Shown here in pieces: positions 1-64,000 of a stretch of DNA of 64,000 nucleotides. The first letter of the stretch is position 1, and every line of letters starts with the position of its first letter. Both the position numbers and the translations under genes were made by a program. The stretch lies in NCBI GenBank assembly GCA_946699065.1, contig CAMPDV010000020.1:1116001-1180000 (forward strand), given 5' to 3'. Origin of the DNA: Loxodes magnus (Eukaryota > Ciliophora > Karyorelictea > Loxodida > Loxodidae). The notes beneath the pieces were generated by a model, which saw only the letters and a list, made by a program, of their open reading frames with translations, was not told the DNA's origin and made no database searches.

Positions 1-99
1 CAGTAAGAATATTAGTTTAATTAAAGCGTAATTAAGAACATAAAGTGAAAATAAAGATATTAAAGTACTTGATTAAATTTGAAGATTTACCTTAATAAA

Positions 100-497
100 A
101 TGTCAGAATAAATCCAAACAATTGAAGGCTAATTACTTCAAGTGATATATAATCTCAAGCAACAGAATAAAGTAACAGCTTAGCAAAGCAAGCAGCTTAA
201 ATCAATGCTAATAAGTGGAGATGAAAGAATTCTGGCCATTCCAAAAGAAGTGACGGATATCAATGAAATCGAAGAAAAGCTTACAAATTTATTGCAAAAT
301 ACCAAAGCAAGACCAACTGGAATAGCCGTGCCTTCTGTTAAAACTGGTGAGGATGTAAGTATTTTATATTTTAGGAATCATCACCTTTGGGAGCTCTCCT
401 TCTTATGAAAAAAAAGAAACAGGTGATGAAACTGAGGTAAGACGTAGGAGGATTTTCGATTAATCCAATAAATGAAATAGAAGAAGAGAAGAATTGA
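100..497 (+). CDS. hypothetical protein, 125 aa, one 20-nt intron
   Basis: The frame starts MSEQIQTIEG and is read with TAA/TAG as Gln. A GT-AG intron at 355-374 (20 nt) joins the exon ending KTGED to one starting ESSPLGALLL, and the gene ends at TGA 495-497. Removing the intron leaves 126 whole codons. The N-terminal third is Gln-rich and probably helical, the middle is acidic (DINEIEEKL), and the second exon has a Lys-rich patch. No signal peptide or membrane segment is visible. I do not recognise the family. In the standard code only a fragment beginning at 205 would be called. The codon periodicity and clean intron make the gene likely; its function is unknown. Confidence 0.6.
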
Positions 498-1089
498 GAT
501 ATTTGCAAATTTTGATTAAGTATTTTTAAATTATAATTTATTCATCTATTCCTTCCTTTACTAACTACACTCCTTTTATTTCCCTTCCCATATAATACAT
601 ATTTAATAGCAAATAGGAGCAGTATACGATAAGCGAACTAATAAGACAACGAAGCTTTAGATTTATATTAGTTTGGTATTAGTAAAAGAAAGATCCAGTT
701 ATATATAAATAGGCTTCACATGAATAAAATTATCTTATAAATTAATAAGCGTAAAATGTATTAAGTCATAATCAGAAATTTAGTCAAGGCAATAATTCAT
801 ATTTCTAAACTATTCCAAATTTATTATTGTTCGAACTCAACTTCAATATTTTAGATTTCAACTTGCTATTAAAGAAGATAAAATTAAGGAGTACTTAAGA
901 TAGGTGGATGAAGTTAAGTAATTATTATATTTCCTGAACTTAAATCATTAAACTTCTAGCTTCTTTTCAAGCTTTATTAAAAGCCTTTTTAAAATTTGAG
1001 CAAAGTTAGAAAGGTTTCCAAACTTTAAAGTGCAAAAGCAAGAATTGTAATTAATTTAAATAAATGTAATTCTTATTATTGTAAAGAAA
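498..1089. other. intergenic, AT-rich
   Basis: No supported gene. The stretch is A+T-dominated with short poly-T and poly-A tracts and holds the 5' flank of the MGCC protein gene. Frames without TGA exist but show no excess of G at codon position 1. Confidence 0.5.
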
Positions 1090-2705
1090 ATGGGGTGCTG
1101 CTAAACAGATTCTAAAAAAAATGAAGATTTATTATAAGTAACGCTTAGTCCTAAGACTTTAAATTAAAATGCATACGAAAATAAATATGTTCTCACTGAG
1201 GAAAATTTACCTGGAGTTTCAATTTAGAATTATATGGCTGATTTAAGTGAAATTTATTTTCTTGACAAAATGCTAGTTGATAATGACGAAAACTTTTTTA
1301 AGAAATAGGCAAATGATAGTGAAATATATAGGAAAAAGCAAAATAACTTCGATAAGAATTATGATCTACCTATGCCTGCTATATCTGAATACTTGAATGA
1401 GGAATCAGAAATGGAGAAGACCACTTCTTCAAAGAAAATAATTAGTATCTAGAACTCCTTATAAGACAATTAAAATGTTAGCAAAAAAGAATAGCCTTAA
1501 TCTTAGAAATAACACTTCTAGCCTTTTAGATTAATTGTAGATGTTGATGTTATAGAGAATCCTACTCCTAAATTTAATGTAGACAACTCTTTGCAGAAAT
1601 AAAAATCAACCGAAGGAATTTAATCAGAAAATTTGAATACCAGCTTGATAAACGAATCTAAAGAATATTAATCTTCATGCTCAGCTGAAATAAACTAATC
1701 TTTTGAGTTAAAGTTTTTAAAATTAGAAGATACTTAGAAGAGCAACCTATAAAGAGAATCTTGATTTCTTTAAGAAGATGAATAGAATCCCTAGAATTAA
1801 TATTCTAAATCTTACAAATTTATTTTCAAAGAAAATTCTTTAAATAATCACATAAACAGCTCAAAAAGCTTAGGGTAATTTGATAATGATAATTAAGTAA
1901 AACTAGAGAGTTCTTTTACTTAAATTTCAGATTAAATAGAAGAAAACGAATCTCTAAATTATGGGTCTCCTTTGCTTTTGAAAAATAGCAATAAAGGAAC
2001 TGATAAATAAAGAAACATTCGAAATCATAGCGAAGATCCTTAAGTTACTTTTGAAGATGCAGATTATTTTTATTCTTAAGATAGCGAAGCTTAATCTCCC
2101 TAGAACATAGAAACATAATCTAAAGATAATTTGCATGAATCCTTTAACTCTTAGCAGATATTAAGCAATTAAATAGCTTTGTAAGAAAAAGATAAGTTAT
2201 AACTACCATTATTAAGAAATCAAAATTATTAGGAACGATAAGATAATTTTACCTAGCTGTATTAAGGAAATTTTTAAAGTAATTAGATAAATTAAGATTT
2301 TCAAAATACTTATCCTTCATAAGACACATTGAAGAAATCATAAGAAAATAACGAACCATAAATAGAATTGCTAATAAACAATAAATAAAATGCATTCATA
2401 ATGAAGCAACAACAAAATGGTTAGTAAAGAAGTTATTCAGTAAATAATCCATTTTTATACATAAACGAAGATTATTTTGAGGCTTAAAAGTAGTAAAGAA
2501 ACAATCTAAATAAAAATAATTAGTAGAAGCCCTATACTTACTTCAACTAAATAAGCAAATCTTATCTGGATAAAGTGGTAAGCAAATAATTGAAGGAGTA
2601 TCTGAAAACTTTGGAAGGTTAAATGTACAATAGATAGAATTTTATAGCTTAATTATTATTTATACTTATTAGTTTAATTTATTTTTTAAGTTAATTTTTC
2701 AATGA
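1090..2705 (+). CDS. Gln/Asn/Ser-rich protein with MGCC acylation-type N-terminus
   Basis: The product is about 530 aa and starts MGCCQTDSKK. Gly2 followed by two Cys is the usual signature of N-myristoylation plus palmitoylation, so membrane tethering is inferred. Most of the chain is low-complexity, rich in Gln, Asn, Ser, Glu and Lys, with many Q residues encoded by TAA/TAG and one Trp by TGA near 1763. No catalytic domain was recognised. The main frame has no TGA before it runs into the neighbouring gene. A 23-nt GT-AG intron at 2625-2647 restores a frame ending at TGA 2703-2705 and gives 531 whole codons. That intron is my inference and the 3' end is the least certain part. The gene converges on DnaJ with a 7-bp tail-to-tail overlap. 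Confidence 0.65.
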
Positions 2706-4026
2706 GGAGCGCATCTAACAGGACCACCTGCCTAATTATATTCATCTTCATCATATGCTTCTCCACCTGCACTTGCTTTGTATGGATTCATATCTTCTTT
2801 CTCGAAATTTTTTGTCGGGTATAATTCTTTAGGATCATTTGGCAACTCAATTTACATATTAGGCGATTCTGGCAAAGATTGAATAATTAATGCTTTCTAT
2901 TATTCATCAAATACACCAAATTAAGGAAATTCAACATCGAATTGAACAAACAAATTTCCAAATTCATAAGGAGTTGTAAACTTGGGTAATCCAAGTTCTT
3001 TGATTGTTCTAATATCACCTGAATAAAAGAATACCTGGTTAAATAATTTCACCAGGACTTGATGCAATTACTCTTGATTTTCCATCTAAAAACGGAATTT
3101 AAATTTTGAAACCAGTTAAAGCGTCAACTAAACTTAGTTTTTATTTAATTATTAAATCAAATCCTTTTCTTTTAAAAAGAGCGTGTTCTTATACTATGTA
3201 AAATATTACCTTGAACTTCAACAATCAAATCGCCAGGAATTGTATCTTCAGCTTCGTCTGATTCTCCATAATATGAAAATCTATAACCATCTGGTGTACC
3301 TTAAGCAATTTCACATTAAAATTCTTTTTGCTCTTCCTTAGTTCCTCTTCCTTCACACATATCACATCTATCCTATTCTGAAATAATTGACCCTTAACCT
3401 TTGCAGCTAGAGCAATGAGCAGTTGCTTAAGTATACATTCCAGGACCTATTTATTACATTTTTACTACTAACCCTTAACCTCTACAGTCAGTGCATTTTT
3501 CTTTATTAATACCTCCTTTCCCCTAACATTTTTCACAAAGTTTTCTTTTTGTGATAGGTATCATTTTTTATGCACCTAAATAAACTTCTTCCAAAGTAAT
3601 TCCTAGAGCATAAATTTTATCTTTCGTTCTCCTTTATCCTCCTTTCTATTTTTGTTGTTTGTTAACATTTCCAGAAAGTAAATCAAAGAGATCAATTCCT
3701 TCACCTCCTTCCATATTACCAAGTCCTTGCTTTAAGCCTTTTTCTCCATATTTATCGTAAACTTTTCTTTTATTTTCATCAGTTAATACATCGTGCACCA
3801 TTGAAAGTTCTGCAAATTTTTGTGGATCTCCTCCTTTGTCAGGATGTTCTTTAATTGCTTTCTTTTTAAAAGCTTTCTTAATTTAATCAGTAGTGGCATC
3901 TTTCTCTACTCCCAGTAATTCATAATAACCTGTATTATCAACTGGTTCATCGCTCTCTTACTATTATTCGGGAAAGCCACCTTCAAAATCACTAAATCCA
4001 AAAGGGAATCCACCTCCAAAAAACAT
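2699..4026 (-). CDS. type I DnaJ/HSP40 co-chaperone (DNAJA/Ydj1 family)
   Basis: A 431-aa co-chaperone that delivers clients to Hsp70 and stimulates its ATPase. After a Gly/Phe-rich start (MFFGGGFPFG) comes a J domain with the HPD triad (KEHPDKGGD). Next are four zinc-binding CxxCxGxG repeats (CEKCQGKG, CTDCRGQG, CSSCKGQG, CDMCEGRG) and the C-terminal client-binding beta domains. Two 16-nt GT-AG introns (3194-3209 and 3019-3034) are needed to keep the conserved frame, and removing them leaves 432 whole codons. Ydj1-type proteins end in a farnesylated CaaX box. This one ends Cys-Ala-Pro-His, which is CaaX-like, but the last residue is unusual, so prenylation is uncertain. The stop is TGA at 2699-2701. 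Confidence 0.95.
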
Positions 4027-5485
4027 TGAATATTTATAAATAAAAAATTCCTTAAAACATATAAAATTATTTATTTTATAATCTTTTCTCTATCACTATA
4101 TCTCTATTTATCCAAATTGCTGCTATTCTCTTTTATACTATCAACAAAATATATATAAGCACTTTCCTTCACTATGTAGATAAACTCTTAAATTACTAGA
4201 TACAGCTGATCATAATATCTAGTATAAATGAAAATACTGCTAAGATGTTTTAGTATGCTTTTTATTTATTTTAGATTAATTAAAGTGTTAACTCTTTAAT
4301 TGCCAAGTGTATTATTTTTATTATTTGTCTATAATTTAATTCAGCTAAGTTTATTAAATACTTTAAGCCAATCTATCACTTATATATTTCACTCTAATTA
4401 TTCCATTTATTACTTGAAACTGCTATCATTATAAAACTATATCATTTTAATTTAGACTAAAGTCATAAATATATAGTCTAAAATATTAACAATAATTATT
4501 AGTTAAAAATGTAAAGTTATTAAAAAGTAAGTCTTATAGTTAAACCTAATAGCAATTGCATAATATCCTTTTATTATCTTCTCTTTAATATCTTCGTATG
4601 CTTACTCAGTCTAATAAACTAAATATTTGTATAATAATATTTATAATAGAATATTAACAATTTTTACCTTTAAATTAATTAAAGTATTTCTAGATATTCT
4701 TTCTCTCTTACTCATTTTATTTTACTTTATGTCATAAGTCTAAATTATAATACACTTTCCTTTCTCTTGAATTATACAAGTCAGATAACTTTAAATAAAG
4801 ACATCTATAACTTACTAGTAGATAGATCAAATACTATTAAATATTTAGAGTGTTTAAGAAGAATAGATATTTAAAATATAATGCTTTAAATAGACAAAGC
4901 TGAGCTAGTTAGTATATATTATAGTCAATTATTGCTTATCATTGTTAGTATGGATATATAAGCTATTTTATATTCCTGTGCTTTATTTTTATCTCAGTTA
5001 GTCGTATTTAATTAATACATTTTAAAAATAAGCCAATAGTTGATTGAACTAGACTTTGCTTACAATTAATGAAAAATAAATTAACAGTTTTGAAAACTAA
5101 ATGAGATATAACCAAAATTTATTATTTTACACTATCAATATTTAAATTTCTTTCTAGTAGTAAATTGCTATAAGATGCTTACCAGATTCCTTTATTTAAA
5201 TAATAGTACCTTAATTTAAATTTAATTATAGCCTAGTTTTATAACTAATTTATTTTACTTATTTATAAAGTTTGTACTAAGAATTGTTTTACCCGAAATC
5301 TTATTAAGCTAGTATCAAGGTAGAATATAATGCATAATATAAGTGATTTATTTTTGCTATTTATTATGAAAATTTGATTTGGATATCAATGAAGTTGCTA
5401 TCTTCAGTTATGAGTTAAAGCTAACGTCTAATAAATAAAAATGAAAGTTAAAGATGTTACAATATTTCTTCAAATTCTTCTATAT
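4027..5485. other. intergenic, very AT-rich
   Basis: No gene supported on either strand. The sequence is dominated by TAA, TTA and ATT words, and none of its TGA-free frames matches a family or shows coding base periodicity. It lies between the 5' end of DnaJ and the 3' end of the Cys-rich gene. Confidence 0.5.
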
Positions 5486-6402
5486 TCAGGATTAATAACG
5501 TTTCTTCTCATCCTTCTTTATGAATTTCTCTGAACATATTGCCTCAAGAAAATTCATAGGCATTCTGCTTTTTCCGCGCAATAAGTTTAATAAAACAGTA
5601 TAATGGTTGGAATCATAAAAATCATTAAAATTCACTTGAAGTTCTTGTTAAATAAATTAAATGCATTTTACGCATTATTAAAGTCGTTAAAACTAACTAA
5701 GCAACCTAAACTTTTATCCTATGGATCAATATGTTTTAAATGCTCTATTAGATGCCCTGCTTCTATTAGGAAACTAAGAACACATATATCTCAATCTTTA
5801 TCCAAAATATAGCCAGTTCTAATTTTGCATGCTAGATTAAACATATCATAATAAGGTTAATCATATATGCTTGTTGCACATCTTCCAAAAGCCTTATTAT
5901 TTGGAACACATAAGCATTTATTAGAAGCACACTAATTATCCGAGCTACAAAAACTCCACTTTTTTAAACCAGTAACATTTTGAGGATGATCAATCTAATA
6001 GCTTTATCAAGAACATTTGCCTAAAATTGATTAAGTATATCTTTAATCAGTGCAATATTCATTACACTAAAGAGTGTTAAATCAATCTATCTTGGCAGAT
6101 CTAGAGCAGTAGTTTCATTCTATCCATTATTTAAATCCGTATAGATATTAATTACTCTACAACTAATACAATCCACTAAAAGTTTAGTTATAAACTTCAC
6201 TGATGAAGCAGTTTTAAGAAGCTGCATGATTTGAGTTTATATAAATTGCATTTTCTTCCTGTTTATAGCAATAGGGACTTTAAGCTTATCCTTTCTTTAA
6301 AACTTTGTTATTTCAATCACATTACCAAACTGGACACTATCCATATACAAAATAGACTTAAAATAAAAGGCCAAAGAAACTTAAAATAGGTCCTTTTTAC
6401 AT
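5486..6402 (-). CDS. secreted Cys-rich protein
   Basis: The product starts MQKGPILSFFGLLFQVYF, a good signal peptide followed by GQC, so secretion or surface exposure is inferred. The body carries spaced cysteines and aromatics, for example WNYCSRSAK, QCNEYC, FCSSDNQC and CLCVPNNKAFGRC, as in extracellular disulphide-bonded domains. Several Trp codons are TGA. The frame shifts near 5650-5690. A 50-nt GT-AG intron at 5644-5693 fixes it and yields 289 whole codons ending at TGA 5486-5488, with tail NLLRGKSRMPMNFLEAIC. That intron is longer than the others in the window, so this join is tentative. The family was not recognised. The plus-strand ORF starting at 5603 is its shadow. Confidence 0.6.
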
Positions 6403-7877
6403 TAATAGCAATGATAAAATTCTTATTTCAAATAAATTAAATAAATTAGAAATTAATAAATTTATATCAGTTTAAAATTTAAATCCCTCATTACTTTTTA
6501 ATTTAACTTGCTATATTACTAATTTATTGTTAAGATAAAAGACAAACCTAAGATATTATGCATATTATTCAGATCATATTAGTTTATACCTGTTATAAAC
6601 TTTCATAAGCTAAGTATATAAAAACTTTTCTCTTTATATCATAAGTTTTATCTGAAAACTAATGTTTATTTTAATTTTCATAATTATAACTTGTAATTAT
6701 GTATAAATTATCTATTACTTCTACCACTTAAATTAAAAAAAGCAATAAAATAATAGCTATTAATTAAATTTATTTATTTTTCTTATCTTTTAATATTTAA
6801 AAATCTAATTTTATTTTATTAATCTATCAAATTATTTTACTATCTTCTAATTGTTATTCATCTCTATAATGGAAAATAATTTCTAAAATGTTTATCTATA
6901 TTATGTAAATAGTTATGCAACCTCTTCCTTTAATATATTATTTACTCATTAATAACGAAAATTAACAAAGTAGCTATACTTAAAAAGCTTTATTCAAAGA
7001 AATTGTAAAGGGTATATAATCAAGTGCATATTGAAGTTCTAATAATTGACTAAAGTGATGCAAATTATAACATTTTTCACTTTTTAGAGCTAAAAGCAAA
7101 AAAGTATTAGTTAATTTAAACTTTATAGATCTAATTTAAAAATGTAACTAAAAATAGAGCAAGAAGTTAATAAAATAGTTAGCACAATTACAATTAGATT
7201 AATGTTTCCTTTCTTTATTTAATATTTGGTTAATATTATTTGATTTAATCTATTTTATTAGTTTTTATCTACAAATTTATATATTTTTATTAAATAAAAT
7301 AAAGAAATATTAATTATCTAAAAGAGTTTATTAATACCTTAGAAAAATAAACTCTTAATGTATACTCTTGATTAATATTGTAGAGATATCAAATAAAATA
7401 TATACTCTTTTTAATTTTAAAATAGCTGAATCCATTTAAAGCTAATTGATACTTTTTATAATATTTTATTAAATTTTTTATATTTTAAGACTAATTTCTG
7501 TAATTAGAATCTCAAGTATTAGAAGTAATAGCTAATCTTGACCAGAGTTAACTAATCTTAATTAATTATAAACATTTTAAGCTATTTTTAAATAATTAGC
7601 TTATCATTTTTAAGAAGGAGTATCTGAATATCACATTACTATAGGGGAATAAATCAAAAATTTGTCTAGTTTAATTAATGGAATTAAAACATTTAAATAG
7701 AGAAATCTACTCTCTATTTCTATTTTTAAATCAGTCTAGCAAACAATCTTCTTAATCTATAATTAATCCACTATTTCTATATATTAAGAGCCATCAATTA
7801 ATCGTTATACCTTAGAATAATTCAATATTTGAGCAAATAAGCTTATAACCCTTTTACTTGCTTCATAATTTTAGAAT
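6403..7877. other. intergenic plus possible 5' extension of next gene
   Basis: Mostly AT-rich DNA with nothing recognisable. From about 7680 onward frames without TGA run into the following gene, including a Met at 7679 in another frame (MELKHLNREIYS), so an upstream exon of the EF-hand protein is possible but not shown. Confidence 0.4.
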
Positions 7878-10800
7878 ATGCAATAGTGTAACTAAATAGC
7901 ATAAACAAGAGAAGATGTAGTAAATAATGAGTTGGTTTAACTTATTGAAATAGGATTGAATTAATATAAATAAACTGTTTAAAGCATGGATTAGACTTAT
8001 AAAGAAATAGAGGATTAAGTGTTAAATGAAATTTTTAAGAGAAAAGACAATTTTGAAATGACAGGTAGTCATTATTAATCAGCTCCTTTGTCCCCATCTA
8101 AATCACCTACATTTAATTTCGAACCAAGCTTCAAACTTACTCCAAATACTGAGTTTAGAATACGTTAAACTAGATTATCTAAACCTAAAAAGCTCTAGAA
8201 ATTAAATTCTGCTAAATCTAACGAGAAGCTGTTGTCTTCATAGCTATAAGAGATAAAAAATGATTTAAGCAGAAGGGATATTTCTTATAGATTAGACTAA
8301 TTATTTGGGAAGAGCAAAACAAAGTAATAGTAGCAAATAATATAGTAGCAAGATTTAAAATTTCTTTAGGATACACTTGGAGGAAAAACTAACCCCACAT
8401 TTAATCTGCCTAAAAGTTTGGAAGAGCTAATGGAAGATTATAAATCTTATCACTTACTAGAAATTTCTTAAGTGAAGCAAGTGCCAAAAGAATTCTTAAA
8501 ACCAGTTATTTAGTAGCTTCCTTAAAAGTTCTTACTAAACTACAACCCTTCAGGTCGTCTTGAAGTAACAGCTCTTTCTAATTGACTTGAAGAAATGCTT
8601 GCTCAACTACTTGTAAAGAAACAAAACCCAAGCGAAATTTTTTAAACAGCTTAGGTACTTTACTAAGTTACTATCCAAGAGCTAATTCGATAAATATCAA
8701 TAGAATGCATTCCAAGAGGATAACTTTTGCAAAGAATATGGAATGCATACTTCACCCTATTTTCATAATCAATAAAAACTTACGATTTGGAAAAATAAGT
8801 AATTCAAAAGCAAGATAATGAAAAGATTGAATAGTAAAGCATTATTAATATGATAGAACAAACAGAACTCAAAAGTCAAATTGAGAAACTCTAGGAACAA
8901 AACGCTAAATTGCTTTAAGACAAGTAAAAGCTAAAAGAGTAAATTAGCAATATGGCCCTTGCTACCCAAAAAGACAAAGAAAAAATAAAGGTTATTTAGA
9001 TTTAATATCAGAACCTTCAAGCAAAATTAATAATGCTTCTAGAAGATAAGCGTTTGCTATAAGCAAGGCTAGAAGGAGCTTAGATTGTTAACGAAGAAAA
9101 TAATAAACAAAAAGTACGTGGAAAGGTAAAAAAAAGATCAATTTCAAAAATTATAAAGTTTATGGAAGAAAATGATCCTTTATTAAAGGAAGAAAATTAA
9201 AATGAAGATTTACTTTAGTAAGTTGAAAAGTTCCAGGAAATTTAAAAGGAAGAATTAGATAGGCCTGATTTTGCTGAAAAAGAAACTAATACTGAAATTA
9301 GCTACTTTCATATGCAAGAGAAAGAAACTTTAACTTTGTTATAAGATTTTGTTTATTAAGTTTGCCAGGTTGAAAAAGAAGTTGCTGTAAAAAAGGAAGA
9401 AATCATTTAGACTTAATTAAAAAAAGAGGAAGAGAACAAAGAATAAAAGAAGAAAAAAAACAAAAAAAATTAGAATTTAGATACAGAAGAATCATAAGAA
9501 ATTTAAGAAAAGAAAGAAAAAAATAAAATCAAAGCTAAAGAAATATTTTCAAAAGAAAATGAAAAAGAGTAGCAAAAATCTGACCTGAATAAGATTCAGT
9601 TGCTTAAATTTATTAAAAAGTTACCTTCCAAAATTTAATTAAAAATAAATTAATTCTACCGACAGAGATCTAAATCCTTTTAATAAGATCCTAGTTAGTA
9701 AGTCGATCAAGATTACTCTTGAATCTATCAAATGGATAATAACTAATTGCAAAGTAAGTAGAAATACTTAGCTTACAATAGTCTTGTTCATTATAACTCT
9801 GAATTTGCAAATTCTTCAATGAATGAATTTCCAAAGCAAAATTCAACTATTTTTTAGGACTAATTCATCGTTCAACTAAAGGAAACTGCTTAATACGGAA
9901 CTGAAAATTATTTAAACGAAGTAGTGACTCAAGAATCTTAACAAAATCAAATGCGAACATTGAATGGGAACTAAATTCTTAAAAGTGGATAGCGTAAGTT
10001 AATAAAAAAGATAATGGATCATACAAAAAAATAACAGAATTTGGATATTTCTGATGAAAACTCTATTTTAATAGATGAAGAATTGTAAAGAAAGCAAACT
10101 TTTAATAATATAAGTATAATGTCCGGCTTCTAGAATAAAATTTGAACTTAAATAAAATCATTTTTAGGTAATTAACTAAATCCATGAATGGAAGAATAAT
10201 TCAATTAGATTCTAGCAAAAAAAATGAAGTTTAATTTACTTAATTTTTCTTAACTGTAATAGATACTTGAAGAAGAAATTGATCCATTACTTATTTAAAA
10301 TATTATAAATGATGAAAAATTGGATAAATCAGTTAAATCAGTGTTAGCGAATAAGTTCCTTGAAAGAATTTAGTAAGAAAAATAATTTGGATCAAAAGGT
10401 TTTAATTCATCAATGGGAAGAGATAAAACTATAAATTCTAGCTAAAATAATTTTACTGGATACACATCTGAGGATTATTCTGATGATGATACAAATAAAG
10501 GAGGAGATAAAAACTAAAAAAGAAGAAAGGGCAAGTAACACGATAAATTGATAACTAAAGAATTTATTTTTAACTAGAAAAAAGCTATCAAAAAACCTAA
10601 AATTCATCCTTCGTTTGCAATAATTCAAAAAATAAAAAGTAAAAATGTTAACAAAATTACATAATTCATGCCAAAGAAAATGCTCATATAGAATATTGCA
10701 AAACTACTATAAGAAAGAACTTAAATAGAAAAAGAAAATCCGAATATTAAAAATTAAGAGTTGTGTGAATTTGTGTATGATAGATTTAAAAATAAATTTG

Positions 10801-11866
10801 GAATTTAAAGAATTGCAGAATAAAAATTCATTTAGTTCCTTGCAGGCTGTAGGAAAGTTGAAGGAAATTTAAGAGTTTCAAATTTTTCTCGCTTTTTAGG
10901 ACTTTATGATTAGTTAGATCATGAAGATTTAAGATTTTACTTGGATATATTAGAATATTTATAAACAGCGTAATTTTTTATTTGTAGGAAACTAATTGGT
11001 GTTGATATAAAAGAATAAGATGAAGAAGCTCCAATAGTCGCTGCTATAAGAGCAACAGAATGTGTTAGAGTATTCGCAGATATAAAACTTCAAGTGTCTG
11101 AAGAAACCTCTTAGAAAATAAAAAAGTTCGTAATTTTTTTATTTTTAGATTGAAAAAAACAAAAAACCTGATCCAAAAAAAATAAATAAAAGTGGAATAA
11201 TAGAAATAGAACCTTTCATAACGTAGATTTTACAGCTTTTCATCGATTCAAAATGAAGAGTTAAAAGTCATGTTTACGCTTTATTTAGTGCAGCAGATCT
11301 TGATAATAACGGAATAATAACCTTTTCTGAATTTGAAATACTCTTATTCCATTTTTCTCCTGAAACTTACTCTTTTATATCTGTCTTAAATGTTTTTTGC
11401 AAGCATGCAGATGAAATAAGATATATAAATAACTAAATGATAAAATGCATGAGTTTGGATAGATTTTTAGAGATGGGAGCCTAACAAGAGGAATTTTCTG
11501 AAAAGAGATAAATGAAGTTTTTGCAAGTAACTCACTAATATGGTTTTACTGGTTGCCTTAAAGATTTAATCTAAAATTTGAGGAGTAAATTCTAATAAAT
11601 TCTATCAAAACTTATTTTAACTTAGAGGTTAAGTTAGCATGAAGAAGATTTAAAGTGCTTATATTCAAAATTGATCCAACAAAACAGTGATGTAAATCCT
11701 AAAATTTTGTGAACAGCTTATAGATTACTAGAAGAAGAATCAAAAAGAGTTGTTGTTGAGTAAGTTTTTTAATTTTAGTAAAAAGGTTAATACTTTATTG
11801 CCTGAATTTGGATTTTCTTTAATACAAATACAAGAATCGATTGCAAATAAAAGATTAAATGATTGA
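7878..11866 (+). CDS. large coiled-coil protein with C-terminal EF-hand, probably cytoskeletal/ciliary
   Basis: About 1316 aa. Order of parts: a Ser/Pro-rich N-terminus; a compact helical block (LNYNPSGRLEVTALSNWLEE); long coiled coils rich in Lys, Glu and Gln (about residues 330-560); charged linkers; a conserved-looking helical block (CRKVEGNLRVSNFSRFLGLY); and an EF-hand whose loop DLDNNGIITFSE lies at 11296-11331 with acidic positions 1, 3 and 12. Two 19-nt introns (11130-11148 and 11760-11778) are required, and removing them gives 1317 whole codons ending at TGA 11864-11866. Met codons at 7878, 7986 and 8058 share the frame; I chose the first, and the true start may lie further upstream. 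Calcium binding is inferred. No confident named orthologue; an axonemal role is a guess from the architecture. Confidence 0.75.
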
Positions 11867-12488
11867 ATTTAACTTTTTAAATGTATAAATTTTAATTTAA
11901 CAGCTTAAAAATGATAAACCTAAAAGCAAAAAAACTTTAAATCTAAATATCAATAATCTCAGCCAAACAATCTAAAACTATAAATTACCATGAAAATGTT
12001 TTTTCTAGTCCATAGCAAGAGATTCTTATACAAGTGAGAGTATTATCAAAAAAATCTTATTCTTCTAAAAGCAAAATTTATTTAGACTTATTTTAATTTA
12101 TCGGAGTAATAAATTAAAGATTAGCAAAATGGATAAAAATTTATTTTCCCTTTTTGATAAAATTAAAACATTTATATAAGAAGATTAGTATTAAAAATAA
12201 TTTGACTTCAAATTTTTAGAATTAAAAGAAACATTGGAGAAGCCAATAAAAGAGAAATTTTAATTATTTGTTTTGCAAATTGTAATTTAATATCTGCAAA
12301 ACCTAACATAATTAATTCTATTACGTCTTATCTTATTACTTATCTAATATTTATTAGCTTTCAATCTTAGAATTGATTAGCATATTAAAAAGATATATTC
12401 CTAGTTATATTCAGTGAGGAAAGTATTTAGTAAAATAAACTATAATATTAATTAATTTCTGCTTTTATATATTAAATTTGGCATTTGA
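11859..12488 (+). CDS. candidate ORF overlapping the EF-hand gene, or its unresolved 3' exon
   Basis: A 209-codon frame starts at ATG 11859 inside the ATGATTGA that also contains the preceding stop, and ends at TGA 12486-12488. It reads MIEFNFLNVQILIQQLKNDK, then Lys- and Asn-rich helical sequence, one TGA-encoded Trp (KLPWKCF), and a hydrophobic Leu/Ile-rich end. Amino-acid make-up through about 12300 resembles the upstream gene. It may be a true short gene or the last exon of the EF-hand protein joined by a splice I could not place, because the only nearby GT-AG pair (11883-11903) gives the wrong phase. Confidence 0.35.
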
Positions 12489-14344
12489 ACTTTATATTTT
12501 TACATATAATAAAGAAGTTAAAATTAAACTAATTAGAAAATAATTTAAAAGAAAGGCTAAAGTAATACGAATAATATTTAGTCTAGGAGTAAATTAAGAA
12601 AATGTATTAATTATTTGATATTTCTAGAAATATTTTAGATATTCAAGTAACCTCCTCAAATTAGTATTTTAAAATGTATACGTTTAAGAATTATAGAAAG
12701 CCTTATGTTAATGCTTTAATTTAACATGTTTAAGTTGCTTTTTGTTCATAAAATTTCTTAGAGATAATTATAATAAATAGTTTGAACCTCAATTAAATCT
12801 AGTAAATTAATATTCTCAAGTTTTGCGAAAAAAAGATATTCATTTTCTTAATTGTTAGAACTAAATTCAAATTTGAAAATATTAAAAAAATTGATGTTTG
12901 CAATAATTAATCAAAGTGCCTACATAGATCTAGAAATCAAAATTTTATTTTGTTATAAACTTATATTATATCATCATACAACCATTAAATTGAAATAACT
13001 TTCAATAAGCAATGATATCATCTTAAGCTATTTATTAATTTTTACTTAATAGATATCATTATATATTTTTAAGCAATTTTAGAAATTAAAATCTCTTATT
13101 AATTTATCAATAATCTTTTGAATGATTTCAATTAATTTTTATAATTTAGAAATTTAATTAAATAATAAAACTAAGGAAATATATAAAGAAGGATGATTCT
13201 TGTAGTAGCTAGATTGTTTATTTATTAGTTCTTTTGCTTTATTTACTTTTATACTATAAATATTATTCTATTATATTTAATTAAATTGCTTACTTCTTAG
13301 TTATCTAATATTTAGATTGCTATTTTCTTAAATTTTAGGCTTTGAACTATATACAATTTAATGTTTTATTAATGCTATATATTTGTATTGATTTAATCTA
13401 TTTTAAAATAGAGTTAAGCAATCAATTAAAGTATTTTTATTATTATAAAATTTAATAAATTTAAGTTAAAATAGCTATTTCTATGAAATCCTATTTTGCT
13501 AATTTTCTAATTTCTAAGGTATGTTCATTTTATTTTATTTATTAAGTTTGCTGCTAATTGTTTATGATTTATAAGAAGCAGTACTAAATATAAAATGAAT
13601 GATAAGCTAATTTAGGATTTATTGAGAGATAATAGATTAAGATTAATTTTTATTATTTGCTTATATATTCTAATAATGGATCATTGCTTATATTATTGAG
13701 CTTAGTTTCAATTGCTAGTTATAACTTATAAAGATAATAAAACTACCAAATTGTAATGCAATTAGTTTTAAGCTTAGGTATACAAATAACTTTTTATTAA
13801 CTATAATTGCTATGACTGTACTTCTTTAGCTATTTTCATTAAATTCGCTTGTTTTTTCTTCTTTTTTTGATAAATTTTGATTAAAAACTGAAATAAAAGT
13901 ACTTGATTCTTAACTTCATGCGATATCCTTTTAAAAATAATTAAATATATGCTATAATGATTTTTATAAAGATACTTATATAAAAGAGCTGTAAACTAAG
14001 ATTGTTGGTATACTAAAAATAGATTTATTAATTAAAAAGCTTAAAGTAAACTTAAAGCAAGTTAGTGTCTTTATTGTAACTTATAAATTAAACCAAACTA
14101 ATAATAGCTACTGCTCTTAAATTTCAAGTTCAAAAGTTTTATTTTTTATCAAAGGCTAAATCGCATATGTTTGACAAGGTGAAAAGAGAAAGTATTACAA
14201 CTTCAATATTTATTTAATCATAAGAAAGTTTAGACTAGCATTTACTGATAAAATACGTAATGGTGGAACAATATATATAGAAAAGAATCAAATAGAATTA
14301 ATGAAATATTTAATATTTTCACTTAAAAAATTAGAACTACAAAA
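12489..14344. other. intergenic, AT-rich
   Basis: No gene could be supported. A 45-codon frame at 14167-14304 (MFDKVKRESITTS) is open but short and has no other evidence. The rest is low-complexity A/T sequence. Confidence 0.45.
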
Positions 14345-15160
14345 ATGGAAGGTCCAGCTGTACTAGGATTTGACTTCTATGATAATAATTCTCCTTTCAC
14401 AATAGTATTTATAAGTGGTCTGCTATCTCCAGCGTTTTCTAACGCTAAAATATTAAAATGTTCGAAATTAAACTGCTACTGCTTAGAACTAAGGAGTCAT
14501 TTTAGATCTGAGTTTAGAAGCACATTTACTTATTCAGATTGTGCTGATGATGTTAAAAAATTTGTAGAAGATCAGGGAATTAAAAAATTTATTGTCGGTG
14601 GATATTGCTTTGGCGCAAGAGTTGCATTTGAATTTGCTAGAAAATATCCAGAAATGGTATAAGGATTATTTAGCATTGAAGGTTCACCAGGAAAATTTTC
14701 TTATTAAGCTACAACTGAAATAATAGGATTACTTGGAACGTTTATTGATGATACTAAAGAGGAAGCAAATGCTAAAATCGAAGCATTCGCAAGTAAAATA
14801 GAAAATTAGGATTATGCTCATTTAGTTAGACATTGGAGCAAATTTTAATTTATAGAATAAGAAGAACCTAATACTAAAATAAAATGGAAAGTAGATATGC
14901 GACTTATTCACGACTCGTTTTTTAATTGAATGCAAGAAGATTAAAATTTAAAATTAGATGTAGACAAAGAAAAATTGATATTTATTTTTGGAGCACAGAC
15001 TGAAATGAGACTCGATTTAAATGAAGTTTATGCTTGCTTTACAAATCTTACAGAAAAATAGATACATGTGATTGAAGGATGCAATCATTTAATAGGTCAT
15101 CAAGTTCCTGATAAATTAGCCGAACTGATAGATGCCTTTGCTTTGAGAGTGCTGAGCTGA
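14345..15160 (+). CDS. alpha/beta hydrolase, dienelactone-hydrolase-like, with Cys nucleophile
   Basis: 271 aa, no intron, ending at TGA 15158-15160. The nucleophile elbow reads VGGYCFGARVA (G-Y-C-F-G), which puts a cysteine where most alpha/beta hydrolases have serine; a Cys in this elbow is typical of dienelactone hydrolases. The catalytic His is probably in EGCNHLIGHQ near the C-terminus, and the acid lies in the region around FGAQTEMRLDLNE. The preceding GIKKF strand and following helix RVAFEFARKY fit the fold. It probably hydrolyses a small ester or lactone in the cytosol; the substrate is unknown. One Trp (FFNWMQ) is TGA and several Gln are TAA/TAG, so in the standard code the gene would be cut after 105 codons. 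Confidence 0.8.
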
Positions 15161-16518
15161 TTTACAATATTTTACTTAATTTAGTCATCAAAATATATAA
15201 ATTGATCAAATAAATGCAAACTAATAACATGCAGGATATCATTTAATTTATGTGAAATTCTAATAGACGCAGATATCTGCAATATATAAGCTATATTTTA
15301 ATTTCATTTGCATGCAGCTAAGTGAATCATAAATAATTCTATTAGTTTAGATTGTTTAAGATATTAATTCCTATTTATCCTATTACTTTATTCTTTTAAT
15401 CTTAGTCTCAATTAACAGTGATAACACTTATCTATCTATTTTAAAAGATAGAAGTGCATTTATTAGTAAAATCAATAAAATTTAATAATATATTTAAATT
15501 ATGATCATACAACTAGTTTATGCTAATTGGTTCTAAAGGGTTATGTTTATTTACATGATATTACAGTTATTTAAAATTTATTGAATTGTATAAATATAGT
15601 CATGCTTATAAATAAGAGTAATCACTATAAATATTTATAAGCAACTTGTAAATCATCTATTTATCTAAATTTTTCTAATTAGCTTGCTTACTTTTATTTT
15701 AAATATCTTTAACTAATTTATATTCTAAGATAGTTTTCTTACCATTTCGAATTATTAAATTAACAATAAATTAAAGGCATGAAAATAAGTTTTTAGTTTC
15801 AATGACTAAATACTAGTATATTTAAAATAAAAGAATTAGAAAATCTCACTAAAAAGAAAGTTAACATTTTAAAAGGAATTATATAGGAAAAATAAAATTC
15901 TATGGATTTCGGAAAGTTAAGAATTTGCTTGTTGAATTATTGCAGAATAACGTAATTGGAATAAAATTAAACTGAAAATAAATATATATTAATATTTGTC
16001 TAACTAGTTCTAAGAAAAAGTTTATCTTAAGAGAAATTACTATGTACTTAATGTTCACTCATTTATCTAATTTAGATTTAAAGCATCTTATTATAAAATT
16101 TAGCTAGGCATTAAACAAATTTTAAAGATAGTATATTAATACATTTTCTCAATAGTTGTGAAAACTGCATTTATTTTAGAAATCATTTAAGGGAAGATTT
16201 GCAAGTTATTTGATAGAGAATGATAAAATTTAGGAATTAAATTTGTTTCTTAATATCTAAATAAATATTTAAAGCCTATGTTCAATTTATCATTATTTTT
16301 ATTTTATTTATGCTTTTTTCAGTATAAAGATGCTTTAGGAAAGATCTTTGGATAAAAGATGAATATTAGATTGTTTGTTAGACATTAGTAGTAAACATGC
16401 TTAAATTTTTAAAGTATGCATGCTTATGATTTTATTAATTTACATTTATTATTTATTTTTATAGTTGGCAGAAGTGAAAAGCTTAAATTTAGATTATCAT
16501 TTAAAGTATTAACTTAAA
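15161..16518. other. intergenic, with one weak ORF
   Basis: AT-rich gap upstream of the symporter. A frame starting at ATG 15902 (MDFGKLRICLLNYC) stays open for 103 codons to TGA 16211-16213, or longer if that TGA is read as Trp. The excess of G at codon position 1 is weak, so I do not call a gene. Confidence 0.4.
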
Positions 16519-18177
16519 ATGGAAGACGAAAAGATAAAAAATATTGAATACTGATTATGTACTATAGCTTATTCAATTGGGTTCGGATAGATCTGAAGAT
16601 TTCCTTACTATCTTATGAAATATGGAAAAGCAGTCTTTTTAATTGAATTTACAATTTGCATGGTTATCATTACAATTCCTATGTTCTATCTCGAAGTAGC
16701 AATTGGTTAAACTTTGAATAAAGGACCTACACGATCAATGATTGAAATTCATCCTAGACTTAGAGGAATAGGGGTTTCTTAATTGATTTTGTGCTTAGGG
16801 ATTTTGTGCTATTATATAATGCCAATGGCTTATTCATTTGCGCTTTTTTTTTCTTCATTCTAAGACCCTTTACCATGGGATAAAGATTGGGATTATTTTA
16901 TGACAGACATTTTAGATGTAAGTAAGGATCCTGCCATAATTGGCCATATTTAATATAAAGTAATATTAGGCCTTCTTCTGTGCTGAATAATAGTCTGCTT
17001 GATGTATTGAAAAGGAATAAATTCCATTAAGAAGCTCTTATGGGTTACTACTATATTACCTTTTATTATTCTTTTCATTTTTTTCATTAGAGCTATTTCT
17101 CTTGATGACTCATTTTCAGAGGCTATGGAAGAAATTTTTATACCTGATTGAGATGATTTATGAGAATTGGATACCTGGAGTATGGCTGTAAATCAAGCTC
17201 TATATACTAATTAAATAGGTATTGGCATGAATATTATATTTTCTAGTTACAGAGAATCTGGCCATAAGATAAGACCAGTAGCAATAATTATCAGTATTTT
17301 AAGTTATGTAGTAAGCCTCATAGCTGCGATTACCTCCATTTCTATCTATAAGCATAACATTGGAAAATATAAAAGCTGGGAGCAAAATTAAAATTAAGGA
17401 GATCCTATCTTAATCTTTCTTCTTTACCCATCGTGCGCTTTGGAAATGCCGTGGCCACATTTCTGAACAGTTTTATTCGTTTTAATGATAATAAGCTTTG
17501 GAATAGACTCTCTATTTGGTGCACTTGAAACAGTTTTGTATATACTTTATGAAAATGGATATGCAGTCATAAAAGAAAAGGTAATTCCTAGAAAAATCCT
17601 CATTTTGGCTACAGGTTTCTTGTGCTTTACCTCTGCAATTATTTTCTGTACTCAATCTGGAACTTTCATAATTTATTTTTTCGACAAGTATCTATCTCAT
17701 TACTCAATTTTACTAATAGTGTGATGAGAGATTTACGGATTTGTATGGCTTTATGATATAGGGCATCTAAGTAATTTAATAGAGCAGAATTAGACAAATG
17801 AAAAAGTAGATAACTTGACTACTATAATTCTTAGATTTATAAGTATGCCACTTATTACTGCTACTTTTATTGTTTCCATTGTTTAAGAATTTAAGGAACC
17901 TTTAGATATTGGACTCGACAAAGACTTCCCAGCAGGATATGTAATTGTGGCTTTAATAGCTGCAATTCCACCATTAGTTCCAATGATTTACTATGCAGTA
18001 AAGAAAAAGTTAATAAAATAGTCATTGACCGATGAATTTAAGAGATAAAAAGTGAAAGAAAGCATTGTAACTCGTCCTTCTAATTTAAAAAGTGCTGACA
18101 GGCGTAAGACAAGGAGTGTGAGTTTCCTTTCAAATTAGTCACCTCCTTACATTTAGTTGACCTAGTAGTAATATTGA
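16519..18177 (+). CDS. SLC6-family sodium-coupled (neurotransmitter/amino-acid type) symporter
   Basis: 552 aa, no intron, ending at TGA 18175-18177. A polytopic plasma-membrane transporter of the LeuT fold. TM1 carries the family signature as GFGQIWRFPY, TM6 the unwound segment QIGIGMNIIFSSY, and further hydrophobic helices follow to about residue 480. The C-terminus is a Lys/Arg/Ser/Gln-rich cytoplasmic tail. The usual Asn of the TM1 signature is replaced by Gln encoded by TAG, and the Trp is encoded by TGA, so two reassigned codons sit in the hallmark motif. The substrate cannot be read from the sequence, and the altered sodium-site residue means ion coupling may differ. Confidence 0.9.
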
Positions 18178-19063
18178 TTTTAGTTTATTCCTTAAATTTA
18201 GAATTTAACCTATTTTAATTAAGCTCTTAACACTATTTAATTACCAAATCAATTCAAGGCACTTTAAATTGCTTTCCTTAGAAGTTGAAACTATCACGTT
18301 TTGCTTGCAAAATGATCTAACTTATTATTTAAATTTCTAGCCTTTTGGCTAAATTAAAGTTGAAATTATTTAGTAAAATAATCTTATTTAAGACTATCAA
18401 AACTTAGAAAATGTATCTGTTAAAACTTATAAATAAAGGTTAGAGAATATCAATAGAAATTAATAATAATTAGTAATAATTAGCAATGCATCAAATATAA
18501 AAGGCTTAATAAACGCCTTACTTTATCATTCTTTTAAATTACTAAACCTTTAATATTTTGCTTTTGATCAATATTATAATCAGTAAGAATCTAAAGTAAT
18601 TATTCCTTATTAATTTCGTAGAATTATTCAAAAATATAAATAAACTAAGCATAAGCCAGAATATTAATTTAGCTATTATTTCATCTATTTTATACCATAC
18701 TCTATTATTAAATTTTAGTGAGTTTAAAAAAGTAAGAAACTTTATTTTATTGGGCAATATTTATTCTGTAATAGAAGCTTATTGAAATTTATTTGTTTAA
18801 ATATAAGCGATCATAGTACAAATTAATACAGATTACTTAATCTCAAAACACTAAGTTTTAATTAATGACCTGACTAAAATTCTTAATACTTAAATGCTAG
18901 TTTAATGATAATTTTTGATTAATGCAAATTTTTGAATTAATTAACAATTTTAGGGATTCTTGAATATTTAAGTTAACATCTCATTGAGACTTTTAATCTA
19001 GCTCAAGTAAGATTTGTTTAATTAATTTAAAATTTAAAATTTCATTTAGTTTATTATTACCTC
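18178..19063. other. intergenic between convergent genes
   Basis: Short 3' flanks of the symporter and of the ribosomal protein gene, with AT-rich filler between. A minus-strand standard-code ORF at 18542-18757 is low-complexity and has no support. Confidence 0.5.
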
Positions 19064-19825
19064 TCACCATCCTTGCTCTTATCCTCCAGCCCAATCTCCT
19101 GCTTCTTCAGCACCCCAATCTGCAGTATCCTATCCCCATTCTTGTTATATAGCTTCTCCAAGTTATGCATTTATCTCTTCTTAAATTTCTGGCCCAGCAT
19201 CTTCTATAGCTTCTTTTTTTACTTCAACGTCTCTTCAGAAAAACAAATCTACCATAACATCCCATGGTTTACTTCTTTCTAAAGTTCCTCTTAAATATTA
19301 AATTTCCCTAGCTAAAAGCCAATACAGCATACCAATACTTTATTTTCCTTTGTTATTAGCTGGAATAGCAATATCAACATATCTAAGAGGACTGTCAGAA
19401 TCACAGAAAGCTATTGTTGGAATATTCATGTAAGAAGATTCTAATAAAGCCTAAGAATCTATTCTTGGATCAGTTACTATAAGTAATCTTGGCTCTGTGT
19501 ATACTTTCGTTATATAATTTGTAAGCATGCCAGGTGTTCACCTTCCAGCAATATATTTTGACCCAATATATTGAGAAAATTTCAAAACTGCACGTTAACC
19601 ATATTAACGGGCTGATACTACAAGTATATCTTCAGGATTTTCTATAGCTGCAATTACTCTTGCAGCTAGAATTAATTTTTACCAAGTTTTGCCTAGATCC
19701 AATAAATAAATTCCATCTACTCTTCTTTTCCAAATGTATCTCTCCATATCATTTGTAACGTTATTTGTTCCAATATGACATTTTGTAGCTAATAGTTTTT
19801 AAATATCTTCTTGTTGCTATACCAT
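19064..19825 (-). CDS. RPSA: small-subunit ribosomal protein uS2 (RPSA/SA, p40)
   Basis: 253 aa, no intron, TGA stop at 19064-19066. A structural protein of the 40S head needed for late 18S rRNA processing. Diagnostic stretches are [74 protein letters not shown] and [20 protein letters not shown]. The acidic C-terminal tail keeps the Trp repeats typical of eukaryotic SA ([18 protein letters not shown]). TGA encodes Trp in GRWTPG, where Phe is usual, and in FFWRDVE. It is a slowly evolving housekeeping gene and a good anchor for the genetic code. Confidence 0.97.
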
Positions 19826-20846
19826 TTTTAGTTAAGTTTTACTTTTAGTTTTAATCCAAATAATCTAATCAGCAGTAAAATAATTTATGCAATCATCTTA
19901 GCCTTCCAAGTAAGTAATTAATTGCTTGCATCTTAAAATAATAGAGAAAAATACAATAATTAATAAACGCTGCAGGGCATCTCTATAGATATTCACTTTA
20001 ATATCCTTCACATCTTAAAATTTATAATATAACACATCTTAGTTCATCCATCTTAGTTTCATATCCTTATTTAACTTTATCTTTTTCTTCTTTTTATCTT
20101 TTATATCTGTCAGGCTTATTTTAATACTTTCTTCTTTTCTTAAATTAGCTAGACTAAATAAGGGTTAGTTTGTAAAATAGATTAAAGAAAAATAGGATTG
20201 GAAATACGAACTTTGAACGTTGAACAAGTTGCTTATAACTTAAATAAGAAAGAATTACAAAAGTTACTAAAATAAAGCTATAGCTTATCTTGCTTCTAAA
20301 TAAAGAGGTAGAATTATATCAATACTATGATTAATTTAACTAAGTTAAAGGACTCATTTAAATTCCATGCTCTATATTCATTAATCTAGCACATTAGTTT
20401 CATTTTCTACTTCTCTTTCTGCTTTAGCTTTTAAACAAATTTAATAAGTTCACTATCATTTCGCTTTAGCCTTCTCATTTTTATAGTCAACAGTCCTTTA
20501 CTATATACCCTCAAGAGTTAAGCATTGCATAATATCGCTTAATAAAATAAAGAAAAGAGAGAGGTTAAGATTTTTAGAAAGGGAAATAAGAGTGTAATTA
20601 GTAATGAAATAATAGTTGAAAATAAAGGGAAAAAGGGAAGAATTTAATATAAATAATAGAATTTCTAAATTAATGAAATAAGCTACTAATTACATATCAT
20701 CATAGGAACAAAGAAACAACTGAAAAAATTAGGTACTCAAATAAAGACTTGTTTTGAAATCATAGCAAATTAATCCATCAGATCTTAACTACAATTAAGA
20801 AGCCTTACCTGTTTCTCATCATTAAAAGTAAATCAGTTAGAATTTT
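19826..20846. other. intergenic between divergent genes
   Basis: Contains the 5' flanks of uS2 (minus) and the Gln-rich protein (plus). Pyrimidine-rich runs occur around 20040-20150. No further gene seen. Confidence 0.45.
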
Positions 20847-23502
20847 ATGCCTTTCTACGAAAATGGGGCCTAAACTCAAGAAAAGATAATAGAGAACCAA
20901 TTTAGTCAAACTTTTGATTAACAAAACTATGATTAAGATATATTTGGGAATAAACCTTATTCCTAAAAATTATTCGAAAAACTATAATAAACAAAAAAGG
21001 CATTTGAAATGTAATAATCCACTAACCAGCAAGATTTAATCCAACACAATCGACGCAGTGTTTCTCCCTCAAAATCTTAGCAAAACTAATAGCAGAAAAA
21101 AGAATTGACATAGCAGAAGTCCCTTAAGCATTTGAAATAGAGAAACGATTAGATAGCTGAATTCTTATTGGAGCAATTATAATCTAATCTCAACAAGCAC
21201 TTGAAATAAAAGCAAATCCTTCAATCATATCAAAACTAGATAAGTAAAAATGTGGAATAAAGCATAAAAGCTATAAATAAAAAGTATAAGAATTTATTAG
21301 ATCAGCTATCAGCTCTATTTTAAGAATGTACTGATAATGTTAATAGTTATAAGTTTAGGTAAGAAAAGGAAGTCAATGATAAAGTTCAAAATATAGAGAA
21401 TAGTATTAAAAAAATTGAAATAGCTGTTTAGAAGCTATAAAGTTACTTAGAGATTTAAAATAAAAACGAATAATTTTTTCCTATCGACTAAGATATCTTA
21501 AATGAAGCTAAAAAAGCAACTCTTATAAGTTTATCTGATATACAGCTAAAACAGGTAGATTTTGATTTAAAAGAAATGAACTTTAATTATTAAATAAAGC
21601 CAATCAGAAAATAAGAAGAGCAGAGAGAAATCTTGAAAACGAGTCAAAAGAACAAAAATAGAATAAGATAAATTTCATAAGAAATAGCAAAACTTCAACT
21701 CCCTTAGAAGTAAAATTAAGATATCTTATTTCAAAGTTCATAAACGTAAAAAAGCTAAGAGCAACTATAATAAACAAAAAATCCTAGTAATTTATAAAAT
21801 ACTAAGGAAAATCAAAATTACTATACTAAACCCCTTAACAAATCTTAGAACTTTAATACTAAACATAAAAGCCATAAAAGTTTAACTACAAATCACTTAG
21901 TGACAGAAATTGAAGACAGACTAAACACTTTGAAATAGGATAACTATAAAAAAAACTTTTAAGCGTTTGATAACCTTCTCATATCAAAGGATTAAGAAAA
22001 GTTTTCTAAAAAAGACATTGACTAAAATCAACTTTAAGGATTAAAATTTCATCAACTGTATTAATAAGAAGAGCCTTTAGATTTATAAGGTGAGGATGAC
22101 TATTTCTAGAATTAAATAAACATTAAAGAAGATGAAAAATCAAGCAATCAATATGACAAAAAGAAAGATTCTGAAAACATATAAAGAAACAAAAGCGTTC
22201 CTAATATTAATTAAGTTCAAGGGGAATAAAAGAACTAATTTGTTGGTAAAAACAAGAAATCTTAAATACTACCTTATGATTAAATTAGTGAAATAATGCC
22301 TATTAAAGAATAAAATTTAGTAAGTACATAATTTGAATCGGATTACGAAAGCAGTTACATATTCTAAAATTTATAAATCTAACAACCAAATTAAAATATG
22401 TAATCCAAAAATATACCTCAAATAAAATAATAAACTAAGTTTACAAATGTAAACTAGCAAACTTTATAAGAACATTTTCCGGTCAAAAAAATTAATTTTT
22501 ATGAAGAAGATAATGAAAAACTTGATGAAGATCTTCAAAATTTAAAGCACCAAAAAGCTAACTATGGTTTAGAGAAATTACTAAATGAAAGTGATGTATA
22601 AGAATAAGAAGCCAAGTAAAATTAAATAAGTCAGAAATAAATTAGCTAGTAAGAAAAGTAACTAATTAGTAAAAAGAACGAACATAAGTAGCAAAATAAA
22701 TTAATACTAGAAACTATTGAATCTACTCAGGAATCCGTGTTAACTGCTGACGTTATTAGCCCTAAAAGTTTGAATGAACAATAAATTTTGAAGTATTTGT
22801 AAAAGTAAGCATAAAAGGATAAAATAATTCAGGATTTAGTACAGAAATGCTAGCTTTTAGAGAAATAAATTGAAAGCAAATCTTCACATTTCAATTAGCC
22901 TAACCATACAGAGTTAGATTCGCCTCAGCAATAAGATATTAATATATTTAACTTTAGTGAGCAAAATATGTTGCAAAGAAAGGAAAAAAAAGAAAATATT
23001 GAAGAATAGAGATAATAAGAGGACTTCAAAATGAGTTTAAAATTAAAACAATAAGAGCAAAACTATATGCAAAGAAATGCTGAAACTAATAAATCAAATT
23101 ATCAGTTCGAGTAATAATTTTCAGCATAAGAAAATCTTCGTAAAAATAATTAGCTAGAAGAAACATAAACTAAGAAATAGAAAGCTAAAATAAACTATGA
23201 AAATAATTAAAATTAAATAGATCAAAATAGATTAAACTTAGATCTTTAGAATTCTAACCAACCAATTAATCTATAAAGCGAGAAAATAATTTAATAAGAG
23301 CTTGAAAATTCTCATAATATAAGTACAAGCGTCAAAGAATAATCTTAAAAGATAAGAGTTTATGTACCACATGGATATCCTCCTTATTCTTATTTCTATA
23401 TGGTTTCAACTTCTACAGTATTTTATTAATATTTAGGAATGTAAAGTTGGAGATGTTTTCCAGGCAGTTCTGAAAGAAATGCAACTTTAGCATTAAGATT
23501 GA
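20847..23502 (+). CDS. Gln-rich coiled-coil protein with conserved-looking C-terminal tail
   Basis: About 878 aa. Starts MPFYENGAQTQEK; nearly all of it is helical, charged and extremely Gln-rich, with the bulk of Gln from TAA/TAG, so in the standard code it is invisible. Coiled coil is likely at residues 60-260 and 560-820, for example LQSNLNKHLKQKQILQSYQ. The C-terminus changes character to VYVPHGYPPYSYFYMVSTST. A 19-nt GT-AG intron (23418-23436) then leads into ECKVGDVFQAVLKEMQLQHQD and the stop at TGA 23500-23502, giving 879 whole codons. Without that intron the frame reads on into less protein-like sequence. A structural role at cytoskeleton or centrosome is possible; no family recognised. 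Confidence 0.75.
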
Positions 23503-24417
23503 TACTTTACTATATAAAAGGGACCTTGGGAATAAGAATTAATTGTAGACTTTTTCTAATTAGTAAAGGAACTATTTTATGATGTAAGTTAAACTTTATT
23601 AATTTTAGGCTTCTAAAAAGGAAGGATGGCCAAGACTTTTTCTCTACGAAAAACCATGATTTTTTAAATATTCTAGCAACTTTTAATGAAATTCTTAACA
23701 TTATTAACGTTATTAGCCTTATTAAACTCTCCTTTCTATTTGCTATTGTAATTAACTATTTCTTTATTTTAATTCAACTATTTAAGTTTAAAATCCATTT
23801 ATATTAATAACAATATTAAAATTTAATCTTTATTTTCTACAGAAGCAACTAAGAAAATTCTTTGAAATTAAAATATTAAAAAGTAATTTTGAAATTATAA
23901 AAACTGAAATTAACCAATTAACTGAAAATTAATAGTCCTTATTAATTAAAAATTTCCAATATAGTTATAGTACACTTTAATCTTTAATTCTTATTTTAAT
24001 TTCATTTTGGAAGATTTATGTATTTACTAAAAGATTATTGAATATAATTCAAAGAAGAATCTTCCCATTTAAAGAAACTTACATGCTTCATTTAATGATT
24101 ATACTAAGACAGGGTGATTAATGAGAGAATTTAAGTAAATAAGAATAGTTAATTTGTGGCAAGTCTATTAACGATGAAGTCTGTTAATTTATTTATATAT
24201 TTAATTATTTAAATTAATAATAAAGAAAGATGTATTTTAATTTTATTTCAAAATCAAGCTCATTCTTTATATTTATTCTAAGCTTATTTTCTCCTTTTTT
24301 TTATTTTTTGTGTCAAATCATAATAATAAAAATGAATTATAGTATACTACCTTCTATTAGGATCATCACCATTATAGATTTTATGAATTTCAAAAATAAT
24401 TTTCTTTCCAATAGGCT
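23503..24417. other. intergenic between convergent genes
   Basis: AT-rich. ORFs on both strands (23510-23701 minus, 24230-24490 plus) are Phe/Ile/Leu-rich translations of A/T runs and are not supported. Confidence 0.45.
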
Positions 24418-25269
24418 TCATGATCTTCCTTTTTCTTTGCTCATTATATCAAAATTACTATCAATCTTTTCACCTGATCTTATAATATGAATTTAACTTA
24501 AATCCAATCTGTTGCCAAATATTTCCTTTAATCTTTTTAGCTCTACATCAATCATCTTCAATGCATCGTTTTGTCCAATATCTTTCTCCTAAATATTTTT
24601 ACTTACGACGAAATGATTAGTTTTCGGAATCTTTATCATTACTTCATGCATTTGACTTTTTATTTCTTAAAAATTTTCGACATTCTCTCCCAAAGTACCC
24701 AGATATATAACAAAGATAACAAAGCCAGCATTTTTGTATTCTTTATTACTAATATTTAAATGTTGATTCTATCTTTGGCTAAACATCTTTAGGATAATTG
24801 AGAAACTGGTTTCTAAGAAATTAACTTTCTGTTATTTCTGCGAATTAATTTAACTTCTGCTTATTTTATTCAATTTGCATTTTTTATTATATATCTGAGG
24901 TCCATTGCTTATTCTCTTTTTAAATATTCGTTTTCTTATTTGATCTGAAATATAATGGAGATAAGACATTAAATTTATCCTCAAAGCTCCTGTAGTTATT
25001 CAGATAGTTTTTTGTTTTCATGCTGCATAGTTTTAAGTTCCTTTAAAATTAAATGGGAAGAGTTACTACTCTGATAATATTTTTTAATATTTTTGTTATA
25101 AGCTTTCTATTTTTAGTAAAAAATTTATATTATAGGGCACATAAAACCTCAATTTAGCGCACCTTTTTAAATTAAGCTTTTAAAATCTTACATTAAAGCT
25201 CACACTAGCGCTATCACTCCCTCACAAATATTGTCTTTCAATAGAGTTATGAATAGTGTGATGCCCCAT
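24418..25269 (-). CDS. small coiled-coil protein, three short introns, 5' end uncertain
   Basis: From ATG at 25269 (MGHHTIHNSIERQYLWGSDS) three GT-AG introns restore one frame: 25177-25191 (15 nt), 25041-25066 (26 nt) and 24769-24784 (16 nt). The result is 265 whole codons ending at TGA 24418-24420. The middle is coiled coil (KIESLQQKYQKILSEQN; QIEQNKQKLNQFAEITESQ). The C-terminal part has a short hydrophobic strand (AGFVIFVIYLG) then a mixed helical end (ALKMIDVELKRLKEIFGN). A further 5' exon ending HSRNAI can be joined in frame by a 22-nt intron (about 25272-25293), so the true N-terminus may be near 25400. Family not recognised. Plus-strand ORFs 24230-24490 and 24571-24759 overlap it as shadows. 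Confidence 0.55.
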
Positions 25270-25837
25270 GAGAACTAATCATCTGGCATTTTTCACCTAT
25301 AGCGTTTCTTGAATGCCTCTCGTCCTATCCTTCTTGTTTCTGCCAAGATTCTTAAATAATTCTTAGCTAATTATTTTCTTGTTTTAAATTTTTGACGATC
25401 TCAGTTGGAGGATTGCTCCCCTATTTAAATAAAATTATCCAATTAAATTAAAATTTTTAACTAAGTTAATATAAAATAACCTTAAAAAATTGACTTTAAA
25501 TTCTTAGTAAATAATCATAAAAATGTATAGAGGATTTTAAAGAGAAATTTATTAAAAATATATATAAATTATAACTATTTTCTATTTATAGAAACTTTCC
25601 TAAAATATTTAAGAACAATAAAATAATTAGCAATACCTGAGGTTTTAATTAAGAACCAAAGCAATGAAAAAGATCTAATTCATAATTAGTTAGCATTTAT
25701 CAAATATTTAAGTATTAAATACTAATGTTTTATAGAATTTATTTTAAAATTTGGCTATAGGTTTTAGTTATAGAGTTTATAAAACAAGGAAAAATTATAA
25801 AAATAAGTAATCCTATAAATAAAATCTAAAAGTATTA
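25270..25837. other. intergenic, with possible 5' exon of the preceding minus-strand gene
   Basis: Between about 25290 and 25420 the minus strand reads NPPTEIVKNLKQENNQL followed by charged helical residues, coding-like and in phase with the next exon through a 22-nt GT-AG intron. The remainder is AT-rich with nothing seen. Confidence 0.4.
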
Positions 25838-26641
25838 TCAAGCTGCATAAATGAAGATTATGAATAAAGTAATTATTATCATCATAACCATATAGATTAA
25901 AGCATTTGTATTATCATTGATAAATATTTGAATCTTCTGTTATCTATAAAAATAATAGAGTTACCTTTCGTTTTAATCAAATTATTAATTTTAGGCTTAT
26001 TTCTAATTCGATTATTAACCTTCTTCTTAGTCTTTTATACTCTTCATAGTGGCTATTATTTAATTTATTTCTTACTGAATTATTTTTTCTTTTTGAATAA
26101 GATTTTGAAGAATTTTACTTAGGCTATTAATTTAGATAACAGGAACATTATTAGTCTTTGAAGATAGAAGAAGTATTGCTTAGTTTAATTACTTTTATTT
26201 CAATTTAATTTCATTCTACTTCTGACTCAATTCAACTAGCCTTTATTTCAAACACTATTTTTGCTCTTCCTTTGTTGAATTTTCATTAAGAACTAGATAT
26301 TTTCTTGCATTTGTTTAAATTGGACTATCTAAAATATCTGGAAATTGTCTACTTTGTACTTAGGATTTTTATTTATGCTTTTCATTGAATTTTTCGTCTT
26401 ATTCACTTATTTTTCTTGTACATCAGGAGCTTGCTGTTAAGAAATCCTGATTAAAGTTTTAGTAGTTTGCCTTTTGCTAACCATAAGTATTAGATTTCTA
26501 AATGTTTCTATTCAACATTCTTTCAATTTTAAGTCAGTTAACCTGAGAGCCTTTAACAGTTGGAACTGGCTAACAATCAATCGATTTCAGTTTTTATCCT
26601 TCATTTACTTACTAGTTTGTAGCTTTTTCTACTACTTCCAT
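25838..26641 (-). CDS. tail-anchored coiled-coil protein
   Basis: 267 aa, no intron, stop TGA 25838-25840. The N-terminal part is polar and charged (MEVVEKATNQQVNEGQKLK). Residues about 110-220 form a long Gln/Lys/Glu coiled coil (KQRLVELSQKQNEIKLKQKQ). The last 25 residues are a single hydrophobic helix (IYMVMMIIITLFIIFIY) ending at the stop, the layout of a tail-anchored membrane protein such as SNARE-like or organelle-tether proteins. No SNARE zero-layer or named family could be assigned. The antisense plus frames at 25851, 25928 and 26474 look like multi-pass membrane ORFs but are reverse images of Gln/Lys/Glu codons. Confidence 0.75.
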
Positions 26642-26884
26642 TATGGTTTAAAATGTTTTCTTAATAAAGGTAGCATAAGACTACTTTAAACTCTAACAAT
26701 AATTTTGAAATGATTTATTTTATCTCCTTAATTAAATATTTTAGCTTCTAAAATAGCAAAATTAAAGACTTAAGATTAACAGCATTTTAGAGGAAGGAAA
26801 TAGACTTAAATTATGTTCTATTTAGTAAATCATTTAGATCTAATTAAAATATTTATAAGTGCTTATATATCTTTCCTCTATAAT
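26642..26884. promoter_or_regulatory. short divergent intergenic region
   Basis: This 243-bp gap separates the start codons of the minus-strand tail-anchored gene and the plus-strand HROB-like gene, so it must hold both 5' flanks. It is AT-rich. I see no specific element and call it only from the gene layout. Confidence 0.35.
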
Positions 26885-27967
26885 ATGAATGATAAAAACT
26901 AACTACTCTTAAACAGATTGAACTCTACCAACTTAGATAAATCCCAAGCTTTCTATAGTCAGTTCTCAGGATCTACCTATACTGATTTAAGTTCTATAGA
27001 TTATGAATTAAATAAAGATCAAAGTATACTGAATACTAACATTCTGTCTGTTTAATAGAATAATTAGGGTCTAAAAGAACCATTACCCTTTGCATTTAAT
27101 AATTTAGTTCATTAGGATGCTTTTAACCATTTCAAAAAATCTCAGAGCATTCCTTTCAATTTTTGCGAAAAATTCACTAATTTTTAATTCGAAGCAAATA
27201 GAAATTAGCTGCAGATGCTTTAAAATCAATATGTCAATCAAAAAGCAACCTAGTTCTCTACGAATAATATGCAAATTTAAAACTAAAATCAAACTAATTA
27301 CTTATAGCAAATGGATCTAGGATTTAGTTAGAATAGCATGCCGTTCATTTAAGCTAATAATAAAGTAGAAGGGTTAAATTTCTATAATTAAATACCAAAA
27401 GGATAAAATGAAATAATCTCTGCTAATTAATATCAATAAGACTTTTAAGTAAACAAGGTGATATTAATGCCTTTAAAGCCTTTATAATGCTTTTAAATAA
27501 GTGAGAACTATAAAAATATATTATAGCAATATAACTTTTAAAGAGAACTATTAAGTCTAGAAAATCAATAATTAATACTTAGCTTATAAAATCAATTTCC
27601 CTTTAAGAACTCTAATATCGCCAATTTGCAAAAGAATAAAAAAAGTGGTTTGCTTATAATTTAGATTAGGGACTTTGAATCGATAAGAGAAATGTCTCTC
27701 ATAAACCCAAACTATTAAAAATTGTATACTCAAGATTCTACTAATAGTTAAGACCATGTAATCAGAATTATTAGTGACGTTACAGGAAGCTGCTTTGCTA
27801 GTTTCCATTCAAGTTGCTTTGAGAGATATTCTACAAACTTAGTTAAACCTGGAGTTGCAATAGTACTTTAAAAAGTTTTGGTAAGACAAATAAGTAACCA
27901 GAAAATAGTAGATATAGGAAGTAACAACATAATAAACATAAGCTATGAAAGTAAATAGTGCATATGA
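26885..27967 (+). CDS. HROB-like homologous-recombination OB-fold protein
   Basis: 360 aa, no intron, ending at TGA 27965-27967. The first two thirds are Asn/Gln-rich and disordered. The last third, residues about 250-350, fits an OB fold resembling the conserved domain of HROB (C17orf53/MCM8IP): a first strand (LLIIQIRDF), then ISDVTGSCFASFHSSCFERY, LVKPGVAIVLQKVLV and a closing strand IVDIGSNNIINIS. The pattern of D-x-TG followed by a strand, a short helix, a K/R-P-G turn and a V-L-x-K-V strand is the part I match. HROB recruits the MCM8-MCM9 helicase during recombination-associated DNA synthesis. The match is from memory of the family, so an unrelated OB protein is the alternative. Confidence 0.55.
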
Positions 27968-28173
27968 AAGAGAGAAATAAGTAAAACTAATTTTTGATAT
28001 TAAATAAATGAATCTTATTATAAAGCCTAACTCTTTTATAAAGATATATTAGCCGTTTACTGTCTATCTTATAAGCGTCTCCAATTATTTATGTAAACCT
28101 TTATTTTCGATTTAAAATTATAAATCTACTATAAATTAGCTTTAATATTATTAAAGGATATAATACTTTTATA

Positions 28174-31100
28174 ATGAACAAGATTAAACAAAAGCTTAAG
28201 ACTATAAAAAATAAAATCTAAACCTTATACTAAAAATGAAGAGCCAAACCAGAAAACGAGGAAAAGGTAGAAAGTAGTTTAAACTAAAATTTTAAAACTT
28301 AAGTATGCTTGATAGATGAAAACTGATTATTACTTGATCTTGACTAAAACTAAAATGAAATTATAGAAGAAAACAAAGTAGAGAGTAGCAAACAAGATGA
28401 ACATATTAAATTTTTGACAAGTAATCTAATTGCATATCCAAGTTTTTATACGTAATATAATTTGGATTCTGATGCACTCTCAATTGAGCAACTTTTGAAG
28501 CATCCTTATTTATAAATAAACTCATAATGTTAAGAAAACTTACCGAATAATTAAGTTTAGAGTACAGATCTTGAAAATAAGTAGTTAGTGATTCTTTAAG
28601 ATTCTTAATAATAAAGATAAGGTAACTTAAAGTGCATTTCCTAGATAATGCTGGATTATCTTAATTAGAACATTAGATCAAAAGCAATAAAAAATTTGAT
28701 AATTGAACTAGATTCTAATTAATAATAAGATTAAGCAATCATTACTAAATGAAGTTAGAGCTAATGCTTAGAAGCATAGGAGTTGTAAAGGCTGAAAAAT
28801 CAAATAATATAGCTTAAAAATGAAGATAAACTAACATTCAATATATTGATGAAAGTAATTCAGTTATATAAGTAAGCATGCTGCATTTGATAAAGTTAGA
28901 TGCTTTTAAGCTGTCATGAAGAAGATTTTCTTATACGTTAAAATTTGAAGGCAAAATTTCTAAGAAGTTCATAATTTCATTCCTGCTAAGTAGAAGGATA
29001 TTAAGCAGATCATGTCTATTCATTATAAATAGCAGTTCAAATTTAAATAAGCTGTATGGAATTAATATCAATAGAGGATTTTTTCCAATTAAAGAAGGCA
29101 GTTAATATGAACAGTAATAGAAAAATAATCTCTTAGTAGGAAAATGTTTCCGTCAATAATAAAAACGATTCAAAGATAAAAAAGGCTTTAGATTAATGGA
29201 TTAAAAACCAAAATTAAGTATATTTGCTAGTTAAAATTGATTAAAGCTTAATAAGGAGAATAAAAAAGTAAATCAAGTACTTAATTACAAGTGGAAAAAA
29301 CTATTTACCAAAATACCATTTTTATCGAGCTTAAAATTTCTATGCTAGCTTTAATATAAGTAATGACATTGAAGAAGGACAAGCAAATAATTTATGGAAT
29401 GATGTTTAGAAGAAATTTGGCGAATGTAGATTTGATGAAATAAACAGTTGCAATTAAAGTTAACTTATATTAAATATGCAATCACTCACTTTATATAATG
29501 CTTTAAATGAAATTTATATTAATAATTTACTATTTAATCAGTTTAACTGAAGAATTATATTTTAAGCTCACCATCTCCTAAGTAATTTAAATCTTAGCAA
29601 TAAATATAAGAAATGTAAATCTTTACTAGAAAATGGGATAAGTTTACATATGGTTACCGCAATAATCTTAAAATAGGAATTATTTAGACTTTAGTTATCT
29701 CAGCATAGTACTATTAAAAGCATTCTTATTAGATATTTTAGAGATTATGCTAAAGCTAGATAACTTTTAATTGGAACTAGCACATTGAATTAATAGTAAA
29801 TAAGTAGTTATTAATAAACTATATTTGCAAGATATACTGATTATCTAAGTTACTATTTATGAAACATTATTAAGCTTTAAATTAACTTTTAAGCTTTAGA
29901 CTATTTGATTTCATATTTGCTTAATAGAAAAGCCAAATGTTTGAGATTTAAATAACTATAAAGTTAGAATAAAGCTTAGATAATAAAGCTGATCAAATTA
30001 AATGAATTTATAGATAAATTAAAAGATAATAAGGGATTAAAATGCTTCCTAGAAGAAATAGAAGCTAAGCCATAGTTAGAAATAAAGAATCATATAGTTT
30101 AATTTATAATTGCAAGCATGTAGTTATAATAATTAAATAGACTTATAAATATTATAAAGCATCTATGTTGAGCATATAAGGCAATACTTATTATATAATA
30201 ATAGTAATAATAATTATTATTTTTATATAATTATTTAAGGAATTTGCTAGTTAAAGCAACAACAGAAGAAACAGTTATGTGCAATAACTAATATAGTTTT
30301 ATGATGAAAGCTTATTTTTTACCAGATAATTATATGAAAGATGTAAAGTTTAATTTAAGCAATAAACTAATTTTGTATCTGTAAATCTCTGAAAGGTATG
30401 AAGTTTATGTATTAAATAAAAGTAACAAGCTATACTAGAAATAAAGAACATAATTAAGTGTTGCTTGCACTTATAAAGTTAAACATATAAAACGAATAAG
30501 TTATAAAGCATATATTTCTTAATAGATCTTAACTTCTGTCTTCCTTACATTTAATTTACTTATTTTCTATTTATTGATCTTTTGGTAGTTAGAATATCTA
30601 ATTTCTAGAATAGAGAATAAAGCTGAATTTACACTTAAGCGATACTTTTAAGCAGATAAATGTCTTAGTTAGATTATTTAATTATACTTAGTTCAAAGAG
30701 TTAAAACTTAAAGCTTATTACTATAAAATCATAAAAGGTTCCAATAAAAATAAAGCATAAAGTAAAATGACTGATAGTAGTTAAATTATTTTACTATATC
30801 AAATAAGTTTAATGAAGATCTTTGCTAATAATTAATCTATGCTATTTAACTAATTCAAATGAATAGTTAAAATCATTCAAACAAATACAAGAAAATAGAT
30901 TAGATTTGCTTAGTATTATTAAAGACTAATTATTAGAATGAAACTAATAAAATATAAGCTTAGCTATATCATTAGCTTTAGTTATAGAAGTATGTTCTAT
31001 AATAATTATATCTTATATTAAATATCTCTTTTAATTTCTGCATTTAAAGAATGGAGTATGAATTAACTCTATAATAATAAGCTATTAAAGCTACTAAGTA

Positions 31101-31479
31101 AATTAAAAGTGCATCAAATAAAGCATGAGTAACCTTTAATTATTGATGCTATAAATAAATAGAGCTTAAATAGTAATTAATTAATAACCTTAGTCATCTA
31201 ATAAATTTTGATACAATTATCATTAAAATTAAACTTGTAAATTAGAGTACTAAGGAAGAACTGAACAGACAAGATAATAAGCTTTTAAATAAATAGAAGA
31301 AAATAGTAACACTAAACAAAAAGAATAAGATATATAGCTGGTAATAATGGATGAAACTAAGAAAATAAGTAGTGATTGAATTAAATAGAATAGTTATGAG
31401 ATAATAAATTAAAGTAAAAGCATATAAATTGAATAGAAAATTAAAACATGAGATCTTAATACGATTAAGAAGCATATGA
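28174..31479 (+). CDS. long helical protein of unknown family, 3' end uncertain
   Basis: From ATG 28174 (MNKIKQKLKTIKNKIQTLYQ) one frame runs 1102 codons to TGA 31477-31479, read with several TGA as Trp (for example DENWLLLD, QFNWRII, LCWAYK). G is enriched at codon position 1 in the two parts I counted (about 30000-30400), which supports coding far beyond the first TGA-dense point. The N-terminal 450 residues are charged and Gln-rich; the rest is mostly helical, resembling repeat-type scaffolds, with a hydrophobic stretch near FLTFNLLIFYLLIFW (about 30540-30590). Tandem TGA codons near 31125-31150 could be the true end. At full length it overlaps the Rab gene start by 32 bp. No family recognised. 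Confidence 0.55.
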
Positions 31480-32104
31480 TTATTTATTTAAAATTATTCT
31501 TGTAGGTGATACTTGTGTGGGTAAGACTTGTCTTCTGTCTCGGTGAACTCAAAATAAAGTTCCCACTCCAGCTATTTCTACTATAGGAGTTGAATTTGCT
31601 ACTAAAGTAATTCAGCTCTAAAATGGAAAATTAGTAAAAACTTAGATATGGGATACTGCTGGACAAGAAAGGTACAGAGCTATAACTTAGGCACATTATA
31701 GGTAAGCAATGGGAGCATTATTAATCTATGATATTTGTGATAACGATACATTTTAAAATAGCAGTATGTGATTAAATGAATTAAGGTAGAGTGCTGATGA
31801 AGATTGTGTTGTTACATTAGTTGGAAATAAACTAGATTTAGAGCAACAAAGAAAAGTTCCAGTATAAGAAGCAGAAAAATGAGCAGAAAAAAATAAAATT
31901 AATTTTTAAGAAACTTCCGCTTTTTCAGGTGAAAACGTAGAAAAAGCTTTTATAAATTTGCTAGAATCAATTTATCTTGTAAAAGCTAAGAATTCTAAAA
32001 AGCTAAAAAGTTTAGAGAAAGATAGAGTTAGGTAAAGTTATAATTTGATGTAAAAACAATCAATCTAGTAGTCATAGGAAGAGCCAGTATGTTGTAAAGT
32101 TTGA
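31448..32104 (+). CDS. Rab11-like small GTPase
   Basis: 218 aa. A Ras-superfamily GTPase of vesicle traffic, closest by eye to Rab11 (recycling endosome/exocytosis). G1 is GDTCVGKT, the effector segment STIGVEFATK, G3 WDTAGQERYRAIT (the Rab11-like AIT form), G4 GNKLD, G5 ETSAFSG, and the C-terminus CCKV carries two prenylatable cysteines. Three internal TGA codons are Trp (SRWTQN, MWLNELR and EKWAEK); the middle one falls on the conserved Rab tryptophan, and the gene ends on TGA 32102-32104. No intron. This is the clearest single proof of the code. The start MRSQYDQEAYDYLFK is a normal Rab N-terminus and is preferred despite the upstream ORF overlapping it. Confidence 0.96.
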
Positions 32105-33905
32105 ATATTTAATTTTTAATTTAAAATTGGAATTAATTGAATTCTCTAAGCATACTTTTTTAGTTTTTATTTAAGTCTTCATTAAATCTATTTAATAAGA
32201 TAATAGCAATTATAGCTTATAATATTCCTTCTATAGTCTTTTAGAAAAGAATAAAGTGATAATCTAATTTACAATCAAATGCAAGTCTTAATATTTCTTA
32301 ATCGAGTATCTAGATGGATTTTTGCTTTAACCGATAAATATTGAATGAACTACTAATTTATTTTAATTACAAAGAAAAAATATTATGAATAGTCTTCAAT
32401 GATAAATATGGAAATCTATTTATACCTAACTTATCTAAGAATAGCTATTTAAAATTAAAGTTTCTATTTTCAAAATTCTAATTTTATTTTTAATTTAAAT
32501 ATTAGTTCTAAATATTAAATTTCAGTTTTAAAGATTGAATTTTCATATCTTTAAAATAAGATAAGGAGATATCTTTACAAAATTTAAAAGTCATATTTTA
32601 GCTTAAGTAGCTTAATACATTTGATTTAATACTTTATTACTAAGTATTTGAACTTTTTTAAAGATAGGCAATCACTGGTAATAATTTATGTCTTAAGGAT
32701 TTATTGCTGAAATATACGATAAATTCTTAATTCAATGCTAAAACTATTGCTAAATAATAATGAGATAATCTAATATTCCAAATACTTTCCTTTATTTTAT
32801 TTCATTATTAAGTTTTAGTACTAATACACTAAAAAGTATACAATACATTTAGGGAAAACTTTTATTATATGATTTCTAAAGGTAGGTAATATTACATTCA
32901 ATTACCAATGAAAGAAGAAAACATAGTAGCTTTAAATTTTTTATAATTAGAATTTTTATTATTCATCGTTTCTTTCATAAGCTTGGTCTAAATTTATAAA
33001 ATTAATTTTTAGTGTAAGGAGATTTTTATAGTGATTTAGTATAAAATTACTATTAAAATAAGAATTAGACTATTAGTGGCTCTAATATCTTCTTTAATAT
33101 CAATAAAGAGGATTTAAATATCTTTTAATTAGTTAGTCGCAAATTAATTTCTATCTACTTTATACTTTGAATGAATCTGCTCTTTATAGTTATATTTCTA
33201 TCTAGATTTCTCTTTACTGTAGCTAAATTATTAATTTAATATATTACAATAATAAATTTCTAAAATAGTTACTAACTTAAGTAAATTAAGAAAAGGCTTT
33301 AAAATAGCTATATGCATTATTATATTACTTTAGATATAAAAGTTTCTATACTTTCAGCATTTTTGCATGATTAGATACATCTAAGCCATCATAAGCGTAG
33401 GTATCAATTATCCTAGGCCTAATATCTTTAATACTCTCTTAGTAAGATCATTTTTAAATATAATTAATATCCTTTATTCTTGCTATGGCTAATTAATGTG
33501 CTATTAAGTAATTTCTAAGTAGACTTATATATTATACTACCTTTATTTTCTTAAAAAATAATGTGCTGCTATTATATCTCACAATTAAGATTCTAGCTTA
33601 TGCAAACTAAGATTGAAATAGAAATAAGAAAGCATCTATTGTAAGATAAGCTTTAATATTGAAATAAAGCTATTAAAATTATTAACTTGCAAGCATTACA
33701 ATTTGCTTATATTAGTTAGGTATAAATTAAGGAAATGTTAAGGTATATTTATATAATTTTAATTTAGATAATTTGCCTTGCTTATGAATACGCTACATTG
33801 ATAGTTTAAATATTAAGAGAAAGAACTTTACTATAAAGGTTAGAAATGAAGCTTAGAAGAAAGTGTTGTAGTATTAATTCAAATAATATTAAAAAGTTGT
33901 ATTTC
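32105..33905. other. intergenic, AT-rich
   Basis: A frame from ATG 32279 stays nearly free of TGA for more than 200 codons, but G is not enriched at codon position 1 (it is highest at position 3). I take it as chance in AT-rich DNA. Nothing else seen. Confidence 0.45.
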
Positions 33906-34956
33906 TCAATTTTTGTTAACTTCCCATTCACTTCCCACTCTGGCCATATCTAATAATTCCTTGTACTGGATGTTTGGATATCCAACTCTCCCTCCTTTTT
34001 TATCTCCTTATCTCAAATTAAATTCCTCCAGTTACTTCATGGCATTATTTACTTCCTTTTACTGTTTTTCCCTTATAATCTTTTCCATGTTTTCTTTCTT
34101 TTCTTTCTCATAATGATTGAAAATTCCAGTTGCAGTTTATGGCCTAACTATCAATTCTGACATACTTTAAGTTGAAAATTTAGGATCTATTACTTTTTAA
34201 GGAAATGGAAAAGCTTCTTGTTTAAAATTGGAAGACCTTACACTGTTAAGAACAGGCAAGCAATTATTTTAGAAGTACTTAAAAGAAATAGGGTTCTAAG
34301 AAGTCTTTATTGCTTCTGAAAAATCTGAATGAATCAGGCCTCTAAATTCATTTGCAAGAAATGGATTCTAAGGTCTATACACGTTTTTAGGTTTGGAAAG
34401 ATTTTCATAAATAAAGTCATTTTATGTTCTTATTTGGGGATGATTAGTGGCACGAGTTGAGAGAGAAGAATGTGACTTCCTTATTCCAGACTTTTTATAA
34501 AGATCTTGATTGGATTAAATTCTTTTTCTAAGTGATTCTCTAGATTTAGATCTTTATTCCTTTTCTCAGTCTAATTTCTTTTATTCTTTTTCTTCGTCAT
34601 TTCTAATTTTTTTTTAAATATTTTGAATTCCTTAAATATCTCTCTGTACAACAAATTTAGGTCAAGAGTAGTCAAGCGTCTTTGTAGGTAATGAGTTATA
34701 ATTATTCCAAGTATTGGTATAACATTTTATAGGGTCTTTAAAGTTTTAAGTTCTACTCATCTAAAGAGATTCTTCCAAGGCTGGATTCAGCTACTTGGTT
34801 TGGGTTTTTATTCCCTATGCCATCAAAATTCTTTGCTTTGATTTTAATTAAAGCATTTCTCGCTCCAATGTTCTTTATGATATTCTTTGCTTCTATTCTT
34901 TGATATTATTTAGAGAACTTATTTTCTAGTTAAGCAAAAATTGCTAGCTTTGCCAT
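33906..34956 (-). CDS. charged hypothetical protein, 338 aa
   Basis: From ATG at 34956 (MAKLAIFAQLENKFSKQYQR) a 34-nt GT-AG intron (34761-34794) leads to one long frame ending at TGA 33906-33908, 339 whole codons in all. The middle is highly charged (IRNDEEKEQKKLDWEKEQRS). It is followed by a Ser/Arg/Asn-rich region and a C-terminal block with a helix (YEKEKKENMEKIIREKQQKE) and a conserved-looking end (GGRVGYPNIQYKELLDMARV). Soluble, no signal peptide. The compact C-terminal block suggests a real domain, possibly ciliary, but I do not recognise it. The plus-strand ORF at 33913-34113 is its shadow. Confidence 0.65.
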
Positions 34957-35278
34957 TATCTCATTCCTTATTCATCTAATTCTTACTTTTTTTGGCTTTA
35001 AGGTTTATGTCAAAATTTGATATTATTAGGGGAGGAAATGTAAGGATTATTTCAGGATTTGTCCTTATAAAAATGAAAATTTTTGGTAATAAGTTTTTCT
35101 TTCACATCTCGTTAATGACCTTATTCAAAAAGGGAGCCTGTTAAGAACATTAAAAGTGTTTATAATTATAAACTAATTCATTAATTCTAACTTTTAAAAT
35201 GGAGACTCTTTTCCTTTATAATCCTTACTATTCAAGTAATTAATAAAATAAATATCACCCTATATTTATTAATATCTT
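34957..35278. other. intergenic between divergent genes
   Basis: About 320 bp of AT-rich DNA between the minus-strand charged protein and the candidate plus ORF. No element recognised. Confidence 0.4.
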
Positions 35279-38200
35279 ATGTTATCTAACACCTTAATTG
35301 TCCTACTATTTTATCTAATTTATACTTCAGAATCTGATTATGAGAATATTTTTCTTAGTTAATTCATATAGCATGATATGGTATTAAATGAATAGATCTT
35401 AGTATTTTAAAGTTATTAATATAGGATTTATAAATAGTAAGTAATAGATTAAAGAGCAATACTTTATCTACTTTTTTATAGTTTTATTTGATATGTAAGT
35501 CTTTATCAATCTGCTTATTCTATTATTTCATTATTATACAAATAGTTTGCTACTTAGGGTTTTCTTATACCTTTAAATAATCCTAAATAAGCTTTAGCTA
35601 CTAATATTAGCATTCCTCTATCTTATTTCTTTTATTAACGAAGTTATAAAGCTCAGTATATCTAAATATTTTTATAATAAAGAACAATAAAAATATTAGT
35701 TTACGTATTATTGCTAGTTAAGGACATAAATAAGAACAAGTTTAGAAGCAAAGAGATTATGCAAATAGAATAGAAGACAAGCAAGCATAAATAGCTAGAA
35801 TATTAAGTGCTTATACCTATATATTAGAAATGTATTTTTATTAATAAACTCTACTAGATTAACTCTATTCCTCTTTATTTCAACACTCAATTTTACTATT
35901 ATTAATATATTTCTAGAGTATATAAGAGACTTATTAATTGAAGCGTTTTAAATATTTAGTGTTTACTATAAGAGTTAAATAATTGATGGCTGCTTAATTG
36001 AATAATAGGTATTAACTAGTGATTATTGAAGATATTTAGTATTATTTAATTTAGTCTGCTCCAAGTTGATTCTAATAATGATACTTATCACTACCAAAGT
36101 ATTAAATAACAAGCTAACTTAATTAGTATAAATAAAACAAGCTTAGACTCAAATTAGATAACCAACTGATATGTAGACTAACTTAAATATCATTATCATA
36201 AAACTAAATTCTAGCTTATACTTTATTATGATGAAAAAAGCAAGCATTTAGTTGCTTATAAGACTAGTAACCCTTCTTAGTCTTTGGACTCTTTAAATAG
36301 CAAATAAGTTGAATGATTGATAGTAATTATTAAATGAATTAGTAAAAAGTGCAGATAAAGAGTCATAAGCTTACATCTAGCATTTAATAATATCTTAACA
36401 CACCATACTTTTATATTCTAGATATTTACCAAAGGATTTAGTTTATTTCAAAGGATAGCATTATAAGCTTAAACTTTATATAAAAAATACTCTTTTATTT
36501 CCTAAAGAAATAAGTAATCTTTTATAAAGGTAGCATAATAATCGCTTTAAATGCTTTCTAGTTAATTTTAAAAAGGCAAATTAAGAATATATTTATATTA
36601 AATAATTTAATAAGAACTGAGGTCTAGATAGCAGTCCTAAATAATGTTATCCTTAAACTAAACTAAGAAGTAACAGAAATCCTAATAAATATTTATTTAG
36701 CAATTAAATTAAATTTATAGGTATTTTAGATCTTTATTAGCATTGTCTCAGCATCAATGTAAAAAAGCAGCTCTTTATCATAGTAAGATAGTTAAAGCTG
36801 CTAAATTAAAAAAAAGCAAAGTGCTTTCAAATCTGATATACTTAAAAACGTAAGATTTTATAGTGTACTTTACTCGAATTAATGAATTGAAATACTTTTA
36901 TATATAAATTTTTAAATAAATAAGAGAACATTCTGATAGAAGTATAGATGCAAAATAAGAATCATTTTCAATAAATAACCAAATATAGGATTACTAACTA
37001 ATGTTAACAAAAGCCTTTAATTAATTTTAAAAAGAACATTAAAGAATTTTATTTCCTAAGGTGATAAATAGCAAACTACCTGGAGATAAAAGTTTAGGAT
37101 AAATATAAATAAACGAAGAGTTTGATAGTATAATTACTCTATATAATTCTAATAATCTATTCATAATAAAATCTTAGTTAAATAATAATTTTATGTTACA
37201 TAGAAATCAAAAGAACTTAAGGATTTTAAGTAAAGATGATAAGATGATAGCTAAAATTACACCAAAATAGAGAGTAATCTGCTAGAATTAGATTATGATT
37301 AATATTATAAGCCTAGAATATCTAATTAAATAAGCTTAATAATAATTTTACTGAGTTATTATTAGCTTTAAATGAGAAGTATCATAATAAACTATTTTCC
37401 TAGCTTAAGAAATTAACTGTCTTTCTATTTTCTTTTATATTTCTTCAATTTGATTTAAAATTTTATTAAAGTCAAGCAATTAAAACCCTCAGAAAGAAAT
37501 CAAGCATTTCATCTTAGAATTAAAAGGAAAAATTTAATAGAAAGCATTTTAGAAAAAATCTATAAGTTCTTTAAATTATAAATGAGTAATAAAAATACTT
37601 ATTAGTAAGGATGCATTATTAAAGGTGTAGCAGAACTGATTAAGTGAATATACTCATCTAATATAAGTTTATACTTTTATTATTAAAGCATAGTGAGGTT
37701 AATTATATGCTATTATATCTTGCAAATTAAATAAATACAATTACCTTTTAAATTATTATATCAGTGTAATCTTGGAAATTTAATGCTTGAAGCTATTTGA
37801 TTTTAGCTTATTATATTAAAACTATCTAATTTGTCTAATTAAGTTTAGGTATATCATGCATATGCTTAAAGAGTAAGATTTCTATACATTTTCATCCTTT
37901 AATTTTAAAGTAGAAAATAATAGGAGTAACAAAACTAAATATGAAATAATAGAAAGTAGAAGATGAATTGAATGAGAAGAATATTTGCCAAATCATAAAT
38001 TTTAAATAAGTATAAATATATAATCTTTGAGTGAAAGTAATGATAATAGATTTAAATATAGAAACTAGATGCGTATGTAATATTAGTAAACATAATGTTT
38101 TTACATATTATCAAACTAGAAAAAATTTAAAAGTTAAGAGTAATCACAATCAATCGACTTGAAACGATGTAACTGTAACATTGTATTTGTACCAAAACTC

Positions 38201-38488
38201 GGGCGGTAATTAGCTTTGGAATTTGAAATACCATCTAACTTGATTTTACTTAAAATGCCTATTCATCTCCAAGGGAACGTAAATATCATTGAATCTACTT
38301 TACATCATTACTTGTTTAGCGATGTTTTAAAACTAACTCATTTTGTTAAAGCCCCTTTTATTCTAATTACCGACAACAACACTTTACTTAGTGGTGTTAG
38401 GATCTTTCTTTCTAGGTAAATTAATAATGAAGGAGTTATCGTACTGCTAATCCCTTATTTTAAAGTTATATACATTGTCTATTTTTGA
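35279..38488 (+). CDS. candidate long ORF with N-terminal hydrophobic segment; antisense overlap with dynein 3' end
   Basis: The frame starts MLSNTLIVLLFYLIYTSESD, a plausible signal peptide or membrane anchor, and continues for 1070 codons to TGA 38486-38488. G at codon position 1 is enriched in two stretches I counted (35279-35640 and 36062-36310), which include a folded-looking piece (NWYVDQLKYHYHKTKFQLI, then YYDEKSKHLVAYKTSN). Against it, TGA occurs at about the rate expected by chance, I saw no TGG, and base periodicity is weak at 36842-37250. The last 340 bp would be antisense to dynein coding sequence, so any real gene probably ends before 38150 or has introns I missed. Confidence 0.35.
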
Positions 38489-41400
38489 GTTCTATACTAT
38501 TTGCTTCTTCGGAGACTCTAGTGGATTTACTTCCGTATCTTAGGTATATGGATTGCATGAATTAGTAGAATCATGAGAAAACACTAAGTAAAACTCTGGC
38601 AAATCAGAATAAAGCATTATGCTCTCTTCTATCAAATCTTAATCAGAGTTAGAAACTAATTCACATATAGATTAGTCAAAATAGCCTGGTCCTTAGAATT
38701 TCAACCCACTAATAACCAAGTCTACTTACCTATTTTCATGAATTTAGTCTACTAGCCAAGAGTTTATTTGAACTTTCATAATAGGCACAAAATTCTTCAA
38801 AGAATAATACATCAAAAAACTCTGAAGACTTTCGTAAGGATTTTAGATCAGATTAAGCTATATCTTTAGATCTGAAGATATTAAGTTTTAATTGCAGGAG
38901 AAAGTTAGCAAGGCTTCAATCGTCTATTAGTTGGCCATATTATCATATAGTTAGAGTAAATACTTTCTCCTATTATGAAGTTGATGAATAAGAATATCTA
39001 ACTTGCTCGATAAATTCTACTTACTAAGAATTCTTTTATCAACACATAAGTTTTAAAGATTTTTCATGATTTGCTCCATTTCTAACGAATTGCTGCTTTT
39101 TATGCGTTTCTATATTTTTTTAATAACCTTATTGAACTATATCGATTCATTTACTATAAAAGTCTAATAAAACGAATATTTTTGGATTTATTTAGATTCA
39201 TTTTGGTTTTAGTTTTGGTTTTGGTTTTGGCTTTAGTTTGTAGTTATAGGAGATAATTCTTATAACTCTAAACTTTGATTTTACCTTTTTTTATTCCTTT
39301 GAATTTTAATTTTTTAAACTGATTAAGTTTCAGCTATCTTAGTTATTTCCTAGAAGTCATTCTACTTTATCTAAATGGAATTCTTAGATGCTTGCAAAAG
39401 GGTAAAGTGTTTCATGATATTAATTTTAGAAGGCAATTGACTTAATATGCTTTGAATAGCAGCTGGATATTTATTGAAGTTGGATATATTGAGGGATTCT
39501 GATTTATTTTCATTTGACTCATTTATTTCCTAAATCAGCTCTTATTCGTTTTAATTCTTAGTAAAGCTTTCCTCTGACGAACTTTTGCTTGAATTTTCCT
39601 TCTAATCTTCACTTTTCATTTCTTAATGAGGAGTATTTTTGTCATGATCCTTGTTTATCCATATAGCAGGATCTAGAAATTGAAGCAAATCTACCAGTTC
39701 CTTACTTTAAAGAAAATTCCTCTTTCTGTAGAGAAACATTGGAACAAACAAGGCTTCACTGATATCTATGTCTGTCTGATTTTTTATGCATTCTACTATT
39801 TAGCTCTGCTTAGCTGTTGTAGGGAAATAGTAGCTAAAGTAAAAAATATCATGCAAAGAATTTCCAAAGTTTAGCTTATACTCTATTTTGTTTGGCAGTT
39901 CTAAAATAAAAGTCTTGAAAATACTTTCTAAAGAAGTTTATACCAAAGTTTGCTAGTCAATGAAGAAAAAGGAACTGAATATTTACTCTGAACAGTTTAC
40001 TAATTTTTCAATTTGCATCTGATGCTTAGTAAGATAATCATTTATAACTTAGCAAAATATCTCTATATCCTATCCTTTTACTGAGTTACGCAAACCATTT
40101 TTAAATATCTGCAGCTCTTAGTAGTACTTCTCACTTATTCCAAAGTTTACTCTTACTGACTATAAAGCGAATAGCAAATTTATTCCAAACTTGAATTTAT
40201 TCATCAGTGCACTTATTGAAAAGGCATAGTTGAGCTTAATGGGGGAATTTCTGAATGAAACAGATTGTGGGTGTAATAAAGTTGAAATAGGTGATTCAAT
40301 TGAAGACTTTTTTGAGAATTTCTTAACAGTACTGATGTTTAAAAGAAACTTTCCTTAAGTAGCTTTAGTTTAAAGCTTAGAAGTTTCATTTACTGGCTAC
40401 ACAATTTTGTTTAACGATTATACTTCGGTTACTACCTTTTACTATTTCTAGCATTGAGATAAGCATCTTATAATATCGTCAATCCTTTCTTAATGAGACT
40501 TCTTTTAAAATAGAACTTTCTCAAAGTATTTGCTAAAATCTTATTTAAACTTCTATAAGCACTAAAAGTTGGCTTTCTTTAGGTATAATTCTTTCCACAT
40601 TCCTTCGTATGATGTTTATATCTCGTAATCTACTGCGCTCATTTGCTTCAGCACGCATTGCTTCATTGAATCTGGTTTTGAAAAGCACATAAGATGGCTT
40701 TCAGAAATAAATTCAAGTAGTAAAGGATCAAGCTCTATTTTCCATGAGCTAATCTAACAAGTAACCCATATCTTACCTCTTGATTTATTATTCAGCTTCA
40801 TTAGTTTTTCTCTTAGTAACTTAATAAACCCAGGGATTCTACTTTTTTCTAAAGTCTAGAGGTTATCTAAAATTAGTCATGATCCAGAAGAGATTAATTT
40901 ATCACAAATTTGGTGAATTAGCAAGAAACTAGCGTTTACACTTAATCTAAACAGTTTTTTATTCTTCTTTTGAGCTATTAAATCTATATGATTTACTGGG
41001 TATTAGTCCTCATATATGCAGATTGTTGCTAGATTCTACCAGTTTTCTTCAGAGTGCATTTCTACTAAAGGAATGGGAATACTGTTGTAATTTTTCCCAA
41101 GTATATATTCAAGGACATAAGGAATGTAAGATTCCACTAAATCACTTCTAAACAGATGTAAAGTTACGAGCTTCAAACCAGGATGTAAGTTTTTGAATGG
41201 GTCAGGAAAGGTAAAGTTAGAAGTGAAAACTTCTTAATTTAAAAACATTTTCCATGACTTTGAATCATTTTAAATGTTATTCTTAAAGTCATAGCTTTAT
41301 AGTTCAGGAATTATTTGCTACATTATTTGAACCTAGAACAAAAATTAATTTTTAGCCTAGTTAACGTTTTACTTAATGTTAACTAATTCTTGCTACGTGT

Positions 41401-44400
41401 CATAAATATTAAAGCTAGTTTTGGTTCTCTGTATTGCATTCTGCTAAATACTGGATTTTCTAGGGCTTATTATGTTTAGCACTGTATTCCTTCTTCTATA
41501 TGTTCTTTGTTCTGAAAAATTAAAACATCCAAAGCTAGCTTTTTTCTCTGTTTATAGATCATTCTATGTTTGAAAATGCTTTTGCGTAATTTCATCTGAC
41601 TCAAAGTTATAAAAGCTGAAGGGTGGAATTTCTTTGATTGTTTTGATGATTACTTCACACATATCGCTCTAACTTTGAATTTATTTGAAAGCAAAAACTA
41701 ATCCAAATAGCAGCTTTAGCTTCTTAGTCATTCCTGAAGAGATCCTATAATACATTCTGTACACTAAACTTTGCACAATCTAGTTTATCTTTTAGAAGCT
41801 TAATTGCTGCTTATTCCACCAAATATACTCTTCAATAACGCATCTTACTTTATTCCTAAAAGAGGAAAGAGCACTGGTATCATATTCTTAAAATGGAGAT
41901 AACTAAAGCATTGTTTAATAAAGTTTGAACAGCAAATTTAATATAGGAGAGTAATATTCTAAATAGTCCTTGAAGCTGCAAGGCTTATTGGAAATTTCCA
42001 CTTGACTTATTGATCTTAATTTAAATATTTCCAAATTAGAACAAGTAGCTTTTAGACCTTGAGAATTCTACTAACTGCTGTCATCAATTTAATCCTTAAA
42101 CTAAGTTATGAGAGCTAAAATCAAATCACTTGTTTGTAAAATTTCACTTTTGCTCATTGTAATAAACTTTGACTAGGAAATAGCCATTTAATGAAGCTGA
42201 TCGAATAGTTGTTTAAGCTCATCAGATTTGAAAAGAAGGTTTTCAGTTGCTAGTATGAATTTTAAGATAATTTTATCTTCTTTATTTTCTACTTTCTACT
42301 CACTATATCTAGACTTTATTATATCATATTCTGTGTCTAGAATTTCTCTATCAAAGATTTAAAGCATGGTTTCTACTAGTATTTAGTTCCATATTTATTA
42401 GTTATTAGAAGGATCTAAATTGAAGATAGTTAGGAGTTAGGATTAAGCAGTTGTTAGGTCTTTCTAATTCTTGCTGATAAGGAAAAGCTTAAAACTTTTA
42501 TGAATTTTGATTTTCTTATCCTGTAGAACAATTTCCTCTAGCTGAGCTTCGCCATTTTATTTTCTAATAATATTATGGTATCTAAACTTGAGTAAGGGTT
42601 CTATAGCTTTGAATAGAAGAGTATCAAACTGCTGTATAATGAGGATGTTTCCTAACAGAAGGCTTTGGTGAAGGTTTTCTTAGAACTTATCATCTATAGT
42701 AGTATTCTATAAAATGATTTTGAAGTTTCTATATTTATTAGCTAGATAATTTGTTACAAAGTCACCTGGATCTATTATATAAGGGAAACATAATTAGCAT
42801 TATGACACTAGTTTAAGTAGCAATATCAGTGTATGGATGTGTCCACAATCGTATATCCCAAAATATTGAGTCTTCAAGTTAAAATATTAAAGTTCATCTA
42901 ACAGTAGAAATGATTGGATACTCTCAAAAAGATCCATACCTATTTTAAATTGAGGGAAGGCATCAAAAAGCTTAGTTAGCAGATTTTATTAGCTTTAAAG
43001 ATCTAGTTAACAACCAAACTTTAAGAAAAAAGCGATAAAAATGTAGAATTTATTATCGTAATCGTATGTGCGATTTAATGCAATTTTTTATCATCTTTTC
43101 TTATAATTTAATATTTAGGGAATCATTAACTCAGCTTAAGCAAAAAGATTCGAAATGTGCTTCAAGTCATTTTAAACAGCATTAATCTACTATGAGCATT
43201 CTGATTTTACTTTTAAGCTTAACTCATATTTAAGTTATAGATCTTTGAATTTTTCGTCTCTTGCTTTCTAATATTATTGTCTAATTTCTTCTTCGCTGGT
43301 TTTTATTTTGGTTTCGTGCTAAATTTGTTGCTAATATCGTTGAAGTAAATTCATCAAGTTATTTAAATGTTTGATAAGTATTTGAATAATAAGGGGGGAT
43401 CTAGAAATAACAGCTTCTGGCTTCTCCGTAAAGAATTTTAGTTCTTTTTCAGTAATGTTTCATCTTTTGGCACTTACACGCTAAATTCTATCTAGGAAAT
43501 CATCGAAATCTTTAACTATATTTTCTAATTACTATTTAACATAAATATCCAATCTTTCTGTAGATTTGGGAGGAGGCTTTCCTAGTAGTCTTGGACAAAT
43601 AAAGGAAATTACTTAGGTGGTTAGCTCATCAAATTTATTAGATTTGTATAACTATTCGAACTAAAAATTAGAGCTTCTGATTTGAATTAGAGTTTCCTCG
43701 TATACCTTTTTGCCTTATAAAATATTGTCTTCTAGTTCTCTTCTTTATTCAACATAAGGAGCATAAAAGCTTTTTAAAAACTTGTCAGGTTCTTCTTCAA
43801 ATTCTTTAAGAGTTTACTAGTCTTTTTCGCATTCTTTGTTTAGTTACTTTAGTCTTTCTTATAACTGGCTAAGTTCTTTTTCTATTGAGATCTCTTTCTC
43901 TTTCTGGTTATGAATTTCCTTTTCAAGATTGGTAATTCTATTGAGAGCTTATAAATATAAGCTATTTTTAGACTCGTTGGATTATTTGAATCCTTCAATG
44001 AAAGTATTATAGAAGCAGATAAAATTAAAAGAGTTATCTTCAAACTAGAAGTCACTAAACTCTCTATAGATATTGAACATAACGTTGTACATGTCTTTTA
44101 TTTATTACTTTTGAGATTCCTCTTCTAAATGTTCAACATAAAAGTCTATTCCAATATCATGATTATCATACTCTCAATTTACGACTCGACTTCTTTAAAA
44201 AACGTTAGGGAAAGTTTAATATAGACTTTTGCAAAGTTCTTAAGATTCTAGGATGAGTACTATATGCAATTTTTCAGCAATTCTCCTCAAAAACAAGTAC
44301 ATCATTTGCTCTTGTCTAAATGACTCATAAATATCACTCTGAGATCTTAACTAAGTGATATATTCCTTTAGCTACTTTTGAGTTATCAAAAAATTAGGTC

Positions 44401-47400
44401 TTCCACCACTTATAATGTTATTAATTTCTTAGAGAACTTAGAGAATGAAAGATTCCTAATCCATATTAAAGAGATGTATATTGGACAGGTTTATAAACAG
44501 CACACTATTGCACTCTCGTATTACAATCTACTCAAATACATTATTCAGCTCCTATTTAGTCTGTTCATTCTAAATGTCACTGCTTAAATAGTTAAGATTT
44601 ATCCCAACATAGCTCAAATCAATGGCAGAACAGCAAGCTTTTATTAGTTACTTGCAAGTGTTTTATCTGGTTTTGGAAATAACAATTAAATGCTAGTTAG
44701 GAGTTTATAAATCTAGAATAAAGGACAGGAACTACTTAATCAAAGTAGAGGTAGAGCAATTCAAATGCTTAGGGAATAAAGAGTTCTGCTCAACGAACTT
44801 TTTATAGACTTCTTCTAAATTAAATGAATCTAATAATTGAACATCTGGTTCATACTATGGCATCTTTATTTCTTATACATCAGCCGTTATAATGCCGTAG
44901 TCAAACAATATGTGATTGACTACTTCTTTATTACTTTCTGCTTCGCTTATTTCTGATGCGGAAGATTCCAATTCTACGATTTCGTTGATCTCTTTCTCAA
45001 AGTCGCGCCAAATTCCTGACAACTAATCCAATTTTGAGTTTCAAACTTCCTTTTATAATTTTAAGAAACTATTATCAGATTCTTGAATTGCCTCTGCTTT
45101 AGGAGTCCAATCATCTAAAAATTTCTTGCAAATACTTCCAAAGAATTTAGAAATATCAGTAGTTTGTAAATCTCCTCAATCAATCAAATTTAACTGCTGA
45201 AGCATGGAGATGTATTTGTTAATATCCAAGGGGAACTGATACAATTCTATCTTTGAATTCACTTTAATGATGGACCTAACGCTTTTATAATGGCTACTTA
45301 TTTTAGTTAATTTTTGGATAAGAGCATCATAAAGTTCGTCTTCTTATTCTAGTTCATTTAAAACTTCCACGTATCCTTTAAATATCTAGAACAAATTATC
45401 TTCACTCTATACCTCAACGCTATAGTTAAAAAAGTGCCTTCACAATGACTTTGAATATTTGAGATTTCTGGATGTAGCACACCATTAGATATCTTAAAAC
45501 AGTAGAAATTTAGATAGGGATAGGTTATATCATCCTCGAAATTCACATCACTAGTTTACTATTTCAGTGGCACAGTCATTTAAATGTACATCCTCAAGAA
45601 GTATATAAGCTAAACTTCCTTAGCAAGGTCCATAAATATCAATATTTTAACGTTCAAAGCTAGATTCTATGATAGATTATAGACACTCAAGGGAAGTATG
45701 CTTGTTTAAGTAAATTTGAATTAGATCATAGTTTTCATCTTGTATTTTAGATCTGAAGAAATTCTAAAAGGTGAGAGATTTGCAGCTTTATGGCCCTACA
45801 AGCTAAATACTTTCATTTTAGTTTACTATTTATTATGAAAAATAGTGTGCCTTTGTTGAAATTAAAGTAGGAATATAAATGAATTTTATATCCTTAAGCA
45901 AAGGTGGATTATACTAAATAGCTTCACTTGCTTATTAGGTAATTTATTGAACAGTTGATTATTTGTATCCTATATTGGAACGAAGCTTTGGAGGCATTTT
46001 TTAATCCTTAACGATATTTTAAAGTGCTCCTTTGATGAAAAACTTGCTTATTATGGAAGCTTACATTTCTTGCTGAATGCTTTTATTCTAAATTTCTAAT
46101 TATTTATCAATCAAAACTTGTCAAGGTTTCCATGAGTTCTTTTCTATATCAAAATAGTGTGTCAAAATGTCTCCTCCTTTAATCTCAATTATGCTTTTTG
46201 CAAACTCACTTATTTTCTTTAAGTGAATTTCCTTAGCGCTATTAATAATACCTTATGCTATGCTTGAAATGCAAATTTCTTTTACAAAGTCCAATAAACT
46301 TTGATTATCATTGAAAGGAGAAATAATAGAATTTTTTTTCTGGAACTAAGAAAACATAAAGAGTGCCTAATCAATATTTTTGATGGTAGCTCTAACACTA
46401 GAAGGATCGTAAATTAGTTTTAAAGTTCCTCTATTATATCTTTACTATTCTTGGTTTATACTTTAGTTTAAGTATAAATTCTAAGATTTTTCTCCCACTA
46501 TAAGAGACTACTATCCAAAAGTCGATTTGCATGATTAGCTTTCATAGAAGATTTTTTGGTGCTGAGTTGGAGAGATAAGGGAGTTCTAGAATTTTCGAAT
46601 CTAACTAACTTCAAAATTTTTATTAAGCTAAGGAGTGAACAAATATTTCTGCTAAATGCTTTCTATTCTAGTAATTTGCTCCATATGGCTCTAGCAGCCA
46701 ACTTTTATTAAAATAATGATGTTTTTGATGGTTTCTTGCAAATCCATTTCCTTTTTGATGAAGTTATTATCTTCTATATACTTCCATAAGGGTTCGAAGT
46801 AAGTCTAAAAGCAGTTTGCTATTATACTCTTTGCTTGATGTAGCTAAGTTGGTAGCTTTTGCATTTATTTTTAGAGAATTACTTTTGAATCGTATTCTTG
46901 CTTAATTGAGCAAACACCAACCCGATCCAAAAAGGCAGGACTTAAATCTTTAAGGCTTTCAACTTCAAAAATAAATTTTGAATTTCCCTTAATTAACTGC
47001 TTAGTTCCATTACTCAATATAAGCTGCTAGCTATCAAGTATAGTAATTAATGTATCAAGCCATGGATCATATTTTTGAAATAAAAACCAATCATTATAGG
47101 ATATAAAAGTGTCAGAAACAAGCTTAATCTCTTCGTGTATGTCTTAAATATCTTCTACACTAAAGGAGCAGCTTCATAGATATTCACGCCATCCTCTTAG
47201 CATAGAATCACTTTAATCAGAAGATTTACTGCTCGGTCGTTCTTCTTCTCCTCATTTTTCTAAATAATCAATGTATGAATTATTTATCTAAAGCAAAATG
47301 TTAGAGATACCAGATTGCAAATCTTGCCCCATAATGGAAGAGCCTAATTTAGAAAAGATAACATGAACATTAAAATTCTCAACATAAACTATATTGCACA

Positions 47401-50400
47401 TGTATTTCGCTACTGCTTTTATTAAAGAAGTCTTTCCACAACCAGTAGGACCTATGACACAAATTGGTAGTTTAGAATTTTTCAAGAATTTAACTAAAAG
47501 ACTAGCTTTCTCTATGATTTAGTCAGTTGCTTCTAGCTTCATCTAAGAAAAGATTTTAAATATCTAAATCTTAATTTATTTATACCATGTCAATTTGTCT
47601 ATATATTATTTCTAGAAAACGCTACTTATTATTGAGTCTAATGATTGGATTTCCAAATCAGAGATTTTAGGAATGATAAGTCTTCTTATAATATTGGCAA
47701 CTAATTGCTCATCATCCTCTATTTAAAAATTAGACTTATCGATAGTCTTTTGAATTTATTGCAAAATCATATTAATAAATCTGCTTATTGATCCTATGTT
47801 TAGAGTACTTTTTATTTCCTTTATGGTTTTATCATTTTTGATATCTTGGTTTAGAAATAGAACTTAGAAGTTATTCTGCAGTATTTTTAAGCAGGTAATA
47901 ATTTTAGTTGAAACCTGCTCTGGGTTGGAAAGACCTAAGCAAATAAGTTAATTCCTCAGAATTACTTCAATGTTTGGTTAAAGAAATCCTATCTCTCTGA
48001 ACTTGAAAGCTAAGTTAGTTTTAATTTTATTGCTTTTTTTGGCTGTTATGAAAATATTGCACTAGTTTACCTTATGTAAGGTTTCTCCTACATATACCAT
48101 TCCTTTACCTTAATCCGAAACTAAAGCAGAATGAAGCATAAAGATAGTTTAGCTTAGTATGCTAGTCATTTAAGCGCCTAAATTTTCAACATTATCAAAC
48201 AAAAACCAGTAATTTCCACTTATTACAAACTATAGCAGTCTTTAAAACAATGAATAGTCTGGCTAAATCCTACAGTCCCATATTGATAGTTATTTCCCGC
48301 AAAATATTGCACAAGCTTCTATAGAAGAAGTTTTTCCTTCATTTCCATATAAGAAAAGCCCCACATGATTCCTAAAAGCAACTAAGGTATTGAATAATAT
48401 TTTTTCAGTTTGGTAAGTCATACATTTTACCTGACTGTCTTAGGGTAAAAATTCAAAGCCATAATTAATCTTGTAGAATAGACATTGACATACTATATCA
48501 AAAATATCAAATTTTTAAAAAGGAATTTCATTAAATTTCACTCCAAAAAACTAAGAAATTTTTTCATCTTCTTCACATTTTACATTATCAGATTCAAAGC
48601 ATATCTTTAGCTTAGGCAATATTTAATACTTGAAGCTATCTAAGCTAATGTTTTTATCTTCCATAAAAGAGTTAACTATGTCTAAATTCCATAGACAAAG
48701 CGTTATTCATTACTAATACATATTCCTATTAAAAACTAAGTCTTCCTATTTGCATTTTTTGTATTTTAGTTCATTTTGTTTCCAAAATCTTCTTTAGCAT
48801 AAGCTGATCATTTCCTAAATCATTTATTATAAGTTAGCCTTTAGTATAACAAAAGACTAGTTTTCTTTGTAGATTTAATAGTTGTAGACTATATATTCTA
48901 GATCTTAGAAGAATCTAATTTAATGAGCGATGAAATGAGGTTAAAAGTTGTGAACTGCTAATGAGATATCTTAATACTAATCCTGTGAAACTCAGCTTTT
49001 TAAAATTGATCGGATATAGTTTTTCAAAGTTTTTTTCTATTCTTTGATCAGTTTTTCCAAAATTACCTCTTTAGTGCAATAATCTCCTATTTCGTTTAAA
49101 AGTCTAATTTATTTACTGAGAGCCATTTCATTTACATAACTAATCTAATTATGTCGAACTATAATACTTTAAAAGCCTGGAAATACTTCTTTAACTGGCC
49201 ATAGATGAGAATCAGGTCTATGTAGAAAGAATAGAAATAGTAACTCATTGGAAAATAAATAGAGCTCAATGCATTTTTCTCTCTTTTTATCCAAAAATAT
49301 ATTCAATTCTTTTTTCAGCTTTTCTGCTAGCAGGTTATTTTCTTCCAAATTTTTAAGAGCAGTAATTTTAAATTCCTGGATATAGGTTTTATCAATTTTA
49401 GGGTTTTACTTGGTAGTTTAAATATTTTTATAATAGCTACGTATAACTTCTTTGAACTAGTAATAGAAATTTCCTTTTTAGTTGTTGAAGTTGTTCATAA
49501 TACTCTTAAAACTGCCATGGAAGTTATCCCAAAGAGCTAATTAATCAATCTCTAGTTGCTATCTAATTGCAATAAGACTAAAAAAGGGAAAGAGCTAAAG
49601 TCAAGTTTCTTACATCTTTAGAGTTTCTTAAATTATCATTTTGATTATTTTTACGTTTATGTAGAGGAAATTCACTTTATTTTTAAGTCTTCTCACGTAT
49701 CTCGTATTCTACAGCATGCTTTTAATATTCACTTTGTATTCTTAAAAGATATTTGTCAAATAAACTCCATTTTTCATTATGAAGCAACCCAATTCTTAGT
49801 CATACTCATCCATGTCGATTGATAAATTTTCTAAAGATTTCCTTATTTGTTAAGCTGCCCAGTCAATCTTTTGCTCGTGTTAAGCTATAATAGCTATATA
49901 ATCTATGAAAGCTAGGTGCTATAGAATTGTCTACTTCTAAATTAATTTGTCTAAAGTGATTTCCTCAAACTCAGACTTATTGCTTTCATCTTCATCAGAG
50001 TATTCCTCTTCATAAGAAGACTCTTATTCAATGATATTTTAAGTCTTACTTTAACTTTTCTATAATTCACTTGAATTCTGTTCCTTTGGTAGAGTACCGC
50101 TTTAGCTATTGTCTAAGTTCTAGTGTTCTTTTGCTAAAGTTAGAGCTAATACTTCACTTTCTTCAATCTTTTTAAATATTTTTTTTCAGTGATAAGGCTT
50201 TATTGCATCGTTTCTTAGTTTAAGTATTATCGGCAAGAACTTTTCGAAATTGTTTAGCTATTGCCTGTAATAAGTAAGTACACTAGATATTTATGTCACC
50301 CTCATAAACTAATCATCTAGATCATTTAGTAGATTATAACCAAACGCTATACTAGCTGAAACTTCCTCTGGCACTATTTGATAAAATGGCTAAGATTTCC

Positions 50401-53400
50401 ATTTTTCCAAAGACTTCCCCCAATTATCAGCAAATGACCATAAATCATAATATTTCTAAAAATCAGCCTCTAGATTATTTAGATTAGTGAAATCAGTTTG
50501 CTTAAATCCTAGTAACTGTTCTTACCTATTGTATAAAGTAGCTCTTTCTTTAAAGCTTATAAGTTCTTAAATAATTCCACCAGCTTCTGCAGCATAAAGA
50601 CTTGGATGCGAAACATCAATAAAGCTTTCAAATTATTAGATATCAATTTCTTTCTAGGAAATTTCCTGCTTTAAGTTGGATATTTAGCTTTTCACTTGCT
50701 TGGTGTAGAAAGGAGCTAGTTATTAAAGTCTATCGAAGCTATGCTACCTAACCTTATATAGGATGGTTTCCCATTTATAGATGCAAAATATATCAAATAC
50801 TTTCTCCACTTTATACTGAAATTCTTCGAATATACTGAAAATATGTTGGCAGTCGTTTAGATCTTCCTTTATGATTGCAAAATCTTCTATATCCTTGTCT
50901 TAAGAGATATATTCTTTCAACTCTACAAACTGCTCTATATCATCTTAAGGCTCAGTTTCTAACTTCCTAATAATGTATTTATACTTCTCTTCGCTCTCTT
51001 TAAGAACAAAGTCAAGTACATCTTTAATAGAATCAAGTATTGTTAAGATTAAATTTTCAGCTTATGAGTCTAAGTCCTTCTTAATCATAGAAAGGTCAAT
51101 TTGAAACATTCCAATAGATATCTAATTAGGAATATGCTTGCGAACAAACATTTAATCCTGCTTTATTATTTTCATTTCCTAGCATAACCCTTTGTAGTCT
51201 GCTTAATGGTATTAAAATAGCCTTTCTATTAGGTTTTCTTTTTAATATTCTAGGATATAGTCAAAGGATCTTATAATTGTAATAAGGGAATATAGAGGCT
51301 AAAAATTCTGGATTAAAAGTGTATCTATTTCTTCTAAAAACTAAGTAAATTAACTTTTCGCATTGCAGACACTAAATTTATTTTGCTATTACTAAGGAAT
51401 ATCAAGTTCATCTACCGAACCGATTAGAATTTCTAAAGGAGTTAAGCTAATTTTTTTAAGATTCTATAGTTTTTTGAGAGGTTCCTTTATAAGCTCTTTA
51501 AATTCGAATTCTATTTAGCTTAATTCTGGAACAAAAATAACTTTCGCATCTTTCTCATCTTAAAAATGCTTATAAATGTCTTTAGTTACGTTTTTATATT
51601 TAAGCTCTTCATTTTCCTTTTATTTGGGCTATTAAAAACTTTCTTAAAATTCTTGCTTTTCAGATTCTTTATTTATTTCTTTTCTATCAAACAAGTTCTT
51701 TGACAATGATCCATTTAATTTAGACTATTTTCTACTTAGCAAGATTTCGCTTCTTTATGGTTTGTGCTTAACTCTTTAGTTATCTTCTTCTATTTTCTCA
51801 GAAGCCTGATCTTTCTTGTTCTTTTGGTCAGATTTAATTTTTTCTTGCTTATTAATGAAATGTTAAATATGTCTATCAAACTATTTAACTTCCTTGATTT
51901 GTTCTATAATTAGTTTTTAACTTATATCTTGAGTAGCTTATTTCTATTACTCACTATAATAATAGTCTTCCTTTAATTTATCATTGCTTTATTCTCATTC
52001 TGGCTATTGGAATCTTTTAGTTTCTTTTTTGCTCATTATTTTTCTAAAGGAAATAACTCTAACAGAATCTCCATTGGAATTTCGACTGTGTCTTTCTTCC
52101 AAAGCTAATTGCTTAACCTTTTCAGCGTTAGTTTTATATAAGTCTACTAAATACGTTACCTTCCTTATTTTCTATAAGTAAAAGTTCCATTTTAGCTTTT
52201 CCTTTTTTTGCTTCTATATATGTCATTTACTCAAAATTTATACTTAAATCAAGGGAGTCGTTACATTATTTTGAGGGTCTAGCTCACTTCAGATTCCTGC
52301 TTCTCCACTTAAAATATTATCAAACATTTCTTTAGTGTTAGCAAGAAGCTATTTATATATATTGTCTTCAAAGTCTGCAAATATTAATGGAGGATCATGC
52401 TAAACAAACAGCTTAGTCTTCTGTTTAGTTCTTCTCATCGCTTGCTGATCGGTTAGATTTAAAGGCTCGAATAGCGGAAGCTGCCAGTGATATTTAAGAA
52501 TGTTATTTTTGAGCCTTTATACAGAGTTTTGAATGTTGATCATAAGTAAATTATCTATAAAAATATTGCAAATCTTCATTAATCGCTTATACCTGTTGTA
52601 TACTAATTCTGCATTACTATTTTGAATCTCTATCTTCAAATACTTATCTATTGTCACTTAAATGCGCTTTATTATCAAAGCTATTTGCTAAATTTACTTT
52701 TTAAAGCCAGCTTTTACTGATAGAATGAATCCCGCTAATAGTTGAATCTTTTTATCTACAAGTAAGTCATCTAGCACTTAGTATAGATATTGGTTTAGTA
52801 ATTCTTGTTAAGCAAGGAGAATAGGAAGTAGAGTTCTGCATTGCAAGTCTTCTTTCATTATGAAACTTTTCTCAAAAGAGCTTATGTTTATTCTATATTT
52901 TTCATTGGTAAACCACTTTCCATAATTAATTTCTTCTCTGATTTGCTATCTACGGAAAAGTTCTAAGTTCTTCCTTTCTAAATTAGAAACAGCTTCATTA
53001 TCTCTTGCTTTACTAGAGTCGAAATAGAATTTATAAGAGTTTAGTATGTAATGCTCTTTAGCTTCTTGACTAAGCTACTCCATCATTTTTGAATTGTCAG
53101 TATAATAGTTTCCTATTTTAAATTTTATGTTTAAAAATCGCTTTTCTGGAATGGATATTTCTCGTGTATCGTTTTCTATTGCTAGCTGCATTCTACCAGC
53201 AAATCTTATTTAGCCTACTATGCTCTCTCTTCTTGTATTAGCCTCTTTCCATCTTTCTTCAATTTCCTTTTTATTTTCTTCAATAAACATTAAATTTAAT
53301 CTGCTGACGTATTTCTAGTTGTTGTTATTATCTCATTGGATTAGATATCTTTTAGTGGAATAGTTATAACTCAGAATCGTACATTTTTATCACTCCATTT

Positions 53401-54070
53401 TTCCATCTGTAAAGTACCATCTTGAATATCCCTTCTGTGGTCCATTAGACAATAATTGAAGAGTCTAAGGTGAGTCTGGCTGAGGATCGAATAATTCTAG
53501 AGGAAAGAATTATGATTTTCCAAGCTAATTTTAAGATAGATTTTCGCAAGTTTTTTGCTTATCTTTTTATTCTACTTTTAAAGTTTATTGATTAGTAAAC
53601 GTTATTGGGGTAGACTTTAACTTGAAATTTCTTTAGTTTTAAACAAGTAACTGCAAAGCTTTCTTGTCTCCTTTTAAAGTTCCCTATCTAGAAGCTGCAA
53701 TTAGAGGTCTTAATTTTGATTGGTTAGTTTTAACTTTTGCTGACAAGTTTTATGACCTCTATTCCTTGCTTTTTGTAAGTCTTCCACTTGGGGTTTCACC
53801 TCTATCCGTTATAAATGGCTTTTCTAAAGTCATACAGCGTTTCTAAGATTAAAAAGTCGTAAAATCTCGAGTAGTCATAGGGATTTCTTAATCTAATGTT
53901 CTGTCAGTGTAAATTATCTATGAAGATGTCTTTTGCTCAACTAAATTTTTCGGTATTTTCTAAACTTACTTATAGCCAAAGCGTTCGTTAAGATACTATT
54001 CGTTCATTTAAAAAACTTCGAAGTCTTTAAGCTTTTCAAATCCTTAAAGTTCTCTTGATTTGAAATCCAT
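38150..54070 (-). CDS. highly divergent dynein heavy chain with degenerate AAA1, AAA3 and AAA4 nucleotide sites
   Basis: A 5306-aa product in one frame: the ATG (54070), all four P-loop positions and the TGA (38150-38152) share it, so no intron is required. Near residue 215 lies a small barrel-like module (RWYFTDGKMEW, later YVSRLNLMF). The dynein signature YGFEFL precedes AAA1, whose P-loop is reduced to YGNEGKTSS (48323-48346) and Walker B to WFLFDNVENL. AAA2 is intact, GPTGCGKTSL (47429-47452). AAA3 reads LVGPQSCKSLT (45773-45796) and AAA4 reads ISKTRQNTCKQ (44648-44680), both without a working P-loop. The stalk follows, with a recognisable microtubule-binding region (CPRLLGKPPP, about 43350-43610), then AAA5/6 and the C-terminal domain. 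A DNHD1-type or non-motor axonemal heavy chain is likely. Confidence 0.85.
39201..39236. repeat. TTTTGG-type microsatellite coding Gln-Asn repeats
   Basis: About six imperfect 6-bp units (TTTTGG, with TTTTAG variants) inside the divergent dynein gene. In the dynein frame on the minus strand they read as alternating Gln-Asn, a flexible linker near residue 4945 before the C-terminal domain. Other frames would give Lys-Pro or Lys-Thr, but only Gln-Asn agrees with the frame of the flanking sequence and the stop. Confidence 0.7.
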
Positions 54071-55367
54071 AAATATGCTTTAAAATAACTTATTTAAATA
54101 AAGCCTTTAAAGTTATTTTGAGATATGCTTATACTTTATCTTCATTTTAACAATTTAAACGTTACTTCATTTCTATTTTACCTAACTATGACAGCTTCAT
54201 ACCCTCTTAGTTATTACATATTAAATAGATGACTAGAGTAGGTAGAATGATGTTGTGATTCTTAAGATAGTAAGATGCTAATAGAGCTGATAATACAAGT
54301 ATAGATGTTAGCTAATAAATATATTATAATATGCATAAGGTTAATCAGTACTATAATGATTACCCTTTACAAATTTATGGCTATATATTCTAAGCTATTA
54401 GTCTAATACTTTGTATTACTTAAATCAATGAGCATTTTATTAGTAATGCAGCATATAAATAGGTGTAATATTATAGTAAGATAGACATTAATTATATTAG
54501 TAACTATGGGCTATTCACTTAATGAAGCTTTCTTATATTTAGGCTGCTATTTTTATATAATCACTATAAATTTCATAGCATCTTCTAATTCGCTTTACCT
54601 AGAACCTTCGAAGCAATTAATTTAAGCCTGATCAATTAATAGAAGCTAATTTAAAGAACTCTACCAACTCTTCCTGCTAAATAGAAAGATGAAAGGAAGA
54701 CTCTACTGTAAATGAAAGGATTAGAATGTTATTTGATCTAAACTACCTAAGTATTATCATAAAGGGCAATATTAGCTATAATGCTCTAAAGTTAAAACAA
54801 AGCAAGGAATTTAAATGTTAAAGCTAATTTATCTAATAAAAGCAAAAAGTTTATTCATAATCTCTCTAACTAATTACTATATAGCTAGTCTACTTTATCT
54901 CTTTATGCAAATTGATATATTATCAGTGGTATTAACTACTACTTAAATATAAGTCTAACTTAAAGCTATTCCTTTCTTATTTTCAGTTTTAGATTAAATA
55001 ATATAAAAATGAAGCGTCTAAAGCATAAAAGCAGAGATAAGATAGGAAATTTGTATAATCTAAACTGTTACTAATTTTAATTCTTAATCTCCTATTAATT
55101 TAATTATCATAACTTACTCTTACTTAGTTAGTAAGATTAGTAGTCTACTTTAATTTAATTTTAATATAAAGATATTTAGCTTAATTTTTTAGCTGCTGCT
55201 ATGAATTGAGAGTAGAAGAATTAGAAGCTTTCTTTAATATTTAATATATAAGAATTAATATTGCTGTTATAGCTTATACCTAGAGCTGTTTTGCTTATGC
55301 TTATACTTCTAGAAAGCTTATTAATAAAAAAGGAAGGTCTTATAATGAAAAATTAATAAGTTTATGT
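54071..55367. other. intergenic between the two dynein genes
   Basis: AT-rich DNA separating two same-strand genes: the 3' flank of the canonical dynein and the 5' flank of the divergent one. A plus-strand frame from ATG 54429 is open if three TGA are read as Trp, but G is nearly evenly spread over codon positions, so it is not called. Confidence 0.45.

Positions 55368-64000
<8,633 letters not shown>

Follow-up and report, generated by a model that had tools for sequence, protein, structure and literature searches.

A Loxodes magnus dynein heavy chain with degenerate nucleotide sites, probably one of a family of ATPase-dead structural dyneins

Dynein is understood through the ATPase of its AAA1 module. 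Apo dynein is described as binding microtubules tightly, with ATP at AAA1 driving release (PMC7215579). DNHD1 of animals has been presented as an orphan, or 'ghost', dynein heavy chain gene (PMC8754002), and its variants have been linked with malformed sperm flagella (PMC9916431). Furthermore, Cik1 and Vik1 are described as non-catalytic motor-type heads of the kinesin-14 Kar3 that provide a microtubule 'foothold' (PMC4338441). Here we analysed a dynein heavy chain gene of Loxodes magnus, P0001, located in a 64,000-nucleotide stretch of DNA (hereafter, the window). P0001 resembles Cik1 and Vik1 in having a motor-type head that apparently lacks catalysis; however, those are kinesin proteins acting as a heterodimer with an active head, whereas P0001 is a dynein. 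The likeness to DNHD1 was drawn from the published description, not from sequence, and differs in that DNHD1 is one gene whereas Loxodes magnus has at least ten of the P0001 kind; no DNHD1 was found among the PDB matches listed. As for single-headed inner-arm chains (DNAH1/IDAd; 8glv_JG, 9e5c_6a and 9y6s_6k), P0001 is similar to them in the tail/linker (E 1.2e-28 to DNAH1) and in the order AAA1-AAA6, and has an N-terminal module in common with the latter three. Unlike these chains, P0001 lacks the nucleotide sites of AAA1, AAA3 and AAA4, its stalk tip and C-terminal domain are unrecognisable, and it is 5306 aa long, as opposed to 3960-4511 aa in the chains compared.

Two dynein genes of the window are considered below.

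38150..54070, minus strand: P0001, putative pseudo-motor dynein heavy chain, 5306 aa in code 27 translation, TGA stop included
55368..64000, minus strand: canonical single-headed-type dynein heavy chain, running off the window (Pfam AAA_6 3.2e-122, AAA_9 1.5e-70, MT 8e-52)

A sequence-only reading of this DNA had described P0001 as a complete chain of 5306 residues, and we recovered the same single frame with the motifs at the expected residues. The frame comprises 5,306 codons, in which internal TGA encodes Trp and the terminal TGA is the stop (karyorelict code). It contains 22 TGA codons (21 internal ones and the stop), whereas the other two frames of the minus strand contain 84 and 213, and shuffled P0001 DNA contained 101 on average and at least 70 (200 shuffles), indicating that this is not a chance frame. 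Eight of the 21 internal TGA codons fell at Trp positions of other dyneins in the row alignments (residues 227, 246, 1295, 1490, 2847, 3299, 3660 and 4398), and similarity to other dyneins, from residue ~212 to 4476, lay entirely within this frame. Note that the openness of the 15.9-kb frame, offered earlier as an argument against decay, should be weighed with caution, given that TAA and TAG both encode amino acids in this code and TGA can do so.

We then assigned the domains of P0001 with Pfam, phmmer and profiles of canonical dyneins. The regions located are as follows.

53171..53458, minus strand: N-terminal module common to IDAa-type heavy chains, residues 205-300
49010..50482, minus strand: DHC_N2 region of the tail/linker, residues 1197-1687 (Pfam DHC_N2 1.7e-34; top PDB matches DNAH1)
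47591..48469, minus strand: AAA1 module, residues 1868-2160 (Pfam AAA_6 9.3e-24; 46.1 bits, 0/500 shuffles)
45296..45886, minus strand: AAA3 module, residues 2729-2925 (Pfam AAA_7 3.2e-18; 58.3 bits, 0/500 shuffles)
43361..43645, minus strand: stalk-tip position, residues 3476-3570, 87% identical to the paralogue C35; dynein microtubule-binding domain unrecognisable
42239..42808, minus strand: AAA5 module, residues 3755-3944 (17.8 bits, 0/500 shuffles)
40643..41155, minus strand: AAA6 module, residues 4306-4476 (12.5 bits, 0/500 shuffles)

In Pfam searches, DHC_N2 was followed by AAA1, as in dynein heavy chains, and the linker signature YGFEFL starts at residue 1870. All six AAA modules were found in order, and with the canonical-dynein profiles each scored above all of 500 shuffled versions of its region; the AAA4 profile scored 15.6 bits (0/500 shuffles). 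Pfam found nothing dynein-like downstream of AAA3, so that AAA4-AAA6 are under its detection, and a phmmer search of residues 2950-5306 against PDB gave no match at E up to 10. On the other hand, the profile score of the stalk and microtubule-binding region was equalled by 15 of 500 shuffles, and alignment of the stalk by eye placed no more than its base and a KPP motif. For the region after AAA6, the C-terminal-domain score was equalled by 63 of 500 shuffles, and an end-anchored match of the last 60 residues was weak, being equalled by 45 of 2000 shuffles and by 39 of 750 other 60-mers of P0001. The dynein order reported earlier was therefore borne out for the linker and AAA1-AAA6, but not for the microtubule-binding region of the stalk or the C-terminal domain. 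The N-terminal module matched 8glv_JG (3.5e-10), 9e5c_6a (3.7e-6) and 9y6s_6k ('IDAa heavy chain', 0.054), the last and weakest being the only one of the three that carries the IDAa name. A linker search of PDB at E up to 10 returned 20 rows, 18 of dyneins and two of Mediator (E about 0.2); seven of the 18 were informatively named, and all seven were single-headed types. No row of the search was named as an outer-arm, two-headed or cytoplasmic chain. By sequence similarity, the tail/linker of P0001 is thus nearest to single-headed inner-arm chains.

The nucleotide sites were subsequently compared with those of canonical dyneins.

48323..48346, minus strand: degenerate AAA1 Walker A, GNEGKTSS, residues 1909-1916, two residues short relative to canonical GPAGTGKT
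48179..48208, minus strand: degenerate AAA1 Walker B, WFLFDNVENL, residues 1955-1964, catalytic Glu replaced by Asn (aligned to a canonical stretch of 10 protein letters, not shown)
47429..47452, minus strand: intact AAA2 Walker A, GPTGCGKT, residues 2207-2214, in the top-conserved 25-aa windows among paralogues
44648..44680, minus strand: position of the lost AAA4 Walker A, ISKTRQNTCKQ, residues 3131-3141 (by alignment)

In the alignment, AAA1 of P0001 lacked the Walker A consensus GxxxxGK[ST], the catalytic Glu and the sensor I Asn; its Walker B reads Asp-Asn in place of Asp-Glu, with the Asp retained. The AAA3 Walker A is replaced by GPQSCKSL, which starts at residue 2759 and whose loop is under the consensus length. 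The P-loops of AAA1, AAA3 and AAA4 are thus degenerate, as the sequence-only reading had it, and the alignment to canonical dyneins agrees. Its further statement that AAA2 alone keeps a P-loop is correct for Walker A, but in Walker B of this module Gln stands in place of the Asp. A swap of AAA1 and AAA2, in which GPTGCGKT would belong to AAA1, disagrees with the profile alignment and with the spacing from YGFEFL and was excluded. We also rejected the possibility that introns had been overlooked or that sequencing errors hide canonical P-loops. An intron read through would lengthen the protein, but AAA1 and AAA3 have loops below the consensus length; the gaps at AAA4 are of one to three residues, and the same site losses occur in a paralogue at 60% identity. 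Taken together, loss of AAA1 catalysis in P0001 is strongly supported by these sequence comparisons.

We searched the somatic assembly of Loxodes magnus (705.7 Mb) and found at least ten genes like P0001. The sequence-only reading had noted neither this family nor the canonical dynein beside P0001. Six of the ten analysed (P0001 and five paralogues) could each be read in one frame at full or nearly full length, and the other four were compared over AAA1-AAA3 stretches; two dynein copies on C382 that are nearer the canonical neighbour than P0001 were left out of the count. No relatives were found in genome_contigs or, with P0001 and the canonical neighbour as queries, in viral_contigs. None of the ten members has GxxxxGK[ST] or the catalytic Glu in AAA1, the Glu being replaced by Asn in eight, Ser in one and Asp in one. 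The AAA1 Walker B Asp is gone in eight members and kept in P0001 and C35, which also retain G-K-T; the AAA1 Walker A is two residues short in P0001, C35, C147 and C175, and the sensor I Asn is retained in C147 and C175. In the canonical AAA1 domains of the same genome (strong matches, read by eye), GPAGTGKT and [FL]DE were present in 28 of 28 and TMNP in 27 of 28. Six members have an intact AAA2 Walker A and four a degenerate one, so that nucleotide binding at AAA2 is no family-wide rule, and these four have no standard Walker A anywhere in AAA1-AAA3. The arginine-finger residue of AAA2, in its 'SRxG' motif, was found in three of six members compared (P0001, C35 and C147).

C35 is full-length, 60% identical to P0001 and has lost the same sites, in line with the earlier view that P0001 is no decaying pseudogene. 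In four paralogue pairs of 57-60% identity, pN/pS was 0.301, 0.305, 0.28 and 0.316 (the first two from full-length pairs), with pS of 0.79-0.84, that is, with silent sites saturated in all four. Since the ratios are 0.28-0.32 with this saturation, genes of the P0001 type are, as judged from substitutions, under constraint; no relaxed selection was found, and the frames are intact. The most conserved parts of the P0001/C35 pair were the N-terminal module (0.83) and the stalk tip (0.87), compared with 0.60 overall. The window of the AAA2 Walker A was in the 96th-100th conservation percentile in five of six pair comparisons, and that of the AAA1 Walker B was fairly conserved among members (73rd-96th percentile). 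However, the stalk tip of the pair C147/C175 was at the 59th percentile, with no special conservation, and stalk-tip identity between subfamilies was 14-32%. P0001 is also very fast-evolving, with a branch of 3.5-5.1 substitutions per site where canonical chains have 0.27-0.80, and it keeps 143 of 526 residues that are invariant in four canonical rows. Note that three dynein copies on C19 with matches in all three frames were dropped as examples of decay, because their jumps of 23-59 nt, beside others of 1-11 nt, fit short introns and do not make a clean control.

In a tree of AAA1, the six full-length members formed a clade with support 100 on a stem of 4.1, for which long-branch attraction is possible. 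When blastp was confined to AAA1-AAA3, P0001 matched C147 at 627 bits, C73 at 204 and C9 at 145; its matches to C59, C74, C4 and C38 (89, 68, 47 and 38 bits) were about as remote as that to the canonical neighbour (80 bits). C4 and C38 are linked via C73 (138 and 126 bits), and C59 and C74 via C9 (194 and 206 bits). A single origin of the ten-gene family is probable from these sequence links. The canonical neighbour, whose linker falls outside the window, lies directly upstream of P0001 on the same strand with a gap of about 1.3 kb and, unlike P0001, has all AAA1 catalytic motifs intact (a stretch of 10 protein letters, not shown, and FDE). P0001 may have arisen from it by tandem duplication: the N-terminal module has its best canonical match in the genome in this adjoining dynein (48.6 bits), but the neighbour's motor is about 20% identical to that of P0001 and no closer than other canonical rows (18-22%).

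The observations suggest that dyneins of the P0001 family were re-employed as fixed parts, not motors. Specifically, P0001 probably belongs to an ATPase-dead family that came from single-headed inner-arm dyneins and was kept as a static docking or cross-linking part. With no ATP binding at AAA1, the ring would have no cycle of release and power stroke and could not leave one fixed, apo-like state, while a nucleotide may be permanently bound in AAA2 for stability. The tail, including the conserved N-terminal module, would dock P0001 at an inner-arm-like site, and the ring and stalk would form a passive strut or tether, with its tip attached to a subfamily-specific partner. The axonemal site is suggested by tail homology alone. 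This accords with the non-walking motor proposed earlier, the AAA1 losses being common to C35, but the microtubule binding proposed with it is unsupported because the stalk tip is unrecognisable as a dynein microtubule-binding domain.

It is highly improbable that P0001 is a decaying pseudogene or an outgoing 'ghost gene' intact in looks only. Its very long branch and the few canonical invariant residues it keeps would fit such decay, as would the label given to animal DNHD1 (PMC8754002); however, TGA is avoided in a single open 15.9 kb frame to which the dynein matches are confined, pN/pS is about 0.3 in four paralogue pairs with saturated silent sites, and there are ten genes of this kind. 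We also consider it very unlikely that P0001 is a divergent motor still at work, with ATP hydrolysed in AAA2 or in an atypical AAA1. Several retained features are consistent with such activity: in AAA1, G-K-T plus the Walker B Asp (P0001 and C35) and the sensor I Asn (C147 and C175); in AAA2, the Walker A (six members) and the 'SRxG' Arg (half of those compared). Nevertheless, the AAA1 Walker A consensus and catalytic Glu are missing throughout the family, Walker A is two residues short in four members, most have lost the Walker B Asp, and AAA2 of known dyneins is described as hydrolysing no ATP (PMC12338079).

An ATPase-dead P0001 might instead act off the axoneme, for instance at basal bodies or by cross-linking the microtubule ribbons of the cortex, which are extensive in karyorelicts. 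Stalk tips as different between subfamilies as those seen here would fit several partners. This placement is unlikely, given that P0001 still carries in its tail the N-terminal module found in axonemal IDAa-type chains and the linker resembles that of inner-arm chains.

In a full-text literature search, in which few subscription journals were covered, we found no published account of an ATPase-dead dynein family of this kind. For the static dynein family favoured here, we tentatively propose, with somewhat less than even confidence, that the family is ancient and diversified in karyorelict ciliates, that ATP hydrolysis was lost in a common ancestor of its genes, or a very few times, and that it then radiated into at least ten passive struts, which would have a docking tail in common and combine a rigid ring with stalk tips retuned to different partners. 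A conserved AAA1-dead family would show that selection can act on the entire ring, linker and stalk purely as structure, and its ten members would be natural experiments on the role of AAA2. The family would also provide a testable parallel to the debate on DNHD1 as a 'ghost gene', and its members are candidates for passive links within cilia or in the cortex of ciliates. If this is true, karyorelicts would have a pseudoenzyme family built on the scaffold of the largest motor known.

The window was translated with NCBI table 27, the karyorelict code in which TGA is Trp within a gene and stop at its end. The frame that the sequence-only reading had assigned to P0001, a probable pseudo-motor dynein heavy chain, was open on the minus strand from 54070 to 38150 over 5,306 codons with TGA at its end, and all six motifs quoted for it were found in the translation. 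A second dynein gene (hereafter, the neighbour) lies beside it:

Window 64000-55368, minus strand (as P0001): canonical dynein heavy chain, ~1.3 kb upstream of P0001, cut by the window edge.

Gln was encoded by TAA/TAG 354 times in P0001 versus 165 times by CAA/CAG. The frame contained 22 TGA codons (21 internal and the stop), with 84 and 213 in the strand's other frames, versus a mean of 101 and a minimum of 70 expected from 200 shuffles, indicating that TGA is avoided in frame. Codon usage of P0001 correlated with that of the neighbour at 0.97, versus 0.78 and 0.91 for the neighbour gene's other two frames. Eight of the 21 internal TGA codons were at Trp positions of other dyneins, and the neighbour carried TGA at such positions too (e.g., WFTEWP and FGALGWN), indicating that TGA is read as Trp; those within P0001 further indicate a single protein from residue 227 to at least 4398. 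The Loxodes magnus macronuclear assembly is described as 706 Mbp, with the same code and coding sequence of 33.5% GC (PMC11441545).

Alignment of P0001 to canonical chains bore out the degenerate P-loops of AAA1, AAA3 and AAA4. At AAA1, Walker A GPAGTGKT was YG--NEGKT, Walker B FDEF was FDNV, and sensor I TMNPGYAGR was TAKKS----N; the AAA3 Walker A was GPQ-SCKS, and AAA4 had ISKTRQNTCKQ in place of GVGGSGRQS. The AAA2 P-loop, taken to be kept, did retain Walker A GPTGCGKT, but the Walker B Asp was Gln, and SPATVSRCGM was SPAFLDRVGV with its Arg retained. Four canonical rows share 526 invariant columns, of which P0001 kept 143 (27%), with 8/17 for Trp and 0/23 for Val. The P0001 branch was 3.5-5.1 substitutions per site long, versus 0.27-0.80 for the others. 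AAA1 of the neighbour was intact. The neighbour's AAA3 (window about 61299-61325, minus strand) is without part of the GPPGGGRN stretch that other canonical rows carry after AAA3 Walker B.

Pfam matched DHC_N2 (1.7e-34), AAA_6 (9.3e-24) and AAA_7 (3.2e-18) in P0001 and gave no dynein-like match past AAA3; likewise, phmmer with residues 2950-5306 gave zero PDB matches at E up to 10. Module profiles were built from the neighbour and the canonical rows among the PDB matches listed, and each was tested against 500 shuffles of its own region. AAA1 to AAA6 scored 46.1, 27.9, 58.3, 15.6, 17.8 and 12.5 bits, respectively, each above all 500 shuffles, supporting a six-module ring. Note that AAA5 and AAA6 rest on this place-restricted test, since a whole-piece search with the place not given yielded control-level scores (0.3 and 4.4 bits). 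The dynein order proposed earlier thus held for the ring, but neither the stalk with its microtubule-binding region (2.5 bits; 15/500 shuffles as high) nor the C-terminal domain past AAA6 (-0.1 bits; 63/500) stood out. From these motifs and this anatomy, we file P0001 as a dynein heavy chain by descent and ring structure that is probably not an active motor.

The host genome (probably somatic; 705,730,643 bases, 7,843 contigs) was searched with Pfam AAA_6, which gave 42 matches, made up of 28 above 400 bits and a weak set. The weak matches and further protein searches assembled a family of at least ten genes, named by contig. Six could be followed in a single frame each over all or nearly all of their length, and the other four (C4, C38, C59 and C74) were read in the AAA1-AAA3 region.

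Pseudo-motor genes of the host genome (at least ten), with identity within pairs and Nei-Gojobori pN and pS counted under table 27
P0001 (C20) and C35: 60% across 5,268 aligned residues; pN 0.237, pS 0.787, pN/pS 0.301
C147 and C175: 57.4% across 5,387 residues; pN 0.256, pS 0.838, pN/pS 0.305
C4 and C38: 59.4% across 1,089 residues; pN 0.23, pS 0.821, pN/pS 0.28
C59 and C74: 57.1% across 1,133 residues; pN 0.249, pS 0.79, pN/pS 0.316
C73
C9

GxxxxGK[ST] was present at AAA1 in 0/10 members, at AAA2 in 6/10, at AAA3 in 1/10 (C73) and at AAA4 in none of the six examined. The AAA1 catalytic Glu was absent from all ten (Asn in 8, Ser in 1, Asp in 1), the AAA1 Walker B Asp was present in two, and the sensor I Asn was retained in C147 and C175. 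As a control, GPAGTGKT and [FL]DE were present in every one of the 28 strong AAA1 domains in the host genome. Dynein copies on C19 and C382 were left out of the count. The three on C19 (near 848, 898 and 930 kb) have matches jumping among all three frames, through frameshifts, introns or both, and two of them share an identical-score match; C382 has two AAA1-AAA2 stretches in opposite orientation ~33 kb apart (near 108 kb, minus, and 142 kb, plus), whose frame closes soon after.

Relaxed selection, the mark of a decaying pseudogene, was looked for in the four paralogue pairs. Their pN/pS was 0.28-0.316, and these values should exceed the true ratio because silent sites are saturated, indicating that catalysis was lost in common to both members of a pair and constraint followed; the claim that P0001 is not a decaying pseudogene is thus supported. 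In P0001/C35 (0.60 overall), identity in 60-residue windows was best at 3481 (0.90), which is the stalk-tip position, and at 241 (0.87), in the N-terminal module (residues 205-300), with domain values of 0.87 and 0.83, respectively. In C147/C175 the N-terminal module was high again (0.78), as was AAA1 (0.74), and the stalk tip was unremarkable (0.67). Motif windows were also ranked by conservation in six comparisons between members. The window on the AAA2 Walker A reached the 96th-100th percentile in five of them and the 68th in C147/C175; that on the AAA1 Walker A ranged from the 31st to the 94th, and that on the AAA1 Walker B from the 73rd to the 96th. The near-equal divergence of the four pairs (57-60% identity, pN/pS 0.28-0.32) looks as if they were made in one duplication epoch. 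K-mer peaks in Loxodes magnus were reported to suggest some genome duplication or paralogy (PMC11441545).

Identity between groups in AAA1-AAA3 was 17-35%, and one origin or several had to be weighed. With this region, P0001 matched C35 (1515 bits), C147 (627), C175 (587), C73 (204) and C9 (145) above the neighbour (80), but C59 (89), C74 (68), C4 (47) and C38 (38) near or below it. Own pair aside, C4 and C38 matched C73 best (138 and 126 bits versus 48 and 60 for the neighbour), and C59 and C74 matched C9 best (194 and 206 versus 36 and 43), so that the ten genes are joined by a chain of similarities. In the AAA1 tree the six full-length members formed a clade with support 100, although the long branches call for caution. 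A single origin is likely for these six and only probable for its extension to the other four.

The P0001 linker and tail best matched DNAH1 (1.2e-28). Of the 18 dynein rows matched, seven had informative names, all of them DNAH1, DNAH7, DHC2 or IDAa chains; no row carried an outer-arm, two-headed or cytoplasmic name, and a separate PDB search agreed. Three of these types (DNAH1, DNAH7 and IDAa) are inner-arm chains with a single head (PMC10266980), and DHC2 falls in a single-headed group (PMC2239267). The N-terminal module matched 8glv_JG and 9e5c_6a, and weakly the chain named IDAa (E 0.054); it was found in nine of the ten family members (not C73) and in eight canonical dyneins of the host genome. 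The neighbour carries it past the window edge, ~4 kb upstream of its AAA1. An ORF at window 7878-9722 (plus), ~28 kb from the P0001 gene, matches Pfam Ax_dynein_light (1.3e-11). This is the p28/DNALI1 type of light chain, which belongs to inner-arm dyneins with a single head (PMC2239267). Two other loci of the window, 3157-4026 (minus) and 26813-27967 (plus), hold a DnaJ protein (zinc-finger and C-terminal domains present) and a HROB-like match that is weak and falls short of its curated cut-off.

Kinesin heads without catalysis are known (PMC4338441), and DNHD1 has been called both an orphan dynein heavy chain gene and a "ghost gene" (PMC8754002), variants of which are linked to malformed sperm flagella (PMC9916431). 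Our literature search, for which most subscription journals were out of reach, found no report of ATPase-dead dyneins forming a multi-gene family. In dynein, microtubule release and the swing of the linker are driven by ATP at AAA1, the ATP held at AAA2 is not hydrolysed there, and in the apo form the linker is straight and microtubule binding is tight (PMC7215579, PMC12338079). Even structural nucleotide binding across AAA1-AAA3 appears doubtful in the four members whose AAA2 Walker A is non-standard as well. A ring unable to bind or hydrolyse at AAA1 would be locked in one state, and since the docking tail is conserved and the stalk tip strongly so in P0001/C35, a static strut or tether, placed at a site like that of an inner arm, may be the simplest role.
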